Of a stretch of 64,000 nt of DNA, positions 1-64,000 are shown in pieces (the stretch's first letter is position 1; every line of letters begins with the position of its first letter). This DNA comes from [Clostridium] clostridioforme AGR2157 (GTDB lineage: Bacteria; Bacillota; Clostridia; Lachnospirales; Lachnospiraceae), in contig NZ_KE384163.1 in the NCBI RefSeq assembly GCF_000424325.1, positions 154,797 through 218,796 of the forward strand, read 5' to 3'. A program made the position numbers and the translations under genes. The notes under the pieces are model-generated. The model was not told where the DNA came from and did no database searches. It saw only the letters and a list, made by a program, of their open reading frames with translations.

Positions 1-93
1 TGAGTTGGTGGACACGTCCTCACTGCTGATGTCCTCCTCCAGGGCAAGACGTATGTATTTGTCAGCAACAAGCTGCATGGTAATTGGATTCAT
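1..93 (-). CDS. nadC: Nicotinate-nucleotide pyrophosphorylase (quinolinate phosphoribosyltransferase), N-terminal part, runs off window
   Basis: The first 31 codons of a minus-strand gene that continues beyond base 1. The ATG at 93-91 has a GGGAG ribosome site about 10 bases upstream. The start MNPITMQLVADKYIRLA followed by an acidic LEEDISSEDVST stretch matches NadC N-termini. NadC joins quinolinate to PRPP to give nicotinate mononucleotide in the cytoplasm. The start codon lies inside the 3' end of nadB (32-base overlap), so the two are translationally coupled. Family assignment rests on a short N-terminus plus the nadA-nadB context. Confidence 0.85.
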   Translation of the reverse strand, partial: MNPITMQLVADKYIRLALEEDISSEDVSTNS

Positions 94-1279
94 AATTAAT
101 TCTCCCTTTCTGGCTGTTCTCTATTCTTTTTGCGGCTTTCCCGGCAAACACCAGGCTCTCCAACAGGCTGTTGCTGGCCAGGCGGTTCTTTCCGTGAACC
201 CCGTTGCAGCTGGTTTCACCCACTGCGTACAGATGCTCCATGGTGGTTCTGGAATCCAGGTCCACCCACACGCCGCCCATAAAATAATGCTGGGCAGGCA
301 CCACCGGGATGGGCTCCCTTGTGATGTCATAACCTTCCTCAAGGCAGGTTTCATATATATGTGGAAAATGTTCCCGTATGGTTTCACGGGGCATGGGCGC
401 AAAGGACAGCCAAACATGCCTGCTTCCCTCTTTTTCCATCTCAGCTTCAATGGCCTGGGATACCGCGTCCCTGGGCAGCAGCTCATTGACAAAGCGTTCT
501 CCTTTGCCGTTAAGGAGCACAGCTCCTTCGCCCCGGGCTGATTCCGAGATGAGAAAGGACCTGCCGGGCTTTTCCGTGTAAAGGCTGGTGGGATGTATCT
601 GGACGTAATCCAGGTGCTCCAGTTTTACGCCATGCTTGCGGGCAACGGTCAGCGCGTCACCTGTAAGACAGGGAAAATTAGTGGAATGCTGGTAGAGTCC
701 TCCGATGCCCCCGGTGGCCATGACCGTGTCCCGGGCGTGTATGGAGAGGGTACTGCCGTCCCCTGTCCTGGCCAGGATGCCGGCACAGGCTCCGTTTGCG
801 GTCAGAATATCCGTCATGACAGTGTATTCCATGATATTCACATTGGGGAGCGCGGCTGTTTGTTCCTGGAGAACCGTGGTGATGGCTTTACCGGTGATGT
901 CCTCATGAAAACAGATTCTGGGCCTGGAATGGGCGCCTTCCTTCGTATATTTTAAACTACCATCCGGGTTCTTGTCAAACCCTACTCCTAGCTCCAGAAG
1001 ATGCCGGATGATGCCGGGGCTGGTGCGTATCATCAAATCCACGCTCTCCTTCCGGTTTTCATAATGACCGGCCCTCATGGTGTCCTCAAAGTATGACTCA
1101 TAGTCGTCCTCGCCCCGGAGCACGCAGATGCCCCCCTGGGCCAGCATGGAATCACAGGTGTCCATATCCTCCTTGCATATCATCAGAACATGCAGGTCCT
1201 TTGGCAGATTCAGGGCAGTGTAAAGCCCTGCCGCCCCGCACCCCGCGATCACCACATCACAGTATATATGTTTTGTCAT
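62..1279 (-). CDS. nadB: L-aspartate oxidase / fumarate reductase-type flavoprotein
   Basis: 405-residue soluble flavoenzyme that oxidises L-aspartate to iminoaspartate, the substrate NadA condenses with dihydroxyacetone phosphate. The FAD dinucleotide-binding glycine motif GCGAAG sits at residues 13-18; MLAQGGI, the HSRPRICF segment, a second MATGGIGGLY flavin loop and the C-terminal signature HGKNRLASNSLLE follow in family order. It is shorter than the about 540-residue E. coli enzyme because it lacks most of the C-terminal helical extension, as is common in Firmicutes. The start has an AAGGAGG site 9 bases upstream. It is the middle gene of nadA-nadB-nadC and overlaps nadC. Confidence 0.95.
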   Translation of the reverse strand: MTKHIYCDVVIAGCGAAGLYTALNLPKDLHVLMICKEDMDTCDSMLAQGGICVLRGEDDYESYFEDTMRAGHYENRKESVDLMIRTSPGIIRHLLELGVGFDKNPDGSLKYTKEGAHSRPRICFHEDITGKAITTVLQEQTAALPNVNIMEYTVMTDILTANGACAGILARTGDGSTLSIHARDTVMATGGIGGLYQHSTNFPCLTGDALTVARKHGVKLEHLDYVQIHPTSLYTEKPGRSFLISESARGEGAVLLNGKGERFVNELLPRDAVSQAIEAEMEKEGSRHVWLSFAPMPRETIREHFPHIYETCLEEGYDITREPIPVVPAQHYFMGGVWVDLDSRTTMEHLYAVGETSCNGVHGKNRLASNSLLESLVFAGKAAKRIENSQKGRINYESNYHAACC

Positions 1280-1319
1280 TTCCTAATGCCTCCTTATGAA
1301 ATCGACTGTCTGAAATCGA

Positions 1320-1344
1320 CCGCCTGAAATCTGCTTTCAGGCGG
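1320..1344 (-). other. Intercistronic hairpin between nadA and nadB
   Basis: A perfect 10-bp inverted repeat (1320-1329 and 1335-1344, 5-base loop) begins directly at the nadA stop codon. On the minus strand it is not followed by a T run, so it is more likely an mRNA processing or stability element or a weak attenuator than a full terminator. The 65-base gap also has the decamer TGAAATCGAC twice (1297-1306 and 1311-1320). Confidence 0.5.
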
Positions 1345-2250
1345 CTACCGGGCCAGATTAAGCATTTGCTCCAGAGCCCTGCCGGCCGACGGGACATAGG
1401 CTTTGGGTACGGATGCCTGATTCTGTCCTGTGCGCAGGACATGGATGATTTTGTCCAGTGTTATCTTTTTCATATCCCGGCAAATTGGTTCTGTATCAGG
1501 AAAATAAAAGTGTTTGCCCGGATTCTGCCGTTCCAGTTCATGGCGCACGCCGTTTTCCGTGCAGATGATGAATTCCCGGGAAGTGCTGCCGGCGGCGAAT
1601 TTGAGAATTCCGGTGGTGGAACCGATATAATCAGCCAGCTCAAGTACCTGGGCATTGCATTCCGGGTGGGCCAGTACCTGGGCGTTTGGATGGATTTCCT
1701 TTAAGGCGGATACCTCCTTGGGAGACATCTGGTCGTGGACAGGGCAGCAGCCGTTTACCGGCATCACATGCTTTTCAGGCACCTGGCTGGCCACGTACCG
1801 TCCCAGGTTCTTATCCGGTATGAAAAGGATGTCCCGGTTTGGCAGGTTTCTTACAATCTGGACCGCATTGGCAGATGTGACGCACACATCGGACCAGGAC
1901 TTGATTTCGGCAGTGGAATTGATGTAACAGACCACTGCAAGGTCAGGATATTCCCTTCTGTATTGTTCCACTTCCTCCTTTGTTACCATGTGGGCCATGG
2001 GACAGTCTGCCTGTGCGTCGGGCATCAGGACCACCTTGTCCGGACTCAGGAGCTTTCCGCTTTCTCCCATGAAGGAGACACCGCAGAACACCATGGTTCT
2101 GCGGTCAAGACCGGCCGCAACCTTGCTCAAATAGAAAGAATCTCCTATGTAATCCGCCACTTCCTGTACCTGGGGATCCACATAGTAATGGGCCAGGATG
2201 ACCGCGTCCTGCTTTGCTTTTAACTGCTCTATTTCTTCCTGCTTTGTCAT
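1345..2250 (-). CDS. nadA: Quinolinate synthase A
   Basis: 301-residue [4Fe-4S] enzyme that condenses iminoaspartate with dihydroxyacetone phosphate to quinolinate. The three cluster cysteines sit in the expected contexts: ADCPMAH (about residue 83), NGCCPVHDQ in the middle and PICRDMKKITL near the C-terminus. ILAHYYVDPQVQEVADYIGD and the HPECNAQVLELADYIGST block are family hallmarks. I chose the ATG at 2250 because AGGGG lies just upstream; the longer reading from 2292 adds 14 unconserved residues without a ribosome site. First gene of the operon. The oxygen-sensitive cluster fits an anaerobe. Confidence 0.95.
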   Translation of the reverse strand: MTKQEEIEQLKAKQDAVILAHYYVDPQVQEVADYIGDSFYLSKVAAGLDRRTMVFCGVSFMGESGKLLSPDKVVLMPDAQADCPMAHMVTKEEVEQYRREYPDLAVVCYINSTAEIKSWSDVCVTSANAVQIVRNLPNRDILFIPDKNLGRYVASQVPEKHVMPVNGCCPVHDQMSPKEVSALKEIHPNAQVLAHPECNAQVLELADYIGSTTGILKFAAGSTSREFIICTENGVRHELERQNPGKHFYFPDTEPICRDMKKITLDKIIHVLRTGQNQASVPKAYVPSAGRALEQMLNLAR

Positions 2251-2317
2251 AATTTCCCCTGTTCTGCCGGCAGAGTGACACCGGCTTTTCATTTGGCTTT
2301 CTGTTTATGTCTGCAAC

Positions 2318-2346
2318 AGTATAGCACATATATTTACATATGACAA
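2318..2346 (-). promoter_or_regulatory. Promoter of nadABC
   Basis: On the minus strand TTGTCA (2341-2346), a 17-base spacer and TATACT (2318-2323), a near-consensus housekeeping promoter about 68 bases upstream of the nadA start. The bases over the -35 read GTGTCTTGTCA; a NiaR/YrxA-type niacin repressor site would be expected here in clostridia, but I cannot confirm one from sequence alone. Confidence 0.7.
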
Positions 2347-2433
2347 GACACATTGGGCGTTAAATTTATCCCGGAATAAAGCGGTCCGCGTAATTGTAAG
2401 GATTATTAAAGAAAAGTTCAGCACTGAAAAAAG

Positions 2434-2448
2434 ATGATATGGTAAAAT
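2434..2448 (+). promoter_or_regulatory. Extended -10 promoter upstream of the large lipoprotein gene
   Basis: ATGATATGGTAAAAT holds an extended -10 (TGG-TAAAAT). The same 15-mer occurs at 8031-8045 before the SseB-like gene, where a good -35 exists. Here the -35 region is poor, so the extended -10 would carry recognition. Confidence 0.4.
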
Positions 2449-2512
2449 TAGGATAGGAATTATGCCGGACGTTTTCTGACGCGGCGCAGCGTTCTAAACG
2501 AGGAGGATTAAT

Positions 2513-4255
2513 ATGAAAAAAATCCACGGAATATCAGCTTACAGAAAAAAACTCTGCAGAATACGAATTCACAGGATAACAGTCCCGGGACTTGCGGCAT
2601 GTCTTTTGTTCATGGCTGTAAGTCTGGCGGCCTGCCAATCAGCGGCCAGCGGGACCGGGGAACAGAAGGAGAGCAGCGCGGATGTCCGGGGACAGGGCGG
2701 CACAGGACAGAAGGACAGGGAGAATGGTGCCCCGGAAGGAGAGAACGTCCAGGAAGCAGAGGAGTCTCAAAGGCAGAGGGACGCGCCGGGAACACCGGCT
2801 ATGGGAGATGGACAGGAGACGGCTAAGGCGGAGAAGGGGGCAGACGGTCCGGGGACAGTGGACCGGTGGCAGATGGTTCCCGAATACGGCATATGTAAAA
2901 AGGGGGAACCGGCCCTGTATGTATTGGACATGGACGCAAGCCAGATGAAAACAGATGAGGATGGAGTCAGCGCCAGGCTTCTTTCTGCGGTGTATCAGGA
3001 TAACGTGATCAGCGTCAGGGTGAAGCTGAGGGATGATACCGTGACCCTGATACCGGATGAGAAGGTAAAGGAGATTTTGAAACAGGAGGAGGAAAAACAG
3101 AAAAAACAGGAACAGGGGATTTACACAATTTGGGATGACAGCTATTTCTGTATTGACAGTGATAAAAACATTTACGGACACAGTGCGTTTCGGGACAGAA
3201 TACGGGCGGAAAAGAAAGCGCAGAAGGAGGAAGGCGCAAGGGCGGTCACCTTTGACCGTATTAACGGCAAGGGAATGGCCGGACTGGGCTTTGCCCAGCA
3301 GCAAAACAGCATCTCTTACAAAGATAATGGAAAGGGCGGCTACTACATATCCGAAGTGTCGGAGAAAACCATAGGAAAGGGCCGGTTTACATTGGATGAG
3401 CCGGAGGGTGTCTATGAACTCTGGCTGGACGGCTTTAAAGAACCTATGAAAATCGTTTTTAAGAGGGCGCCTGCCTATGATTCGCTGGAGGATATAAAGG
3501 GAATGGTGGACCACGAAGGATTTTACGGGATGGCAGAGGAGAGAGTGGAGGAGGACGGTCTCAGGCTTACCACCTATACCTACTCACAGGATGGATACAG
3601 GATCGGATTCAGCCGCGGAAAACTGATGGCTACGCTGTCAGATGGAAGGACCACCGAACTGGTGCCTGTGCTGGGGGAACAGCTGACAACATCACTGGAC
3701 CAGCTGTCCGGCATTCGGCCCAGAAGCATTCAGGAGACACTGTACAGGATACCAGAGGGAGCTGTGGTTACGGAAGCGTCCCTGCATGCGGAGAAACCCA
3801 TCGTCATATCGCCGGAGCAGGGAACAGTGCTGGAGATACCTGTTTCCGGGGAGCGGCAGCCTCTGGATATGGTGGTGGAATTCAGGGACTGCAGGATATA
3901 TCTGAACGGAGTCAGTCCCATGGATGAACTTTATCAATATGGCACGGATGAAAACGGAAACCCTCTTACCAAGCATATGGCCTACATCGATGCCAGGGCA
4001 GAGATGAGGGACGCGGATAAGAACCTGTACTACGTAAATGCGGTGCAGCCGGAGAAAGGCCAGGAGGACAGTTCCAAAGACCCCTTAAAAACCGTATACG
4101 CAATGGCGGATATGGCAGGGGCAGACAAATATAATGCGGGTGAGCTGGCCGGATTCAAGGCAGTATACCAGGAGGGGGAATCTGTAATCCGGCTGAAGCT
4201 TCAAAGCCCCTCCTATGGATGGAACCAGGAATTTGTACTGCCGGTACAGATGTGA
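2513..4255 (+). CDS. Large secreted lipoprotein of unknown function
   Basis: 580 residues. A basic N-terminus, a hydrophobic segment (about residues 22-40) and the lipobox LAAC (Cys about 41) predict export and lipid anchoring. The mature start is a long low-complexity linker rich in Glu, Gly and Gln (about 45-115); the rest is a mixed domain with no motif I recognise. AGGAGG precedes the ATG by 6-7 bases. It is followed by a decayed second lipoprotein and a class B PBP on the same strand, so a cell-envelope role is likely. The minus-strand reading over it is a composition artefact. Confidence 0.75.
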   Translation: MKKIHGISAYRKKLCRIRIHRITVPGLAACLLFMAVSLAACQSAASGTGEQKESSADVRGQGGTGQKDRENGAPEGENVQEAEESQRQRDAPGTPAMGDGQETAKAEKGADGPGTVDRWQMVPEYGICKKGEPALYVLDMDASQMKTDEDGVSARLLSAVYQDNVISVRVKLRDDTVTLIPDEKVKEILKQEEEKQKKQEQGIYTIWDDSYFCIDSDKNIYGHSAFRDRIRAEKKAQKEEGARAVTFDRINGKGMAGLGFAQQQNSISYKDNGKGGYYISEVSEKTIGKGRFTLDEPEGVYELWLDGFKEPMKIVFKRAPAYDSLEDIKGMVDHEGFYGMAEERVEEDGLRLTTYTYSQDGYRIGFSRGKLMATLSDGRTTELVPVLGEQLTTSLDQLSGIRPRSIQETLYRIPEGAVVTEASLHAEKPIVISPEQGTVLEIPVSGERQPLDMVVEFRDCRIYLNGVSPMDELYQYGTDENGNPLTKHMAYIDARAEMRDADKNLYYVNAVQPEKGQEDSSKDPLKTVYAMADMAGADKYNAGELAGFKAVYQEGESVIRLKLQSPSYGWNQEFVLPVQM

Positions 4256-4277
4256 CCGGATAAAAGGAGAAGACTGT

Positions 4278-4558
4278 TTGCAGAATCATATCAGGAATAT
4301 TATCCTGTCCTTAGGCACGGCCGCGGCCATGGCGGTCATCACAGGAACGGCCGGGTGCGGCCGGGTTCCCCATATAGCTCACGCTGACCGGACTGAGAAC
4401 GCGTCTGCTGCTTTGCCGGACTGTTCCAGTGTGTAAAAACAGGGGAAGGGTGGAAGATAGACAGGACCCTGGACCTGAACATCCTGGGAGCCGGAGCAAC
4501 GCAGGGAGACTATCCGGGTTTTCTTCTTTTTTTCTTAATTATTCGGTTGCGCTATTGA
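4278..4558 (+). pseudogene. Decayed small lipoprotein gene (frameshifted)
   Basis: An AAAGGAGA site leads a TTG at 4278 whose product is a clear lipoprotein signal (hydrophobic run, then TGTAGC lipobox) and stops at 4434 after 52 codons. Sense-like coding resumes one frame back: VKTGEGWKIDRTLDLNIL then GAGATQGDYPGF, stopping at 4556-4558. The simplest reading is one short lipoprotein broken by a single-frame shift near 4425 and truncated after about 40 further codons. I do not recognise the family. It could instead be two unrelated short readings. Confidence 0.4.
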
Positions 4559-4650
4559 TTTTGCCTGCTGCATGTGCAACAATTTATAGATGGATTCAGC
4601 CAAGGTATGTCTGGACCGGTATAATCATGGATATTTGAGAGGAATATAAA

Positions 4651-6873
4651 ATGAGAAGCAGAAGAAAACGAAGAAGATCAAGGGCGGTTATTATCATTCC
4701 CCTGGTCTTGGTGTGTCTTGCGGCCGCTGCTGCGGGCATGGCATTTTTATGGTTTGCAAAGGGGCAGGCCGGTGTACGGCGGGCCACGCCGGATGAACGG
4801 TTCATGGAGTATATAGGATACCTGACTGAGGGAAATTACGAGGCCATGTACCGGATGCTGGATTCCGGAAGCCGTATGGACATCAGCCAGGAGGATTTTA
4901 TCACCAGAAATAAGAATATATACGAGGGCATCGGCGCTTCCTCCATCCGGGTGGATATTACCGGAGTGGAGGAGAAGGAGGACCAGGGGATTCAGACGGT
5001 CAGCTATGAGACCAGCATGGAGAGCTCCGCAGGCCCCATCCATTTTTTGAACCGGGTGGATTTTAAGCTGGAGGCATCCTCTGAGGCAGCCGGGACAGAA
5101 GGCTATGAGAGTGAAGAGGCCGGAAAGAAAAAGAATGGAAAGAAAGACGAAGAATACAGGCTGATCTGGAACGACCGCGTCATATTTCCCAACCTGAGCT
5201 GGAACGACAAGGTAAGGGTCACCACGGATAAGGCCGTAAGGGGAAGCGTCCTGGACCGAAACGGTATTATGCTGGCCGGAAAGGGCAGCGCATCCATGGT
5301 GGGGCTTGTGCCGGGAAAGATGAGCCGGGAGGCGGATAAATATTCAGAGGACGACTTAAACCGGCTTTCAGAGCTTTTAGGCGTTTCTGCTGACAGCATC
5401 CGCAAAAAGCTGTCGGCTGGCTGGGTTAAGGATGATTCCCTTGTTCCCATTAAGACGCTAAAGAAGGTGGATGAGCTCAATCTCCAGTCCCAACTTCCGG
5501 AGGATGAGAATGTACAGAACAGGGCGCTTCAGGACGAACTTCTGACCATTCCGGGCGTCATGATCACAGATACGCCTGTCAGGTATTATCCCCTGGGCGA
5601 GAAAGCGGCCCATCTGGTGGGCTATGTACAGAATGTGACGGCAGAGGATCTTGAGGAGCACAAGGGGGAAGGATATCTGTCAGACAGCGTCATAGGCAGG
5701 AGCGGCATGGAAGGTCTGTTTGAGAAGGAGTTAAAGGGACAGAATGGCCGCATTATATCCATTGTCACGTCCCAGGGAGAAGAAAAGCAGGTTTTGGCAG
5801 CCATTCCCAGAATTGACGGCCAGGATATTACCCTCACCATAGACAGCAGCCTGCAGGAGATGGTGTATGATGCATTTGAGGACAGCAAAAGCTGTACAGT
5901 GGCCATGAATCCCTACACAGGAGAGGTTCTGGCTCTGGTGAACACCCCCAGCTATGATGACAATGACTTCATCCTGGGCATGTCGGAGGAAACCTGGGCC
6001 GGGCTGAATGAGGATGAGAGAAAGCCCATGCTAAACCGTTTCAGGCAGCGCTTTGCCCCCGGCTCCTCCTTTAAGCCCATCACAGGCGTCATCGGCCTTA
6101 CCACAGGCGCCCTTACGCCGGATGAGAATTTCGGGGAGGACGCGGCAGGACTAAGCTGGCAGAAGGATGCGGGCTGGGGCGGATATTACGTTACCACCCT
6201 TCACGGCTACAGCCCGGTCAACCTTAAAAATGCCTATATTTACTCGGATAACATATACTTTGCAAGGGCAGCCCTGAAAATCGGCAAAGACGATTTTATG
6301 GAAGGGCTGGACCGGCTGGGATTTAACCAGAAGCTTCCCTTTGAAATCTCGGTGGCGGAATCCCAGTACTCCAATACGGACCAGATTGAAACGGAAATCC
6401 AGCTGGCGGACAGCGGATACGGTCAGGGCCAGGTGCTGGTAAATCCCGTCCATCTGGCATCCCTTTATACCATGTACCTCAACCGGGGAAAGGTCCTGAA
6501 GCCCTATCTTGTATACAAGGATACACCGGAGCCGGAGGTCTGGATTGAGGATGCCTGCACACCGGAAACAGCAGAGATCGTGGAGGACGGAATGAAGGCT
6601 GTAATCAGTTCGGAACACGGCACAGGACACGCTGCCATGCGTTCAGACATCACCCTGGCAGGAAAGACAGGAACAGCTGAGATAAAAGCATCCAAGGAAG
6701 ATACAAGCGGCACGGAACTGGGATGGTTTGCCGTGTACACGGCTGATGCGGATATGCAGAAGCCGGTTCTTATGGTCAGTATGGTGGAGGATGTGAAAAA
6801 CGCCGGAGGAAGCGGCCTGGTGGTCAGAAAGTCCAGGGATGTGCTGGGAGCCTATATACCGTCAGGACAGTAG
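4651..6873 (+). CDS. Class B penicillin-binding protein (D,D-transpeptidase) with MecA-N/NTF2-like domain
   Basis: 740 residues: short basic tail, one membrane helix (about 12-35), an NTF2-like MecA-N domain (about 45-165), a PBP dimerisation domain and a C-terminal transpeptidase domain. The catalytic triad of motifs is intact: S472-S-F-K475 (nucleophile Ser472), SDN at 532-534 and KTGTAE at 672-677. It cross-links peptidoglycan outside the membrane. The architecture matches clostridial PBP3/PBP2a-like proteins often linked to low beta-lactam affinity, but sequence alone cannot show resistance. GAGG lies 10-12 bases before the ATG, and a TATAAT at 4620-4625 could be its -10. Confidence 0.93.
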   Translation: MRSRRKRRRSRAVIIIPLVLVCLAAAAAGMAFLWFAKGQAGVRRATPDERFMEYIGYLTEGNYEAMYRMLDSGSRMDISQEDFITRNKNIYEGIGASSIRVDITGVEEKEDQGIQTVSYETSMESSAGPIHFLNRVDFKLEASSEAAGTEGYESEEAGKKKNGKKDEEYRLIWNDRVIFPNLSWNDKVRVTTDKAVRGSVLDRNGIMLAGKGSASMVGLVPGKMSREADKYSEDDLNRLSELLGVSADSIRKKLSAGWVKDDSLVPIKTLKKVDELNLQSQLPEDENVQNRALQDELLTIPGVMITDTPVRYYPLGEKAAHLVGYVQNVTAEDLEEHKGEGYLSDSVIGRSGMEGLFEKELKGQNGRIISIVTSQGEEKQVLAAIPRIDGQDITLTIDSSLQEMVYDAFEDSKSCTVAMNPYTGEVLALVNTPSYDDNDFILGMSEETWAGLNEDERKPMLNRFRQRFAPGSSFKPITGVIGLTTGALTPDENFGEDAAGLSWQKDAGWGGYYVTTLHGYSPVNLKNAYIYSDNIYFARAALKIGKDDFMEGLDRLGFNQKLPFEISVAESQYSNTDQIETEIQLADSGYGQGQVLVNPVHLASLYTMYLNRGKVLKPYLVYKDTPEPEVWIEDACTPETAEIVEDGMKAVISSEHGTGHAAMRSDITLAGKTGTAEIKASKEDTSGTELGWFAVYTADADMQKPVLMVSMVEDVKNAGGSGLVVRKSRDVLGAYIPSGQ

Positions 6874-6956
6874 GACAATCCGGAGATATAAACATATACT
6901 ATTAGTGAGGAGGTAATAAACGGAAACTGTGTATGGGGGGATTGGAGGGGAAATCA

Positions 6957-7970
6957 ATGCCTATGGATTCATTTTCATCAGAGGGGATTTTACGGAGGCT
7001 CATCAGGCTTCCCTATCTCCCGCTGTATGTCGGTGTACTGAATGCGGCGGTGGAACTGGATGTCTTTTCGGGCCTTACCCAGCGTAAGAGCGTCAGGGAG
7101 CTTTCAGAGGAGAGAGGGTGGAATGAAGATAACACGCGGTATTTCCTGGACGCCCTTTACTGTCTGGGATTTATCTGGAAAAGGGATGGGATGTACTGTA
7201 ACTGCAGGGAAACGGACCGCTACCTTGTAAAAGGCAGGCCGGAATACATCGGCGGCCATCTGGCCTTTAACTGCGCAGAGGAGTGCATGGGATGCAGGGA
7301 TATTAAGAGGCTGGTTGAAGACGGCCCCGGCGGGGGCCATGGACTGGGAGGGCAGCTGACCTTTGAGCAGTACGTACAGAACATGCGGGAGTCTCAAATG
7401 GGCTTCCGCCAGACTGAGATACAGAGAATGGTAAGAGAACTTCCGGAATATCCGGTAATCAGGAAAATTCTGGATTTAGGCTGCGCAACGGGGCTGCTGG
7501 GCCTGGGAGTGATTGGGGAACGGGAGGATATATCCGGGATTCTCTATGACCGCCCTGCTATGGAACCGGCAATCCGGGAGTCCATCCGTCTCACCGGCCT
7601 GGAAGGGCGGGCGGTTCCTATGACAGGGGATTACCTGGCGGATGATATAGGGGAGGGCTATGACCTGATTATGGCCATAGCCACCTTAAGCTTCGTGGAA
7701 CAGGAGCTGGCCAGCCTTATGAAGAAGCTTTATAAGGCCATGAATCCGGGCGGCGTGCTGCTTTGCTATTCAGAGGGAATCGAACGGGATGGCTCGGGCC
7801 CGTGGGACATGATGCTGGGCTGGCTTCCGTACAACATGCAGGGCTATGACCTTGGATTGAAAAAGAATGAAATAGCAGAGGCTGCCATGGTAGCCGGCTT
7901 CAGGAGCGCTGAGAAACGGACCGGGATCTATTCCACGGGCAATGTGGATGTGGATATATTCAGAAAATAA
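6957..7970 (+). CDS. SAM-dependent methyltransferase with N-terminal winged-helix dimerisation domain
   Basis: About 337 residues. The N-terminal 95 residues (LPLYVGVLNAAVELDVFSGL, then RELSEERGWN) are the dimerisation/winged-helix fold of O-methyltransferases. The SAM-binding motif I is KILDLGCATGLLGLG, and MAIATLSFVEQ plus NPGGVLLCYSEG give the later Rossmann strands. Substrate unknown; relatives act on small hydroxylated or quinone-like molecules. The ATG at 6957 has GGAGGGG 6 bases upstream; an in-frame ATG at 6933 is the alternative and has GAGGAGG at a poorer distance. The gene follows the PBP by 80 bases and may be cotranscribed. Confidence 0.8.
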   Translation: MPMDSFSSEGILRRLIRLPYLPLYVGVLNAAVELDVFSGLTQRKSVRELSEERGWNEDNTRYFLDALYCLGFIWKRDGMYCNCRETDRYLVKGRPEYIGGHLAFNCAEECMGCRDIKRLVEDGPGGGHGLGGQLTFEQYVQNMRESQMGFRQTEIQRMVRELPEYPVIRKILDLGCATGLLGLGVIGEREDISGILYDRPAMEPAIRESIRLTGLEGRAVPMTGDYLADDIGEGYDLIMAIATLSFVEQELASLMKKLYKAMNPGGVLLCYSEGIERDGSGPWDMMLGWLPYNMQGYDLGLKKNEIAEAAMVAGFRSAEKRTGIYSTGNVDVDIFRK

Positions 7971-8016
7971 CTTGGTAAAAAGCCGTAGCCCGGACAGCGA
8001 AGCAGGGAGGTCTCGC

Positions 8017-8045
8017 TTGGCAATGGGTTTATGATATGGTAAAAT
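8017..8045 (+). promoter_or_regulatory. Promoter of the SseB-like gene
   Basis: TTGGCA (8017-8022), 17-base spacer, TAAAAT (8040-8045), with a TGG extension before the -10. It lies 57 bases before the start codon at 8102. Confidence 0.65.
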
Positions 8046-8101
8046 AATAAAGCTGTGTATCATTTGAAAAGAGGGAAAAACCATAAAGGAGAAACAAACA
8101 A

Positions 8102-8872
8102 ATGAAACCGAATGAAACTACAGGAAAACAGGAAATCATGTACCGTCTTAAGAACGCAGGGGAGCTTTACGTTCTGCTTTCCATGTGTACGGGAGAGCCC
8201 TATGTGGTCTGCGACCAGGAAACCTATGATGACGAAATCATTGTTTTCTTTGACGGTCAGGCAGCCATAAAGGAGTCAAAAGAACAGACCGAGGCAGGAA
8301 TACCTGTCAGGCCCATGAAGCTGGAGAACAGGCAGTTCCTGATGTTCTACACCAGCCTTTATACTCTTGGGGTCAATGCGCTGCTGGTAAAAGACGGCGG
8401 GAGAGACTGCCTGATTCAGCTGCAGGACTTTGTGAAGCGCAATAATCAGCAGGGACAGGAGTCGGGGGAGAAGATATGGGTGGAGAATCCGTCCCTTCAT
8501 CTGACCATGCTGTATTACATGCAGGAACTGAGAAGGAAACCGGGGCAGGAGAACCTGCCGCAGATTAAGGAATGGCAGGATGAGATTTCCAATGATTTCG
8601 GCAAGGGCAGTTTCATTGTTCCTGTGGAGAAGGAGGGTAAGGGGCTGGCAGCTGTAAAGGTGAACGAACAGTTATTCCAGGCCATCTTTACAGACATATT
8701 AGAGTTCCAGAGGTTTAACCGGGAGGGAAAACTGCGCCCCCTTGTGGTGACGGCTGACAAGATACCACAAATCATGACAGAAGAGGCAAAGGGCGTGATC
8801 CTCAATCCCATGGGAGTCAGGATGCCTCTGCAGATTAAGAGAACGGCCGGCCAGACGAAACAGAATGCTTAA
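8102..8872 (+). CDS. SseB-family protein
   Basis: 256 residues, soluble, no signal. The N-terminal half (LYVLLSMCTGEPYVVCDQE, then the aligned FYTSLYTLGVNALLV) and the C-terminal GVILNPMGVRMPLQI motif are characteristic of the SseB N-terminal-like fold, a domain of unknown biochemical role found widely in Gram-positive bacteria. The sequence between is charged and helical. It has its own promoter and a GGAGAA site. It ends convergently against the XRE regulator gene. Confidence 0.65.
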   Translation: MKPNETTGKQEIMYRLKNAGELYVLLSMCTGEPYVVCDQETYDDEIIVFFDGQAAIKESKEQTEAGIPVRPMKLENRQFLMFYTSLYTLGVNALLVKDGGRDCLIQLQDFVKRNNQQGQESGEKIWVENPSLHLTMLYYMQELRRKPGQENLPQIKEWQDEISNDFGKGSFIVPVEKEGKGLAAVKVNEQLFQAIFTDILEFQRFNREGKLRPLVVTADKIPQIMTEEAKGVILNPMGVRMPLQIKRTAGQTKQNA

Positions 8873-8886
8873 AATGTGAGAAAAAG

Positions 8887-8914
8887 GCTGCGATGAGGCA
8901 AAACTCACCGCAGC
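8887..8914 (-). terminator. Shared terminator hairpin
   Basis: GCTGCG-a-TGAG, loop, CTCA-c-CGCAGC forms a stem with one mismatch. On the minus strand it is followed by a T-rich tract (bases 8873-8886), so it terminates the XRE gene and probably also stops the plus-strand SseB transcript. Confidence 0.65.
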
Positions 8915-8918
8915 TTGG

Positions 8919-9371
8919 CTACGTTTTAAGCTCAAGGGAAAGTTGGCCGAAATCATCGGGTTTGTCTTTTTGTTTGTCAAGTGACGTCACTTTTTTTGAT
9001 ATTTCGTTTTGGGTTTTGTTGTATTCTTCCTTGGCCCGTTTAAGGATGGCTGCCTGGCCTTCGCGGTATGTATTCTGGAACCAGTAAATGAGCAGGGATT
9101 CGTCTGAAGTCAGAAGCTTGGTGACAGATGCTCCTGCTTCATCCGGGCGAAGCGCAGCAGCAAGGGGCGTTTCCAACGGAATGTCGAAAATGGAATGGAC
9201 GGAAGTGCCAAGTGCCTTTGAAATGGACTCCATGTGCACCATCTTATCCTTCTGGTTTTCCCCGTTTATAATTCTTTTCAAGGTGCTGGCAGGTATGTGT
9301 GTCTCCTTTGATAAGGTTGCCTGGGTCATACCCTTTAAATTCATAAGTGCAATCAGTTTCTCGTTTCTCAC
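8919..9371 (-). CDS. XRE-family helix-turn-helix transcription regulator
   Basis: 150 residues. An N-terminal Cro/CI-type HTH spans about residues 4-58 (MTQATLSKETHIPASTLKRI is the helix-turn-helix). The C-terminal half is charged and helical (AILKRAKEEYNKTQNEISKK) and may oligomerise. Start is GTG at 9371 with GGGGA upstream. It is transcribed away from the polysaccharide deacetylase gene; the 388-base gap between them carries three copies of an 11-mer that may be its operator. Confidence 0.8.
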   Translation of the reverse strand: MRNEKLIALMNLKGMTQATLSKETHIPASTLKRIINGENQKDKMVHMESISKALGTSVHSIFDIPLETPLAAALRPDEAGASVTKLLTSDESLLIYWFQNTYREGQAAILKRAKEEYNKTQNEISKKVTSLDKQKDKPDDFGQLSLELKT

Positions 9372-9503
9372 AGTAAGTCCCCGTTTCCTGGTAATCCCAT
9401 ATTTTATCTATATCAAACCCCGATATAAACCATCAAATTCCTTTCATGGATAATTCTACCATATAAATTAAAATTCTTCAAGAAACGGCATTGATTTGAG
9501 GAC

Positions 9504-9570
9504 ATTTTTTCTCATGATATTTTTTCTCATATTCATTTTAGGAGATTTTGTACGGTACTATTTTTTCTCA
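9504..9570. repeat. Three copies of ATTTTTTCTCA in the XRE/deacetylase control region
   Basis: Exact copies at 9504-9514, 9519-9529 and 9560-9570 (spacings 15 and 41 bases). They fill the middle of the 9372-9759 gene-free stretch, otherwise AT-rich with no clear coding. Read on the minus strand each is TGAGAAAAAAT. They may be operators for the adjacent XRE regulator. Confidence 0.6.
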
Positions 9571-9759
9571 CGTCATTTCGCGCAGTTGTGACGGCTGATA
9601 TCTTTTTGATAGTGGTATCTATTCCTATACGTTTATTGAGTTATTGTGACATATTCTTTCAATTTCTTTAAATCCATGGACAGCACTACTTAATTTGTTT
9701 ACAATAAACAGGCTGGTCAAAGGCTGGCTGCATTTAAAATACACAGGAGACCAGAATTT

Positions 9760-10818
9760 ATGTCAAAGGATACCAAAATGAAGAAACGAATCAGTAAGAC
9801 CAGACAGGCAAAGATGCGGGAGAAGGAATTAAAGTCTACCCTGAAGTTTGGTGTGAAGCTGGTTTTGATTCTGGCAGTTGTGATTGGGTGTGCACAGCTG
9901 TTTTTTTATGGAAAGAATGTGGTGGCGGGCAGGAGCAATGGTCCCGCTGTCCGGATAGCAGCAAAAAACAGCGAAGCAAGGAATAATCAGTCGGATTCAA
10001 TCAAAACAGGAGAACAGGGAAATGTCTTGGGGCCGTCTCTGTCTGATTCTGAAAAAGGCCGGCAGCAGACACCGGAGACCATTGCGCCTTTTGCAGAATC
10101 CAGTGATGGGCCGGGAAACGTGGTGCAGGCCGCCCCGCCCTCCAGTGATGCGTCCTTAGACCCGGCAGGCGGCAAAAATGAGCTGTTCCCTGTTTCCGGG
10201 CCTGCTGACGCCTCTAAGCCCATGATAGCATTTACCTTTGACGACGGCCCTTATTACAGCGTGGATATAAGAATCCTGGACACACTTCAGGCTTACGGGG
10301 GCAGGGCTACCTTTTTTATAGTAGGAAGCCGCGTCAATGACTACAAGGATACCCTTAAGAGAATCCGGGATTCCGGGTCCGAGATAGGAAACCATACATT
10401 CAACCATAAGAATCTGGAAAAGATTTCTCCGGAAGAAGTGGCTTCTCAGATTGAGATGACCAACGATGCGGTGGAGGCTGTAACAGGTTTTCGGCCAAAA
10501 CTGGTGCGTGTCCCCTATGGCGCCTTTAAGAGCCAGGTGCCTGGTCTGGTATCCTACCCCATGATTCAGTGGAATATCGATACGCAGGACTGGTCCAGTA
10601 AGGACAAGGATGCCATTGCCGCATCTGTGCTCTCCCAGGCAAGGGATGGAAGTATTGTGCTGATGCACGACCTTTATCCAGCCACGGCCGAGGCCTTTGA
10701 GACGGTCATCCCCCTGCTGGCTGCCCAGGGATACCAGTTTGTTACGGTCAGCGAGATGTATGCGGCCAAAGGGGTGCCGTTGGAGGCAGGGCAGGTTTAT
10801 TTTAGTATCCCTAATTAA
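9760..10818 (+). CDS. Membrane-anchored polysaccharide deacetylase (CE4, NodB homology)
   Basis: 352 residues: basic N-terminus, one membrane helix (about 30-50), a Ser/Gly/Pro linker to about 150, then a CE4 domain facing outside. All five CE4 motifs are present: TFDDGP (D161/D162), HTFNH (H212, H216), RVPYG, IDTQDW and IVLMHD, so the metal triad Asp-His-His and the catalytic residues are intact. It should remove N-acetyl groups from peptidoglycan or another envelope glycan. Start ATG at 9760 with GGAGA 11 bases upstream. It converges with the helicase gene, only 23 bases away. Confidence 0.93.
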   Translation: MSKDTKMKKRISKTRQAKMREKELKSTLKFGVKLVLILAVVIGCAQLFFYGKNVVAGRSNGPAVRIAAKNSEARNNQSDSIKTGEQGNVLGPSLSDSEKGRQQTPETIAPFAESSDGPGNVVQAAPPSSDASLDPAGGKNELFPVSGPADASKPMIAFTFDDGPYYSVDIRILDTLQAYGGRATFFIVGSRVNDYKDTLKRIRDSGSEIGNHTFNHKNLEKISPEEVASQIEMTNDAVEAVTGFRPKLVRVPYGAFKSQVPGLVSYPMIQWNIDTQDWSSKDKDAIAASVLSQARDGSIVLMHDLYPATAEAFETVIPLLAAQGYQFVTVSEMYAAKGVPLEAGQVYFSIPN

Positions 10819-10841
10819 CAGGGCAGGCAAATATATTTAAG

Positions 10842-12386
10842 TTATCTGGCAATCTGCTTCATACAAATCCAGTAATTCCTTTCAGCGATTGTCTTTGACA
10901 ACTGGATTTTTACAGTACAGTATGCCCTGCCCATGAGCCAGTCCGGCCCTACGATGCCGCGTTCAAAACAGCCTGCTGCCTCGGACAAAAGCGAGACGTC
11001 CGGTTTCGCCCGCCTGAATCGCTGCATGGCAGTTCGGACCTGCCTTTCGTAGGCAGGGTGTGAAAACGTATCATTTTCCCAATGGTAGGACAGCTCACAG
11101 ACCGCGGATGTCTGGGATTCTACGGGAAAATAGGAGGCCTCCTCGGAGGACTCCGCAATATATAGATAGTATAGACTGGCAATCTCTTTCCCCTCGTGCC
11201 GCCGCAGGATACGGCCCAGGCGCTGAATCCGCTGCCGGTTGACCGACGCTGAGGACATGACGATTCCGACGCTGGCGGACGGCACATCAAAGCCCTCGTC
11301 CAGAGCGCGGCAGCTGATGAGAATACGCACTTCGCCGTCACGAAAACGTTCCAGAGCAAGCTTTCTTGCACTGGGATCCATAGCGGAATGGCAGCGCGCG
11401 GCCTGGTTGGGATAGAGACGGTCCAGCTTCTCATACAGGATATCGGCCTGCTTAATCCGCTCACCGAAAATAATAATCTTTGCGCTTTTATCTAAAAGTC
11501 CTATGAGCTTTATGACACACTGAAGACGGGACATGGCTTCGCTGGTAAGATTTTTGCGTTTGTGAGACGAGTTTAAGTATGACCGGGCTAAATATGCGTA
11601 GTCCCCTTTTTCATTAGCAATCTGGCAGAGCCTGCGGAAAAAGGCGGAGCGGTTCAGCCCTTTTAAGCTTGGGTAATGGGAGATTAGCTTAAGGAACATT
11701 TTCCTCATATTGCCGCTCAGCTCCTCATACTCCGCTTTTTCCTGAGGGGTAAAAGAAAGCGCGATATGAAAGGCGGCGTAAGGGCAAAGCGTCTCATCTT
11801 CTTCTGCCTCTTTAAGTCCATACCGGAAGATCTCCGGGCCCAGGGCGGGAATGAGAACGGACGCGTTTTCTGGCCGGTTTAGCCCGGGCGTGGCGGACAG
11901 CCCCAGAGATGCATACTGCTCAGGGCAATTTTTAGTAAAGGGAAGGAAGTCAAATATCTTTCGATTTTCGTCTCCGGTATAGCGGTGGCATTCATCTGCG
12001 ATTAAAAAAACCGTGAATCCCTCTTCAAGATCCCTGACAATATGGCGGGCAAGAGAATAACGGGCGGAATTGATTACGTAAATCATAAACAGACGGTCCG
12101 GTGTGTCTCTTTGGCCGCTGTAATAGAAACCAATGTCCTGGCGGGATACGGTCCCGTCAAAAAAATTCCGTATGGCAGCACCCCACTGCGCCAGCAAAGA
12201 TGCAGTGGGAACCACTATTTTAATCCTGAGATCAGACACGGCTGTCTGCTCTCTAAGCAGCTCTCCGGCGGCTAAGGCCAGATACGTCTTTCCCGCTCCT
12301 GTAACAACATTGACGATTCCATGGCAGTGCTTTTTCTTCCATTCTTTTAAGCACTTCTCCTGCCAGAGATATAACTGATATTCCAT
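10842..12386 (-). CDS. Superfamily 2 DEAD/DEAH-type helicase
   Basis: 514 residues. Motif I is NVVTGAGKTYLA, motif II IADECHRY (DECH box), LSATPG is motif III, and the C-terminal RecA fold has FGERIKQADILYEKL, SCRALDEGFDVPS and motif VI QRIQRLGRILRR. The layout (short N-terminal Q-tip YQLYLWQEKCLKEW, compact lobes, about 60-residue C-terminal tail) is that of SSL2/COG1061 helicases seen in phage-defence loci. ATG at 12386 has AGGAGG 8 bases upstream; the reading back to 12485 has none. It diverges from the ATPase operon at 12568, sharing a 181-base control region, and is probably one functional unit with it. Confidence 0.88.
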   Translation of the reverse strand: MEYQLYLWQEKCLKEWKKKHCHGIVNVVTGAGKTYLALAAGELLREQTAVSDLRIKIVVPTASLLAQWGAAIRNFFDGTVSRQDIGFYYSGQRDTPDRLFMIYVINSARYSLARHIVRDLEEGFTVFLIADECHRYTGDENRKIFDFLPFTKNCPEQYASLGLSATPGLNRPENASVLIPALGPEIFRYGLKEAEEDETLCPYAAFHIALSFTPQEKAEYEELSGNMRKMFLKLISHYPSLKGLNRSAFFRRLCQIANEKGDYAYLARSYLNSSHKRKNLTSEAMSRLQCVIKLIGLLDKSAKIIIFGERIKQADILYEKLDRLYPNQAARCHSAMDPSARKLALERFRDGEVRILISCRALDEGFDVPSASVGIVMSSASVNRQRIQRLGRILRRHEGKEIASLYYLYIAESSEEASYFPVESQTSAVCELSYHWENDTFSHPAYERQVRTAMQRFRRAKPDVSLLSEAAGCFERGIVGPDWLMGRAYCTVKIQLSKTIAERNYWICMKQIAR

Positions 12387-12493
12387 AAAAGCCTCCTGTA
12401 GGGCGGCTGCCGCTTTTGTTATTATGGCCGCATTATAAGTGCCTATAGTATACCATATCCAACCACAGCGGACATCACATTTCACATATAATA

Positions 12494-12522
12494 TTGTAAA
12501 ATTCGCATTTTTCTAGTATACT
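12494..12522 (+). promoter_or_regulatory. Promoter of the coiled-coil/ATPase operon
   Basis: TTGTAA (12494-12499), 17-base spacer, TATACT (12517-12522), 45 bases upstream of the ATG at 12568. On the opposite strand of the same 181-base gap a TATAAT (12432-12437 read on the minus strand) may serve the helicase, with a weaker -35. Confidence 0.65.
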
Positions 12523-12567
12523 GGACTGAGAAAAACAACAGTCACACAGACGGTAAGGAAGGGACAT

Positions 12568-13335
12568 ATGAATTACGAAGAATTATACAGCGAATATCAG
12601 GTTTTAGAGAAAGAAATGAAGGACAAGATCAATGGGGTTCAGAAGCTTCATAAAATGATTGCCAAAGAAATGGAGAACGGGGATTTAAAGAGTTTTCGCC
12701 GCGACATCGCACTTCTGGAGTCAGCGGTGGCTGAGGAAGCCCGCGTTTTGAGCGCTATGAAGGAACTGGAAGCAGGCTTTAACTCCCGGGAATATTTTGG
12801 GGATGGTGAATTTGCAGCCCAGATGCTGGAGGCCTGCGGGGAACTGGGCGTGGATGTGAAAGGCGAGTTCCCTGTCTATGAGATGTTTCCCTATAGGGTG
12901 AAAATCGACGCGGAGAACCAGGATCTCTATCTGGACCGGAAGAAGGTACAGTGTATGCGTCCTAAGAGCTTTGCCAGGCAGGTAAAGGCCGGACAGGACA
13001 AGCTGATGAAGGCGTCCTTTAACGCCCTTACATTTGCCAATGAACTGGCTGATGTCTATGACCTGGCGCTTCTGAAATTGAAAAGGCAGCCCGAAGCTGA
13101 TATTTACCTGACTAATTTGTATAAATTCCTGGCGCCTATGGGAAGATTCCGCAGAGACTATGACCAGCAGAGCTATGCCTTTGATTTAGCCAGACTTTAC
13201 GGCTCCGGAATTAAGGAAATTAAAGACGGGCGGAGAATCCAGTTCGGCCCCAGCCGTGAGGGAAATAAAGCAATCCGAATTTTGGACAGCCAGGGACGGG
13301 AAGAGTACCTGTCAACGATCCGCTTTTTCCGGTAA
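12568..13335 (+). CDS. Unknown protein with N-terminal coiled coil, partner of BrxD-like ATPases
   Basis: 255 residues, cytoplasmic. Residues 1-70 are strongly helical with heptad-like Leu/Ile spacing (EKEMKDKINGVQKLHKMIAK and following), predicting a coiled coil. The C-terminal part contains basic and aromatic clusters and ends with RRIQFGPSREGNKAIRIL. I recognise no catalytic motif and no nuclease or methylase signature. It is first in an operon with two P-loop ATPases (33 bases to the next gene), the position that a TerB-type or adaptor protein holds in related ATPase/helicase loci. Function unknown. Confidence 0.7.
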   Translation: MNYEELYSEYQVLEKEMKDKINGVQKLHKMIAKEMENGDLKSFRRDIALLESAVAEEARVLSAMKELEAGFNSREYFGDGEFAAQMLEACGELGVDVKGEFPVYEMFPYRVKIDAENQDLYLDRKKVQCMRPKSFARQVKAGQDKLMKASFNALTFANELADVYDLALLKLKRQPEADIYLTNLYKFLAPMGRFRRDYDQQSYAFDLARLYGSGIKEIKDGRRIQFGPSREGNKAIRILDSQGREEYLSTIRFFR

Positions 13336-13368
13336 AAGACGTTTTATTTTCAATAAGGAGAAAACCGT

Positions 13369-14634
13369 ATGACGGACGAATACAGAATGACCGGATTAGA
13401 ACCGGAAACTCCGGCTGACCGGCTTGGGTTTGAAAAGAAACGATTATCCGCGGGAGAGGCGCCGGATGATACCGAACTTCTTCGCCAGCTGTCAGCAGGC
13501 ATGAATTTCATTACCGATTTTTGGCAGAAGCACTATCTTGAAGAGTATATACGGGAAGGCGGAAGCAAAATCAAGTTCGTAACCGGCAGGCCCGGAAGCG
13601 GGAAAAGCCACCTGCTTAAATATACAGCCATGACAGCCAGGGAGAAAGGTTACGTGACAGCGGGATTTTCCGCCCGTGATATCTGGATTCACGATTTTAA
13701 GGAGATTTACATTCAGGCGCTTTGCCAGACTGACATTCTGGACTGCTTAAGGCGCTGCGGCATACAGATTATTAAGAATCTGGGCTTTACCCCGGAGGAG
13801 ATACCAAAAGGGCTGACCTTTATGGATTATTTGTCCCAGAACGATTTGGGGGACGCCATCACGCGCAGGGAGATCCGCCTTCAGCTTAAGTCCATGTTTT
13901 TGGAGAATCCATTGATCGATAATAATTTCGCGCTGGCCTGCAGTTTGCTGACCGGCGGGATTTTAGGCCATCCTTTTCTGGAAGACCAGAACCGGCAGAT
14001 GCTGTTATCCTGGCTGGAGGGGGACAAAAGCTTAAAGCTTTCCTCCATACGGAGTCTCGGCCTTTCGCCTGTCCGCATTACAAAATACAACGCCAGGCAC
14101 ATGCTCCGGTCACTGGCCGAGGTAATCCGCATGGCGGGGTATTCAGGGCTGTTCATTACCGTGGATAATTTGGAGATTCTGTTGAGCCGTTCCAGCTTAG
14201 ACCCTGTCCACTATACAAAGCTGAAACGGGAAGATACATATGAAAGCATCCGGCAGCTGATTGATGACATTGACAGCATGAAGAACATTATGTTTGTATT
14301 TGCCTTTGAACGGGAACTTCTGGATCATGACAGCGCCGGACTTAAATCTTATCAGGCGCTGTGGATGCGAATTCAGAATGAAGTGGTGGGCGAACATTTT
14401 AACCGATTTGCCGATATCGTGGATTTAGACCGCCTGGCGGCGGAGGTGTATACGCCGCAGATCCTGATGGAGATGTCAAGGAAGCTGGCCGACACCTACA
14501 CGCGGCTTGGAGACACCGCCCGTCCCATCAGCCTGGAGACATGTAAGGCCCTGATAAGTCGGGCTAAGAACGGTAGTGTTTCCCTGCCGAGGCTGGTGAA
14601 CATGGCAACGCTGGGAGGTGAAGATAATGTTTGA
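13369..14634 (+). CDS. BrxD/DUF2791-like P-loop ATPase, first copy
   Basis: 421 residues. Walker A is TGRPGSGKSH (about residues 72-81) and Walker B GLFITVDNLEIL (about 263-274), where Asp is followed by Asn instead of the usual Glu. The layout, with a long helical insert between the Walkers and a post-B MKNIMFVFAFEREL sensor strand, matches the BREX-system ATP-binding (BrxD, PF10923-like) family. AAGGAG precedes the ATG by 8 bases. The stop overlaps the next gene's start by 8 bases, so the two ATPases are probably made in a fixed ratio and may form a hetero-oligomer. Confidence 0.78.
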   Translation: MTDEYRMTGLEPETPADRLGFEKKRLSAGEAPDDTELLRQLSAGMNFITDFWQKHYLEEYIREGGSKIKFVTGRPGSGKSHLLKYTAMTAREKGYVTAGFSARDIWIHDFKEIYIQALCQTDILDCLRRCGIQIIKNLGFTPEEIPKGLTFMDYLSQNDLGDAITRREIRLQLKSMFLENPLIDNNFALACSLLTGGILGHPFLEDQNRQMLLSWLEGDKSLKLSSIRSLGLSPVRITKYNARHMLRSLAEVIRMAGYSGLFITVDNLEILLSRSSLDPVHYTKLKREDTYESIRQLIDDIDSMKNIMFVFAFERELLDHDSAGLKSYQALWMRIQNEVVGEHFNRFADIVDLDRLAAEVYTPQILMEMSRKLADTYTRLGDTARPISLETCKALISRAKNGSVSLPRLVNMATLGGEDNV

Positions 14635-15826
14635 TTTTGAAGCGCGGCATGTAATAGAGGCTCTGCGTTCAGGAATTCCATCCCGGGCGGTGGGGCAGTA
14701 TTTCTCAGAAGCACGGCCTGGAATTATGAAGGAGATATCCGGCCATTTAGATGAGACCTGTGAGACGGGAAAATCCAAGGGAATGATAATAGCGGGTAAA
14801 TATGGGGAGGGAAAGACCCATCTTTTAAACACTGTTTTCAGCATGGCCCATTCCAACAATATGGTGGTATCGTACCTCTCTCTGAGCAAGGAAACGCCCT
14901 TTGACAAATTATACCTGGTCTATCAGAAGCTGGTAAACAATACCTTTCTTCCAAAGCGTGTGCAGCCCGGTTTTACACAGATTTTAGAGAAGATGACTCC
15001 GGGAAGTCCGGCTGCTAATGAGCTTTTGCTCTATGCGGCCAAACATTTGGAGACAGACAAACTTTATTATCTGCTGCGGGCCTATTTAAACACAGAAGAT
15101 CTGGATGAGAAGTTCATGCTTCAGGCGGACCTGGAAGGTGATTTTATAGCAAACGTGCTGCTCAAGCAGATATACAGGCGTATTTATAATGAGCGGGTGA
15201 AATATAATGTCAATTTCAGCAAAACAAAGCACTGTAGAGACTATTTTTCCTTTTTGAGCCGTCTTTTCCGTCTGATGGGATATAATGGCTGGGTCATTCT
15301 GATTGATGAGACGGAGCTGATCGGCCGCTTAAGCAAGAAAGCCCGGCTGAACGCGTATCGGAATATGGCCCAGTTCCTGCTCCCTGATGAGCGGCTGGAA
15401 GGAATCTATACCCTGTTCGCACTTGGCGCTTCCTATACGGAGGACGTCATAGAGACGAAGCATGATTATGAGAACCTGGAAGAAATTTATCCTGAGCAGC
15501 AGGAACCGGTTCGGACTGTCTTAAATCTGATTACCAGGGCCCAGCAGCTGGCCCCACTGACAGACAGTGAGATTCGGGAGGTCTTAAAAAAGATTCAGGT
15601 GTTCCACGGCCGGGCTTATGACTGGAATCCAAATATCTCCATGGGTACCATTCTGGCGGCCACTCAGTCAGGCGGTTATCTTCTGCGTACAAAACTGCGC
15701 GCCGCCATCGAGCTGTTAGATCAGCTGTACCAGTACGGAGAGGCGGGAAACACACGGATCAATGAGCTGGGTCAGGAAACCTTTGAGGAAGATGTGCCGT
15801 CTCTGGAGGAGTTTGACAGCCATTAG
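14627..15826 (+). CDS. BrxD/DUF2791-like P-loop ATPase, second copy
   Basis: 399 residues. Walker A AGKYGEGKTH (about 47-56) and a full Walker B VILIDETELIGR with the catalytic Glu, followed by a FALGAS sensor strand: a BREX-type ATP-binding protein. Unlike its upstream neighbour it keeps the Asp-Glu pair, so it is the better candidate for the hydrolytic subunit. ATG at 14627 follows GGGAGG by 8 bases; a GTG at 14618 overlaps that site and is less likely. It is last in the operon and ends before a strong terminator. Confidence 0.8.
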   Translation: MFDFEARHVIEALRSGIPSRAVGQYFSEARPGIMKEISGHLDETCETGKSKGMIIAGKYGEGKTHLLNTVFSMAHSNNMVVSYLSLSKETPFDKLYLVYQKLVNNTFLPKRVQPGFTQILEKMTPGSPAANELLLYAAKHLETDKLYYLLRAYLNTEDLDEKFMLQADLEGDFIANVLLKQIYRRIYNERVKYNVNFSKTKHCRDYFSFLSRLFRLMGYNGWVILIDETELIGRLSKKARLNAYRNMAQFLLPDERLEGIYTLFALGASYTEDVIETKHDYENLEEIYPEQQEPVRTVLNLITRAQQLAPLTDSEIREVLKKIQVFHGRAYDWNPNISMGTILAATQSGGYLLRTKLRAAIELLDQLYQYGEAGNTRINELGQETFEEDVPSLEEFDSH

Positions 15827-15875
15827 TTCAGAATATCCTGATTGCAGATATGCAGAACGGATACCTGGAGTTAAG

Positions 15876-15916
15876 AATAAGCGGTTGCAGGCTGAAAAAG
15901 GCGGCAGCCGCTTATT
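15876..15916 (+). terminator. Terminator of the ATPase operon
   Basis: A 13-bp stem (15876-15888 with 15904-15916, one G-U pair) followed by a T-rich tail, 50 bases after the ATPase stop codon. Confidence 0.75.
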
Positions 15917-15963
15917 TTATATGTGAAGAAAGCTCCTTCACAAGAAGGAGATTCCCTGGTGCT

Positions 15964-16059
15964 TTATTTTAAAATAATCCCCTTTGAGTTCTGCTGTTTC
16001 CGATAGGAGCTGGGCGACATCTTCATCAGCCGCTTAAAGGCCTTTGAGAAGATGGCGGG
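15964..16059 (-). pseudogene. C-terminal remnant of an AraC-family regulator
   Basis: On the minus strand 16059-15964 encodes AIFSKAFKRLMKMSPSSYRK and a short tail ending at TAA (15964-15966). This is the last helix-turn-helix of an AraC regulator. Coding breaks off at about 16058-16062, exactly where alpha-galactosidase coding begins on the other strand. In intact loci the regulator and a GH36 gene are divergent; here both 5' ends and the promoter region are gone. Confidence 0.75.
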
Positions 16060-17410
16060 ACGGAGGCAGTGATTGTCTTCTCTGAAGACGGATTAAACGG
16101 AATGAGCCAGACCTTCCACAAGCTGTACCGTCAAAGGCTGGCAAGGGGATACTGGAGAGATCGGGAGCGCCCGATTCTAATCAACAACTGGGAGGCAACT
16201 TATTTTGACTTCAACGAGGATTCCATCGTGGAAATTGCAAAGACGGCGAAGAAGGCCGGTATTGAGATGTTTGTACTGGATGACGGCTGGTATGGGACGA
16301 GGAATGACGACAGGCAGGGCCTGGGAGACTGGTCTGCCAATCTAAATAAGCTGGAGCACGGAATAGCAGGTTTATCCAGACGAATCGAGGAAGAGTGCCA
16401 GATGAAATTTGGTCTCTGGTTCGAGCCGGAGATGGTCAATGAGAACAGCAATCTGTTCCGCAGCCACCCAGATTACCGGATTGAAACACCGGGCCGCAGG
16501 GTTTCCCATGGAAGATACCACAAGAAAAGAGGTGGTGGACTGCATCTACAGCCAGATGGAGAACCTTTTGGTGAATTCCAGGGTATCCTATATCAAATGG
16601 GATATGAACCGGAGCATCACTGAGTGCTTCAGCAGCGGCTGGCCGGCAGAGCAGCAGGGGGAAATTTTCCACCGGTATATCCTGGGTGTGTATGATTTGT
16701 ATGACAGGCTTACAAAACGGTTTCCTGAAATCTTATTTGAGTCCTGTGCCAGTGGCGGCGGGAGATTTGACCCAGGCATGCTTTACTATGCGCCGCAGAC
16801 CTGGACGAGCGATAACAGCGATGCCGTGGAGCGTATCCGGATTCAGTACGGAACCAGCATGGTGTATCCCTTAAGCAGCATGGGTGCCCATGTGTCTGTC
16901 ACTCCGAACCACCAGATGTTCAGAAACACACCGTTGGCAACCAGGGCAAATGTGGCATATTTTGGTGTCTTTGGCTACGAATTAGACATTAATAAGCTGT
17001 CTGAAGAGGAACAGGAAGAAATCAAACAGCAGATTTCATTTGTAAAGAAGTACAGAAAGCTGATTTACCAGGGGACGTTCTACCGCCTGCTCAGTCTCTT
17101 TGAAGGAAACATGGCAGCATGGATGGTTGTCTCTGATGATAGGAAAGACGCAGTCATGGGTTATTATAAAATTTTAAATGACGTGATTTGTCCCTACAGA
17201 AGGTTAAAGCTCCGCGGTCTGGACGCCGGCATGGATTATGTGATAGAGGGAAGAAACGGCTCCTATTCAGGAAAAGAACTGATGAATGCAGGGCTAATCA
17301 CCACCGATGCGTCTGCTGGTCAGGTGCTGGACGGCGGCGAGACGTGTACGGATTTCTGGTCTAAGATTTATGTGCTGCATGGAACAAAGAGGGAAGAACA
17401 AGTATTATGA
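16060..17410 (+). pseudogene. GH36 alpha-galactosidase, N-terminally truncated and frameshifted
   Basis: Coding starts abruptly at 16060 with TEAVIVFSEDGLNGMSQTFH, which corresponds to the region just before the catalytic barrel of a roughly 730-residue GH36 enzyme, so about 300 N-terminal residues are missing. PILINNWEATYFDFN and FVLDDGWYG follow. Near 16515 the frame changes: VSHGRY in the first frame continues as TTRKEVVDCIYSQMENLL in the second, with about 5-6 residues lost, a deletion of 3n+2 bases. The nucleophile motif YIKWDMNR and the acid/base motif SDNSDAVERI survive in the second frame. It has no ribosome site. Not expected to make an active enzyme. Confidence 0.85.
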
Positions 17411-18045
17411 ATGTAGAAAAAAAGAGACGTTTGGCAGCCAGGACAGAAATGATGCTTATCGGAAACCTTCTGATGGGAACGGCGGTGGGTTTCCTCAGAA
17501 TGTCCAGGTTCGGTACGGATCCTTTTACGTGCATGAATCTTGGCGTTAGCGGTACCCTGCGGATTCAATTCGGAACCTATCAGCTATTAGTGAACGTTCT
17601 TCTCTTCCTGCTGGTCCTTGTGAAGGCAAAAGACTGCATCGGGGCTGGGACGATTGTCAATATGGCCGGGATTGGTTATATAGCGGACATCATAGTTGTG
17701 ATGCTTACAAAAGCGGTAGGAGATGTCGCCCTCCTGCCCATGGCGGTTCGCGTCATGATGATGGCTGGGGCAGTGGTGCTTTGCTCCTTCGCAGCGGCTA
17801 TGTATATGGAGGCCAACATGGGAATCGCTGTCTATGACGCGCTGGCCGTTATCATAGAGAGAAAAACCGGCGGGAAAATCCCCTTTAAAATTGCCAGAGT
17901 TGCCACAGACTTTGTCTGCGTCATTGTGGGCTTCGCTTTTGGAAGTATTGTAGGGGCTGCCACCGTGATTACTGCCGCTTTTATGGGGCCGCTAATCCAA
18001 TGGTTCCAGAAGAATTGGATAAAAAAGGTGATAGAGAAAGTTTAG
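17407..18045 (+). CDS. YczE/YyaS/YitT-type integral membrane protein
   Basis: 212 residues with about five hydrophobic helices. The N-terminal ARTEMMLIGNLLMGTAVGFL followed by RFGTDPFTCMNLG matches the YczE/YyaS family of membrane proteins of unknown function. The ATG overlaps the end of the broken alpha-galactosidase by 4 bases, so in the intact ancestor it was the next cistron of that operon. Whether it is still transcribed depends on readthrough, because the ancestral promoter upstream of GH36 has been deleted. Confidence 0.75.
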   Translation: MNVEKKRRLAARTEMMLIGNLLMGTAVGFLRMSRFGTDPFTCMNLGVSGTLRIQFGTYQLLVNVLLFLLVLVKAKDCIGAGTIVNMAGIGYIADIIVVMLTKAVGDVALLPMAVRVMMMAGAVVLCSFAAAMYMEANMGIAVYDALAVIIERKTGGKIPFKIARVATDFVCVIVGFAFGSIVGAATVITAAFMGPLIQWFQKNWIKKVIEKV

Positions 18046-18061
18046 ATACGTATCCTCAATT

Positions 18062-18106
18062 AATCCGGCTTCGGAGCAGGAAAACTGTTCCCGGGTCGGA
18101 TTTTTT
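18062..18106 (+). terminator. Terminator after the YczE-like gene
   Basis: AATCCG (18062-18067) pairs with CGGATT (18097-18102) around an imperfect inner stem and is followed by a run of six T (18101-18106). Confidence 0.6.
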
Positions 18107-18309
18107 CATGATAGAGGTGCGTTTTCCCAGCCAGGGGACACCCTTACAAATGCAGGCGCAGAACCCTTCGATTTCCCCGAAGTAACCACAATCGATATTA
18201 CACGGAACATACCGGTCTTATTCCCCAGCAGTTCCAGACCGAGCAGGATATAGTCCGCCAGCAGCCGGTTGAATTCAGGTTTATTCGGGATCCCATAAGC
18301 AGTGCTCAC
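18106..18309 (-). other. Possible decayed coding fragment in the 18107-18437 gap
   Basis: A minus-strand reading from a GTG at 18309 gives STAYGIPNKPEFNRLLADYI and LLGLELLGNKTGMFRVISIV before turning nonsensical. The amino-acid texture looks protein-like but I recognise no family, and it lacks a ribosome site. It sits between a terminator and the glv promoter. The rest of this gap shows nothing else. Confidence 0.25.
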
Positions 18310-18437
18310 TTCACGCAGGGGCTTTCGTTCAGGATGGTCAGCGCCTATTGAACATCAAAAGATATGCTGTGAAAAAAATTACTTATATAGTTATAAACAA
18401 TAAAATGGGGGATTGATTTCAGAATATAAAGAAAATA

Positions 18438-18489
18438 TTTACACACACCGCAGAATTCACTATAATGCAGGCATCACATGAAATCATGT
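18438..18489 (+). promoter_or_regulatory. Promoter and palindromic operator of the alpha-glucoside operon
   Basis: TTTACA (18438-18443), 17-base spacer, TATAAT (18461-18466). Just downstream lies the inverted repeat ACATG-aaat-CATGT (18476-18489), placed where a repressor would block the start of transcription. ATGCAGGCAT overlapping the start point is a second small palindrome. The RpiR regulators encoded after the PTS gene are the obvious candidates to bind. Confidence 0.7.
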
Positions 18490-18517
18490 AAAAATGAAAA
18501 GAGGAAGGGCACTATTT

Positions 18518-19874
18518 ATGAAAGAATTCAATGTATGTATCGTCGGCGGCGGCAGCACCTATACCCTGGGATTTTTGAAATCCTTTGTCCGTCTGCGGGA
18601 GGAGTTCCCGCTGAAGAAGCTGGTACTGTTTGATATCGACCCGGAGCGCCAGGAGCCTATCGGCAAATACGGCGAGATCCTCTTCAGTGAGCGCTTCCCT
18701 GAGCTGGAGTTCTCCTACACCACCGACATCAACGAGGCGTACACCGGCATGGACTTCGTCTTTATGCAGATGCGGGCGGGCGGCCTGGACATGCGGGCCA
18801 AGGACGAGCACATCCCCTTGAGCATGGGCATGATCGGCCAGGAGACCTGCGGTGCCGGCGGCATGGCCTACGGCATGCGCTCCTGCGTGGACATGATCAA
18901 GGCTGTCCACGACATCCGCCGCCTGGCCCCCGCCGCCTGGATTCTCAACTACTCCAACCCCGCCGCCATTGTGGCCGAGGCTCTGCGCCGGGAGTTCCCC
19001 GGGGACAAGCGCCTGCTGAACATCTGCGACCAGCCCGAGAACGTGGTTCGCTCCTGCTCCCGCCTGCTGGGCTGCGACTGGGAGGACCTGGATCCCGTGT
19101 ACTTCGGTCTGAACCACTACGGCTGGTTCACCAACATGTACGACATGAAAACCGGCAAGGATCTGATGCCCGAGATCCGCAGGCGCATCAAGGAGAACGG
19201 TTTCCTGCCCCAGGACGCCGAGCAGCGGGACCAGTCCTGGCTGGATACCTATGGCATGGTTCAGACCATTATGAACGACTTCCCCGACTTCCTGCCCAAC
19301 ACCTATGACCAGTACTACCTCTACCCCGAGTACAAGGCCAGCCACCTCAACCCCGACTACACCCGGGCCGACGAGGTGAAGGAGGGTCTTCACTGAGTGC
19401 AGGGAGGTCATTGCCGCCGGCAAGCTGGGCGACCGCTTCGACGCCATCTCCGACGCCCACGCCGAGATGATGATAAAGGTTGCCGAGTCTATCGCCTTCA
19501 ACAAAAACGACCGCCATATTATTATCGTGGAGAACAACGGTGCCATCGCCAACATGCAGGATGACGCCATGGTGGAGGTGGCCTGCGAGCTGGGCGCCAA
19601 CGGTCCCCGGCCCTTGGGCGTGGGCAATATCCCCCAGTTCCACCTGGGCCTGCTGGTGAATCAGGTCTCCGTAGAGAAGCTGCTGGTGGACGCCTTCTTC
19701 GAGCACTCCTATCAGAAGGCCCTGGAGGCATTTACCCTCAGCCGCCTGGTGGGCGACGCCAAGAAAGCCCGCAAGGTGCTGGACGCCCTCATTGAGGCCA
19801 ACCAGGGCATGTGGCCTGAGCTGACTGATCCGAAGGGCAGAGCAAGAACAGAGAGAGTAAGAATCGGAGGTTAA
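18518..19874 (+). pseudogene. glvA: GH4 6-phospho-alpha-glucosidase, frameshifted
   Basis: GAGGAAGGG precedes the ATG at 18518. The first frame carries the NAD-binding VGGGSTYTLG, the metal Cys in NICDQPEN and His in FGLNHYGWF, all GH4 hallmarks, then stops at 19396 after DEVKEGLH. The second frame resumes at once with VFTECREVIAAGKLGDRFDA and the GH4 segment IIIVENNGAIANM, ending at 19874. Alignment by eye suggests a small deletion of a few codons plus a frame change at about 19387. Full length would be near 450 residues. GH4 enzymes split phosphorylated alpha-glucosides using NAD+ and Mn2+. GC-rich third positions set this gene and the PTS apart from their neighbours. A sequencing error is possible but would have to lose several codons. 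Confidence 0.85.
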
Positions 19875-19878
19875 AACG

Positions 19879-21939
19879 GTGCAAAAAAACAAGATTATGG
19901 ACTTCTTCTCCGCATTGGGACGAAGCCTTCTGATGCCCATCGCCGCCCTGGCGGCTTGCGGCATCTTCCTGGGCCTCTCCTCCGCGCTGATGAAGGCCCA
20001 GGTACAGGAGGCCTTGCCCCTCCTGACCCAGACCCACATCCACTTCGTCATCTACGTCATCAACAAGGTCTCCGGCGTGGTTTTCACCCTGATCCCTGTC
20101 TTGTTTGCTATCTCCATCGCCTTCGGCATGGTGAAGGAGGAGAAGGAGATCGCCGCTTTTGCGGGCTTCATCGGGTACTATACCTTCCTGGTGGCCTCCG
20201 CCGCCATGATCAACAGCGGCTTCGCAGATTTAAGCGCTCTGAAAATTTCCAACATCCTGGGTGTGGAGACCATGGACATGGGCGCGGTGGCCGGTATTGT
20301 CATAGGCCTAGTGGCGGCAAAGCTCCACGACAAGTATCACAAGATCACCTTCCCCGTGGCCATCTCCTTCTATGGCGGCAAGCGGTTTGTGGCCCTGGCG
20401 GTCATGCTGGCCTCCACGGTGGTGGGCCTGGTGGCACCCTTCGTCTGGACCCCAGTGTCCCTGGCCATTAACAGCCTGGGCGGAATCATCCAGGCCTCGG
20501 GCATCCTCGGCGTATTCGGCTACGGCTTCCTGGAGCGGTTGCTGATCCCCACCGGCCTGCACCATGTGCTCAACGGGATTTTCCGCACCACCGCCATCGG
20601 CGGCGTATACGAGGGGGTGGAGGGCTGCCTGAACATCTTCCTCCAGTTTGTGGACAAGGTGCCTCTCTCCGAGCTGGATCCCTTCACCATCTTCCTGGGC
20701 CAGGGCAAGATGCCCATGATGATGTTCGGACTGCCGGCGGCGGCGCTGGCCATCTACCAGACCTCCCCGGAGGAGAAAAAGCCCAAGGTCAAAGCCCTGA
20801 TGATTGCCGGCGTAGCAGCCAGCGTGGTGTCCGGCATCACCGAGCCTCTGGAGTTCTCCTTCATGTTCATTGCCCCCCAGCTCTTCCTGTTTCACGCGGT
20901 GATGGGAGGTCTGTCTTTCGCCCTCATGGCGGTGCTGAATGTCATCATCGGCAACACCGGCGGCGGCCTCATCGACTACCTGATCTGGGGCGTGTTCCAG
21001 CCCGGCTCCCACTGGTACTGGGTCATCGTGGTGGGCATCCCCTTCGCGCTCATCTATTACATCGTGTTCAAGCACTACCTGTCCAAGAAGAACATCTCCA
21101 TCGACGTGGCGGAGGACGAGGAGGAAGAGGACGCCTCCCTCAGCATGGATGAGCAGCAGAAGGTCAAGGCCTACCAGATCATCGAGGGCCTGGGCGGCGT
21201 GGAGAACATTGCCGCGGCCAACAACTGCCTGACCCGCCTGCGCGTGGATCTGGTTGACCCGTCCAAGGTGCGGGAGGACATCCTGAAGAAAACAGGCGCG
21301 TCCGGCTTCATCCGCCCCAGCGAGAAGCACATCCAGGTGGTCTACGGCCCTAAGGTGGAAGCCATTGCCGCCAATGTGCGCGAGTGCTTGAAGGCCGGCC
21401 CGGCGGCGAAGGCGTTCATGGAGAAGATGCCTGCGGCGGCGGATGCCGCTCCCGCGAAGGCGTCAAAGAAGGCCCCGGCCCAGAAGCTGGAGCTGAAGGC
21501 CCCGGTGGGCGGCAAGGTGCTGCCCATGAGCGAGGCAAAGGACGAGAATTTCGCCAATCTGATCCTGGGTGACGGCGTGGTGATCTGCCCCGCGGAGAAT
21601 GTGATCGTCGCCCCCTGCGACGGCGTGCTCACCCACTGCTCGGAGGACAACAAGCATGCCGTCGGCCTGCGCAGCGACAGCGGTCAGGAGGTCCTGATCC
21701 ATGTGGGCGTGGATACGGTGGCCCTGAACGGCGAGGGCTTTGAGCAGCTCAAAGCCGAGGGCGAGAAAATCAAGCTGGGCGAACCGATCCTTCGTTTCTC
21801 CAGAAAGTTCATCGAGTCGAAGAAGCTCTGTTCGGATGTCATGGTCATCCTCATTGAGGACGAGGACCCGGTGGTGGCGGAGTACGTCACCGGCATCACG
21901 GCGGAAGCGGGCAGAACCACGGTGGCGAAAATCGGATAA
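19879..21939 (+). CDS. PTS alpha-glucoside (maltose-type) transporter, fused EIICBA
   Basis: 686 residues. Domains in order: EIIC membrane domain (about 1-400, with the FGYGFLERLLIPTGLHHVLN and GITEPLEFSFMF signatures of the glucose/maltose superfamily), EIIB (about 430-515, phospho-Cys450 in NNCLTRLR) and EIIA (about 540-680, phospho-His608 in VLIHVGVDTV). It imports and phosphorylates an alpha-glucoside for the GH4 enzyme encoded 4 bases upstream. Start is GTG at 19879 with GGAGG 8 bases before it. Codon use is strongly GC-ending, unlike flanking genes, a sign of transfer from a higher-GC gut clostridium. Intact, unlike glvA. Confidence 0.92.
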   Translation: MQKNKIMDFFSALGRSLLMPIAALAACGIFLGLSSALMKAQVQEALPLLTQTHIHFVIYVINKVSGVVFTLIPVLFAISIAFGMVKEEKEIAAFAGFIGYYTFLVASAAMINSGFADLSALKISNILGVETMDMGAVAGIVIGLVAAKLHDKYHKITFPVAISFYGGKRFVALAVMLASTVVGLVAPFVWTPVSLAINSLGGIIQASGILGVFGYGFLERLLIPTGLHHVLNGIFRTTAIGGVYEGVEGCLNIFLQFVDKVPLSELDPFTIFLGQGKMPMMMFGLPAAALAIYQTSPEEKKPKVKALMIAGVAASVVSGITEPLEFSFMFIAPQLFLFHAVMGGLSFALMAVLNVIIGNTGGGLIDYLIWGVFQPGSHWYWVIVVGIPFALIYYIVFKHYLSKKNISIDVAEDEEEEDASLSMDEQQKVKAYQIIEGLGGVENIAAANNCLTRLRVDLVDPSKVREDILKKTGASGFIRPSEKHIQVVYGPKVEAIAANVRECLKAGPAAKAFMEKMPAAADAAPAKASKKAPAQKLELKAPVGGKVLPMSEAKDENFANLILGDGVVICPAENVIVAPCDGVLTHCSEDNKHAVGLRSDSGQEVLIHVGVDTVALNGEGFEQLKAEGEKIKLGEPILRFSRKFIESKKLCSDVMVILIEDEDPVVAEYVTGITAEAGRTTVAKIG

Positions 21940-22738
21940 AGCGGCAAACGGCGGACTCACGGTTCAGGAGTCCGCCGTTTCGGCTGTTTCGACTGGTTCC
22001 CGTTTTTTCTGCGCCGTCAGCTCGATGAGAATCTGGATTACGGTGAAAAATACGGGAATTGATATCCGTATGCTGGTATTCCTCGTTCAGATCGTTTGTA
22101 CAGACCGTAATGGTACTGTAGGGGATCAGAGAAGATTCCCGGTTGCTGGTAAGCAGAACCGTAGTCAGCCCCCGCTTCTTTGCCACCTCAAAGGGCCGCA
22201 AATACCGCTCCCCGCGTCCTCTGGCGGTCATGACCAGGAGGACTGCGTTATCGTTCATGTTTTGAACCAATCCGTTGAGCTGGTTCTCCCATTCGATCAG
22301 AATAGAGGCATAATCCAAAGAATTGAGTACGATTTGCAGGTATCTGGCCGGGAGGGCGCTGAGATTGGTCCCGTAGATATACAGAGGCCGGTTGGAGGTC
22401 AGCAGCTCCGTGATTTCCTCCAGCTGCCGGATATTCAGGGCGGCAATGCTGTCTTGAAAGCGCGCCATGCTGCGGCTGATGTACTCATCAGCGTAGAAGG
22501 GCGCCATTTTGCCTGCGCGCAGCTCGCTGCGCAGCAGGTACTTAAAATCGTTGTAGCCGCTGAGCCCAAGCTTTTGACAGAAGCGGACAATCGTAGCATT
22601 AGAAGTGTATAACTGTGCGCAAAGATCGCTCAGCGTCATATGTATGACAGCAGAGGAATATTCCTCAAAATAAGATAAGATTATTTTTTCAGTTTCCGTT
22701 AGTGGGAGCTGATGGGCTTTTTCAAATAGTGAGAGCAT
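21896..22738 (-). CDS. RpiR-family regulator (HTH + SIS), frameshifted near its 3' end
   Basis: Start ATG 22738 with GGAGGA upstream. Residues 1-80 form the RpiR HTH (TSNATIVRFCQKLGLSGYND), followed by a SIS sugar-phosphate-binding domain (YIYGTNLSALPARYLQIV). After DINSRIF the frame as read gives nonsense (HRNPDSHRADG). Adding one base to the A5 run at 22046-22050 restores FTVIQILIELTAQKKREP and a stop at 21964-21966, inside the loop of the terminator shared with the PTS gene. So either a one-base homopolymer error or a real late frameshift. It should control the glv operon by sensing a sugar phosphate. It overlaps the upstream RpiR gene by 17 bases. Confidence 0.8.
   Translation of the reverse strand: MLSLFEKAHQLPLTETEKIILSYFEEYSSAVIHMTLSDLCAQLYTSNATIVRFCQKLGLSGYNDFKYLLRSELRAGKMAPFYADEYISRSMARFQDSIAALNIRQLEEITELLTSNRPLYIYGTNLSALPARYLQIVLNSLDYASILIEWENQLNGLVQNMNDNAVLLVMTARGRGERYLRPFEVAKKRGLTTVLLTSNRESSLIPYSTITVCTNDLNEEYQHTDINSRIFHRNPDSHRADGAEKTGTSRNSRNGGLLNRESAVCRFIRFSPPWFCPLPP
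21946..21980. terminator. Bidirectional terminator between PTS and RpiR genes
   Basis: A 13-bp perfect stem (21946-21958 with 21968-21980), 9-base loop, between two convergent genes. Confidence 0.75.
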
Positions 22739-23543
22739 CTCTCTGGTCCTCCTGATTGCCGCATACCGGAGTCTGATGGCGCAGATAACATTGGATAATG
22801 GTATTGATGACAAAAAAGATAGGAAGCCGGGATGTGAACTCCGCTCCCAGGTTTTCCCGTTGGTTGGTGAAAAAACGGAAGCTGACATCCGCCAAGTCCG
22901 CAACCTCGTTGCTGGTGTAGGGGGAGATGGAGAGAATCGGGATACCGCTGGCGTTGGCAATTTTTCCTAGACGGATAGTAGTGGGATACTTGCCTGAGGT
23001 ACTGATGAGAATCAGGAGAGATTCCTGGGAGCAATTCCGCAGGATATGCTCAAACATCTTTACGGATTCGATAAAATAGACCTCCTGCCGCCCGATGGAC
23101 AGCAGCAGTTTTTCAAAATATTCCACCGCCACAGAAGTTAGTCCTCCCGGCGACCAGAGGTAGATGGGACAGCCGCTCTCTAAGTATCGGAACGTCTGAT
23201 TGAGCTGTTCTTCCTGTATCAGCTTGGATGTAGCCTGGATGTTGGAGCTGAGGGTGTCAATCATCATCCCGGTACTGAAATTCCGGCTGCTGTGGGAGGA
23301 AATGTCTTCTCCTTTCCGCCGCTGTTCTGCCCGCAGTGCATATTTGAATTCCGAAAAGCCGGAGTAGCCCAGCTTTTTGCAGAAACGCAGAACCGTGGCG
23401 GGTGAGTAGGAGACGCGATTCGACAAATCCTGGATGCTCAGCTCCATAAGCTCATCCGTGTTCTCATAGGCATATTTCAGAATATTCAGTTCCGGACGGC
23501 TCAGGCTTTTGATGATTTGATCATTCAAATGCAGAGTAATCAT
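22722..23543 (-). CDS. RpiR-family transcription regulator (HTH + SIS)
   Basis: 273 residues from the ATG at 23543 (GAGG about 10 bases upstream; the reading back to 23588 has no site). The HTH spans about 15-75 (VSYSPATVLRFCKKLGYSGF) and the SIS domain about 105-245 (IYLWSPGGLTSVAVEYFEKL, ILISTSGKYPTTIRLGKIAN). RpiR proteins bind DNA through the HTH and sense phosphosugars through SIS. It is upstream of, and overlaps, a second RpiR gene; the two share only general similarity, so this is an old tandem pair, perhaps acting as a heteromer on the alpha-glucoside operon. Confidence 0.88.
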   Translation of the reverse strand: MITLHLNDQIIKSLSRPELNILKYAYENTDELMELSIQDLSNRVSYSPATVLRFCKKLGYSGFSEFKYALRAEQRRKGEDISSHSSRNFSTGMMIDTLSSNIQATSKLIQEEQLNQTFRYLESGCPIYLWSPGGLTSVAVEYFEKLLLSIGRQEVYFIESVKMFEHILRNCSQESLLILISTSGKYPTTIRLGKIANASGIPILSISPYTSNEVADLADVSFRFFTNQRENLGAEFTSRLPIFFVINTIIQCYLRHQTPVCGNQEDQRDALTI

Positions 23544-23829
23544 AGATATAAACCTCACTGTATCTTTCCTTGGCAAAAAGTATAGCAAAAGTTGTTTTGG
23601 TTTTCAATACGCTTTTTCTGCTAGAGACAAGAGCCCAATATCCAAATCTTACATTCCCCCTTGACAATAGCTTTATAAAAATCACTTTGATAGTTTAATG
23701 CTAAATCGTCCATACATCTTCCTCGTTCCGATAGTCTGTTTGGACAATTATATCATGGAATATATTCAAAATGAAGATGTATTTTTTCATTCAAGGGAAT
23801 ATTTATAAAAAATCAAGTATATTGGCTAA
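23544..23829. other. Gene-free AT-rich stretch upstream of the RpiR pair
   Basis: 286 bases that should contain the minus-strand promoter of the two RpiR genes. I see no coding and no confident promoter call. Confidence 0.4.
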
Positions 23830-23856
23830 GGGCAGACATTTGTTCTGTCCTTTTTT
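23830..23856 (+). terminator. Orphan terminator-like hairpin
   Basis: GGGCAGA (23830-23836) pairs with TCTGTCC (23844-23850, one G-U), followed by six T. No intact plus-strand gene precedes it, so it probably belongs to a deleted gene. Confidence 0.5.
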
Positions 23857-24060
23857 ATTGCACTATCGTATCAATAAGCGTTTCTAATGCACTTACTACA
23901 TTTTGATATAGTAAGGGTTCGTCAATATAGAGTATATCAGACCACGCACAAAATTCGTCATAAAATTCTGTCAATTCTTCTTTTATTTCTGTATAATTCG
24001 GTGGTTCAAGGTCTGAAGGATTAACCGCTGGCTGCGGCTGAAATACAATTGCCAAAATTA
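23855..24060 (-). pseudogene. C-terminal fragment of an unrecognised gene
   Basis: A minus-strand reading ends with NYTEIKEELTEFYDEFCAWS and ILYIDEPLLYQNVVSALETL before TAA. The texture is clearly protein-like (acidic, aromatic), but upstream of about 24060 it runs into another fragment on the opposite strand. I do not recognise the family. Confidence 0.35.
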
Positions 24061-24159
24061 GACGGATACGATTCGGTTCGCAGATATCTGCAGGATGCCA
24101 TAAGACCACCCAAAACGTTAAGGGACTGGCTGGTGTTCTATGAGGCTGTCACAGGTTAG
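24061..24159 (+). pseudogene. C-terminal fragment of a possible mobile-element protein
   Basis: 32 codons, DGYDSVRRYLQDAIRPPKTL then RDWLVFYEAVTG and TAG at 24157-24159. The tail looks like the end of a DNA-binding or mobilisation protein, but I cannot name the family. It has no start and abuts two other gene fragments. Confidence 0.3.
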
Positions 24160-24489
24160 AGATTTTATAGAAAATATAAAAAAGAATTGGACATAATAAA
24201 CTTCTATCATAACATACGGATTAAAAAAGCAGGTTTAACTGATATGGGATATCAAATTTCAAATAGCTGTATATCATGTGGAAAATGTAAAATGATATGT
24301 CCGGCAAAAAATATAGAAATAATAAATGGATTTCCCAGCTTTCAACATCGTTGTCAACAATGCATGGCATGTATACAGTTATGTCCTCAAAATGCAATTA
24401 ATTATAAGAATAAAACGCAAAAAAGGCAGCGTTACCACAATCCCAATATATCAATTCAGGATTTAATTCATTTACAAAATAATGATTAA
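24160..24489 (+). pseudogene. EFR1-family ferredoxin, 5'-truncated (flavodoxin domain missing)
   Basis: Coding begins right after the previous fragment's stop and reads through RFYRKYKKELDIINFYHNIR into two 4Fe-4S motifs, CISCGKCKMICP and CQQCMACIQLCP, and ends NPNISIQDLIHLQNND. The motif order and C-terminal tail match EFR1 proteins, which normally carry a flavodoxin-like domain of about 150 residues in front. A TTG at 24187 could start a 100-residue ferredoxin, but there is no ribosome site. Probably inactive, although the cluster-binding cysteines are complete. Confidence 0.65.
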
Positions 24490-24588
24490 AGAATATGAAT
24501 CTTGTGTGTATATGAGAACGAAATAAATTTTATGTTTGAAGGTATTTGGTTTCATAAAATCAAAAGCAAAATCAAAAGCAAAAGACTA

Positions 24589-24619
24589 TTGACTTTGACG
24601 TTCCGTCATACCGTAGAAT
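24589..24619 (+). promoter_or_regulatory. MerR-type promoter with 19-bp spacer and perfect dyad
   Basis: TTGACT (24589-24594), 19-base spacer, TAGAAT (24614-24619). The spacer contains TGACG-TTC-CGTCA (24596-24608), a perfect inverted repeat. An over-long spacer with the activator dyad inside it is the classic MerR-family geometry, and a MerR gene is the second gene of this transcript, so autoregulation is likely. Confidence 0.75.
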
Positions 24620-24652
24620 AAAGTTACCAACTATTGAAAGGAAGTACGAAAC

Positions 24653-25576
24653 ATGAGCATTATTAAAGTACAGCCGGTTCGTTCTGACGGGGTCTATAAA
24701 AAAATTATGGAGGCTCCGTTTTGCAAAAAGAACGATATTTACCGTTATGAAATGATGAAGCCTTTTGAAAAGAAATGGGCCTGCTACAATGTGCCAATGA
24801 AGGCTGTACAACCGAATGGCTATGATGTCATTATGGCAAGTGGTATGTTGGGCTTTCTTCTGCCAGAAAAAATTGATGAAAAATCGGCGGAAAGCATTAT
24901 CCTACTAAGAGACAACCAATTTTGGAACAACTGCCAAAAATCAATCGAGCGTTCTTTAAAGTGTTTTACTGATGCAGAAATTGAGTTGCCAATAAAAGAA
25001 TATCTCTACACCATTTTGCTGGCTGATCCAGAAAACCCTTATTCGATTATGAATGACAATTACTGTGGTGATGGCGGTATTCCCGGATACATTTTTACAT
25101 GGCTTGTTCCATCTGAACACACAAAGCGCAGACTTCCCGTAGCGTTGGCACATGAAACAAATCATAACGTCCGTTTCCAGTTTATTAAATGGCACAATGA
25201 TATTACTCTTGCTGAAATGATGATTAGTGAGGGCCTTGCTGAAAACTTTGCTACCTACCTATATGGTGAGGAAAATGTTGGGCCGTGGGTAAGCAAGACA
25301 GATATGGAAACTTTGAATGGATATATCAAGCCTATCATAAGGGAAGGTCTTGATGTGCAGGGCTTAGATAACCTGACAGCATATCTATATGGTGATGAAA
25401 TGGCAAAAATGCAAAACTATTTTCCTGTTGGTTTGCCCTATTGCGCTGGATATGCCTGTGGCTATCATATGATAAAATATTATTTACAAAAGACGGGTAA
25501 ATCTATCATTGAAGCTACTCTAACACCCGCTGAAGAAATACTGAAAGAAGTGGAGGAATTTTGGAATGAGGTCTGA
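24653..25576 (+). CDS. DUF2268-type putative zinc metallopeptidase
   Basis: 307 residues, no signal peptide. The zinc-binding HExxH is HETNH (H167, E168, H171), followed about 35 residues on by SEGLAENFATYLYGE, whose Glu is the likely third ligand. This is the DUF2268/YjaZ-like layout. The substrate is unknown. AAAGGAAG lies 8 bases before the ATG. The stop overlaps the start of the MerR gene by 11 bases, so the enzyme and its regulator are coexpressed from one MerR-type promoter. Confidence 0.8.
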   Translation: MSIIKVQPVRSDGVYKKIMEAPFCKKNDIYRYEMMKPFEKKWACYNVPMKAVQPNGYDVIMASGMLGFLLPEKIDEKSAESIILLRDNQFWNNCQKSIERSLKCFTDAEIELPIKEYLYTILLADPENPYSIMNDNYCGDGGIPGYIFTWLVPSEHTKRRLPVALAHETNHNVRFQFIKWHNDITLAEMMISEGLAENFATYLYGEENVGPWVSKTDMETLNGYIKPIIREGLDVQGLDNLTAYLYGDEMAKMQNYFPVGLPYCAGYACGYHMIKYYLQKTGKSIIEATLTPAEEILKEVEEFWNEV

Positions 25577-26330
25577 AAAAATGACAGTACATGAAGTTGC
25601 AAAGCTAACCGGCATTACGATACGGGCACTACATTACTATGATGAAATTGGCTTACTGGAACCCGCCAAGGCAGATAAAACAAAATATCGTTTGTATACT
25701 GAAAATGATTTAGAAAAACTACAACAGATTTTGTTTTACCGCGAAGTAGGCTTTTCATTAAAAGAGATCAAAGAACTGTTATCGGCACCTGCATATAGTA
25801 AACGAGAAGCATTAGAAAGACATTCAGAATTGCTTAAACTTAGAAAAAAGAAAATAGAGGAACTTATCTGTTTAGTTAATGATACTTTGGCTGGAAAAAC
25901 CGACTATTCCTTTACGGCATTTTCTAACTCTGAAATTTCCGCTCTACAAGAGAAATATAGAAATGAGGTCATTGAGCGTTGGGGTAGTACACATGAGTAT
26001 CAAGAATTTTCTACATTATTTTCAGCCAAGGCCGAAAAAGAAAGGAACCAAAAATGGAACGATTTTCTGATACGTTCCCAGGACATTTTTGAACGGTTGG
26101 CTGAATTCCAAGGTGAAGAACCTACATTACCTGCTGTTCAATCCATTGTTATCGAATGGCAGGAGTATATTTCTGAAAACTTCTACCCTTGCTCGGATGA
26201 TATGTTGATGTGCTTGGGCGAAGTCTATCAAACTGATAAACGATTTTCGGACTATATCAATAGATTTGCCACATGGAATATCGCGGAGTTTTTCGGAGAG
26301 GCAATTAAAGCACATTGTCGTAATAAATAA
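25566..26330 (+). CDS. MerR-family regulator with TipA-like effector domain
   Basis: 254 residues. The N-terminal MerR winged helix is typical (VHEVAKLTGITIRALHYYDE, then YRLYTENDLEKLQQI). A helical linker (about 85-110) leads to a C-terminal TipAS-like effector domain of about 130 residues (ALQEKYRNEVIERWGS; FYPCSDDMLMCLGEVYQTD), which in relatives binds peptide or macrocyclic ligands. Start ATG 25566 has GGAGG 9 bases upstream; an in-frame ATG at 25581 is the alternative. Partner of the upstream metallopeptidase. Confidence 0.9.
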   Translation: MRSEKMTVHEVAKLTGITIRALHYYDEIGLLEPAKADKTKYRLYTENDLEKLQQILFYREVGFSLKEIKELLSAPAYSKREALERHSELLKLRKKKIEELICLVNDTLAGKTDYSFTAFSNSEISALQEKYRNEVIERWGSTHEYQEFSTLFSAKAEKERNQKWNDFLIRSQDIFERLAEFQGEEPTLPAVQSIVIEWQEYISENFYPCSDDMLMCLGEVYQTDKRFSDYINRFATWNIAEFFGEAIKAHCRNK

Positions 26331-26387
26331 TAATCTATAACCAGGATAATCCCGGGTGAGAATACCTACTTGTCTGGAGTTATAAAA

Positions 26388-26702
26388 ATGAAAATTCGTG
26401 AGACATATACTTGTCCTTTAGAATTAGTACATGATATTACAAAGGGAAAATGGAAAACAATCATTATTTTTCAGCTCAGGAATGGGATATCAATGCTGTT
26501 AGAACAATTACAGGAACTAAAGGAATTTGGGCTGGTTGATAAAAATTCTTATGAAGGTTTCCCTTTGAAGGTTGAATATTTTTTGACTGAGAGAGGCAGA
26601 AAAATGTTGGCAGCGATTAAAATAATGCAGGACATAGGCATTGAATACATGGTGGAGCATGGCATGACAGACTTTCTGGATCAAAAAGGAATATCTTATT
26701 AG
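26388..26702 (+). CDS. HxlR-family regulator with an internal in-frame deletion
   Basis: 104 residues from ATG 26388 (GGAG 8 bases upstream). The start YTCPLELVHDITKGKWKTII is typical HxlR, and LQELKEFGLVDKNSYEGFPL with EYFLTERGRK is the wing. Between them a normal HxlR protein has about 18 further residues (the SLSELERSIxGISxKMLLEQL region); here QLRNGI joins directly to SMLLEQL. The lost part covers the turn and the first part of the recognition helix, so DNA binding is probably impaired. The reading frame is intact, so protein may still be made. Confidence 0.75.
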   Translation: MKIRETYTCPLELVHDITKGKWKTIIIFQLRNGISMLLEQLQELKEFGLVDKNSYEGFPLKVEYFLTERGRKMLAAIKIMQDIGIEYMVEHGMTDFLDQKGISY

Positions 26703-27059
26703 TGTATGCACGAAAAAGTAAGTAATTTACATGAGCTTCATTTTCCTGTATGATTCTTTCAATAAACTGTATTGTTCATAGAAAGGGAACGAAGAAATCC
26801 TCGGTCAATTATATTCAGCATATAGTGATTTAAGACGAGGCCAAAGTGTGCAGATGACGACAATAAGTGTCAACAGTAGGGAAAAATGGGAGATAATTAA
26901 AATAGATTGTACTTGTTTTCAGATATTGGATGCTGATATAATGATATCCAAGGAGCACCCTGTACGCCCCTTAAAGAAGGTGCGAGGTTTGCGACTTATG
27001 CTCTGCGGCAATGCTTTGTGTAAGAAGTATCTGTAATGAGGAAAGAAAAGGGGATTACC
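26703..27059. other. Gene-free stretch before the DUF4143 ATPase
   Basis: 357 bases. A 62-codon reading (26848-27036) has no ribosome site and unconvincing composition. I see no promoter or terminator I can support. Confidence 0.4.
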
Positions 27060-28430
27060 ATGTATTTAAAACGAGATATATATGAGAAATTGCTTCTTTG
27101 GAAAAACCAGAATACCGGAAGGGTCCTGGAATTGGAGGGCGCCAGACAGGTAGGAAAAACCTTTATACTAGAAAAGTTCGCCAGGGAACAGTATGACCAA
27201 TTTATCTATATTAATATGATTGGAAAATCCGGACAGGATTTCCTGGGTTACTTTCATGAAATATATGAAAACAGAAATGCGGTACGCAGCCAGCCTCTGC
27301 ATCAGGTGATAAAAGCCTACGATCCGGAATTTAAGGATGATAAGTCAACCGTGGTAGTGATTGACGAAATCCAGGAATCCGCGGCCATATACAGCAGGAT
27401 CCGGGAGTTTGCACGGGAGTTTGCCTGTGACTTTATTGTAACCGGCAGTTATTTGGGCCGAACCCGTGAGAAAGGTTTTTTCTTATCCGCAGGGGATACG
27501 GACAACCTGATTTTAAATACGCTTTCATTTCCTGAATTTTTAGAGGCATTTGGCCTGCGTGAACGATACGAACAGCTATCATTAACCGGGGAAAGCTCCC
27601 ATGAGTGTTACGATGAGATAAACCGGCTTTTTGAAATTTACTGCCAGATTGGCGGCTATCCCAAGGTGGTGGAGACGTACCTGGAGACAAAGGATATCAG
27701 TCAGTGCCGCGCACAGGTGGAAAAAAATGTTGAAATATTTATTCGTGAATCCTCCAGGTACTTTGAAACAGCTCTTGAATTGGACTTGTTCGGCAAAATG
27801 TTCTCGGCCATTGCAATTTCTCTGGTGAAAGAGAAAAAGGGGACGGACGATTTTGTAACTGATTTTTCTAAGATAGTCTTTAAAGAGGAGAGCGGGAAGA
27901 TCTCAAAAAAGATGGTGAATGCAGCCATCAGCTGGCTGTATTTATCCCATGTTATAGGCTATTGCAGCAAGAGTATTGACTGTAACCATCTGGACCTGGT
28001 TGACAACTGCCGGTTCTATTTTCTGGATCTTGGTGTCGCTGCCTATTTTTTGCGGAGGACCGGCGAAACACGGGACACCATCCGAGGAATCTTATGTGAA
28101 AACTTTGTCTACCTGGATATCTTAAAAAGAATAAAGACTACAGATACCATTGCAGGTGACGCTCCCTGGTTTGCTGTTTACCGTGCGACCGGAGGAGAAC
28201 TGGATTTCTACGTAAGAAGCCTTCTTGATTACAAAAACTATGGACTTGAGGTAAAGGCCGGCAGGAATACCGGAAAAACAGTCAGCCGGCTTCTGGTCGA
28301 TGGAAAGCTGGATTATGTATATTATCTCAAGGGAGACACTTATGGAGGAATTGCTGAGGGTAAGCTGATAACGGTTCCGATTTATCTGGTGAATCGAATA
28401 CATTTTAATCTGGGTGACCAGCAGAGTTAA
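27060..28430 (+). CDS. AAA-family ATPase with DUF4143 domain
   Basis: 456 residues from ATG 27060 (AAAGGGG 7 bases upstream; a start at 27036 is less likely). Walker A is GARQVGKTF (about residue 27-35), Walker B TVVVIDEIQES, sensor VTGSYLGR, then a helical middle and a C-terminal DUF4143/PD-(D/E)XK-like domain with GELDFYVRS and YGLEVKAGRN, the expected Asp and Glu-x-Lys positions. The family (COG1373) is abundant in gut anaerobes. Its role is unproven; defence or toxin-like functions have been suggested. It stands alone between mobile-element debris. Confidence 0.88.
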   Translation: MYLKRDIYEKLLLWKNQNTGRVLELEGARQVGKTFILEKFAREQYDQFIYINMIGKSGQDFLGYFHEIYENRNAVRSQPLHQVIKAYDPEFKDDKSTVVVIDEIQESAAIYSRIREFAREFACDFIVTGSYLGRTREKGFFLSAGDTDNLILNTLSFPEFLEAFGLRERYEQLSLTGESSHECYDEINRLFEIYCQIGGYPKVVETYLETKDISQCRAQVEKNVEIFIRESSRYFETALELDLFGKMFSAIAISLVKEKKGTDDFVTDFSKIVFKEESGKISKKMVNAAISWLYLSHVIGYCSKSIDCNHLDLVDNCRFYFLDLGVAAYFLRRTGETRDTIRGILCENFVYLDILKRIKTTDTIAGDAPWFAVYRATGGELDFYVRSLLDYKNYGLEVKAGRNTGKTVSRLLVDGKLDYVYYLKGDTYGGIAEGKLITVPIYLVNRIHFNLGDQQS

Positions 28431-28516
28431 TGGAAAAGCATCGCTTTATCTTTCGGGTCGTCCGTGGCCTCCAGGAGCCTGTACACCTCATCAGCCGTAA
28501 GGACTGTGGGAAGCTA
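28427..28516 (-). pseudogene. Tyrosine recombinase (phage-type integrase) fragment
   Basis: On the minus strand, after an in-frame TAG, the 28 codons LPTVLTADEVYRLLEATDDP then KDKAMLFH end in TAA at 28427-28429. This is the characteristic start of the catalytic domain of tyrosine recombinases (LT-x-x-EV-x-x-LL). The stop overlaps the end of the DUF4143 gene. Nothing else of the integrase remains. Confidence 0.55.
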
Positions 28517-28564
28517 TCCCTGACGTCCTGGCAGACTGCTTTTTTAACGGAAAATACTGCGCCA

Positions 28565-28606
28565 CAGCCTCGACAGGCCATCGCGCAGCGATTTTGTTCA
28601 ATTAAA
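28565..28606. repeat. Dispersed palindromic repeat, copy 1
   Basis: About 42 bases, roughly 75% identical to 53582-53625. It contains ATCGC-tgc-GCGAT (minus strand) next to a GCCTG/(G)AGGC half-stem. In copy 2 the first stem is GTCGC-tgc-GCGAC, so both sides of one pair changed together. Confidence 0.5.
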
Positions 28607-28695
28607 ATTGCCAGTACAGCAAAAATATGAGCTATCTGTAATTGTAGAATTGTTTTAGTTAAGCTATAATAATTTTGTGATAGGGAGGCGGTAGA

Positions 28696-29409
28696 ATGTT
28701 CTCGTATGAAGAAATTCAAAAATTTAACGAAACAGAAATTTTGATTTATAAATTTATCATTTCTAATATCGAAAAAATTCCGTATATGACAATTCGAGAA
28801 TTAGCAAGTGATATACACATTTCAACTTCAACATTATTGCGTTTTTGTAATAAAAATGGTTTTGAAGGATATTCCGAATTTAAGAAAGCTATAAATGATG
28901 AAATACATCTCCTTAAAACACAACCGCCTTTAGAAGATTTGCAGGAGCTTAATCTTTTCTTCCAAAGGACAAATTCAAGTGCATTTGAGAGGAAACTTTC
29001 GTCGGCTATAGAAATAATAAAAAATTCTGATTATCTGATTTTTATTGGAAACGGCTCATCAGGCACTTTGGCAAAATACGGGGCGCGGCTTTTTTCCAAT
29101 ATGGGGAAGTTTTCTGTTGGATTGGAAGATACCTTTTATCCAATTGAAACATATTCTTATAAAAATGCAGTGATTATTGCATTATCAGAAAGCGGGGAAA
29201 CCAAAGGTGTAGTTGATATGGTTCGGCAATTTCAGCAAAAAAAATGTATGGTTTTAAGTATTACCAATGCACCAAACAGCACGTTAGCCCAAATATCTGA
29301 TTGGAGTTTTTCATATAATATAAAGGAACAACGTGTGAATGGAGATTATAATGCAACCACACAGGTTCCAACCTTATTTATTTTAGAATGTCTTGCGAGA
29401 AGAATATAA
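28696..29409 (+). CDS. RpiR-family transcription regulator
   Basis: 237 residues. The HTH is STSTLLRFCNKNGFEGYSEF (about 45-70) and the SIS domain begins at YLIFIGNGSSGTLAKYGARL with a second motif ALSESGETKGVVDMVRQFQQ. GGGAGG precedes the ATG by 8 bases. It is AT-rich and ends in a strong terminator, so it is a monocistronic unit. No sugar gene is adjacent, so its target is probably elsewhere. Confidence 0.88.
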   Translation: MFSYEEIQKFNETEILIYKFIISNIEKIPYMTIRELASDIHISTSTLLRFCNKNGFEGYSEFKKAINDEIHLLKTQPPLEDLQELNLFFQRTNSSAFERKLSSAIEIIKNSDYLIFIGNGSSGTLAKYGARLFSNMGKFSVGLEDTFYPIETYSYKNAVIIALSESGETKGVVDMVRQFQQKKCMVLSITNAPNSTLAQISDWSFSYNIKEQRVNGDYNATTQVPTLFILECLARRI

Positions 29410-29411
29410 AG

Positions 29412-29446
29412 AAACAGCCTGTTACTTTGTTTGTAACAGGTTGTTT
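29412..29446 (+). terminator. Terminator of the RpiR gene
   Basis: A 14-bp stem with one G-U (29412-29425 with 29433-29446), a 7-base loop, T-rich right arm, three bases after the stop codon. Confidence 0.85.
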
Positions 29447-29543
29447 TGTACCATTAAAGCAGGAGGTGTAATAATAAGCGAATAATAAATCACTGATATT
29501 ATTCAAGAAACTATACTTAAAACAATTTCACAGGAGGTTTAGA

Positions 29544-29846
29544 ATGAAAGTAAACGCAGCATTTATTTTTGTCGCACCAGAAGTAGACTACAAGAAACAT
29601 AGAACAGTTATAAATACGCCAACAGTCAACTTGACAGTTGTTGGGGTTAAAAACTATTCTGAAGCCGAAACTGTTGCGCGGGAACTATCAGAACATGGAG
29701 TAAAAGCAATAGAACTATGTGCAGGGTTTGGAAATGAAGGTATTGCGCGTATTAGTAAAGCTGTAAAAGGAATGGCAAACGTTGGTGCAGTAAAATTTGA
29801 CCTTCACCCTGGATTTGATTTTAAAAGTGGAGATGAATTATTTTAA
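29544..29846 (+). CDS. DUF6506 family protein
   Basis: 100 residues, soluble. AAFIFVAPEVDYKKHRTVI, AIELCAGFGNEGIARISKAV and the C-terminal KFDLHPGFDFKSGDE are signatures of this small family of unknown function, common in Clostridia. AGGAGG lies 6 bases before the ATG. It may stand alone; what follows is a broken permease. Confidence 0.75.
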   Translation: MKVNAAFIFVAPEVDYKKHRTVINTPTVNLTVVGVKNYSEAETVARELSEHGVKAIELCAGFGNEGIARISKAVKGMANVGAVKFDLHPGFDFKSGDELF

Positions 29847-29847
29847 T

Positions 29848-30282
29848 AAGCGCGTAGCGATAATGCCTACCATCGTGCTTCTTTCCCGATTTATGGCAAC
29901 AGCTTCAGATGGGGCAACCCATACGCTTCTTAATTTTTCTGCAAACGTCATCTGGAACAATCTGGTTTTAATCTATCCTGCAACAATCGTTCTGATTGCT
30001 GGATATATGATTGATCGGGAACGGACGGACCACACTCTGAAAAACATTCTGACAATCCCTATTTCCTTTCGGAAGATGCTGATAGGAAAGTTGGTTGTCA
30101 TTTCCCGGATTTTCTCTGGGTGGTATGGTACAGATGCTTTTTCAGATGGCTGGTATCAATCTGATTTCTTACATACATCGGGACTTACCTTAATCGGTTA
30201 TCAGGATGGAAGCAGTGCCCCCACTGGAAACGTCTTGTTAAGTATAGTGTCCATCCTGTTTCCGCATACATCGTATAGTTGA
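29848..30282 (+). pseudogene. ABC-2 permease fragment (lantibiotic-immunity type)
   Basis: The frame carries two hydrophobic segments and LIAGYMIDRERTDHTLKNIL then TIPISFRKMLIGKL, typical of EpiG/MutG-like immunity permeases of about 240 residues. It lacks the normal N-terminus, and after KLVV the sequence turns into unrelated text up to the stop at 30282. It lies just upstream of an intact two-component/ABC immunity-type system and is probably a leftover of a related cluster. Confidence 0.65.
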
Positions 30283-30397
30283 ATTATGGAATGACTTAAT
30301 ATGTATTGACGTATAGTTTATAATTCACATTTTCTGCCTTGTCCTGTCCCAGGGGCTGTCCTATAATAAGTGAAAGGCATTTTTTGAGAAAATCCAT

Positions 30398-30434
30398 CCG
30401 CTGTAACATTTCGCGGACATTTGCCTGTTATACT
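30398..30434 (+). promoter_or_regulatory. Autoregulated promoter of the two-component operon
   Basis: Bases 30398-30422 hold direct half-sites AACATTT (30405) and GACATTT (30416), 11 bases apart, the usual spacing for an OmpR-type regulator. The -10 TATACT is at 30429-30434, 17 bases after ACATTT (30406-30411), which stands in for a poor -35. The same arrangement occurs at 32236-32272, differing by one base in the 25-base box. Confidence 0.75.
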
Positions 30435-30462
30435 ATCTGCAAAAAGCAAAGGAAGTGACAAG

Positions 30463-31155
30463 ATGAAGCAGATTTTAATTGTCGAGGACGACAGTTTTTT
30501 GAATAAGATGTTGGCGTATAATCTGACCGCAGATGGCTACTTTGTGACCGCCGCCTTAAATGCCAGAACCGCCGTCGAAGCCCTCCGCCAGCGGGAATTT
30601 GACATGGTGCTGCTGGACATCAACCTGCCGGACGGGAACGGGTTTGAATTGTGTAATCTGGTAAAGCCCCAGCACCCGGACACCATAGTCATTTTCTTAA
30701 CCGCCAACGATCAGGAGAGAGACCAGATACGGGGCTATGAGGTGGGCGCGGTGGATTATATTACAAAGCCCTTTGTAATCGGGGCCTTGCAGCGAAAAAT
30801 CAAAGCCATGTTCGCCATGCTGGAACACCACAAGCCCGCAAAGGACTTTTACGATGATGGGCGGCTGTTTCTGGACTTCTCCGAGCAGGCCGCTTCCCTC
30901 AACGGCGAGCCCCTGTTGCTTACCCCGATGGAATATAAAACATTGAACCTGTTTTGCAAACACCCGAAGCAGGTCTTGACCCGCGGACAGCTTTTGGAAA
31001 AGCTGTGGGATATAGACGAGAAATTTGTGGACGAGCATACCCTGACAACCTCCATCAGCCGGATTCGCGGCAAGATTGAATCCGATGGCGGCGCGCCCTA
31101 CATCAAGACTGTTTACGGCATGGGCTATCAATGGACGGGAGGCGAGGCAAAATGA
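30463..31155 (+). CDS. OmpR/BceR-like response regulator
   Basis: 230 residues from ATG 30463 (GGAAG upstream). Receiver domain 1-115 with the acid pocket E8-D9-D10, phospho-acceptor D52 (VLLDINLPDG) and K in DYITKPF; DNA-binding winged helix about 135-225 (PMEYKTLNLFCKHPKQVLTR, YIKTVYGMGYQW). The stop overlaps the kinase start in an ATGA arrangement. It probably binds the paired boxes at 30398 and 32236 and so controls itself and the ABC transporter. Confidence 0.92.
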   Translation: MKQILIVEDDSFLNKMLAYNLTADGYFVTAALNARTAVEALRQREFDMVLLDINLPDGNGFELCNLVKPQHPDTIVIFLTANDQERDQIRGYEVGAVDYITKPFVIGALQRKIKAMFAMLEHHKPAKDFYDDGRLFLDFSEQAASLNGEPLLLTPMEYKTLNLFCKHPKQVLTRGQLLEKLWDIDEKFVDEHTLTTSISRIRGKIESDGGAPYIKTVYGMGYQWTGGEAK

Positions 31156-32204
31156 AGCTTAAAACCCTCTCGGTAAGGCGGCTGTTCCGATGGGTGGCAA
31201 TCGGGCTGACCCTCTCCATGACCGCCATCACTGTACTTTTATTTCTTGTGACAAAGCATGTGGCGGCGCTGTTTGCAGGCGGGGGGATGCTTCTCTGCGC
31301 CCTTATCTGGCTCTTTGTGTTGACACAGGCATTTGGGAAGCGGCTTTCCCTCTTTACATCTGATCTGTGTCAGACCCTTGACCACATGATCGCCGGGAAT
31401 GAAGCGCCAAAGCGCCCGGAGGATAGTGAAACCCAGCTTGCCAGAATCGGCCACCGGCTGACCCGGCTTTATCAGATCATGCAGGAGAACCGCCGCAGGG
31501 TGGACGAAGAACGGCAGGAGTTACAGACCCTTGTATCAGATATATCCCATCAGGTGAAAACGCCGGTGAGCAATTTGAAAATGGCAACGGACACCCTGCT
31601 TGCAAAGCCCGTGACCGAAGCGGAGCGCACCAACTTTATCCGGGGAATCCGCGCCCAGACGGATAAGCTGGACTTTCTCTTTCAGGCGCTTGTGAAAACC
31701 TCCCGGCTGGAAACGGGCGTTATCCAGTTGGAGAAGAAACCGGGCCGCCTCTTTGACACCGTGGCACAGGCCATGAGCGGCATTGTCTACGGGGCGGAGA
31801 AAAAAGAAATCACCGTGTCGGTGGACTGCCCGGAAGATTTGACCCTTTCCCATGACAGCAAATGGACAGCCGAAGCATTGTTTAATCTGTTGGACAATGC
31901 GGTGAAGTACACCCCGGCAGGCGGAAAAATCTCTGTGTCCGTGATTCAATGGGAAATGTATGTGGAGATCAAAGTAGCCGACACCGGCAAGGGCATTTCC
32001 GAAAGTAATCAGGCTGCCATCTTCCGGCGCCTTTACCGGGAGGAAGAGGTACACGAACAACAGGGCGTGGGGATTGGTCTGTATCTGGCCCGTGAGATTG
32101 TGACACGGCAGGGCGGCTACATCAAAGTGGTTTCGGAGCCGGGGCGGGGGTCGGTATTTTCCATTATGCTTCCCCAAGATAGAAAGCGGCGGATGGCCTT
32201 ATAA
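31152..32204 (+). CDS. Sensor histidine kinase
   Basis: 350 residues. Two membrane helices (about 12-35 and 40-62) with almost no extracellular loop, an intramembrane-sensing layout like BceS, then a HAMP-like/coiled region. H-box DISHQVKTPVSNL with His133, N-box NLLDNAVKYTP, G1 DTGKGIS and G2 GVGIGLYLA are intact. Kinases of this type usually sense through the partner ABC transporter rather than by a ligand domain. Start ATG 31152 with GGAGG 9 bases upstream, coupled to the regulator. Confidence 0.92.
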   Translation: MKLKTLSVRRLFRWVAIGLTLSMTAITVLLFLVTKHVAALFAGGGMLLCALIWLFVLTQAFGKRLSLFTSDLCQTLDHMIAGNEAPKRPEDSETQLARIGHRLTRLYQIMQENRRRVDEERQELQTLVSDISHQVKTPVSNLKMATDTLLAKPVTEAERTNFIRGIRAQTDKLDFLFQALVKTSRLETGVIQLEKKPGRLFDTVAQAMSGIVYGAEKKEITVSVDCPEDLTLSHDSKWTAEALFNLLDNAVKYTPAGGKISVSVIQWEMYVEIKVADTGKGISESNQAAIFRRLYREEEVHEQQGVGIGLYLAREIVTRQGGYIKVVSEPGRGSVFSIMLPQDRKRRMAL

Positions 32205-32235
32205 GCTGCCCGCCGTAAATTTTTGAAAAGTTTGT

Positions 32236-32272
32236 CCGTTGTAACATTTCGCGGACATTTGGGTTTTACAAT
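32236..32272 (+). promoter_or_regulatory. Second copy of the response-regulator box, promoter of the ABC transporter
   Basis: Half-sites AACATTT (32243) and GACATTT (32254), 11 bases apart, and a -10 TACAAT (32267-32272) at exactly the spacing seen at 30398-30434. Confidence 0.75.
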
Positions 32273-32316
32273 GTCCTTATCAACAGGCAGGAAGCCTTGA
32301 AAGGAGTTTTTTGAAT

Positions 32317-32982
32317 ATGAGCGTTTTACAAACGATTGACCTGAAAAAGTATTACGGCACAAAGACGAACATCACCCGAGCCCTTGACGGCGTGAACTTC
32401 TCCGTGGATGAGGGCGAGTTTGTGGCCATTGTCGGAACTTCCGGCAGCGGAAAATCCACCCTGCTTCACATGATGGGCGGGCTGGACACTCCTACCAGTG
32501 GAAGCGTGATCGTCCGGGGTGAAGAACTGGCAAAGAAAAATGATGAAGAACTTACGATTTTCCGACGCCGCAACATCGGTTTTATCTTCCAGAACTATAA
32601 CCTTGTTCCCATTCTGAATGTGTATGAGAATATTGTCCTGCCAGTGGAACTGGACGGGGACATGGTAGATGAGCACTTTTTGGAGGAGATTGTTTACCTG
32701 CTGGGGCTGGAAGATAAACTCAAAAATATGCCGAACAATCTCTCCGGCGGCCAGCAGCAGCGTGTGGCAATCGCCCGCGCCCTGATTACTAAACCGGCTA
32801 TCGTACTGGCTGACGAGCCGACCGGTAACCTTGACAGTAAGACCAGCGCCGAGGTATTGGGGCTTATCAAGCGCACCAGCGCGGAGTTCCACCAAACCGT
32901 TGTGATGATTACCCACAATAACGACATTGCCCGCCTTGCAGACCGGATTATCCGTATTGAGGACGGCAAGATTGTGGATTAA
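32317..32982 (+). CDS. ABC transporter ATP-binding protein (BceA/MacB type)
   Basis: 221 residues: Walker A GTSGSGKST, Q-loop in FIFQNYNLVP, signature LSGGQQQR, Walker B VLADEPTGNLD and H-switch MITHNN. This is the LolD/MacB/BceA group. It powers the FtsX-type permease encoded 14 bases downstream. AAGGAG precedes the ATG by 10 bases; I place the start at 32317 rather than at the in-frame upstream codon at 32311. Regulated by the box at 32236. Confidence 0.94.
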   Translation: MSVLQTIDLKKYYGTKTNITRALDGVNFSVDEGEFVAIVGTSGSGKSTLLHMMGGLDTPTSGSVIVRGEELAKKNDEELTIFRRRNIGFIFQNYNLVPILNVYENIVLPVELDGDMVDEHFLEEIVYLLGLEDKLKNMPNNLSGGQQQRVAIARALITKPAIVLADEPTGNLDSKTSAEVLGLIKRTSAEFHQTVVMITHNNDIARLADRIIRIEDGKIVD

Positions 32983-32996
32983 GGAGGTGGCACGCT

Positions 32997-35420
32997 ATGA
33001 CATGGCCTTTTGAGAATGATACAAGCGCTATTACAAAAAAGCTGGCTAAAAACAGTTTGAAGTCCGGAAAAATGAGAAACCTTTTGATTATCCTAACGAT
33101 CTCGCTTTCCATCGCATTAATGTCTGGACTGGCTCTCTATATAGCCTCCATGCAAACCGCAAATAGTCGGCAACTGGAAAATTTGCAGCAAGTATTTTTT
33201 TACGACATTACAGAACAGCAATGTGATACGCTTCGGCTGGACAGCCGCATTTCGGAAATGAGGGTTACAAAGTACGGCAAGCGTTCTGAAATTGAAAACT
33301 ATGTAATCTGGCCGATGTATATTGAGCAATCCGAGGGAAAAATTCAAAGCGCAGAAATTTCCGAGGGACAATACCCATCGGCTGAAAACGAGATTGCCGT
33401 TGATGTGTCTTACTTAGAACGGATTGGAGAAAACCTTGAGATTGGTGATACAATTTCGTTTTCTTTTTATGACGGAACACAAGAATCCTTTGTACTTTCT
33501 GGTCTTACAGATACCGGCTCTACTTCTGATGTGTACCCGGTTTATTTCTCTGAACAATATGCGGAAACCGGAGGCCAACTGAAAGATACTTTGTTTGTAG
33601 CCGCTGCACAGATACAAGAAGCAAAAAGTATGACGGCAAATGAATTTCTTGATACCATTCATGCGATTGGAGCGGATTGCGGTATTGAACGACCGAGCAT
33701 TGGTGAAAACAGTGCTTTTGTCCAGTCTTTGACCTTTAATCCGAAAAATATGCTTATTGCCGTTTGCATTGGCCTTGTAGTTCTATTTGCCGGCGTGGTG
33801 GTGATATACAGTATTTTCTATATCTCCATCATTAACCGTATTCAGTATTTTGGACAGTTAAGAACCATCGGAACCACTGGAAAACAGATTAAAAGAATCG
33901 TAAAACGGGAGGGTACTTTACTATTTTGTATAGGCGCGCCATCGGGGTTAGCCATGGGCTCAATTTTTGCGTGGATTCTCAATTCAGAGGGATGGTCATG
34001 GATAAACTTTCTCATTTGGGGTGCATTGATTATCTTGGTAGAGTATATCGCCGTTTTATATTCTATTAGTAAGCCTGCTAAAATTGCAAGTAAGGTATCA
34101 CCTATTGAAGCATATAAAACAAAAGGAGTTTTGCAAAAATTCAAGACGCCTAAGCACCTGTTCAGGAGGATTACTCCTTTTTCGATGGCAAAAATGAACA
34201 CTTCCCGCAACAGAAAAAAGTTCCTTATGACTTCTTTCTCTTTGGCAATCAGTGGAATTATCTTTATGGTTGGTTCTACCTTTTTGACTTCCTTTAATCA
34301 GGAGGCTTATGCCAGAAATGGAATTATGGAACATGGCGAAGTTAGGATTTATTTATCAGAAAACGCTGCACAAGTGAATGAACAGGGATATGCAGGAATA
34401 CAAGTCAACAATCCGCTCAATGATACTTTTGTGCGGGAAATTTCCCGGGTGAACGGAGTAAAAGAAATCATACCTTTTGAGAAGCTGTACTGCACATTTG
34501 AATATAATGGCCGTCGTGACGATGATTTTATTGTTCCCTTTACGGAAGAAGAATTTACTCATTTATCAAAGTATATTGAAACGCAAGACCGGAGCTATTT
34601 GGATATTGTAGAAAACAAGGAAATCTTTGTCTTAAAGAATGACGCTGTGGAAGAGATATACGGCTGGAAATTCCAGCCCGGCGACACTATAAAATTTGAA
34701 TGGTTTGACGGCACAGAATACCGCGAAGATGTATTCTCCATTGGCGGTGAAATTACAAGTGAAAAAGCATACAGCAATCCAGAATGTTTTACTGCCCTCG
34801 GTGTATCTGGCTGGTTTATAATGCCTGACGAGCTCGTTCATACAATGCTGCCGGAAAGCTGCAATATCAATTCGGAAGTGCTTCTCTCGACAGAATGGGA
34901 TTCCAAAGAGTCGGAAATCACGCAACAGTTGAAGGCAATTATTGCCAACTCAGATGATTTGCAAATGCGCACCTTGAGAGATTCTATCAATAGCAAGGCA
35001 GGAATGTATAACACGCTTTTAACTTCAATCATTGGCATTAGCATTTTTATCATGATGTTCAGCCTGATCAGCCTTATCAATACTCTGGTGACAAATATTA
35101 TGACCCGCAAGCGGGAATTGTCGGTTTTACAGTCTATTGGCATGACAAAGCGGCAGCTCAATAACATGGTTCAGTATGAAGCCGGATTGATTGCTGTATG
35201 GAATATCATTATCACTCTGTTAGTAGGTGGATTTTTAGGGTTTATGCTTATTTGGGGACTGAACAGTATTGGCATGAATTATTTGCACTGGGCGTATCCG
35301 ATATGGTTTGCACTCTTGTATGCGGTTGTTGTTCTTGTGATGCCAGTGATTATTACAAAGGCAGCAATCTATTTTCTCCAAAAGAAATCCATTGTGGAGA
35401 GATTGCGCGAAATTGAATAA
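32997..35420 (+). CDS. FtsX-type ABC permease (BceB-like)
   Basis: 807 residues with about ten membrane helices: one near residue 28-50, three around 250-360 (first FtsX core), a second set starting near 400, and three near the C-terminus. Large extracellular segments lie at about 50-245 and 425-660. This is larger than a typical 650-residue BceB and fits lantibiotic or bacitracin-type peptide sensing and detoxification. The regulator and kinase next to it complete a Bce-type module. AAGGAGG lies 9 bases upstream of the ATG. Confidence 0.88.
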   Translation: MTWPFENDTSAITKKLAKNSLKSGKMRNLLIILTISLSIALMSGLALYIASMQTANSRQLENLQQVFFYDITEQQCDTLRLDSRISEMRVTKYGKRSEIENYVIWPMYIEQSEGKIQSAEISEGQYPSAENEIAVDVSYLERIGENLEIGDTISFSFYDGTQESFVLSGLTDTGSTSDVYPVYFSEQYAETGGQLKDTLFVAAAQIQEAKSMTANEFLDTIHAIGADCGIERPSIGENSAFVQSLTFNPKNMLIAVCIGLVVLFAGVVVIYSIFYISIINRIQYFGQLRTIGTTGKQIKRIVKREGTLLFCIGAPSGLAMGSIFAWILNSEGWSWINFLIWGALIILVEYIAVLYSISKPAKIASKVSPIEAYKTKGVLQKFKTPKHLFRRITPFSMAKMNTSRNRKKFLMTSFSLAISGIIFMVGSTFLTSFNQEAYARNGIMEHGEVRIYLSENAAQVNEQGYAGIQVNNPLNDTFVREISRVNGVKEIIPFEKLYCTFEYNGRRDDDFIVPFTEEEFTHLSKYIETQDRSYLDIVENKEIFVLKNDAVEEIYGWKFQPGDTIKFEWFDGTEYREDVFSIGGEITSEKAYSNPECFTALGVSGWFIMPDELVHTMLPESCNINSEVLLSTEWDSKESEITQQLKAIIANSDDLQMRTLRDSINSKAGMYNTLLTSIIGISIFIMMFSLISLINTLVTNIMTRKRELSVLQSIGMTKRQLNNMVQYEAGLIAVWNIIITLLVGGFLGFMLIWGLNSIGMNYLHWAYPIWFALLYAVVVLVMPVIITKAAIYFLQKKSIVERLREIE

Positions 35421-35454
35421 AACGATTGGAAATGTCCAAACAAGGTGGTACACT

Positions 35455-35613
35455 ATGACATGGCCTTTTGAGAATGATACCAGTGCCATTACGGCTGAAC
35501 ATCTATTATTTCTGGACGGCAGCCACAGCATTCTCAGAAAAAACGGTTTTTCCTTCGGAGAGAAAACATATTTTATATCGACTAATTTAAATCGTTTATT
35601 AGGAAGGCGCTAA
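35455..35613 (+). pseudogene. Remnant of a second copy of the permease gene start
   Basis: The first 13 codons (MTWPFENDTSAIT) repeat the permease start at 32997 almost exactly, with differences only at third positions, and the AGGTGG-CAC upstream context is also shared. After codon 13 the frame changes to unrelated sequence and stops at 35613 after 52 codons. A second, diverged permease was probably lost here by deletion. Confidence 0.6.
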
Positions 35614-35637
35614 ATATGTGTCATTCAGCGCCTTTCT
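35601..35637. terminator. Bidirectional terminator between the ABC operon and the RpiB-like gene
   Basis: An 11-bp stem (35601-35611 with 35627-35637, one G-U), between convergent transcripts. Confidence 0.75.
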
Positions 35638-35648
35638 ATACTTAAAGT

Positions 35649-36290
35649 TTATTTTCTCAGTACACCCTTCAAATACTCCGCAATTTCCTTCACCTGGCAG
35701 TTTTCGAAGAAATATTCCTGAAATTTCTCGCCGCTGATTGCGGCTTTTAAAACTTCCTGGTCAATGGTCTTTAAAATTGTCATAATATCTTTGTGGGTAA
35801 TTTCCTTTATGTTGTCTAAAATCTTCTTGTTTCTCTGTTCTGGAATTACCCGTTCTTTAGGATACCCGCCGCCGCTCTCACAGCCAAACAGTTTTTCGAA
35901 GATGTACTGCAGTCTCAGTTCTGCACCCCAACCAAAACCTTTGGCGAATGGAAGGGCAATGGCATTGCCGTCATTAATCTGGGCAAACATGTATGCATCT
36001 TCGGAATCCACGATATGTCCGCACAGTACCCCCGGAAATGCGTTGCAGGCCAGCATAGCGCCCTCACCGGTGCCGCAGCCAGTAACCACATAGTCAGCAG
36101 CCTTTGCGTTTAACAGAATAGCTGACAGCAGACCGCACATAACATATGTAATCTGTGCCTCGTCCTCAGCGGTATACATGCCGTAGTTGTATACAGTGTG
36201 GCCCATTGGCTCTACGATTTTCTTTAAGTTCTCACAGATCATACTATTCTTGCCGGCTTGACTGTTTTCATTTATTAATGCGATTTTCAT
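35649..36290 (-). CDS. RpiB/LacA/LacB-family sugar-phosphate isomerase
   Basis: 213 residues. MKIALINENSQAGKN, VVTGCGTGEGAMLACN (the Cys and Gly-rich phosphate/active-site loop) and FPGVLCGHIVDSEDAYMFAQ are RpiB-family features. The family interconverts aldose and ketose phosphates: ribose-5-P, galactose-6-P, or C4 erythrulose phosphates. It is the last gene of the dctPQM operon (42 bases after dctM) under the same GntR-type operator, so the imported compound is probably isomerised after phosphorylation. AAGGAG lies 8 bases before the ATG. The exact substrate cannot be read from sequence. Confidence 0.88.
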   Translation of the reverse strand: MKIALINENSQAGKNSMICENLKKIVEPMGHTVYNYGMYTAEDEAQITYVMCGLLSAILLNAKAADYVVTGCGTGEGAMLACNAFPGVLCGHIVDSEDAYMFAQINDGNAIALPFAKGFGWGAELRLQYIFEKLFGCESGGGYPKERVIPEQRNKKILDNIKEITHKDIMTILKTIDQEVLKAAISGEKFQEYFFENCQVKEIAEYLKGVLRK

Positions 36291-36332
36291 ACTTATTTTC
36301 TCCTTTTTATGATTGATGAGTTTAGCAAATAT

Positions 36333-37601
36333 TTATTTTACCAGAAGGTTGGGCAGCCATATAACGATATCCGGGATATAGGTACACATTAGTAATACAA
36401 TGATTAACGGTGCCAGGAACGGTATAATGGATCTATACAGCTTATCAAGCTTGATCTTAGCTACGTCGGATATGACGAACAGACATACACCAAAGGGCGG
36501 GGTTACCTGGCCAATCATCAGATTCAGTACCATGACAACTCCAAAGTGTACCAGATCAATATTCAGATCCTTGACAATAGGCAGCAGTACCGGAAGCATC
36601 AGGGTTAGGATCGCCCCTGGTTCCATGAACATACCCAGTATCAGAAGTACCACATTAATGATAAGCAGAATCACTTCAGGATTGCTGCTGATTCCCAGAA
36701 TAAAGTCTGCAATAGCCTTGGAAGCCCCCTCCTTCACCAGTACATAAGTGAACAATGTGGAGGTTCCGATGATAAAAAGGGTGTTAGCAGAGGTGATAGC
36801 TGATTCCAGCAAACAGTTTTTGAATGCTTTCCAATCTATGGTGTGATATACCACCACTGCAATCACCAGGGAGTAGGCCACAGCGATGCTGGAAGCTTCT
36901 GTAGGAGTGAAGCATCCAGAGGTGAATCCAGCCAGGATAATCAGTGGAGTGATCAGGGACAGGATGGAGCCAAAAAACTGCTTGATTAGCGCTATTATAT
37001 CGAAAGGATGACGCTTAAACTTGTATTTCACTGCAAAGATAAAAACCAGAACCATCAGGGCAACCCCCATGAGAAGGCCAGGCAGTACGCCGCCCATAAA
37101 CAGCTTTGCCACACTGACACTGGCAGTAGCACCGTATATAATCAGCGGAATACTGGGAGGAAATATAGGCCCGATTACCGAGGAGGCTGCCGTTACCGCG
37201 CCGGAAAAATCATCCCGGTATCCATTCTTGGTCATAGCTTCCATCTCAATGGTGCCGAGGCCGCCAGCATCCGCAGCAGCGCTTCCTGACATGCCTGCGA
37301 AAATGATACTGGCTACAATATTGGCATGACCCAGGCCGCCTGGAATCCAGCCCACCAGTTCCTTGGCGAAACTGAAAATCTTGTCAGTAATCTTACCGGC
37401 GTTCATCAGGTTTCCTGCCAGGATAAACAGAGGGATGGCAATCAGGAGATAGGAGTCAACACCTGTTACCATCTTCTGGCCAATGACCATCATAGGATAA
37501 TCCAGGACCAGACAGCCCAGGACCGCACTGGCTCCGATGGAGATGCTGATGGGTACTCCAATCAGCAGTAATATTATAAAAGTGATGAAAAATATTGTCA
37601 T
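36333..37601 (-). CDS. dctM: TRAP transporter large permease subunit
   Basis: 422 residues, about 12 membrane helices, with the DctM features GVPISISIGASAVLG, GMSGSAAADAGGLGTIEMEA and the C-terminal GQVTPPFGVCLFV. It forms the Na+-driven translocation channel with the DctQ subunit encoded 4 bases upstream and receives substrate from DctP. GGAGGGATGAT precedes the ATG. Confidence 0.96.
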   Translation of the reverse strand: MTIFFITFIILLLIGVPISISIGASAVLGCLVLDYPMMVIGQKMVTGVDSYLLIAIPLFILAGNLMNAGKITDKIFSFAKELVGWIPGGLGHANIVASIIFAGMSGSAAADAGGLGTIEMEAMTKNGYRDDFSGAVTAASSVIGPIFPPSIPLIIYGATASVSVAKLFMGGVLPGLLMGVALMVLVFIFAVKYKFKRHPFDIIALIKQFFGSILSLITPLIILAGFTSGCFTPTEASSIAVAYSLVIAVVVYHTIDWKAFKNCLLESAITSANTLFIIGTSTLFTYVLVKEGASKAIADFILGISSNPEVILLIINVVLLILGMFMEPGAILTLMLPVLLPIVKDLNIDLVHFGVVMVLNLMIGQVTPPFGVCLFVISDVAKIKLDKLYRSIIPFLAPLIIVLLMCTYIPDIVIWLPNLLVK

Positions 37602-37605
37602 TTTA

Positions 37606-38109
37606 TCATCCCTCCTTTACTGTTGTCTTCTGGTGTTTTAACATAATCCGCTCCAGAAGCTGATAGATGGTTTTAACTGCAATGAATCCGCCTGCGATTG
37701 CCATAGGAAGAAAATGCCAGGCCTTCGATAAGAACTGCATAGTTGAAAAATGGCTGGTACTGTTGATTTTATACATGCCTGCGTAGGCCACGATCATGAC
37801 AATGCCAAGGCCCAGGCTGAAAATCTTGTTGATGAACCAGAATATGTTCTGCACATTCCTGGGAGCCCGTACATAGAGCATGTCCAGAGTGATCAGACGA
37901 TCCTTGTCATAAAGTACAATGATGCCCAGAAATGCCATCCACATAAACAGGAATCCGCAGGCTTCCGTTGATGCACGGAAAGACTTGTTCAAGAAGTTGC
38001 GCAGACACAGCTCGTAGAGCATGATTCCTACAATGCCTGCCACCAGAAGCATTAGGACAGCGGAAACAATTCTCACGAAAATGTCTGTGATTTTCTTATA
38101 TATATTCAC
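37606..38109 (-). CDS. dctQ: TRAP transporter small permease subunit
   Basis: 167 residues, four membrane helices (about 10-32, 47-65, 85-105, 125-148). GFLFMWMAFLGIIVLYDKDR and the FLPMAIAGGFIAVKTIYQLL region are DctQ-like. I prefer the GTG at 38109, with AAGGGAG 8 bases upstream, to the GTG at 38118 that overlaps that site. Partner of DctM. Confidence 0.93.
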   Translation of the reverse strand: MNIYKKITDIFVRIVSAVLMLLVAGIVGIMLYELCLRNFLNKSFRASTEACGFLFMWMAFLGIIVLYDKDRLITLDMLYVRAPRNVQNIFWFINKIFSLGLGIVMIVAYAGMYKINSTSHFSTMQFLSKAWHFLPMAIAGGFIAVKTIYQLLERIMLKHQKTTVKEG

Positions 38110-38133
38110 TGTAATCACTCCCTTGAAGTTAAG

Positions 38134-38166
38134 AGGGGCTGCATCCCGGGCGGGAGTGGAGCCCCT
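38134..38166 (-). other. Intercistronic hairpin between dctP and dctQ
   Basis: AGGGGCT (38134-38140) pairs with AGCCCCT (38160-38166). There is no T run on the minus strand, so it is likely a partial attenuator or mRNA-stabilising hairpin that keeps the binding protein in excess over the permease. Confidence 0.55.
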
Positions 38167-38185
38167 GTTTTGTCAGTCAGTCTTA

Positions 38186-39271
38186 TTATTTAGCTAAGAT
38201 TTCATCCAGGATCTCCTGGTTGAACCAAGGCTCGTTGGCATAACGCGCATAGTATTCCTCGCCGCCCAGCTTATCCTTGAAACTTTGGATATCAGGATTT
38301 TCGTCAAACTCCACGCCCGCCTCTTTTAAAGTTTTGGTTGCAGTTTCATTATCAGAAGCGATGGTATCAAAGGAGTATTTGGCGGCAGCTTTAGCCTGTT
38401 CTTTTAAGATCTTCTGATATTCGGCTGGAAGCTTGTCGAATGAATCAGAGTTGACAGCCATAGTGCAGCCCATCCACATATAGTTGATAAAGCTAAAATA
38501 CTTGATATCATCGTAGGTGGCATTGGCTACCAGATGATAGGTGGCATTGTCCTGGCCTTCTGCGGTGCCGTTGGAAAGTGCAATTGCCAGTTCGTTTAAA
38601 GCCAGGGCTACTGGGTTGGCGCCCAGGGTCTCCCAGCAGTCCAGATACATCTGGCTGGTGGGAACACGCAGCTTCAGTCCTTCTACATCAGCAGCAGTAT
38701 GTACGGCTCGATTGGTGGTGGATACCTGACGCATTCCGTTGTCGCCCTCTGCCAAATAAACCAGGCCGGTGGAAGGAAGGTCTGCGAAGATCTTTTCACC
38801 GATTTCCCCGTTTACAACCTCGTAAGCCTGCTCTGCACTGTCAAAGATAAAGGGCAGATCCAGGATTTTGGCCTTGTCATAGAACTCTGTAAAACCGGAG
38901 GTCCCTGCAAAAATGATATCAATAGTACCCATACGCGTGGACTGAAGAGCTTCAGCATCGTTGCCCAGCTCACCGGAGTGGTGCGCATCCAGGGTGATTT
39001 TGCCGCCGGAAGCCTCCTCAACCAGCTTTTTGTATTCGAGTATGGTCTTAGTAGGAACGGAATTTTCGTTACCGGGAGAATATAAGGTCAGTGTAACAGG
39101 TTCTAATGCATCTAGATTGGATGCAGCTTCGCTGGATCCATCGGCAGGTTTGTCAGCTTCTGTAGCGGTAGTGGTGGAATCAGTAGTGATCTCGTTTTTG
39201 CTTGATCCGCCGCAGCCTGCTAAGGACAGCACCATGGCAGTGGATAGAGCAATAGATAACATTCTTTTCAT
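38186..39271 (-). CDS. dctP: TRAP transporter substrate-binding lipoprotein
   Basis: 361 residues: signal peptide with lipobox LAGC (Cys20), Ser/Thr linker to about 50, then a DctP fold with VTLTLYSPGNENSVPTK, LGNDAEALQSTRMGTIDIIF and LKLRVPTSQMYLDCWETLGA, in which the Arg of LRVP is the usual carboxylate-binding residue. The substrate is therefore probably a small organic or sugar acid. GGAGGG precedes the ATG by 8 bases. First gene of dctPQM-rpiB, under an operator shared with the transketolase promoter. Confidence 0.95.
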   Translation of the reverse strand: MKRMLSIALSTAMVLSLAGCGGSSKNEITTDSTTTATEADKPADGSSEAASNLDALEPVTLTLYSPGNENSVPTKTILEYKKLVEEASGGKITLDAHHSGELGNDAEALQSTRMGTIDIIFAGTSGFTEFYDKAKILDLPFIFDSAEQAYEVVNGEIGEKIFADLPSTGLVYLAEGDNGMRQVSTTNRAVHTAADVEGLKLRVPTSQMYLDCWETLGANPVALALNELAIALSNGTAEGQDNATYHLVANATYDDIKYFSFINYMWMGCTMAVNSDSFDKLPAEYQKILKEQAKAAAKYSFDTIASDNETATKTLKEAGVEFDENPDIQSFKDKLGGEEYYARYANEPWFNQEILDEILAK

Positions 39272-39294
39272 TTTAACCCTCCTGAAAATAGTAA

Positions 39295-39358
39295 ATTGTA
39301 TGATTGTATGATGTCTTATGCGCTAACAATATTATAACATGATAAGATTGGTTGTCTA
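39295..39358 (-). promoter_or_regulatory. dctP promoter and GntR operator
   Basis: On the minus strand TAGACA (39353-39358), 16-base spacer, TATAAT (39331-39336). Just downstream lies the 20-mer ATTGTATGATTGTATGATGT (39295-39314), identical to 40658-40677 at the transketolase promoter. Position downstream of the -10 implies repression. Confidence 0.75.
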
Positions 39359-39565
39359 TGCATAAAAGATATAAAAATACATGAATATTTTGTGCGATAT
39401 GCACAAAAATGTGTCAGCATAAAGACTCACATCCGCATAGCGGGTGGTTTTCAGTTTCGCATGTCTCCATTTCTTGCCTGAGAAACTCCGACATACTCAA
39501 CAGGCTAAAGCCTATAACAAAAAATCCCAGCGATATTGGCAGCATTGCCATATCACTGGGCTTCA

Positions 39566-40261
39566 TTATTTTGTAGTGGATTTTTCCAGATCAGTTGCAA
39601 TCAGGCTCAAATGTTCCTGCATATTTCGCTCGCCTGCCGCTGCATCTTTCGTCTTAAAGGCATCCAGAATCATCTGATGGGGAAGAATGGCATTTTCCGC
39701 ATTCTGAGGGATATAGAAGGTTCTGCTTCGGAAATTCTTCATATTCTTTTCAACTTGCTTGCTGATGCTAATCAGCAGTTGGTTGCGGCTGTATTCCACA
39801 ATATCAGCATGAAACTTCTCATCATAAATCACGATGTTGGGAACGTCCTTGTTATTCACTGCGGTGATGAATTTCTGGTGAAGACGTTCAAGATGAGCTA
39901 CGTCCTCGTCGGAGCAGCGCTCTATGGCAAGACGCACGGACAGAGGTTCAATGGCCATACGGACTTCCAGAAAATCTTTGGTCTCTACCTCATTTTCTGT
40001 GAACCACTGCATAATGTCGCCCAGTTCCACTTCAGAAGTCCTTGCGGCAAATGTACCCTTGCCGGGTCTTAATTCCACATAGCCAGTGGCTTCCAGCATC
40101 CGTAAGGCTTCTCTCACAGTACCACGGCCCACTTCCAATTGTTCGCACAATTCTTTTTCCACAGGTAATTTATCTCCTACGGATACTTCACCGGAAAACA
40201 GATATTCTTTTATCTTTTCAACTACCTGCTGAACAACAGGAACCCGTTTTACTGACTCCAT
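39566..40261 (-). CDS. GntR-family (FadR/FCD subfamily) transcription regulator
   Basis: 231 residues. The winged HTH (LPVEKELCEQLEVGRGTVRE, LRPGKGTF) occupies about 8-75 and an all-helical FCD ligand domain about 95-220, with the metal-binding Asp/His pattern (FLEVRMAIEPLSVRLA, YDEKFHADIVEYS, HQMILDAF). FCD regulators bind small carboxylates. It sits between the TRAP operon and the transketolase genes, and ATTGTATGATGT occurs at all three promoters, so it is very likely their repressor and its own. GGGGGA precedes the ATG. Confidence 0.92.
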   Translation of the reverse strand: MESVKRVPVVQQVVEKIKEYLFSGEVSVGDKLPVEKELCEQLEVGRGTVREALRMLEATGYVELRPGKGTFAARTSEVELGDIMQWFTENEVETKDFLEVRMAIEPLSVRLAIERCSDEDVAHLERLHQKFITAVNNKDVPNIVIYDEKFHADIVEYSRNQLLISISKQVEKNMKNFRSRTFYIPQNAENAILPHQMILDAFKTKDAAAGERNMQEHLSLIATDLEKSTTK

Positions 40262-40309
40262 GAGAATCCCCCTTTATGTTATAGTGTACTTTAATTGTCT
40301 TAGAGTAAT

Positions 40310-40363
40310 ACATCATACAATTTAATGTCTTTATATCCTAATACCAAAGCATGGTTTTGTCAA
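40310..40363 (-). promoter_or_regulatory. Promoter and operator of the GntR gene
   Basis: On the minus strand TTGACA (40358-40363), 17-base spacer, TAGGAT (40335-40340), then the operator core ATTGTATGATGT (reverse of 40310-40321) downstream of the -10. The -35 lies at the left edge of a 27-base sequence (40363-40389) that recurs with a 2-base insertion at 40593-40621. Confidence 0.65.
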
Positions 40364-40500
40364 TATGGAATCTTAATGTTTGTAACTATCTGGCTGATTT
40401 ATGATAATGTCCTTATATACCGCACATGATTATGTCCCATTCCAAGATGTGATGGTATACTTATCCCTCATGACTATGAGACAGATTGAGGAGACTTGAA

Positions 40501-40560
40501 ATGAGAAAGGTACTATTATCGATGAAGGCAATGAGCGGCGTTGCCGGTGCTCATAAATAA
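40501..40560 (+). CDS. Possible 19-codon small ORF between GntR and transketolase genes
   Basis: MRKVLLSMKAMSGVAGAHK follows a GAGGAG site 7 bases upstream. The peptide is basic with a hydrophobic middle. It may be a leader peptide, a small secreted peptide or a gene-start remnant. The rest of the 40262-40726 gap is promoter sequence and a duplicated 27-base segment. Confidence 0.3.
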   Translation: MRKVLLSMKAMSGVAGAHK

Positions 40561-40620
40561 ACTTTTTTAGGACATTTTCAAAAATGCTTGACATATGGAA
40601 TCATTTAATGTTTGTAACTA

Positions 40621-40678
40621 TTGACATATTTGAATACGTCTGTTATTCTTTGATTATATTGTATGATTGTATGATGTC
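40621..40678 (+). promoter_or_regulatory. Transketolase promoter and GntR operator
   Basis: TTGACA (40621-40626), 17-base spacer, TATTCT (40644-40649), then a 21-base operator at 40658-40678 identical to that at dctP (39295-39315). Confidence 0.8.
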
Positions 40679-40726
40679 GGTAAAGCTATAACTAAAAATT
40701 TTACTGATTGTATGGAGGAAAAACAA

Positions 40727-41536
40727 ATGGATATTGCAAGTATGGAAAAAACTTGCCGGGCAGTACGCCGTGATATTATTAACATGACAGCCGATGCAGC
40801 ATCTGGCCATCCGGGTGGGTCATTATCTGCTGTGGAGATTATTACGACCCTGTTTTTTGGAAAGATGAATATTGACCCAGCTAATCCAAAGAAGGCAGAC
40901 AGAGACCGTTTTGTGCTGTCTAAAGGACATGCAGCGCCCTGTTACTATGCGGTACTGGGGGAGAAGGGCTTTTTTGACAAGGCGGAGTTTAAAAACTTTA
41001 GGCAGCTTCACAGTTTCCTTCAGGGCCACCCGGATGCTAAGAGATGTCCTGGTGTGGAGGCCTCCACCGGATCTCTGGGACAGGGGATTTCTATTGCTGT
41101 CGGCATGGCTTTGGGTGCTAAGAAACTGGATCACAGCGGCGTTAAGGTCTATACGCTGTTGGGAGACGGGGAACTTCAGGAGGGGCAGGTGTGGGAGGCT
41201 TCCATGGCAGCTTCACATTATAAACTGGACAATCTGACAGTTATTATTGACAACAATGGCCTTCAAATCGATGGTACTAATGACCAGGTAATGGGTCTGG
41301 GAGATTTAAATGCCAAGTTTACATCTTTTGGATTCTATGTTCTGGAGATAGATGGAAACGATGTGGAGGCTGTATCCAAGGCTCTTGACACAGAAACTGA
41401 TGGCAGGCCAAAATGCATCATCGCACGGACAGTGAAAGGCAAAGGCGTGTCATTTATGGAGAACCAGGTGGGCTGGCATGGCAAAGCGCCTAGCGAATCG
41501 GAGCGTCAGCAGGCATTAAAGGAATTGGAGGATTAA
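40727..41536 (+). CDS. Transketolase, N-terminal (TPP-binding) subunit
   Basis: 269 residues. GHPGGSLSAVEI, DRFVLSKGHAAPCYYA and the TPP motif GDGELQEGQVWEA ending in IDNNGLQ are intact; this is the pyrophosphate-binding half of a split transketolase. ATG 40727 has TGGAGG 8 bases upstream. The C-terminal subunit begins 2 bases after its stop. Together they should move a two-carbon ketol unit between sugar phosphates. In this regulon they likely process the phosphorylated product of the TRAP substrate; relatives include apulose-4-phosphate transketolases as well as ordinary ones. Confidence 0.93.
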   Translation: MDIASMEKTCRAVRRDIINMTADAASGHPGGSLSAVEIITTLFFGKMNIDPANPKKADRDRFVLSKGHAAPCYYAVLGEKGFFDKAEFKNFRQLHSFLQGHPDAKRCPGVEASTGSLGQGISIAVGMALGAKKLDHSGVKVYTLLGDGELQEGQVWEASMAASHYKLDNLTVIIDNNGLQIDGTNDQVMGLGDLNAKFTSFGFYVLEIDGNDVEAVSKALDTETDGRPKCIIARTVKGKGVSFMENQVGWHGKAPSESERQQALKELED

Positions 41537-41538
41537 TC

Positions 41539-42474
41539 ATGAGCGAGTTAAAAGCAATTCGCGCCGCCTATGGAGAGGCGCTGGCTGAATTAGGAGAGAA
41601 GAATAAAAAGGCAGTAGTGTTGGATTCGGATCTGGCTCATGCCACTATGACTGCTACATTTGCAGATAAATTCCCGGAACGTTTTTTCAATGCGGGAATT
41701 GCTGAGGCCAATATGGTAGATATGGCAGCGGGCCTTTCTACCATGGGATACATACCGTTTGCCAGCACATTTGCAGTGTTTGGCGCAGGCCGCGCCTACG
41801 ATCAGGTGAGAAACGGCTGTGCATACCCCAATTTTAATGTGAAGCTGTGCATGACCCATGCTGGAATCACCCTGGGCGAGGACGGCGGCAGTCATCAGGC
41901 AATTGAGGACCTGGCTCTCATGCGGGTAATCCCCGGAATGACAGTGGTGGTTCCCTGTGATGCAGAGGAAACTCGCCGGGCCGTTATGGCGCTGGCAGAT
42001 ATGCAGGGACCTGCCTATCTGCGTCTGGCACGCCTGCCATCTCCTGTATTTGAGGAGAAGATGCCCTTTACAATCGGCAAGGCCAATGTGCTGAGAGAGG
42101 GCAAAGACGTAGTGGTATTTGCCTGCGGGATTATGGTTGCCACTGTACTTGAATGCGCTAAGAAGCTGGAAGCTGAGGGCATCTTCATAACGGTAGTCAA
42201 TATGCATACCATCAAACCCATTGACAGGGATTGTATCATAAAATACGCAGGAAAATGCAGCAAGGTGGTGACTGTGGAGGAACACAGTGTCATTGGCGGT
42301 CTTGGGGACGCGGTGGGAGAAGTGCTGCTGGCAGAAGGCTGCGGTGTGAAGTTTAAAAAGATAGGTGTAAATGATATCTTCGGTCGGTCTGGTAAACCTG
42401 AGGAATTGCTGGAGGAATATGGATTAAGTGAAAACCAGATTTACCGCCGTCTGAAAGAAGTGGCAGAGACGTGA
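41539..42474 (+). CDS. Transketolase, C-terminal (pyrimidine-binding) subunit
   Basis: 311 residues. The pyrimidine-binding domain has VVLDSDLAHATMTATFADKF, FNAGIAEANMVDMAAGLS (the conserved Glu) and THAGITLGEDGGSHQAIED; the C-terminal domain VVTVEEHSVIGGLGDAV follows. Pairs with the subunit encoded upstream. No further gene of the regulon follows; the next plus-strand element is a terminator about 120 bases on. Confidence 0.93.
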   Translation: MSELKAIRAAYGEALAELGEKNKKAVVLDSDLAHATMTATFADKFPERFFNAGIAEANMVDMAAGLSTMGYIPFASTFAVFGAGRAYDQVRNGCAYPNFNVKLCMTHAGITLGEDGGSHQAIEDLALMRVIPGMTVVVPCDAEETRRAVMALADMQGPAYLRLARLPSPVFEEKMPFTIGKANVLREGKDVVVFACGIMVATVLECAKKLEAEGIFITVVNMHTIKPIDRDCIIKYAGKCSKVVTVEEHSVIGGLGDAVGEVLLAEGCGVKFKKIGVNDIFGRSGKPEELLEEYGLSENQIYRRLKEVAET

Positions 42475-42595
42475 GATGATATTGTTAAAACAAGTATTCT
42501 ATGATAAAATAACAAAAACAAGTTTCTGACAGATCTGTGAATAAAAAGGTGGCGGCCCAAGCAGCCAAATTCGCTCAGGAACGCCAGTAAACTAT

Positions 42596-42636
42596 GCCGA
42601 AACTCTTGATTTTTTTGAGAGCTTCGGCTTTTTTTA
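42596..42636 (+). terminator. Strong terminator after the transketolase genes
   Basis: GCCGAA-A-CTCT (42596-42606) pairs with AGAG-C-TTCGGC (42618-42628), followed by eight T (to 42635). The 120 bases between the transketolase stop and this hairpin include VAAQAAKFAQERQ-stop, a possible mobile-element gene tail. Confidence 0.85.
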
Positions 42637-42649
42637 CTTTTCAGGAAAC

Positions 42650-42678
42650 TTCGCAAATCGGCCAAAATGGTGTATAAT
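42650..42678 (+). promoter_or_regulatory. Promoter of the candidate structured RNA
   Basis: TTCGCA (42650-42655), 17-base spacer, TATAAT (42673-42678), directly after the terminator and followed by no gene. Confidence 0.55.
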
Positions 42679-42684
42679 AGACTT

Positions 42685-42858
42685 GAAATAAAAAACGGCA
42701 TAGCAAAAGAGCGAAGATGTAACTTCGCCATGACGTTGCCTATGTAGTTTTTGTTTTTGGTTTAGGCTGCACTATCTGACGGTAGAGAAAGAATAAGGCG
42801 TATGGAGCTATCCATATCCCATAACCTTTCGATAGCGTTCAAATAGTGCAGTTTTTTT
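42685..42858 (+). ncRNA. Candidate structured non-coding RNA
   Basis: From the promoter to a T7 run (42852-42858) there is no ORF of note. Stems seen: GCGAAG-atgtaa-CTTCGC near 42713, and a long imperfect hairpin 42767-42851 closed by CTGCACTAT/ATAGTGCAG, continuing with TGACG/CG-T-TCA, GAAAG/CTTTC and TATGGA/TCCATA around a gcta loop. The hairpin plus T run is an intrinsic terminator, giving a transcript of about 175 bases. It could be an sRNA, the remains of a leader, or a mobile-element end; I do not recognise a known family. Confidence 0.45.
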
Positions 42859-43009
42859 GTGGTAAACTTCTAAAACCAACATAGAAGTGCCACACTCCGG
42901 GCGGGCCGGCCCAGATATCTGCTGAGCACGGATTGGGTTTGGCCCTGACATAAAAACCATCGGGATGGTTTCAAATCCCTCCCGAAGGTATGCAGGACGC
43001 AGATAAAGC

Positions 43010-43902
43010 TAGTTATTTTCCACCAATGACGAAGGCTATCTGGTAACGCCGGAAGAATTAAAAGCCGGAACCTACCGTATCGAAGAAGTCAAAGCACCGG
43101 AGGGGTTCGTAAGACAGGGCAGTGAGATGGCCAAAACCGGGCTATGTCCCAAATGAGGAAGTATGGGAATTTGATGCGTCCTATGAGGATCAGAACATCG
43201 ACACCATCACCCTCACCAGAGAAATTGAAAACCAGCCCACCGAGAGCCAGTTTACCAAAACAGATGCCACTATCGGGGAAGAACTGGAAGGTGCAAAACT
43301 GCAGATTTTGGATCAGGATAAAAATGTGGTGGAGGAATGGACCAGTACAAAGGAACCGCATGTGGTCTACGCCCTGCCGGAAGGAACGTATACCCTGCAT
43401 GAAGAACTCGCTCCTTACGAAGAGGGATATGTGTCTGCCAGCGATATCACGTTTGAAGTGCTGGAGGATGGCAGTGTCACCAAAGTGGAGATGAAGGACG
43501 AATATTCCAAGACAGAGATCTCCAAGACGGATATCACCACCGGAAAAGAACTGGAGGGCGCAAAGCTTCAGATTCTGGATAAGGAAGAAAAAGTTCTGGA
43601 AGAATGGGTGACAGACAGCCCCATACCGTGGAAAAACTTCCGGTAGGTGTGGAACTGACCCTGCGTGAGATCACAGCGCCGGAAGGCTATGAGATTGCGG
43701 AAGATGTGAAATTCACACTGGAAGATATGATGGAAGTACAGAAGGTAGAGATGAAGGATGCGAGAACACCGGAAAACCGGAAACTCCAGTGACCTCTGTT
43801 CCAAAGACAGAGGATGACCCGTGGAAACCGTTGCTGCTGCTTGCAGACTGCGGATTGTCTGCCGCAGCGCTGGCGGTTACTACAGTAAGGAGAGAAAGCT
43901 GA
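43010..43902 (+). pseudogene. Cna-B/SpaA-type sortase-anchored surface protein, multiply frameshifted
   Basis: Four successive frames each give Cna-B sequence: TNDEGYLVTPEELKAGTYRI; a long piece (43122-43646) with two repeats (EELEGAKLQILDQDKNVVEE and KELEGAKLQILDKEEKVLEE); PVGVELTLREITAPEGYEIA; and finally TGKPETPVTSVPKTEDDPW with a hydrophobic C-terminus ending VRRES (stop 43900-43902). VPKTED is a sortase-like signal. The N-terminus is missing. Such proteins travel on Tn1549-like integrative elements. Not functional as it stands. Confidence 0.8.
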
Positions 43903-43950
43903 AACATAAAGGGGAAACGGACAAGACCAATGAGAGACAGCGAAATAAGA

Positions 43951-44036
43951 TGCGTTTCCTGCAGGCAGCGCTTGTCATTATCTGCTCTGCCAGTGCAGGC
44001 CTGCTGATTCAGGAGCTGTTCGTAAAGCTCTTATGA
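43951..44036 (+). pseudogene. Short hydrophobic fragment, likely an integrative-element membrane protein
   Basis: MRFLQAALVIICSASAGLLI then QELFVKLL, a single membrane helix, preceded in frame by charged residues back to about 43903 (KHKGETDKTNERQRNK). AAGGAGAG lies at 43888 but no good start codon follows. It resembles the N-terminal anchor of small element-borne proteins, truncated. Confidence 0.35.
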
Positions 44037-44203
44037 GTGGGAAAGCGCCAGAAATGTAGTGGTGGCGGTAAGAAAGCCAGAGGTTCCGGTTGCTTAAAGG
44101 GAAGCTGTTGATATATAATAAGAAGGTATCGAAGAAGTGAAAAGACACATCAGAAAAGATAGAGTAAAACTCATTAAAATATATTGGTAAAGGAGCAGGC
44201 TAA

Positions 44204-44950
44204 ATGGAGCAAAATAAGATGATATACCTGTTAAAAGACCGGTTTCAGATTGAGGCGGGGAGACAGGACAGAAGCGGTGTCTATGCGCTTACGCAGAGGA
44301 AACTGGCATATAATTCCAACCGGATCGAGGGGAGTACGCTGACGGAAAAACAGACAGCCTCCATTTTTGAGACGGGTACCATCCGGGCAGACGGCAGTGT
44401 CTTTCGGACTAAGGACGTAGAAGAGATGACAGGGCATTTTACTATGTTCAACTATATGCTCTCCACCTGTGAGGAAAGGCTTAATCAGGAATTAATCAAG
44501 GCATATCATTACCGTCTGAAAGCGGGCGTGTTTGAGGATATCGCAAACGGCTATCCCATCGGAGAGTATAAAAACAGAAGGAACATGGTGTCTGACATTA
44601 CCACATCTTCCCCGGAAAACGTAGCGGAAGATATGGAGCTGCTGTTGGAAAGCTATCATGAAAAAGAACCCCATGATTTAGAAGATTTAGCAGAGTTCCA
44701 CGCTAAGTTTGAGAAGATCCACCCCTTTCAGGACGGCAACGGCCGCACGGGACGGATCATCCTGTTCAAGGAGTGCTTGAGGAGCAATATCATGCCATTT
44801 ATTATAGGGGATGACAGGAAAGCAGAGTATTATGAGTGCCTGAACATTGCCCAGCAGAAAGGCGATTATGCCCCTCTTATCCGGTTCTTTGAAGAGGAAC
44901 AGGAAAAGTATGCCGAGATGGTAAAGGACTTTATCTGCCCGGTGGAGTAG
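44204..44950 (+). CDS. Fic-domain protein, class II (N-terminal inhibitory helix)
   Basis: 248 residues. The catalytic loop HPFQDGNGRTGR starts at His173 and is complete. The inhibitory motif S38-N-R-I-E42-G43 lies in the N-terminal helix, so this is an autoinhibited class II Fic; no separate antitoxin gene is needed or seen. Fic enzymes usually transfer AMP to Ser/Thr/Tyr of target proteins. AAGGAG precedes the ATG by 8 bases. It is embedded in integrative-element debris, so it probably arrived as cargo. Confidence 0.93.
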   Translation: MEQNKMIYLLKDRFQIEAGRQDRSGVYALTQRKLAYNSNRIEGSTLTEKQTASIFETGTIRADGSVFRTKDVEEMTGHFTMFNYMLSTCEERLNQELIKAYHYRLKAGVFEDIANGYPIGEYKNRRNMVSDITTSSPENVAEDMELLLESYHEKEPHDLEDLAEFHAKFEKIHPFQDGNGRTGRIILFKECLRSNIMPFIIGDDRKAEYYECLNIAQQKGDYAPLIRFFEEEQEKYAEMVKDFICPVE

Positions 44951-45223
44951 ACTCCGAAGGTAACACGGAAAAAGGACAGGGAACGCTAAAAAGTGTTCGG
45001 GAATAAACCGTATGCCACAATTCGTTGCGTGAAACACCGCATGGCACAGATGAAAAATCTGGGAAAACAGGAGGTATAAAGCCATGAAGAAATTGTTTGA
45101 ATGTGCGAACCAATATCAAAATTTTCATCAATCCATCCGGGCGGTTATCCTTTGCTTATGCCATCGGGGTGGCACGATTTCTCTTGCGGTAATTTCCTGA
45201 AGAGCCAATTGAATGTGTGCAGA

Positions 45224-45313
45224 CTCCGAAAAAAAATCGAGCCTGTTCCAGACACGCCAAAATACATTTTGACTATATGGGGCATCGGATACAAATTTAA
45301 TGACCAATTGTAA
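45224..45313 (+). pseudogene. C-terminal tail of an OmpR-family response regulator
   Basis: LRKKIEPVPDTPKYILTIWG then IGYKFNDQL and stop: the last helix and wing of an OmpR-type DNA-binding domain. No receiver domain remains. Upstream, 45083-45200 starts with a good AGGAGG-ATG (MKKLFECANQYQNFHQ) that breaks after about 38 codons, so the junction joins two unrelated genes. Confidence 0.6.
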
Positions 45314-45316
45314 CAT

Positions 45317-45340
45317 AGGCAGGCTGGACACAGCCTGCCT
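45317..45340 (+). terminator. Hairpin after the response-regulator tail
   Basis: Perfect 10-bp stem (45317-45326 with 45331-45340), GACA loop, directly before repeat copy 1 of the cation-efflux gene. The downstream tract is only weakly T-rich. Confidence 0.6.
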
Positions 45341-45342
45341 AA

Positions 45343-45396
45343 ATTCTTGCCAAATAGCAAGAAAATCGCAAGATTTTCGCCATGTGATTTTCTTTG
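45343..45396. repeat. 54-bp direct repeat, left copy, upstream of the cation-efflux gene
   Basis: 48 of 54 bases match 46515-46568. Contains TTCTTGC-caaata-GCAAGAA and AAAATC-GCAA-GATTTT, overlapping palindromes. Confidence 0.75.
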
Positions 45397-45554
45397 CCTG
45401 TATTATACTATTAGATTCGTGCATGCTGCAAAATATTGGCCGGCGATTTCCATGGAGGGATATCTCAAACGTATAGGATACCAGTGTTTTGAGAACGGAT
45501 TGAATTGATTTGTCCTGATTAATTAATACTCTTAAGACAGAAGAGAGGGATTAT

Positions 45555-46481
45555 ATGAAAACAAAATTAAATTCCAATTATACAGCAGAAAAAACTGTAA
45601 TGCGCGTTTCCTGTATCAGTATTGGAATTAACTTCCTTTTATCTTTATTTAAATTGATTGCCGGAATCATTGGAAAATCCGATGCTATGATTTCGGATGC
45701 AGTTCACTCAGCATCCGATGTTTTTAGCACAATTGTGGTTATTGTTGGTGTGAAAATGTCGAGTAAGGAACCTGACGCAGAACATCCTTACGGCCATGAG
45801 CGTATCGAATGTGTATCATCTATTATTCTTTCAGGCGCGCTGCTGGCAACAGGAATTGGAATTGGAATTGTTGGGTTGGAAAAAATCATTTCCGGAAGTG
45901 TGGGGGAGTGCTTGACGGTTCCGGGAACATTTGCGCTTACAGCCGCTATTGTATCCATTATTGTAAAGGAGTGGATGTACTGGTTTACCAGATTGGCGGC
46001 GAGAAAGATTCATTCCGGTTCCCTGATGGCAGATGCGTGGCATCATCGTTCGGACGCAATGTCATCAGTTGGCGCTCTTGCAGGAATTTTGGGGGCAAGG
46101 CTTGGCTATCCTGTTTTAGATTCAATTGCCTGCGTTATCATATGCGTAGCGATTGCAAAGGTATCCATAGATATTTTCCGTGATGCAATTACTAAAATGG
46201 TGGATTGTTCCTGCAGTAAGGCTGAAGAAAAAAAAATCAGGGGCCTGATTGCTGGAATTTCCGGAGTAAGACATATTGACCTGCTACATACCCGCCTGTT
46301 TGGTGAGAAAATATATGTAGATGTTGAGATCGCTGTGGATGAAAACCTGCAGTTGAAGGAAGCACACTGCATTGCTGAACAGGTTCAGCAGGCCGTGAAA
46401 AGTTCCTTCCCGGAAGTAAAACACTGCATGGTTCATGTAAATCCAGCAAACGCTGTGGCTGATGGCCGGAAGGATATGTAA
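45555..46481 (+). CDS. Cation diffusion facilitator (metal efflux) protein
   Basis: 308 residues, six membrane helices in the first 210 residues and a cytoplasmic C-terminal domain. The metal-binding HxxxD pairs are present: DAVHSASD in helix 2 and DAWHHRSDAMSS in helix 5. The C-terminal domain has HIDLLHTRLFGEKIYVDVEI. Likely exports Zn, Fe or Mn in exchange for protons. GAGAGGG precedes the ATG by 6 bases. It is framed by the 54-bp repeats at 45343 and 46515, so may have moved as a unit. Confidence 0.93.
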   Translation: MKTKLNSNYTAEKTVMRVSCISIGINFLLSLFKLIAGIIGKSDAMISDAVHSASDVFSTIVVIVGVKMSSKEPDAEHPYGHERIECVSSIILSGALLATGIGIGIVGLEKIISGSVGECLTVPGTFALTAAIVSIIVKEWMYWFTRLAARKIHSGSLMADAWHHRSDAMSSVGALAGILGARLGYPVLDSIACVIICVAIAKVSIDIFRDAITKMVDCSCSKAEEKKIRGLIAGISGVRHIDLLHTRLFGEKIYVDVEIAVDENLQLKEAHCIAEQVQQAVKSSFPEVKHCMVHVNPANAVADGRKDM

Positions 46482-46514
46482 TCCATGAATGATTATTAAT
46501 TGGGCGTTGACCAA

Positions 46515-46568
46515 AATCTTGCCAAATCGCAAGAAAATTGCAAGATTTTAGTCATGTGATTCTCTTTG
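46515..46568. repeat. 54-bp direct repeat, right copy, downstream of the cation-efflux gene
   Basis: About 89% identical to 45343-45396 in the same orientation. This copy has a perfect 10-bp inverted repeat AAAATCTTGC/GCAAGATTTT and could act as a terminator for the efflux gene. Confidence 0.75.
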
Positions 46569-46734
46569 AGGTGCTTATATACTACCTGTGGTTAGAGGAG
46601 GGGATTTATATGAGCTTACGGCGGCAATTGGCTTGCTAATCTGGAAAGCGGTGATGCTATTGGCGATAAAGTTGAAATTGTTGCTGAATACTGTTCTTTC
46701 GGGAAAACGAAAAACAATGTTTTGGAGGGGATTG

Positions 46735-47297
46735 TGACGATGGTGTACAGCCGCTAACCGATGAAGTTCGCTGTCAGATTCTCAAAACGGTGGATAAACT
46801 CAATGACAAAGGCTTCCGTGTTCTTGCAATTGCACAGAAAAGCAATCCATCCCCGGTAGGCGCTTTTGGCGTAAAGGACGAATGCGATATGGTGCTGATT
46901 GGCTATTTGGCGTTCCTCGATCCACCGAAGGAGTCTACCGATGTATTTGCCAAATTGACTCCAGACCAGAAAGCACGTGTGGTTTCTGCACTGCGAGAGA
47001 ATGGCCATACCGTTGGTTTCATGGGTGACGGAATCAATGATGCTGCAGCCATGAAGTCCGCAGACATCGGTATTTCAGTGGATACAGCCGTAGATGTGGC
47101 AAAAGAATCAGCTGATATCATCCTTTTGGAAAAAGACTTAATGGTTTTGGAAAGAGCTCGCAGCAATTCAGCTGCAGTATATGGGGATGTTCCAGGCCGG
47201 CTGGTTTGTAGAATCCATGTGGAGCCAGACGCTGTTTATTCACATGATTCGTACCCCGAAGCTGCCTTTTATCCAGAGCCGTGCGTCTGCTCCTTGA
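46735..47297 (+). pseudogene. mgtA: Mg2+-translocating P-type ATPase, heavily deleted
   Basis: [20 protein letters not shown] starts in the nucleotide-binding domain. [12 protein letters not shown] joins directly to [15 protein letters not shown], so about 60 residues between them are missing in frame. [20 protein letters not shown], the hinge motif, is intact. After LEKDLMVLE most of the C-terminal membrane domain is lost; the last piece [20 protein letters not shown] and [16 protein letters not shown] is in another frame and ends at 47297. The phosphorylation Asp and N-terminal helices are gone. Clearly dead. Confidence 0.85.
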
Positions 47298-47416
47298 TGT
47301 TGGGACTATGAAACCCCAAAAAGGAGGTTCTGCTGATGGGAATAAAGACAATCTGCTTAAGGAACAGTATTGGGAATAAATAGCGTATGTAATTTTAAAT
47401 ATTCCCAATGATATTT

Positions 47417-47459
47417 AACACATCTGTGCCCAGCTCTATATGCTACACAGATGTGTTTT
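47417..47459 (+). terminator. Terminator after the mgtA remnant
   Basis: Perfect 12-bp stem (47417-47428 with 47446-47457), followed by TT-C and a T-rich tract. Confidence 0.75.
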
Positions 47460-47510
47460 CATATCCGTTCTTTTATGCGGTGTTTTATAATTAGGAAGGG
47501 GGATTTTTTT

Positions 47511-47639
47511 ATGATTGTCGACCGCTTTGGGGCCATGATCTTGGTGGTCGTGAAATACATGTTTAATGCATTTGTTACCTTTATTGCATTTCTCAGAGTA
47601 CAGGTCCCGAAAAAGGGACGAAAAGAAAACAAACTATGA
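47511..47639 (+). CDS. Small hydrophobic protein
   Basis: 42 residues from ATG 47511, with GAAGGGGG 7-8 bases upstream. One membrane helix (about 8-28, MILVVVKYMFNAFVTFIAFL) and a basic tail. Position right after a Mg2+-ATPase remnant recalls the small peptides that accompany metal transporters, but I recognise no family. Confidence 0.45.
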   Translation: MIVDRFGAMILVVVKYMFNAFVTFIAFLRVQVPKKGRKENKL

Positions 47640-47732
47640 CACCCTTGATAAAATCTGTATATATGACGATTCTTGGACATGTATGGAGGAATAAATCCAC
47701 TACTCCTAAACAATATAACCGGGAGGGAGAAG

Positions 47733-47924
47733 ATGAAAAGATTTAAGGTTTGTAAGGAATTAAAGACTATTGTGAAGAGTTGTACTTGTGATGTTGCCGT
47801 CTTAGTGATTTCTTTATTAGCAGCAACTGGAATTGATATGCTTTTAAGTGGGATGGATATTCACTGTGGGAATATTATAGCAGCAGGAATTTTGATTATG
47901 TATTTTTTCAAAAGATATATCTAA
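47733..47924 (+). CDS. Small two-helix membrane protein
   Basis: 63 residues from ATG 47733 with GGGAGGG 5-6 bases upstream. Basic N-terminus, helix VAVLVISLLAATGIDMLL, short turn, helix NIIAAGILIMYFF and a basic end. Unknown function. Probably a genuine small gene because of the strong ribosome site and the clean membrane topology. Confidence 0.55.
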   Translation: MKRFKVCKELKTIVKSCTCDVAVLVISLLAATGIDMLLSGMDIHCGNIIAAGILIMYFFKRYI

Positions 47925-48251
47925 AATCCCCTCCCCATTATTAGGAGGGTATCCGTTTGCCATGCTTGTGTATATTGTGTTCTATTCCATGAAGTTCAAA
48001 ATGATGGATAAGGACTGAAAAAAGAAAATTGAATTTCAGCATTTTCTTCAATGTAATTATTCACAATTTGAGTATATATTATATTGAATTTTTCTGTTAT
48101 CCATATTATTATTTTAGTAAAGTACATGATAAATGAGACAAGACAAAATGATAGTGGCAGTCATGGTCTGGGAAAGTTAGAAGGATATTCGGCTGCCCAA
48201 CAGACGCTATTGTAAGTTTTTTACTTGAAAGATAAGGAGTTTATTAGAGAC
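47925..48251. other. Gene-free stretch before the IbrA-like gene
   Basis: A small hairpin CCCTCC/GGAGGG sits at 47931-47948 but lacks a clear T run. The rest is AT-rich and should carry the promoter of the next operon; I see no confident -35/-10 pair. Confidence 0.4.
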
Positions 48252-49577
48252 ATGAAAAAAGAATACATTAATATGAATGTATTCGATGCATTGCAGAAGA
48301 GATTTGCGTTTTTGTTTCAGGAATTTAAAAATATTTATATCTCATTCAGTGGCGGCAAGGATAGTGGTGTTCTTTTGAATTTGCTGCTGGATTACCGGAA
48401 TAAGTATGCTTCAGATCGTGTGATTGGCGTATTCCATCAGGATTTTGAGGCGCAGTATACCGTGACTACGGACTATATTACCCGCACTTTTAAGCGACTG
48501 GAAAACGAATCTGGCATAGATCTTTACTGGGTCTGCCTTCCTATGGCAACCAGGACAGCACTGAGTAGTTATGAGATGTATTGGTATCCTTGGGATGATA
48601 CAAAACAGGATATATGGGTGCGTCCGATACCGGAGTATTCCTATGTCGTCAATCTGGCGAAGCCTTTTACCCACTATCGTTACAGGATGCATCAGGAAGA
48701 TTTGGCAAAGCAGTTTGGTCGATTCTACAAGGAGGAGCACGGGAATGGCAGGACGGTCTGCCTGCTTGGTATGCGGGCGGATGAGTCTTTGCAGCGGTAC
48801 AGCGGGTTTGTCAATAAGAAATACGGGTATCAAAACGAGTGCTGGATTTCCAAGCAGTTCAAAGACGTATGGTGTGCTTCACCTTTATACGACTGGTCAA
48901 ATTCTGACGTATGGTGCGCTAATTATCGCTTCGATTATGATTACAACAATTTATATGATCTGTATTATAAGGCAGGATTAAAAATAGACCAGATGCGGGT
49001 AGCATCGCCTTTTAATGACTACTCCAAAGACGCTTTGAATCTGTACCGGGTCATCGACCCGGAAATATGGGCGAAACTGGTGGGGCGGGTGCGCGGAGCA
49101 AATTTTGGTGCGATTTATGGAAAGACAAAAGCGATGGGTTACCGCAGCATTACGTTACCGGAAGGTCATACCTGGAAATCTTATACCCAATTTTTGCTGG
49201 ATACATTGCCTGCCCGACTGCGGAATAATTATGTGAAAAAGTTTAACACCTCCATCCATTTCTGGCATGAGACCGGAGGTGGGCTGCCGGAGGAAACAAT
49301 CCGTGAGCTTGTGGAAAAGGGATACCACATTCGGAGAAATGGTATCTCTAACTATACAATCAACAAAAATTCCCGTATTATTTTTCTTGGACCGATTCCC
49401 GATCATACCGATGATATCAAAAGCACTAAAGATATACCAAGCTGGAAACGGATGTGCTACTGTATTTTGAAAAATGACCATACCTGTCGGTTTATGGGGT
49501 TTGGGCTTACGCGGCAAGAACAAAAACGTGTGGATATTATTAGATACAAGTACGGAGGGATGATAGATGGTAAATAA
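48252..49577 (+). CDS. ibrA: PAPS reductase-like ATP pyrophosphatase, DUF3440 (IbrA-like)
   Basis: 441 residues from ATG 48252; AAGGAG lies 13 bases upstream, and the reading back to a TTG at 48225 has no site. The PP-loop SFSGGKDSGVLL (about residues 32-43) is the ATP-pyrophosphatase signature of PAPS reductase and DndC relatives. The middle LGMRADESLQRYSG and the DUF3440 C-terminus SWKRMCYCILKNDHTCRFMG, with paired Cys, follow. In E. coli, IbrA was described as a regulator; the fold suggests an adenylation or sulfur-transfer step on nucleic acid. It overlaps ibrB by 11 bases. Confidence 0.88.
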   Translation: MKKEYINMNVFDALQKRFAFLFQEFKNIYISFSGGKDSGVLLNLLLDYRNKYASDRVIGVFHQDFEAQYTVTTDYITRTFKRLENESGIDLYWVCLPMATRTALSSYEMYWYPWDDTKQDIWVRPIPEYSYVVNLAKPFTHYRYRMHQEDLAKQFGRFYKEEHGNGRTVCLLGMRADESLQRYSGFVNKKYGYQNECWISKQFKDVWCASPLYDWSNSDVWCANYRFDYDYNNLYDLYYKAGLKIDQMRVASPFNDYSKDALNLYRVIDPEIWAKLVGRVRGANFGAIYGKTKAMGYRSITLPEGHTWKSYTQFLLDTLPARLRNNYVKKFNTSIHFWHETGGGLPEETIRELVEKGYHIRRNGISNYTINKNSRIIFLGPIPDHTDDIKSTKDIPSWKRMCYCILKNDHTCRFMGFGLTRQEQKRVDIIRYKYGGMIDGK

Positions 49578-50142
49578 GGAATTCAGAAGCCCGGTATACA
49601 ACATCATTGCGGTACCATTTGAAAAGATTGTACCCAATACCTATAACCCGAACAACGTGGCTCCACCGGAAATGCGGTTGTTGTACGACAGCATCAAGGA
49701 GGACGGTTATACTATGCCGATTGTCTGTTATTATGCAAAAAGCAGTGATAAGTATGTGATTGTAGATGGCTTTCATCGTTGGCGGGTGATGCGGGATTAC
49801 CCGGATATTTATGAGCGTGAGAAGGGGATGATGCCGGTTTCGATAATCGATAAGCCGCTGTCCGACCGTATGGCCAGCACCATCCGGCATAACCGCGCCC
49901 GTGGAACACATGATGTGGACTTAATGAGTAATATCATTAAGGAACTGCACGAGTTAGGACGTTCTGACGCATGGATTTCCAAACACCTGGGGATGGACCG
50001 GGATGAGATTTTGAGGCTCAAGCAGATTACTGGCCTGGCTGCCCTGTTCCGCGATGTGAAGTTTGGGCAGGCATGGCTGCCTGGGGAGGATGTGGTTCCG
50101 GCCGAAGAGGCCTCTGGTAGTGGGAAAACGCATACAGCTTAG
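49567..50142 (+). CDS. ibrB: ParB/Srx-fold protein (IbrB-like)
   Basis: 191 residues. The ParB N-terminal/sulfiredoxin-like fold is seen in VPFEKIVPNTYNPN, LLYDSIKEDGYTMPIVCYY and VIVDGFHRWRVMRDYPD; RMASTIRHNRARGTH carries the usual basic loop, and a helix-turn-helix-like segment (LGRSDAWISKHLGMDRDEIL) follows. Overlaps and pairs with the IbrA-like gene, which is how these two families are always found. Nucleotide hydrolysis or DNA binding is plausible; the function is inferred only. Confidence 0.88.
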   Translation: MVNKEFRSPVYNIIAVPFEKIVPNTYNPNNVAPPEMRLLYDSIKEDGYTMPIVCYYAKSSDKYVIVDGFHRWRVMRDYPDIYEREKGMMPVSIIDKPLSDRMASTIRHNRARGTHDVDLMSNIIKELHELGRSDAWISKHLGMDRDEILRLKQITGLAALFRDVKFGQAWLPGEDVVPAEEASGSGKTHTA

Positions 50143-50661
50143 GATGCTTATTGTGATATGCGTTTTAACCTGTCTTTATGAATTCGTCAGTTCACTGACT
50201 GCCCCTTTGGAGCGAAGTACGGGATAGGGATTGACATGGCATGAATCTCCTTGCTGTTTAAGGTTCTCCACACTATCGGGTGTAGGAAGTTTGAGTTATT
50301 AAGTTTATGAACCCCATACCTTGAAAGGAATATGCGAAAATCTTGGGTTTTCAAATCTCTGTAAGTCCAGTAGTATGCTGACCGAAGCATTGCGGCCAGG
50401 TAATCATTATGAAGATTTACTGGTTTTAAAAAATCAGGTCTGTGTTGATTATGAGCAAGCTATTTCTGCGCGATTCAAGCATTATGATAATTTATCTACA
50501 CCTTAGGAAATGATTAATAAATTCTTTAGCATTAAATAATACAATAATTCTACAGACCCAATATAATGTTAGAGGGGATAAATATCATGGAACATGAAGA
50601 GGTACAAGTATTCACTCACGTCAGATGGATTGGATGCGGGTAAAGGATTTAAGGAGGTATC
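50143..50661. other. Stretch with remnants and a regulator box
   Basis: Holds a 16-codon minus-strand ORF (50187-50237, MSIPIPYFAPKGQSVN) with AAGGAG 9 bases upstream; a plus-strand fragment ending at 50506 (GNHYEDLLVLKNQVCVDYEQ) without a start; the CTTAGGAA box at 50502-50518; a -10 TATAAT at 50562-50567; and an 18-codon reading at 50588 (MEHEEVQVFTHVRWIGCG) that looks like a truncated gene start. Confidence 0.4.
50502..50567 (+). promoter_or_regulatory. CTTAGGAA box with promoter, copy 1
   Basis: CTTAGGAAATGATTAAT (50502-50518) with TATAAT at 50562, 60 bases downstream, the same offset as at 54209/54269. Confidence 0.55.
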
Positions 50662-51210
50662 ATGAAAGGATTTAACCGACAGAATCAATTATTTTCCCTC
50701 TGTGGATTGAATTGTGGGCTTTGTCCCATGTTTTTGAATAAAAACTGCCCCGGCTGCGGCGGCGGTGAAGGAAACCAGGCATGCAAAATTGCAAGGTGCA
50801 GCATAGAGCATGGTGGAGTAGAATACTGCTTTCAGTGCAGTGAATACCCTTGTGAAAAATACGATCATATTGACGACTTCGATTCCTTTATTACGCACCG
50901 CCGACAAAAGGCTGATTTGGAAAAGGCTCGGCAGTCTGGAGTGGAAGCTTATAATGCGGAACAGATAGAAAAGGTAAGAATACTGGACATCCTCCTGTCC
51001 GGCTATAATGATGGCCGGAAAAAGACACTCTTTTGTGTAGCAGTAAATCTTTTGGAACTGCAAGAGCTACAAGCAGTACTTAGGGAAATTGAGCGTAGAC
51101 CTGACATAAAAATGCTGACTCTCAAAGAAAAAAGTGCTTTTGTTACAGGACTGCTTCAAGATACTGCATCTTATAGGAAGATTGATCTGAAACTGCACAA
51201 GAAAAAGTGA
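50662..51210 (+). CDS. DUF3795 cysteine-rich protein
   Basis: 182 residues. The N-terminal third is a Cys-rich metal-binding knot (CGLNCGLCPMFLNKNCPGCG, ACKIARCS, YCFQCSEYPCEKYD), the DUF3795 signature; the remainder is helical and charged. Such proteins probably bind Zn or an iron-sulfur cluster; function unknown. AAGGAGG lies 5 bases before the ATG. Confidence 0.8.
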   Translation: MKGFNRQNQLFSLCGLNCGLCPMFLNKNCPGCGGGEGNQACKIARCSIEHGGVEYCFQCSEYPCEKYDHIDDFDSFITHRRQKADLEKARQSGVEAYNAEQIEKVRILDILLSGYNDGRKKTLFCVAVNLLELQELQAVLREIERRPDIKMLTLKEKSAFVTGLLQDTASYRKIDLKLHKKK

Positions 51211-51296
51211 TGATTAGGAAACAGCAATCATTATTTGTCAGAGACAAACAACAATAAAAAAGGATTGAGAAAAGCAAAACTGAAAGGAATATTTAT

Positions 51297-51761
51297 ATGA
51301 AGTACACGTGTATGCTTATATCGGTGGCCGACATTAACGCTGCAAAAGAATTTTATGAGGATTTGTTTGGATTGGAAGTATTTCAGGATTACGGAAGAAA
51401 CATCGCTTTTACCTGCGGTCTGGCATTGCAGCAGGATTTTGACTGGCTTGTGAATCTGCCGAAAGAAAAGGTATTAAAGAAATCCAACAATGCGGAAATC
51501 GTCTTTGAGGAACAGGACTTTGACGGTTTTCTGAACAAACTGAAAAAATACCCGGACATTGAATATCTGGGAGAAGTTATCGAGCATAGTTGGGGCCAGC
51601 GGGTTATTCGGTTTTACGATTTAGACGGACATATCATAGAGGTTGGGGAGGATATGAAAATGGTGATAAAGCGTTTTCTTGCTTCTGGCATGACTATGGA
51701 AGAAGTCTCTGTGAAAATGGATGCTTCCATGGAGGATTTAACGAAACTTCTGAATCGTTAA
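51297..51761 (+). CDS. VOC-family (glyoxalase/bleomycin-resistance fold) protein
   Basis: 154 residues. Two beta-alpha-beta-beta-beta modules: MLISVADINAAKEFYEDLFG at the start and the second module ending in IRFYDLDGHIIEVGEDM, whose Glu is a usual metal ligand. A helical C-terminal extension (about 118-154, ASGMTMEEVSVKMDASMEDL) is extra to the fold. The substrate cannot be inferred. GAAAGGA lies 8 bases before the start. Confidence 0.85.
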   Translation: MKYTCMLISVADINAAKEFYEDLFGLEVFQDYGRNIAFTCGLALQQDFDWLVNLPKEKVLKKSNNAEIVFEEQDFDGFLNKLKKYPDIEYLGEVIEHSWGQRVIRFYDLDGHIIEVGEDMKMVIKRFLASGMTMEEVSVKMDASMEDLTKLLNR

Positions 51762-51897
51762 TACGCTTCGGATGAATAAGCAAATATGGATTTGTTTAAT
51801 TGTATTTATCCGGGAGAGCATAGTTAGTTTTGAGAAACAATGAATAAGAGAACAGTGTTTTGTAATCGGATGGTTTAATCCAATGGAGGAAAAGCAT

Positions 51898-52650
51898 ATG
51901 GATATTCAGAAAATTATCAGCTTAGTAACAAAGACGCAGGGGTTAATAAAGAACCGTGAAATGGCCGCTCATGTGAAGGAGAAAGGTCTTGCAGACTATG
52001 TAACGCAGGTAGATATTGCCGTGCAAAATTTCTTAAAGAAGGAACTGTTTGCCCTTGCACCGGATATTCAATTTCTTGGAGAAGAAACCGGATTGCAGGA
52101 AATAAAAGCGGATAGCTTTTGGATTTTAGACCCGGTTGACGGGACTACAAACCTTATGCACGACTATCAGCACAGCGTTGTATCTTTAGCACTTTGCCGC
52201 CAGGGGGAAATTGTTATGGGAATTGTATACGATCCCTTCCGTGAAGAAGTGTTTTCAGCGATTAAGGGAAAGGGCAGCTTCCTAAATGGACACCCCATAC
52301 ATGTATCAAACGCAGAAAAACTATCCGATACGATGATTGGGTTGGGAACAGCAAAAAGAGAGCTGGCCGATGAAAACTTTGCCCGGTTCCGCAGGGTGTT
52401 TGGTCAGTGCCAGGATGTCCGCAGGATTGGCTCTGCTGCTCTGGAACTGGCATATACCGCCTGCGGCAGACAGGGAGGCTATTTCGAGATATACCTTAAT
52501 CCCTGGGATTATGCTGCCGGTATGCTTTTAATTCAGGAGGCTGGCGGACAGGTAACTGATTTTATGGGGAAACCGCTTGATCCCAAAAAGGGCAACAGCG
52601 TAGCGGGAACAAATGGATATATCCATGTTGAGCTGTTAAAGCTGCTGTGA
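51898..52650 (+). CDS. Inositol monophosphatase-family phosphatase
   Basis: 250 residues from ATG 51898 (GGAGG 8 bases upstream; ATG 51883 overlaps that site). Metal motifs are complete: FLGEET, WILDPVDGTTN and the C-terminal NPWDYAAGMLLIQEAGG. Li-sensitive, Mg-dependent family acting on inositol phosphate, fructose bisphosphate or PAP. With a PAPS-reductase-like gene nearby a PAP phosphatase role is worth considering, but the families cannot be told apart by eye. Confidence 0.92.
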   Translation: MDIQKIISLVTKTQGLIKNREMAAHVKEKGLADYVTQVDIAVQNFLKKELFALAPDIQFLGEETGLQEIKADSFWILDPVDGTTNLMHDYQHSVVSLALCRQGEIVMGIVYDPFREEVFSAIKGKGSFLNGHPIHVSNAEKLSDTMIGLGTAKRELADENFARFRRVFGQCQDVRRIGSAALELAYTACGRQGGYFEIYLNPWDYAAGMLLIQEAGGQVTDFMGKPLDPKKGNSVAGTNGYIHVELLKLL

Positions 52651-52716
52651 ACCATATGTTCCCTTTTCAGAAATTGTAGAGAAAATTAAAATCCGGAATT
52701 GAAAAGAGGAAAATTT

Positions 52717-53256
52717 ATGTTTGCGGATGGTCGAAGCAAAAAAGTTGTTTTTATAGCGCATTGTATATTAAATCAAAATTCAATATCTGACGGGACAGCC
52801 GTTTTTCCAGCAGCGTTCAAGGATGTAATAAAAATTTTTCTTGATGCTGATATTGGCATTGTCCAAATGCCATGTCCTGAACTTTGCTGTTTAGGGCTTA
52901 ATAGAGGAAATAACGATGGAGCAGATGTTCCCGTTGTCATTGAAAATACCCGTATTCGTAAGGAAATGCAAAAAGATGAAGCTCGCAAATCGTTAATGGC
53001 CCAAGTTGATTATGTGATGAAACAAATAACAGAATACAATACCTATGGCTTTGAGATAATCGGGATTATTGGTGCAAATCGTTCGCCAAACTGTGGCGTG
53101 GAAACCACATCAGATTTTAATAAAGAGATAAGCGGTAAAGGTATTTTTATGAGTGAACTTAGTAATAGAATAAATGCGGAAAACTTGAATATTCCTATGT
53201 TAGGTATCAAAAGCTCTGATAATGTTCCTGAGCTAATAAAGTCTATTATTAAGTAA
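52717..53256 (+). CDS. TudS-related putative desulfidase (DUF523-like)
   Basis: 179 residues from ATG 52717 with AGAGGA 7 bases upstream. The conserved cysteines HCILNQNS, PCPELCCLG and SPNCGVETT are those that hold the [4Fe-4S] cluster in 2-thiouracil desulfidase TudS and DUF523 relatives. Likely removes sulfur from a thiolated small molecule, possibly a thio-nucleobase. A stand-alone gene following the phosphatase. Confidence 0.75.
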   Translation: MFADGRSKKVVFIAHCILNQNSISDGTAVFPAAFKDVIKIFLDADIGIVQMPCPELCCLGLNRGNNDGADVPVVIENTRIRKEMQKDEARKSLMAQVDYVMKQITEYNTYGFEIIGIIGANRSPNCGVETTSDFNKEISGKGIFMSELSNRINAENLNIPMLGIKSSDNVPELIKSIIK

Positions 53257-53645
53257 AATTCTTTAGGTTAGAATCGATGATGGGTAAACGAAAAAGCAGT
53301 TTTGGCATTCCAGTGAACTGCCCCTTCGTTATACTGGATTTCTTGGTACCGTTGGAAGCTTGTGTTCCAGAATCATGCGTGGAACTGTGATGTCATCCCA
53401 AAGGGCAGAAATGCCTTGACGGCGCTTTTTAAAATGTACAATCTTGCATCTTCAAGATCAAGCAGTGGTCAGGTAATCCTGTAAATAAGTTTGTTATTGG
53501 TCGCACTTTAACAATACTCTTTTAGGGCGTATCTGTCACTGCTTTTTAAATAAAAAGATTAATTGAAAAAGAAGAAGCACCATAGCCTGGTCAGGCCGTC
53601 GCGCAGCGACTTGGTGCAATCAGAAGTTAGAAAGGGAAGGATATA
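53257..53645. other. Gene-free stretch with decayed coding and repeat copy 2
   Basis: On the minus strand LLDLEDARLYILKSAVKAFL and, in another frame, GISALWDDITVPRMILEHKL then PTVPRNPV-stop (stop at about 53333) look like one frameshifted gene tail I cannot name. Bases 53582-53625 are the second copy of the palindromic repeat. Confidence 0.35.
53582..53625. repeat. Dispersed palindromic repeat, copy 2
   Basis: Two adjacent stems on the minus strand: GTCGC-tgc-GCGAC and GCCTG-ac-CAGGC. Related to 28565-28606; the first stem differs by a compensating pair. Confidence 0.5.
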
Positions 53646-54062
53646 ATGAAAAAATTTAGTCGGGAAGCAGAACAGATAATGATTGAGCGTTTCGGAAAAG
53701 ACACAATTATAGCATTGGCAACAATGGGAAATGAAACGCCTTATGTGAGATACGTAAATGCCTATTACGAAAATGGTGCATTTTATATCATTACATACGC
53801 GCTCTCAAATAAAATGAAACATATAAAAGATAATCCTGTTGTTGCAATCGCCGGTGAGTGGTTTACAGCGCATGGGAAAGGCGTCAGCCTGGGGTATTTC
53901 GGAAAAAAAGAGAATTGTATAATTGCTGAAAAGCTGAAAAATGTCTTTGCGGAGTGGATTGATAATGGACATAATAATTTCGATGATGAAAATACCGTCA
54001 TTCTATGTGTAGAATTAACAGATGGTCTGTTACTCTCACATGGTACTAGATATGAGTTTTAG
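53646..54062 (+). CDS. Pyridoxamine 5'-phosphate oxidase-like (FMN-binding split barrel) protein
   Basis: 138 residues. TIIALATMGNETPYVRYVNA, GAFYIITYALSNKMKHIKDN and VAIAGEWFTAHGKG are the split-barrel strands and phosphate-contact residues of the PNPOx-like family. These proteins bind FMN, F420 or heme; this short form is of unknown reaction. AAGGGAAGG lies 7 bases before the ATG. Confidence 0.85.
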   Translation: MKKFSREAEQIMIERFGKDTIIALATMGNETPYVRYVNAYYENGAFYIITYALSNKMKHIKDNPVVAIAGEWFTAHGKGVSLGYFGKKENCIIAEKLKNVFAEWIDNGHNNFDDENTVILCVELTDGLLLSHGTRYEF

Positions 54063-54208
54063 CCATTCAAATTCCACTGGTGGTTTTGAAATTAATTTTC
54101 AAGCCGCCTTTTTCTTTTCATAGAAAAATCTGGCATCCATCCAGACAGTTAAGGACCCTGAATATAAGATTCCTCCCACATTGAATATAAAACTTTCTTT
54201 ATGTGTAT

Positions 54209-54274
54209 CTTAGGAAATAATTAATAATTTATCCTATATATATAAACACATTGGTGCCACGAATCCGGTATAAT
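54209..54274 (+). promoter_or_regulatory. CTTAGGAA box and promoter of the VanRS-like operon, copy 2
   Basis: CTTAGGAAATAATTAAT (54209-54225): half-sites CTTAGG and ATTAAT 11 bases apart; -10 TATAAT at 54269-54274. Confidence 0.6.
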
Positions 54275-54307
54275 GTATATGATTTAAACTGAAAGGAGTG
54301 TCATGCT

Positions 54308-55015
54308 TTGCTTGAAAAAATACTTGTTGTTGATGATGAGAAAGAAATTGCGGATCTGATTGAAGTATATCTTCAAAATGAAAATATGGATGTATATAAG
54401 TTTTATTCAGGGGAGGAAGCACTTGTCTGTATTGGGAGTACAGACTTTGATTTGGCTATATTGGATATCATGCTTCCGGATATCAGCGGACTTTCGATAT
54501 GTCAGTCCATACGAAGTAAGGAGTACACATATCCGGTAATCATGCTTACGGCAAAGGATGGAGAAACGGATAAAATTACCGGGCTTACGCTAGGTGCAGA
54601 TGATTATATTACAAAACCGTTTCTGCCCCTTGAACTGGTAGCAAGGGTAAAGGCCCAGCTTCGCCGTTACAAGAAATATAACGTGGGATCAGCTGCTCCG
54701 GCAGCGGATGAAATCTTTAAATATGCCGGATTGACGATGAACATTAAGACATATGAATGTCGGCTTAATGGAGAGACGCTGTCACTGACTCCTACGGAAT
54801 TTTCCATACTTAGGATTCTTTTAGAGCGCAGGTGCAGTGTCGTCAGTGCCGAAGAATTATTCCATGAAGTCTGGCAGGAAGAATATTATACCAAGAGTAA
54901 CAATACGATTACCGTACACATCCGCCATCTTCGTGAGAAGATGAAGGATACCGGGGAAAATCCCAGATATATAAAAACAGTATGGGGGGTTGGATATAAA
55001 ATTGGGGAAATTTAA
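54308..55015 (+). CDS. VanR-like OmpR-family response regulator
   Basis: 235 residues. Receiver with D9/D10, phospho-acceptor D53 (LAILDIMLPD) and K in DYITKPF; DNA-binding domain about 135-232 (LTPTEFSILRILLERRCSVV, YIKTVWGVGYKIG). Start TTG 54308 after AAAGGAG. The pairing and sequence style are VanR-like, but no vanH/A/X ligase genes are near, so the system senses something else here. It probably binds the CTTAGGAA boxes. Confidence 0.92.
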   Translation: MLEKILVVDDEKEIADLIEVYLQNENMDVYKFYSGEEALVCIGSTDFDLAILDIMLPDISGLSICQSIRSKEYTYPVIMLTAKDGETDKITGLTLGADDYITKPFLPLELVARVKAQLRRYKKYNVGSAAPAADEIFKYAGLTMNIKTYECRLNGETLSLTPTEFSILRILLERRCSVVSAEELFHEVWQEEYYTKSNNTITVHIRHLREKMKDTGENPRYIKTVWGVGYKIGEI

Positions 55016-56165
55016 AAAAGCAAAGTACAACTATTCAAAGCTCGGCCGTATTACGTTTATCCGAGGATTATGGATTACAGTGGGAGCAGTTGCTGCAGTC
55101 TTTGCACTGCGTATGCTGACACGTGGACACTTGGCAGATGCGATTGTTGAGTGGATTGCACGCATTCTTTCAATCAGTGAGAATGAAGCTAATCTGATAT
55201 ATTTCCGGATGGTGGCTGCTAATATGCAGTTTATTCTTGCGTTGGTCATAATCATATTTGTTTTTTTGCTGTTCCATATGCTGTTGGACACATATAAAAG
55301 ATATTTTGATGAGGTAGTAACAGGGATTGACAAGCTTATGGAAGAAAGGGCAGCGATTTCCCTGTCTCCGGAGCTGGAGAGTGTGGAGCACAAACTGTCT
55401 GATGTAAAGCGAACACTTGCAGAACGGGCAGATAAGGCCAAGAGGGCAGAGCAGCAGAAGAATGATCTTGTGGTATATCTGGCTCATGATATCAAGACTC
55501 CACTAACTTCTGTAATCGGATATCTCAGCCTTTTGGATGAATCACCGGATATGCCCGATGAGGAGAAAGCAAAATATATCCACACCGCATGGGAAAAGGC
55601 GAACCGGCTTAGGACCCTGGTTAATGAGTTTTTTGAGATTACCCGCAGCCACTCAGAATCTCTTCCGCTTCAAAAGACAAAGGTTGATCTTTACTATATG
55701 ATTGCACAGATTTCAGATGAATTGTATCCGCAGTTGAATGCATGTGGAAAAATCATAGAGAATCATGTAGATGAGGAAATATCTGTATATGGGGACTCTG
55801 ATAAGCTGGCCAGAGTATTTAATAATATCCTGAAAAATGCCATTACTTATAGTGAGGACAATAGCGTTATCAAAGTATCAGCCAGAGAGCTTTCAGAATG
55901 GACTGTGATTCAATTTGAAAATGATGGGGAAATTCCGGAGGATAAGCTCAATGTAATTTTTGATAAATTCTGCCGTTTAAGCAATGCGAGATTAAGCGAA
56001 ACGGGAGGCTCCGGCCTCGGGCTCGCTATTGCAAAAAATATTATTGTACTGCACGGCGGACAGATAAAGGCCGAAAGCAGTAATGGACGCACTGCTTTCA
56101 TCATTGAAATTCCATCAGCTTCATCCAAGGTCTCTGTCACAGCTGGAGGGATACAGTATGAATAG
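54990..56165 (+). CDS. VanS-like sensor histidine kinase
   Basis: 391 residues. Two membrane helices (about 25-50 and 80-105) around a short extracellular loop, a linker, then H-box VVYLAHDIKTPLTSVIGYLS with His166, N-box NNILKNAITYSED and G2 GGSGLGLAIAKNI. The start at TTG 54990 overlaps the regulator by 26 bases; a TTG at 55002 is an alternative. Directly after its stop a gene start (MNRKLKEAGK) ends at once, marking a deletion junction. Confidence 0.9.
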   Translation: MDIKLGKFKKAKYNYSKLGRITFIRGLWITVGAVAAVFALRMLTRGHLADAIVEWIARILSISENEANLIYFRMVAANMQFILALVIIIFVFLLFHMLLDTYKRYFDEVVTGIDKLMEERAAISLSPELESVEHKLSDVKRTLAERADKAKRAEQQKNDLVVYLAHDIKTPLTSVIGYLSLLDESPDMPDEEKAKYIHTAWEKANRLRTLVNEFFEITRSHSESLPLQKTKVDLYYMIAQISDELYPQLNACGKIIENHVDEEISVYGDSDKLARVFNNILKNAITYSEDNSVIKVSARELSEWTVIQFENDGEIPEDKLNVIFDKFCRLSNARLSETGGSGLGLAIAKNIIVLHGGQIKAESSNGRTAFIIEIPSASSKVSVTAGGIQYE

Positions 56166-56206
56166 AAAGCTCAAAGAGGCTGGTAAATAAACCGGTTCAG
56201 GAATAT

Positions 56207-56977
56207 GTGAAACTCCGCCGCCTGGCAAAGGTGATTGAAAATCTGGGTAATACCGAACAGAGAATACTTGACGTTGCCTTGGACTATGGCTTTACAAGCC
56301 ATGCAAATTTTACGCGGGCTTTCAAGGAAACGTATGGAATCACACCCGAAGAGTACAGGAGGGATTTACCAATGCTCAACACATTCGACAAGCCGGAAGT
56401 TTCAATGAATTACGTCTTAGTAGACGAAGGGGTTCCGCTGGTGGTAGGAAATATCGTCTTGGAAATCCAGAGAAAAACGTTGGCGGAACCGGAAATTTAC
56501 CTCGGCTTGGAAACGGAAGTTCGTATTTCTGAACAAATCCCGGTTGGTGAAAGCACAGGTGTAGACGTGCCAGGACAGCTCTGGAAACGCTATCACATGG
56601 AGAAGGCTTCAATCGCAGCAAATTTCAATACAAACGTAGAAATGGGAATGTCCCATACGGAAGATACTGCACAGAGCCTTTTCACGTATTTTGCGGGTGG
56701 TCTTGTTCAAAATATCCCGCATCAGATGCAGGAAGGCTTTGTAAAGAGAGAACTCTCGGCAGGAGAATACATCGTTTGCAGAATCGAAGCAGAAAATTTT
56801 GAGGATTTGGTAACGGTTGCCTTGAATCAGGGCGGAAAATACCTTTTCGGCACATGGCTGCCACATCACAACTTAACCACGGAGCCTTTCTCGGCAGAAA
56901 AGTATTATCATGACTTAAAAGATATGGCTTGTATGGAAATTTGGGTCAAGCCCTTACCGTTGGAAAATAAAAGTTAG
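56207..56977 (+). CDS. AraC-type HTH fused to GyrI-like ligand-binding domain, 5'-truncated
   Basis: 256 residues. It begins inside the AraC HTH: VKLRRLAKVIENL and LDVALDYGFTSHANFTRAFK are the second helix-turn-helix. In-frame coding extends back to about 56178 (RLVNKPVQEY), so the first HTH is missing. From about residue 70 the GyrI-like/AraC-effector domain follows (SMNYVLVDEGVPLVVGNIVL ... HHNLTTEPFSAEKYYHDLKD), complete. A GTG at 56207 with AGGA 5 bases upstream could start translation. It abuts the vanS-like gene through a deletion junction. DNA binding is probably lost; ligand binding may remain. Confidence 0.7.
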   Translation: MKLRRLAKVIENLGNTEQRILDVALDYGFTSHANFTRAFKETYGITPEEYRRDLPMLNTFDKPEVSMNYVLVDEGVPLVVGNIVLEIQRKTLAEPEIYLGLETEVRISEQIPVGESTGVDVPGQLWKRYHMEKASIAANFNTNVEMGMSHTEDTAQSLFTYFAGGLVQNIPHQMQEGFVKRELSAGEYIVCRIEAENFEDLVTVALNQGGKYLFGTWLPHHNLTTEPFSAEKYYHDLKDMACMEIWVKPLPLENKS

Positions 56978-56986
56978 TAGGAATAT

Positions 56987-57115
56987 TGGGATGGAGATGC
57001 AAAAACCGGTAACGGACAGAAATGGCTGATGATAGAAGTACGGGATAAGGAGATTATGGATAATGTGTTTGAACTGATAAATCTTAGAAAGAAGAGTATG
57101 TTGTTCTCAGACTAA
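56987..57115 (+). pseudogene. C-terminal fragment of a DUF3788-like gene
   Basis: WDGDAKTGNGQKWLMIEVRD then KEIMDNVFELINLRKKSM, stop at 57113-57115. The WLMIEV strand and the following helix resemble the end of DUF3788 proteins. No start. The 56978-57415 gap also holds a terminator (57167) and a regulator box (57262). Confidence 0.45.
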
Positions 57116-57166
57116 CCATTCCGGAAGATTGAGTTAATAAAAAAGCAAATAAATAACACCCAAATT

Positions 57167-57193
57167 AGCGGAGCGGCTTCTGGCGGCTCCGCT
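57167..57193 (+). terminator. Terminator upstream of the transporter operon
   Basis: Perfect 8-bp stem AGCGGAGC/GCTCCGCT (57167-57174 with 57186-57193), followed by GGCTTTTG. Confidence 0.65.
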
Positions 57194-57261
57194 GGCTTTT
57201 GTCTGCATTGATACATCAGAGTATTAGCAACTGGTTTGTTTCAATGTCCCTATCACAGTGC

Positions 57262-57349
57262 CTTAGGAATTTCTTAATCATTCATTTACCATTCCATAGA
57301 AAATCAATTATCTCAAATTAAAAAACTGCCTGCTCATCAATGGTATGCT
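57262..57349 (+). promoter_or_regulatory. CTTAGGAA box and promoter of the transporter operon, copy 3
   Basis: CTTAGGAATTTCTTAAT (57262-57278), the best copy with CTTAGG and CTTAAT 11 bases apart. A TGG-TATGCT extended -10 lies at 57344-57349, 82 bases after the box, 22 more than at the other two copies. Confidence 0.5.
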
Positions 57350-57415
57350 TAAACTGCCTGATAGAACAGGCAATATTTATATGAAAGGAGGTAATTTTAG
57401 AGAATGGAGGTGGCT

Positions 57416-59533
57416 ATGAGAAAGAAGATAAGACAGATTTTCACAATTCTGGGAACAACAGCAATGATTTTTACCATAACAGCCTGCGGGAACCGCATGG
57501 ATACCATGCAGCCTGCTGCTTCCTATGTTGCAGATTTTTTTGATATTCCAGACACGGTGACAGGAATCGAAAGACTTCTGCTCAAAGATGATATGGCCTA
57601 TATGTGCTGCCTGGAGGCAGATGGTACGTCCTATTTGGCAGCAATGGACATTGATGACGGCAAGTTTTTGAAACAGCGTCTGGATCTGGATGCTCCTGTT
57701 TCGCTTCTGGATTTTGGCTTTGCTCCAGATAACAGCATCTGGGCGGTTTGCTTGGAGCAGGCAGGAGGCTATAGTTTAAGGAAATTTGACAACAGTGGTT
57801 CACAGGTTCAATCGGTTGACCTGGCAGGTGTGATGGACACCTCGGTCATTTCTGCAGTTGGAAGAGATTTGTTCCTTAGTATTGATATAGAGGGAAATAT
57901 CTGTGTGGCTGCTAAATGCGGAAATACGTTGGTCTATCTGTTCGACAATAACGGCCGTTTCTTATTTTCTCTCGATTATGAGGGGAATCTTATGACAACC
58001 ACAACGACTGCAGAGGGACAGATTGGTATTTGTGCGACTTCCTCGGACCGTATGAACTATGACCTGCTTACAGTGGACATGGAGAGCCAGGATTGGAGTA
58101 AAGACAAAATCTATCTGGGAGCAACAGCAGGGCTGTACGGAGGAGTAAACAATGATTTCTATCGGTTTGATTCTTCCGTTTTGTATGGGTACGCTGCGGG
58201 CGCGCAGGAGGGCAGCCCTGTCTTTAACTGGTCGGATATGGGACTTGGCACATCAGAGGTTCATCTTGGCGAATGCACGGATGGGCGTTTTGTGGTTCTG
58301 GCAGCCTCGTCCAATCAGACTGAGGTACTATCGTATGAAATGGCGGTACTATCCGAAGGTATGAATGAGAGGGAAATTTTGAGTATGGTGAGCCTGACCG
58401 CGACTCCTGGCCTTGTCCAGGCCGTATCCGATTTTAACAAAACAAACGACAGGTATAAGGTTGAGCTGACAGAGTATTTTCCGTATGCACAAGATGTGTC
58501 CAACGAGGAATGGGATAATGCCATTTTGAATCTTAATACACGGATCATCTCTGGTGATATGCCGGATATCCTGGATATGAGTAATTTGTCCGTACAGATT
58601 TATCAAAGCAAAGGGCTCTTGGAAGATCTCTATCCATATATGGAAAATGATCCGGAAATCCAGACAGAGGATTACTTTGAAAATGTCTTTGAAGCTATTA
58701 GCCTGGATGGAAAGTTACCTTATCTTACAGACGGAGTAGCCATATCCACTATGCTGGCCGGCGCAGATATTGTGGATGGAAACAATGGCTGGACCATTCA
58801 GGATTTGGAAGAGGTCCTTGATACTTACGGAGCCAATTCCATAAACAATCTGTCTGGCGCTTCCTTCCTGAAAGTCATGCTTCAGACAGATGGCAGTTTC
58901 ATTGACTGGAGCCTGGGCAAGTGCTCTTTTGATTCGCCTGAATTCGTAAAGATGCTGGAATTTGCCGGTAAAATACAGGAAAGCAGGCAGAACGGCTTCG
59001 GAGGAATGGAGATGAGCGATACCTATGCAGCAGCCTATGAAGCTGTGCTGAGCGTTTACCACATCACCCAGTACAGAAATTACTACAACGGGAACCTGAA
59101 GTTTCTTGGACTTCCTGGAGGCGGCGGTGAATACCATGCAATCAAACCTGAAGTGAAGGTTGGAATCTCCTCGTCCAGCACCCAGAAGGAAGGGGCATGG
59201 GAATTTGTCAGAACACTATTGACAGAGGAGCACCAGATGTCCTGTATGATGCTTCCGATTCATCAGAAGGCGTTTGATAAGGTCACGCAGGCGGCGGTGG
59301 ATGGAAAATCTATCTGGACATGGATTTACGAAGACGGTAAGGCAACAAAAGAAGATGCGGAGCTGACAAAGCAGCTTTTAAGCAGCTCAGCCTATGTGGA
59401 GAATGACAATCAGACACTGGATGCACTTATATTGGAAGAGGCCCGGGAATATTTTTCAGGGGCAAGGAGCGCCCGGGAAACGGCTGAAAGAATTCAGAGC
59501 CGGGCCAGTCTTTATATCAATGAGCAAATGTAA
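57416..59533 (+). CDS. Solute-binding lipoprotein with N-terminal propeller-like domain
   Basis: 705 residues from ATG 57416 (GGAGG 5 bases upstream; ATG 57404 also possible). Signal peptide with lipobox TITAC (Cys about 24). Residues 40-310 repeat short strands (DDMAYMCCLEADGTSYLAAM, DNSIWAVCLEQAGGYSLRKF) and look like a beta-propeller; residues 330-700 are a family 1 extracellular solute-binding fold (SDFNKTNDRYKVELTEYF, GDMPDILDMSNLSVQIYQSK, KEGAWEFVRTLL). First gene of a five-gene operon. The ligand is unknown; a sugar-type permease at the end of the operon suggests an importer. Confidence 0.82.
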   Translation: MRKKIRQIFTILGTTAMIFTITACGNRMDTMQPAASYVADFFDIPDTVTGIERLLLKDDMAYMCCLEADGTSYLAAMDIDDGKFLKQRLDLDAPVSLLDFGFAPDNSIWAVCLEQAGGYSLRKFDNSGSQVQSVDLAGVMDTSVISAVGRDLFLSIDIEGNICVAAKCGNTLVYLFDNNGRFLFSLDYEGNLMTTTTTAEGQIGICATSSDRMNYDLLTVDMESQDWSKDKIYLGATAGLYGGVNNDFYRFDSSVLYGYAAGAQEGSPVFNWSDMGLGTSEVHLGECTDGRFVVLAASSNQTEVLSYEMAVLSEGMNEREILSMVSLTATPGLVQAVSDFNKTNDRYKVELTEYFPYAQDVSNEEWDNAILNLNTRIISGDMPDILDMSNLSVQIYQSKGLLEDLYPYMENDPEIQTEDYFENVFEAISLDGKLPYLTDGVAISTMLAGADIVDGNNGWTIQDLEEVLDTYGANSINNLSGASFLKVMLQTDGSFIDWSLGKCSFDSPEFVKMLEFAGKIQESRQNGFGGMEMSDTYAAAYEAVLSVYHITQYRNYYNGNLKFLGLPGGGGEYHAIKPEVKVGISSSSTQKEGAWEFVRTLLTEEHQMSCMMLPIHQKAFDKVTQAAVDGKSIWTWIYEDGKATKEDAELTKQLLSSSAYVENDNQTLDALILEEAREYFSGARSARETAERIQSRASLYINEQM

Positions 59534-59565
59534 AATTTTATATGCAATGGAAAGGATTCAAAATT

Positions 59566-60168
59566 ATGAAAAGACAGTTTATGAAAAGAGGAATGATGGG
59601 GATATATGCTGCTATCTGCGCGGGGATGCTTTTGGTTACCGGATGCGCAGGTACAGAGCCAAATGTAAAAACGGAAACAGAAAGAATTGAAGTGACAGAG
59701 AGACAGGAAAGTAATCCTGTAAATACTGCCAGTAAGGAGGAGGATAAGGAGGAAGTCCCTAAGAAGCAGGAGGAGGCGGTCCAAAATGATTCGCATCTGC
59801 AAATTCAGGATGATGCTGGGAACGAGGATTTAGATACAATGGATACGTTTGCAGATGCGAATGACATGATGAAGTCTGCTGATTTAAGCGGCACAGCCGG
59901 CGAATGCTCGAATACCGGGTGCGTGATTAATACATCACCCTTTGCGGATGGCACTTCATCTTCCGGAGATGGAGGCAGCATAACGGTTATTTATTCAGAA
60001 GATACAGTATTTCAAAAGGGAACCGTGAAATCGGATGGCAGCAGCTATTCTTTGGAAGACAGTGAAAAAGATGGGATAGGGGATAACGATTTTGTACTGT
60101 GTTTTGGAAAGCAGCAGGCGGACGGCTCTTACCTGGCAGACAGAATCATTATGATTGAGTTCAATTAA
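59566..60168 (+). CDS. Small lipoprotein of unknown function
   Basis: 200 residues from ATG 59566 (AAAGGA upstream). Signal with lipobox VTGC, then an acidic, Glu/Asp-rich linker (about 35-110) and a small C-terminal domain (SITVIYSEDTVFQKGTVKSD, DFVLCFGKQQADGSYLADRI). No family recognised. Sits between the solute-binding lipoprotein and the adaptor, so probably part of the same envelope complex. Confidence 0.7.
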   Translation: MKRQFMKRGMMGIYAAICAGMLLVTGCAGTEPNVKTETERIEVTERQESNPVNTASKEEDKEEVPKKQEEAVQNDSHLQIQDDAGNEDLDTMDTFADANDMMKSADLSGTAGECSNTGCVINTSPFADGTSSSGDGGSITVIYSEDTVFQKGTVKSDGSSYSLEDSEKDGIGDNDFVLCFGKQQADGSYLADRIIMIEFN

Positions 60169-60190
60169 CCTTATAGGAGATGATACAGCT

Positions 60191-62137
60191 ATGCGTTTAC
60201 ATATTGGGGAAAAAATCAAACAACAAAAGGCCATGCTTATTTCCGGAAAGAAATACAGGCCCCTCATAGAAGACCGTGTGCAGCGCATGGCTGTATATCT
60301 TATGATTGGATTTTTTGCATTCATGTTTGTATGCACAATCATTTCCCGTGCATCCCATTCTTTTACAACTGCCCATGTTTCAGTATCTTCCATGACAAGC
60401 AAAACGTTAATGAACAGGGCTGAAATGGAAGGGATTATCCATGCAGCAGCGGAGAAGGGGATTAGTCTTCCGGATGGCCTTAAGGTCGTGTCCGTCAATG
60501 CAGAGAAGGGCAAACCGGTAAACAAAGGCGAAGTACTGATAGAATTTGATATACCTTCCGTAGAAGAACAGATTAAGAAACTGGAGGAAGAAATCCATAT
60601 CCTTAATCTGAGAATCGATCTTTCAGGAAACAATGGCAGCAGTGATGTGATTGAGGCACAGCGTACTCTTGTGGATGCCCAAAAGGCGTATGAGCGCATT
60701 GCTGCGAAGTATGCCAGGACAGATATACGATTAAAAGAAGATTACACAAAACTTGAAGAAACACTGGCAGATGCGGAAAAAAATCTTATTAAGAAGGCAG
60801 AAGCGCTTGTGAAAGAAGCGAGGGAAAACCTGGAAAACGTAAGGGAGGACGCGGAGGATGCCATCCGCGCCGCAGAACAGGCGCTGGATGAGGAATCAGA
60901 AAATCTTGATGATTCAGAGGATAGTTATCAGCAGGCATTAGAAACGTATGAACAGGCGAAAGATGAGCTTAATATGGCAAAGCAGAAAGTCAGCGAAATA
61001 AAGGAAGCAATTGCAGGGAAGCAGCCGGATGATGCCACGGATTATACGGAGGAGCTGAAGGCGGCGGAGGAAGAACTTTCCATTGCACAAAAGGCATTTA
61101 ACCAGGCAAAAAAAGAGCTTTCGAAAGCAGACTATACCTCATCGTCCTATGACAGGGCAGACGATAACCTGGATTCCATCAAGAGACGCTGGAGACATAA
61201 AATTGAACGAGCCAAAGATGCTCTTTATGAAGCAGAAACAGTGCTGGAAGCAGTCAGAGAAGGAAAAGATTTTTCAAGTGAGTCTGCAGTCAGTGAGGCT
61301 CAGGCTGCCATCGATGCTGCAAGAGATGCGTTAAATAATGCCCGGCGTGAGTCTGAGGATAACCAATATTCTGAAGAGGAAGAACTTTATGTGGCGGGAA
61401 GGGCAATTGAGACCGCGCAGAGAGCATTGGAAGATGCCCGGAGACAGGCTGTTGTATTGCAGAAGGAAGATGAGATTGACAGGCTTACCTATGAATCTGA
61501 GCGGTCAGATAAGGAGAAATTGCGTGTTACATTGCAGGAAATTTTGGATAATGGGGGATGCCTTTTGGCTCCGGCCTCTGGAACGGTATTGATGACTCTG
61601 GAACGAGGGGATAAAACAAAGGAGGGGGAAGATGCAGTCATACTTTCCTGTGCTGACAGAGGCTTTGTTTTTGAAGGAAAACTGGATAAAGATTCTGCAC
61701 GCCACTTTTTAGCCGGGGACAAGGGGGAGCTTCATTACAAATTGGATGGAAGCTCACAAAAAACAGATGTGGAGATTCATTCCATCAGCACGCCGGACGA
61801 GGCGGACCAGGTTTTAGTAACTGCAGTTCTGCCAGAGGGAAGTTACTCTTCCGGTATGTCGGCGCAGCTTTTTCTGAGCAGAAAAAGCGAGACGTATCAA
61901 AATTGTCTGCCTCTTACAGCACTCAGAAGTGATTCCGGCGGAGATCACGTTTTCGTACTCCGCAAACAAAGCTCCGTACTGGGAACAGAATGGGTCATTG
62001 CGAGGGTAGATATAACAGTTAAGGAAAGAGACAGTCAGATGATGTATGTTGAGAGCGCGCTTACTTATTCGGATCAGGTAGTAATAAACTCGAATAAGAT
62101 TATATCGGAAGGAGACAGGGTTCGTATTGAAAATTGA
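60191..62137 (+). CDS. HlyD-like membrane fusion (adaptor) protein with very long coiled coil
   Basis: 648 residues from ATG 60191 (TAGGAG 13 bases upstream). One membrane helix (about 37-60), then a first lipoyl half (LKVVSVNAEKGKPVNKGEVL), a coiled-coil hairpin of about 300 residues (roughly 130-440, rich in Ala/Glu/Lys heptads) and the second lipoyl half and beta-barrel (GGCLLAPASGTVLMTLERGD). Adaptors of this type join an ABC permease to the outside; in a Gram-positive they reach through the wall. The hairpin is about twice the usual length. Confidence 0.8.
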   Translation: MRLHIGEKIKQQKAMLISGKKYRPLIEDRVQRMAVYLMIGFFAFMFVCTIISRASHSFTTAHVSVSSMTSKTLMNRAEMEGIIHAAAEKGISLPDGLKVVSVNAEKGKPVNKGEVLIEFDIPSVEEQIKKLEEEIHILNLRIDLSGNNGSSDVIEAQRTLVDAQKAYERIAAKYARTDIRLKEDYTKLEETLADAEKNLIKKAEALVKEARENLENVREDAEDAIRAAEQALDEESENLDDSEDSYQQALETYEQAKDELNMAKQKVSEIKEAIAGKQPDDATDYTEELKAAEEELSIAQKAFNQAKKELSKADYTSSSYDRADDNLDSIKRRWRHKIERAKDALYEAETVLEAVREGKDFSSESAVSEAQAAIDAARDALNNARRESEDNQYSEEEELYVAGRAIETAQRALEDARRQAVVLQKEDEIDRLTYESERSDKEKLRVTLQEILDNGGCLLAPASGTVLMTLERGDKTKEGEDAVILSCADRGFVFEGKLDKDSARHFLAGDKGELHYKLDGSSQKTDVEIHSISTPDEADQVLVTAVLPEGSYSSGMSAQLFLSRKSETYQNCLPLTALRSDSGGDHVFVLRKQSSVLGTEWVIARVDITVKERDSQMMYVESALTYSDQVVINSNKIISEGDRVRIEN

Positions 62138-63368
62138 CAAGTTTGCTCATTACCGGGCGTTGACAATATCAGCATTACTGGCAACGGTTCTTTGGTGTAT
62201 CGCTTGTTCTTTCTATAGTACGGCCATAAGTCACTGTACAAGTGTGAGCATTAAATGGGAAAAGAGCGGTGTCAGCCCCTCAGAGCTTATAAGGCAGCAG
62301 ACATATGCAAGGCAGGATGGAGCAGGAAACCAGCCAGAGGTCACCTTATGGCAGACATACCCGGAACAGGAGATAATGGCTTCAGATAAAAAGAAAATGA
62401 ATGTAAATGTAGTTGCTGCCTTTGGAGATTGTAGGGATATATCATCCTCCATGCTGATTGCCGGTGCTTATCCGGCCAGATCGGATGAGTCTGGATGTGC
62501 AGTCAGTACCGGTTTGGCATTCTCCTTGTGGGGAAGTACCAACGTGATTGGGATGCCGGTAAAGGTGGAAGGAAAGCAGTTCTATGTCCGCGGCATATTT
62601 GAGGAGGAAGAACCAAGGTTATTCTTACAGGCGCAGGCTGAATCGGAAGAACTCTTATCCAATATGCAGCTGACATTTGCAGGTTCAGGAACAAGGGATA
62701 GGGCAAAGCAGTATCTCTCATCTGCAGGTTTTCCGGAGGGACGGATTCTTGACCTGACATTATTTGCATGGGTACTTGGTATTATATTCAGGCTTCCTGC
62801 GATCATTCTGGCATTTGGAATCCTTGGGCGCGTGATAAGGCATGGAAAAAGGGTTTGGCGTTATTCCATTCTGCTGGCCATTTATCTTTTATTAGCTTTT
62901 GGTATATTGGCTGGATTATGGTTTTGTATAGACTTACCTAAGATTCCTTCCGATTTTATTCCTACAATGTGGTCTGATTTTGAGTTTTGGGGAAATTTGT
63001 TTGAGGAACAGGGAAAAAATATGGTCTCTTGGATGGCTGCAGGGCCTGCCTTCCGGGATATAGAGCTTTGGATTACGGCATTTATGGCAGTGCTGCTTTC
63101 TGTTTGCGCCTCTGCCTTTACGGCAGCCGCGGCAATGCTGGTATCCATACGCTCTTACAAAAGAATGATTTTCTTTTGTATGGCATATTCACTGACGCTT
63201 TGCCTGATATCATTCAAGATAGCATCTGCTCACAATATGACCTTATGCAAAGCAATGTATCTGATGCCATGTCTGTGGATATGCGTGGATTTTCTATTTT
63301 ACTGTCTGAAAGAAAAACTTGCCGCCGATGCTGGTGAAGGGAGGATTTTGGATGAGGAAAAAACGTGA
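62127..63368 (+). CDS. MacB/FtsX-like membrane protein
   Basis: 413 residues. One N-terminal helix, an extracellular domain of about 190 residues (MacB periplasmic-core-like: MLIAGAYPARSDESGCAVST, GMPVKVEGKQFYVRGIFEEE) and then four or five C-terminal helices. Start is TTG 62127, 11 bases before the end of the adaptor gene. This looks like the permease partner of the HlyD-like adaptor, but no ATP-binding gene is seen within the window; it may lie downstream. Confidence 0.65.
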   Translation: MKIDKFAHYRALTISALLATVLWCIACSFYSTAISHCTSVSIKWEKSGVSPSELIRQQTYARQDGAGNQPEVTLWQTYPEQEIMASDKKKMNVNVVAAFGDCRDISSSMLIAGAYPARSDESGCAVSTGLAFSLWGSTNVIGMPVKVEGKQFYVRGIFEEEEPRLFLQAQAESEELLSNMQLTFAGSGTRDRAKQYLSSAGFPEGRILDLTLFAWVLGIIFRLPAIILAFGILGRVIRHGKRVWRYSILLAIYLLLAFGILAGLWFCIDLPKIPSDFIPTMWSDFEFWGNLFEEQGKNMVSWMAAGPAFRDIELWITAFMAVLLSVCASAFTAAAAMLVSIRSYKRMIFFCMAYSLTLCLISFKIASAHNMTLCKAMYLMPCLWICVDFLFYCLKEKLAADAGEGRILDEEKT

Positions 63369-64000
63369 TTACAGTGTTCCGTTTAGGGAACAAATGGTAC
63401 CATGGCTGTTTTTGCTGCCGAGCCTGCTGTTCGTAAGCATTATGGTGCTGATTCCTCTGCTGGATGCTCTGCGCCGTTCCTTTTTTCTGGCTGCCAGTGA
63501 CCGGTTTGTGGGATTTCAAAATTATCTGGCAGTACTGAGAAACAATGCGTTTAAGCTGGCGGCAGCCAATACAGCAAAATTTATCTTAGTCTGCATACCG
63601 CTTTTGTTACTCTTTTCCCTGGCTGTTTCACTGATGCTGACATCCTTCAGGGAAAAGCGCGGCATTTTCAAGACCTCGTTTCTTGTGCCCATGGCGATTC
63701 CCGTTGCTTCGATTGTTCTTTTGTGGCGGGTGTTCTTTCATAAAAATGGACTTCTCAATGCATTCTTTGCACTTTGGGGTATGGTTCCGGTTGACTGGAT
63801 TGGAAGTAAGGCAGCCTTTGGCGTGTTGGTTTTTGCTTATCTGTGGAAGAATTTCGGATATGATATGGTGCTGTGGCTGTCAGGACTCAGTGCTATAAAT
63901 CCAGCATTATATGAGGCGGCGCAGATAGACGGCGCCGGAAGCCTCCAGCGGTTTGTAAGGATTACACTCCCCAATTTAATGCCCACATTATTTACCATTA
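63352..64000 (+). CDS. Sugar-type ABC transporter permease (MsmF/UgpA-like), runs off window
   Basis: At least 216 residues. ATG 63352 with GGGAGG 8 bases upstream overlaps the preceding gene by 17 bases. PWLFLLPSLLFVSIMVLIPL is the standard first helix and EAAQIDGAGSLQRFVRITLP the ATPase-contact EAA loop of carbohydrate importer permeases. It should pair with a second permease beyond base 64000 and with the solute-binding lipoprotein at the start of the operon. Confidence 0.9.
   Translation, partial: MRKKRDYSVPFREQMVPWLFLLPSLLFVSIMVLIPLLDALRRSFFLAASDRFVGFQNYLAVLRNNAFKLAAANTAKFILVCIPLLLLFSLAVSLMLTSFREKRGIFKTSFLVPMAIPVASIVLLWRVFFHKNGLLNAFFALWGMVPVDWIGSKAAFGVLVFAYLWKNFGYDMVLWLSGLSAINPALYEAAQIDGAGSLQRFVRITLPNLMPTLFTI

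Follow-up and report, generated by a model that had tools for sequence, protein, structure and literature searches.

BREX type 2 has recurrent pairings of BrxD with a helicase, and Shango likewise combines an ATPase with a helicase (PMC12839542, PMC10250203, in the parts available). BrxD is described as an ORC-Cdc6 AAA+ ATPase without additional DNA-binding domains, and its role in BREX type 2, for which helicase loading was suggested, is given as uncharacterized in the accessible part of the source (PMC12839542). The locus compared here with these systems lies in a stretch of 64,000 nucleotides from Clostridium clostridioforme AGR2157, called the window below.

The locus was made of four open reading frames in window positions 10842-15826. 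A gene for an SF2 helicase/translocase of 514 aa with an XPB/PbeA-like core (HEL, 10842..12386, minus strand) diverged from three plus-strand genes, encoding a 255-aa protein regarded as an adaptor of a new family (CC, 12568..13335) and two BrxD-like AAA+ ATPases (A1, 421 aa, 13369..14634; A2, 14627..15826). Reading frames and Pfam matches confirmed the arrangement proposed in the earlier note, a helicase diverging from an operon of one unknown protein and two P-loop ATPases, except that the module ended at 15826 and not at 15916. The HEL frame was open to 12485, and its start was most likely the ATG at 12386 rather than the GTG at 12485, since homologue matches began about there and AGGAGG lay just upstream on the minus strand. 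A2 would count 399 aa from the ATG at 14627 or 402 aa from the GTG at 14618; the ATG was the most likely start because the 8-nt overlap with A1 that it creates was the commonest one (24 of 35 loci) and because the GTG sat within a GGGAGG resembling the A2 ribosome site, as it did in five near relatives. The 181-bp gap between HEL and CC (12387..12567) probably holds shared promoters: four sigma-70-like sites were observed in 12300-12620 versus 1.1 ± 1.0 in shuffles, which makes the shared control region claimed earlier plausible. HEL/CC gaps at 38 other divergent loci ranged from 83 to 596 bp, with starts chosen automatically.

HEL displayed a helicase core shared with several known proteins (Pfam ResIII, 1.8e-19; Helicase_C, 2.6e-17). 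The best of its 42 PADLOC matches was PbeA of the CxC ABC-ATPase systems PbeABCD (1.8e-60), restricted to the helicase part (PbeA 249-637 of 672). HEL differed from PbeA in lacking its HKD/PLD nuclease part, with no PLD family among its eight Pfam matches and no recognized nuclease domain, and CC, A1 and A2 had no match to PbeB, PbeC or PbeD. SngC, the Shango helicase model, was absent from the best 25 of these 42 PADLOC matches. The best solved relatives of HEL were archaeal XPBII/RAD25 (E 4.3e-47, profile), a likeness of the helicase core; HEL nevertheless stood far under the cut-off of the XPB equivalog NF045503 (66.4 vs 610 bits), and its partners differed from those of XPB.

Both ATPases were assigned to the BrxC/BrxD family PF10923 (A1 107 bits, A2 90 bits, cut-off 22.2), and the window's genome contained no PF10923 matches beyond these two. 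Neither was assignable to SngB of Shango: A1 and A2 reached 71 and 42.5 bits with the SngB model, compared with 520-684 bits for the SngB genes of ten genomes in a 199-genome draw from the phylum, in which window A1 and A2 scored 48 and 28 bits. In two of the SngB neighborhoods (L148, L149), SngB stood between a first gene of 519 or 649 aa and one resembling a helicase. In a 63-row tree, obtained by a quick method with SH-aLRT support only and displaying several long branches, a single branch set all 25 A2 apart from the other rows (support 98), 22 of the 25 A1 formed one clade (support 100; a clade of all A1 was unsupported as a whole), and ten SngB and three BrxD rows formed a separate clade (support 97). 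The remaining three A1 were deep-branching (L111, L112, L145).

The third protein, CC, was predicted to encompass a helical hairpin (residues 3-69), an alpha/beta part (about 73-150) and a winged-helix-like part (about 150-255), its model containing beta strands beside helices. Window CC had no significant match in Pfam or NCBIfam, nor a 21-row CC set in PHROGs; its three weak Pfam matches did not include TerB, and TerB was not among the best 25 of 63 families matched by 32 CC homologues (E ≤ 1). Helical Pfam families matched by some of these homologues (down to 7e-4), as well as PADLOC AbiEii (0.0026), were taken as noise. Comparison of the whole model with known folds was filled by coiled-coil hairpins, and no PDB structure matched at E ≤ 0.001 with Foldseek. 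The end of the protein showed weak fold similarity to the winged helices of ORC and Cdt1. TerB-like folds were not among the matches listed for this end, which carries no weight against a TerB fold.

Judged by these sequence comparisons, the cassette is neither plain Shango nor a known BREX type, in agreement with the earlier note, which had named a TerB match of CC as the finding that would make the locus plain Shango; this was tested, and none was found. As in Shango, an ATPase of PF10923 is accompanied in the cassette by an SF2 helicase and one further protein; the differences are CC in place of TerB, two ATPases of separate clades, an XPB-like helicase and a usually divergent gene order. 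With BrxD-BrxHI of BREX type 2 the cassette shares the tight linkage between the genes for an ORC/Cdc6-type ATPase and an SF2 helicase; in contrast to that system, it contains two BrxD-like proteins and the new CC, without BrxC/PglY, PglX, PglZ or PglW (BrxC/PglY, PglZ and a methyltransferase were absent from the four cassette proteins), and its ATPase clades stand apart from BrxD. The locus could still be a Shango/BREX-2-like defense in which BrxD-like ATPases only support the helicase and CC replaces TerB or PglW, with nothing new in principle. The Pfam family common to all these ATPases and the recurrent pairings cited above (PMC12839542, PMC10250203, as far as available) are in line with this explanation, as is a plasmid-borne relative of CC-A1-A2 (L111) with a BrxHI/SngC-like helicase (291 and 248 bits). 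It appears rather unlikely against the clades separating 25 of 25 A2 and 22 of 25 A1 from SngB and BrxD, the unequal motifs of the two ATPases, the missing TerB match of CC (for the homologues, among the matches listed), and a helicase whose best matches were PbeA and XPB. In the mostly open-access literature searched, partly accessible, neither CC-A1-A2 nor a pair of BrxD-like proteins within a CRISPR locus was found described, which agrees with the earlier view of an undescribed module; the available parts of PMC12839542, PMC10853773, PMC6459918, PMC12458937, PMC11096173 and PMC10250203 contained no such module.

The two ATPases differed in their catalytic motifs. Window A1 combined an intact Walker A (GRPGSGKSH) with an Asp-Asn Walker B (VDNLE), while A2 displayed GKYGEGKTH and an Asp-Glu Walker B (IDETE). 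This difference, already noticed from the DNA alone, proved general across homologues, the catalytic Walker-B Glu being missing in 73 of 74 A1 rows and present in 69 of 69 A2 rows; these are counts of rows and not of species, since second copies entered the motif table (L036/L102, L035/L103 and L051/L104 are possibly one genome each, taken twice from two collections). The residue following the Walker-B Asp in A1 was Asp in 57 rows, Asn in 14, and Glu, His or Gly in one row each, the row with Gly also lacking the Asp. Two of the 69 A2 rows showed an odd Walker A (GEDKT). The A1 Walker A was lost at all four CRISPR-linked loci and at both SNF2-linked loci (L143, L144), and both motifs were kept in the three deep-branching A1; an alignment check found Walker A intact in two plasmid A2 and one A1. 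The catalytic Glu of A1 appears to have been lost first, followed by Walker A in at least two lineages. As window A1 retains Walker A, ATP binding would still be expected there. Among solved structures, A2 was best matched by DnaI (E 0.011).

The four genes recurred together across genomes. Scanned for CC, the GTDB species genomes yielded 53 loci, most of them from Lachnospiraceae or Clostridiales/Eubacteriales and one from Sphaerochaeta; 52 of them and eight others made up the 60 loci examined, the partial match L056 being left out and only first copies of possible duplicates being included. All four genes were adjacent in 50 of the 60, in the window's layout at 48 (46 as HEL- CC+ A1+ A2+ and two the same reversed) and co-directional as CC-A1-A2-HEL at two. 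They were full length in 47 of these 50, HEL meeting the contig end in L004, L007 and L076. Among the rest, L041 and L055 contained all four genes, some of them split, the contig end was reached in six (L025, L035, L043, L050, L054, L109), L005 had a helicase fragment only, and L108 had no HEL. In one draw of 299 genomes from the window's family, CC was found in nine, and A2 (>500 bits) and HEL (E<1e-60) in eight each, all within those nine; A2 was missing from G683, probably because CC is cut at the contig start there, and HEL from G711. Another 31 genomes of the family gave weak A2-profile matches only (57 bits or less), which Shango or other genes of PF10923 could account for. Across the 48 loci with four full-length genes, all six gene pairs diverged together (Mantel r 0.86-0.94; 0 of 999 permutations as high), at median pairwise identities of 0.52 for HEL, the fastest-diverging of the four, 0.62 for CC, 0.69 for A1 and 0.76 for A2. 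Near-related loci shared flanks (e.g., L044, L046, L049, L050), so there were fewer insertions than loci. Adjacency, near-complete co-occurrence and co-divergence mark a real recurrent four-gene unit, in place of the failure to co-occur elsewhere that the earlier note had named as fatal to a system, and co-function of HEL, CC, A1 and A2 is well supported.

Across the phylum, CC-A1-A2 persisted while its neighbors changed. A wide CC profile matched 23 of 398 genomes of the phylum, 18 of which contained full-length matches (19 places, E<1e-50); the remaining five were fragments or weak and were not counted as cores (a 60-aa fragment at 4.7e-12 in G102; the N-terminal part only, E 4e-7 to 8e-4, in G214, G230, G306 and G430). 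A1 and then A2 followed CC at 19 of 19 places, with A2 running off the contig in L074 and split into two frames in L084. The neighbor was an XPB-like HEL at five places (window, L073-L076) and CRISPR-cas genes at four, namely type I-D with Cas10d, Cas3d, Cas7d, Cas1, Cas4 and a 44-copy array (L077), type I-B with Cas8b, Cas7b, Cas3 and Cas1 (L078), an I-A-like set with Cas8a, Cas7, Cas3 and Cas6 (L079), and Cas6 near a contig end (L080); no array was found in the parts of L078-L080 searched. An SNF2-type helicase with a protein of about 190 aa was found at two places (L143, L144), BrxL at one (L082), and at one (L145) a BrxHI/SngC-like helicase of 424 aa, apparently truncated, near a DUF1156 methyltransferase and a PLD-helicase. 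Three places had an HTH protein (L081, with BrxC and PglX further along; L085; L110, with a DNA methyltransferase), and one each had unknown genes (L084), a contig end (L083) or no helicase (L204). By gene order, CC-A1-A2 is the invariant core and the helicase the exchangeable part.

A chromosomal repair or replication-conflict module, in which an XPB-like translocase and its loader would clear damaged or stalled forks without any part in defense, accords with XPB/RAD25 as the closest solved relatives of HEL, with flanks that looked ordinary by eye in the window's family, and with the lack of a recognized nuclease. Its weak point is distribution: CC presence was patchy (2 of 17 genomes of the genus, 9 of 299 of the family), and core relatives lie in CRISPR-cas operons and on plasmids. 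An IS-linked loss of the core also argues against it. A genome of the same genus (G004) was 99.3% identical over window 6094-12390 and retained HEL, with window 12391-28534 (about 16 kb) missing and replaced by 1.7 kb carrying a transposase, which we take to be of the IS110 type; no CC was found in that genome. That genome thus does without the core and tolerates HEL on its own, though the region upstream of HEL is gone. A clean empty site was not found in the two same-genus genomes in which it was sought, G004 and G015, the latter matching in the left flank only. Taken together, we consider a repair role unlikely.

Two of 72,556 plasmid records contained A2 matches, Desulfomonile tiedjei pDESTI.01 and an Aulosira laxa plasmid, and phage records contained none. 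Both plasmids displayed the order CC-A1-A2-helicase with a BrxHI-like helicase; the Aulosira laxa core directly followed PglZ, a BrxD-like gene and a helicase, and one plasmid core lay near ParA, AbiE and an integrase. Such contexts, and a compact unit at many different chromosomal sites, would suit a selfish or mobile-element maintenance cassette, acting in the stability of a plasmid or integrative element or in exclusion of competitors. The rarity of plasmid matches and the absence of phage matches make this very improbable, and no flank family occurred in more than 13 of the 60 loci, so that no integrase travels throughout with the cassette. A chance adjacency of helicase and ATPases, despite their occasional parting (G711, G004), is already contradicted by all four genes standing together at 50 of the 60 loci with few shared flanks, the near-complete co-occurrence and the co-divergence, and is hardly credible.

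The explanation we favor, at about an even chance of being right, is that the cassette is one unit with a role in defense, in which DNA motors are loaded or licensed by a complex of the ORC/Cdc6 AAA+ type. CC, A1 and A2 would form a heteromeric ORC/Cdc6-type AAA+ assembly, in which A2 would bind and hydrolyze ATP, and A1 would bind ATP but be slow or dead in hydrolysis, serving as a structural or regulatory partner. By way of its coiled-coil hairpin and its predicted winged-helix region, CC would link the ATPases to DNA, to the motor or to both, supplying the winged-helix part that BrxD-type ATPases lack. The assembly would recognize a DNA state and then load or license its partner motor, here HEL, which would run along or open the target DNA and keep it from replicating or becoming established. 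The core of other lineages would work with different motors or with CRISPR-Cas, the client being the motor encoded beside it. Unequal AAA+ subunits with a winged-helix adaptor acting on a motor would, on this hypothesis, recall ORC/Cdc6 with Cdt1 and the DnaC/DnaI loaders; the cassette's clients differ in being SF2 motors and not replicative hexamers, and the likeness proposed is one of working principle.

The case for a loader is indirect: its main argument is that different motors stand beside an unchanging core, to which the ATPase motifs add. A defense role is suggested by the neighborhoods of distant core relatives, in CRISPR-cas operons and beside BREX genes; points in its favor are the CRISPR, BREX and BrxL neighbors, the patchiness of occurrence and the fast divergence of the helicase, and the ordinary-looking flanks in the window's family weaken it. 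The recurrence of the core beside other motors and within CRISPR gene clusters points to a hitherto undescribed mechanism for activating motors that process DNA, probably directed against invading DNA.

More tentatively, and with considerable doubt, CC-A1-A2 might be a portable machine for licensing motors, a counterpart in bacteria of ORC-Cdc6-Cdt1 that is plugged into varied motors and type I CRISPR-Cas. It would combine a catalytic ATPase with a pseudo-ATPase in decay and an adaptor of winged-helix type, and would serve XPB-like, SNF2, BrxHI-like and BrxL motors; in CRISPR-Cas loci, the core may gate Cas3 recruitment or spacer uptake.

In the cassette, a new adaptor and a pair of BrxD-like proteins that differ in competence make up a minimal recurrent unit free of the extensive BREX apparatus, so that the role of this ATPase family becomes testable in a four-gene system. 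The CC profile offers a search tool for further such systems. If the core is indeed portable, one control unit would be common to otherwise unrelated immune systems. If it controls Cas3, SNF2, XPB-like and BrxL motors, immune systems that are catalogued separately would be linked by a common step, and an accessory control layer would be predicted in some type I CRISPR-Cas loci.

In the window, a Cro/C1-type HTH regulator gene (8919-9371, minus strand) lies to the left of the cassette, and a putative alpha-galactosidase-like gene (16069-17410) borders it on the right. The latter occupied two frames (16069-16623 and 16409-17410), its N-terminal part seemingly missing, and is probably a decayed gene.

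In a relative 99.3% identical (G004, same genus; locus L179), the core, which encodes the adaptor protein CC and the BrxD-like ATPases A1 and A2, was absent together with about 16 kb at the site of a transposase, presumably of IS110 type. This transposase lay at about 10000-11700, immediately upstream of the intact XPB-like helicase gene.

A different three-gene set with a BrxD-like ATPase, at L147 (7248-12132), comprised a SAP-domain protein, the ATPase and a helicase-like gene; no Pfam match to TerB, the SngA domain of Shango, was obtained at E<=0.01 in the SAP-domain protein, encoded first.

Core loci elsewhere carried other neighbors. At L084 (3901-10506), four genes without a PADLOC match followed the core: an unknown one of 437 aa, one that on inspection by eye resembles Hsp70, and two large ones that are likewise unknown. 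Between A2 and the SNF2-type helicase, L143 (9899-10477) and L144 (10858-11415) encoded mutually similar proteins of about 190 aa without Pfam match. Within one clade, an HTH protein roughly 350-420 aa long was encoded alongside the core (L081:10464-11717, L085:8988-10058 and L110:10761-11798).
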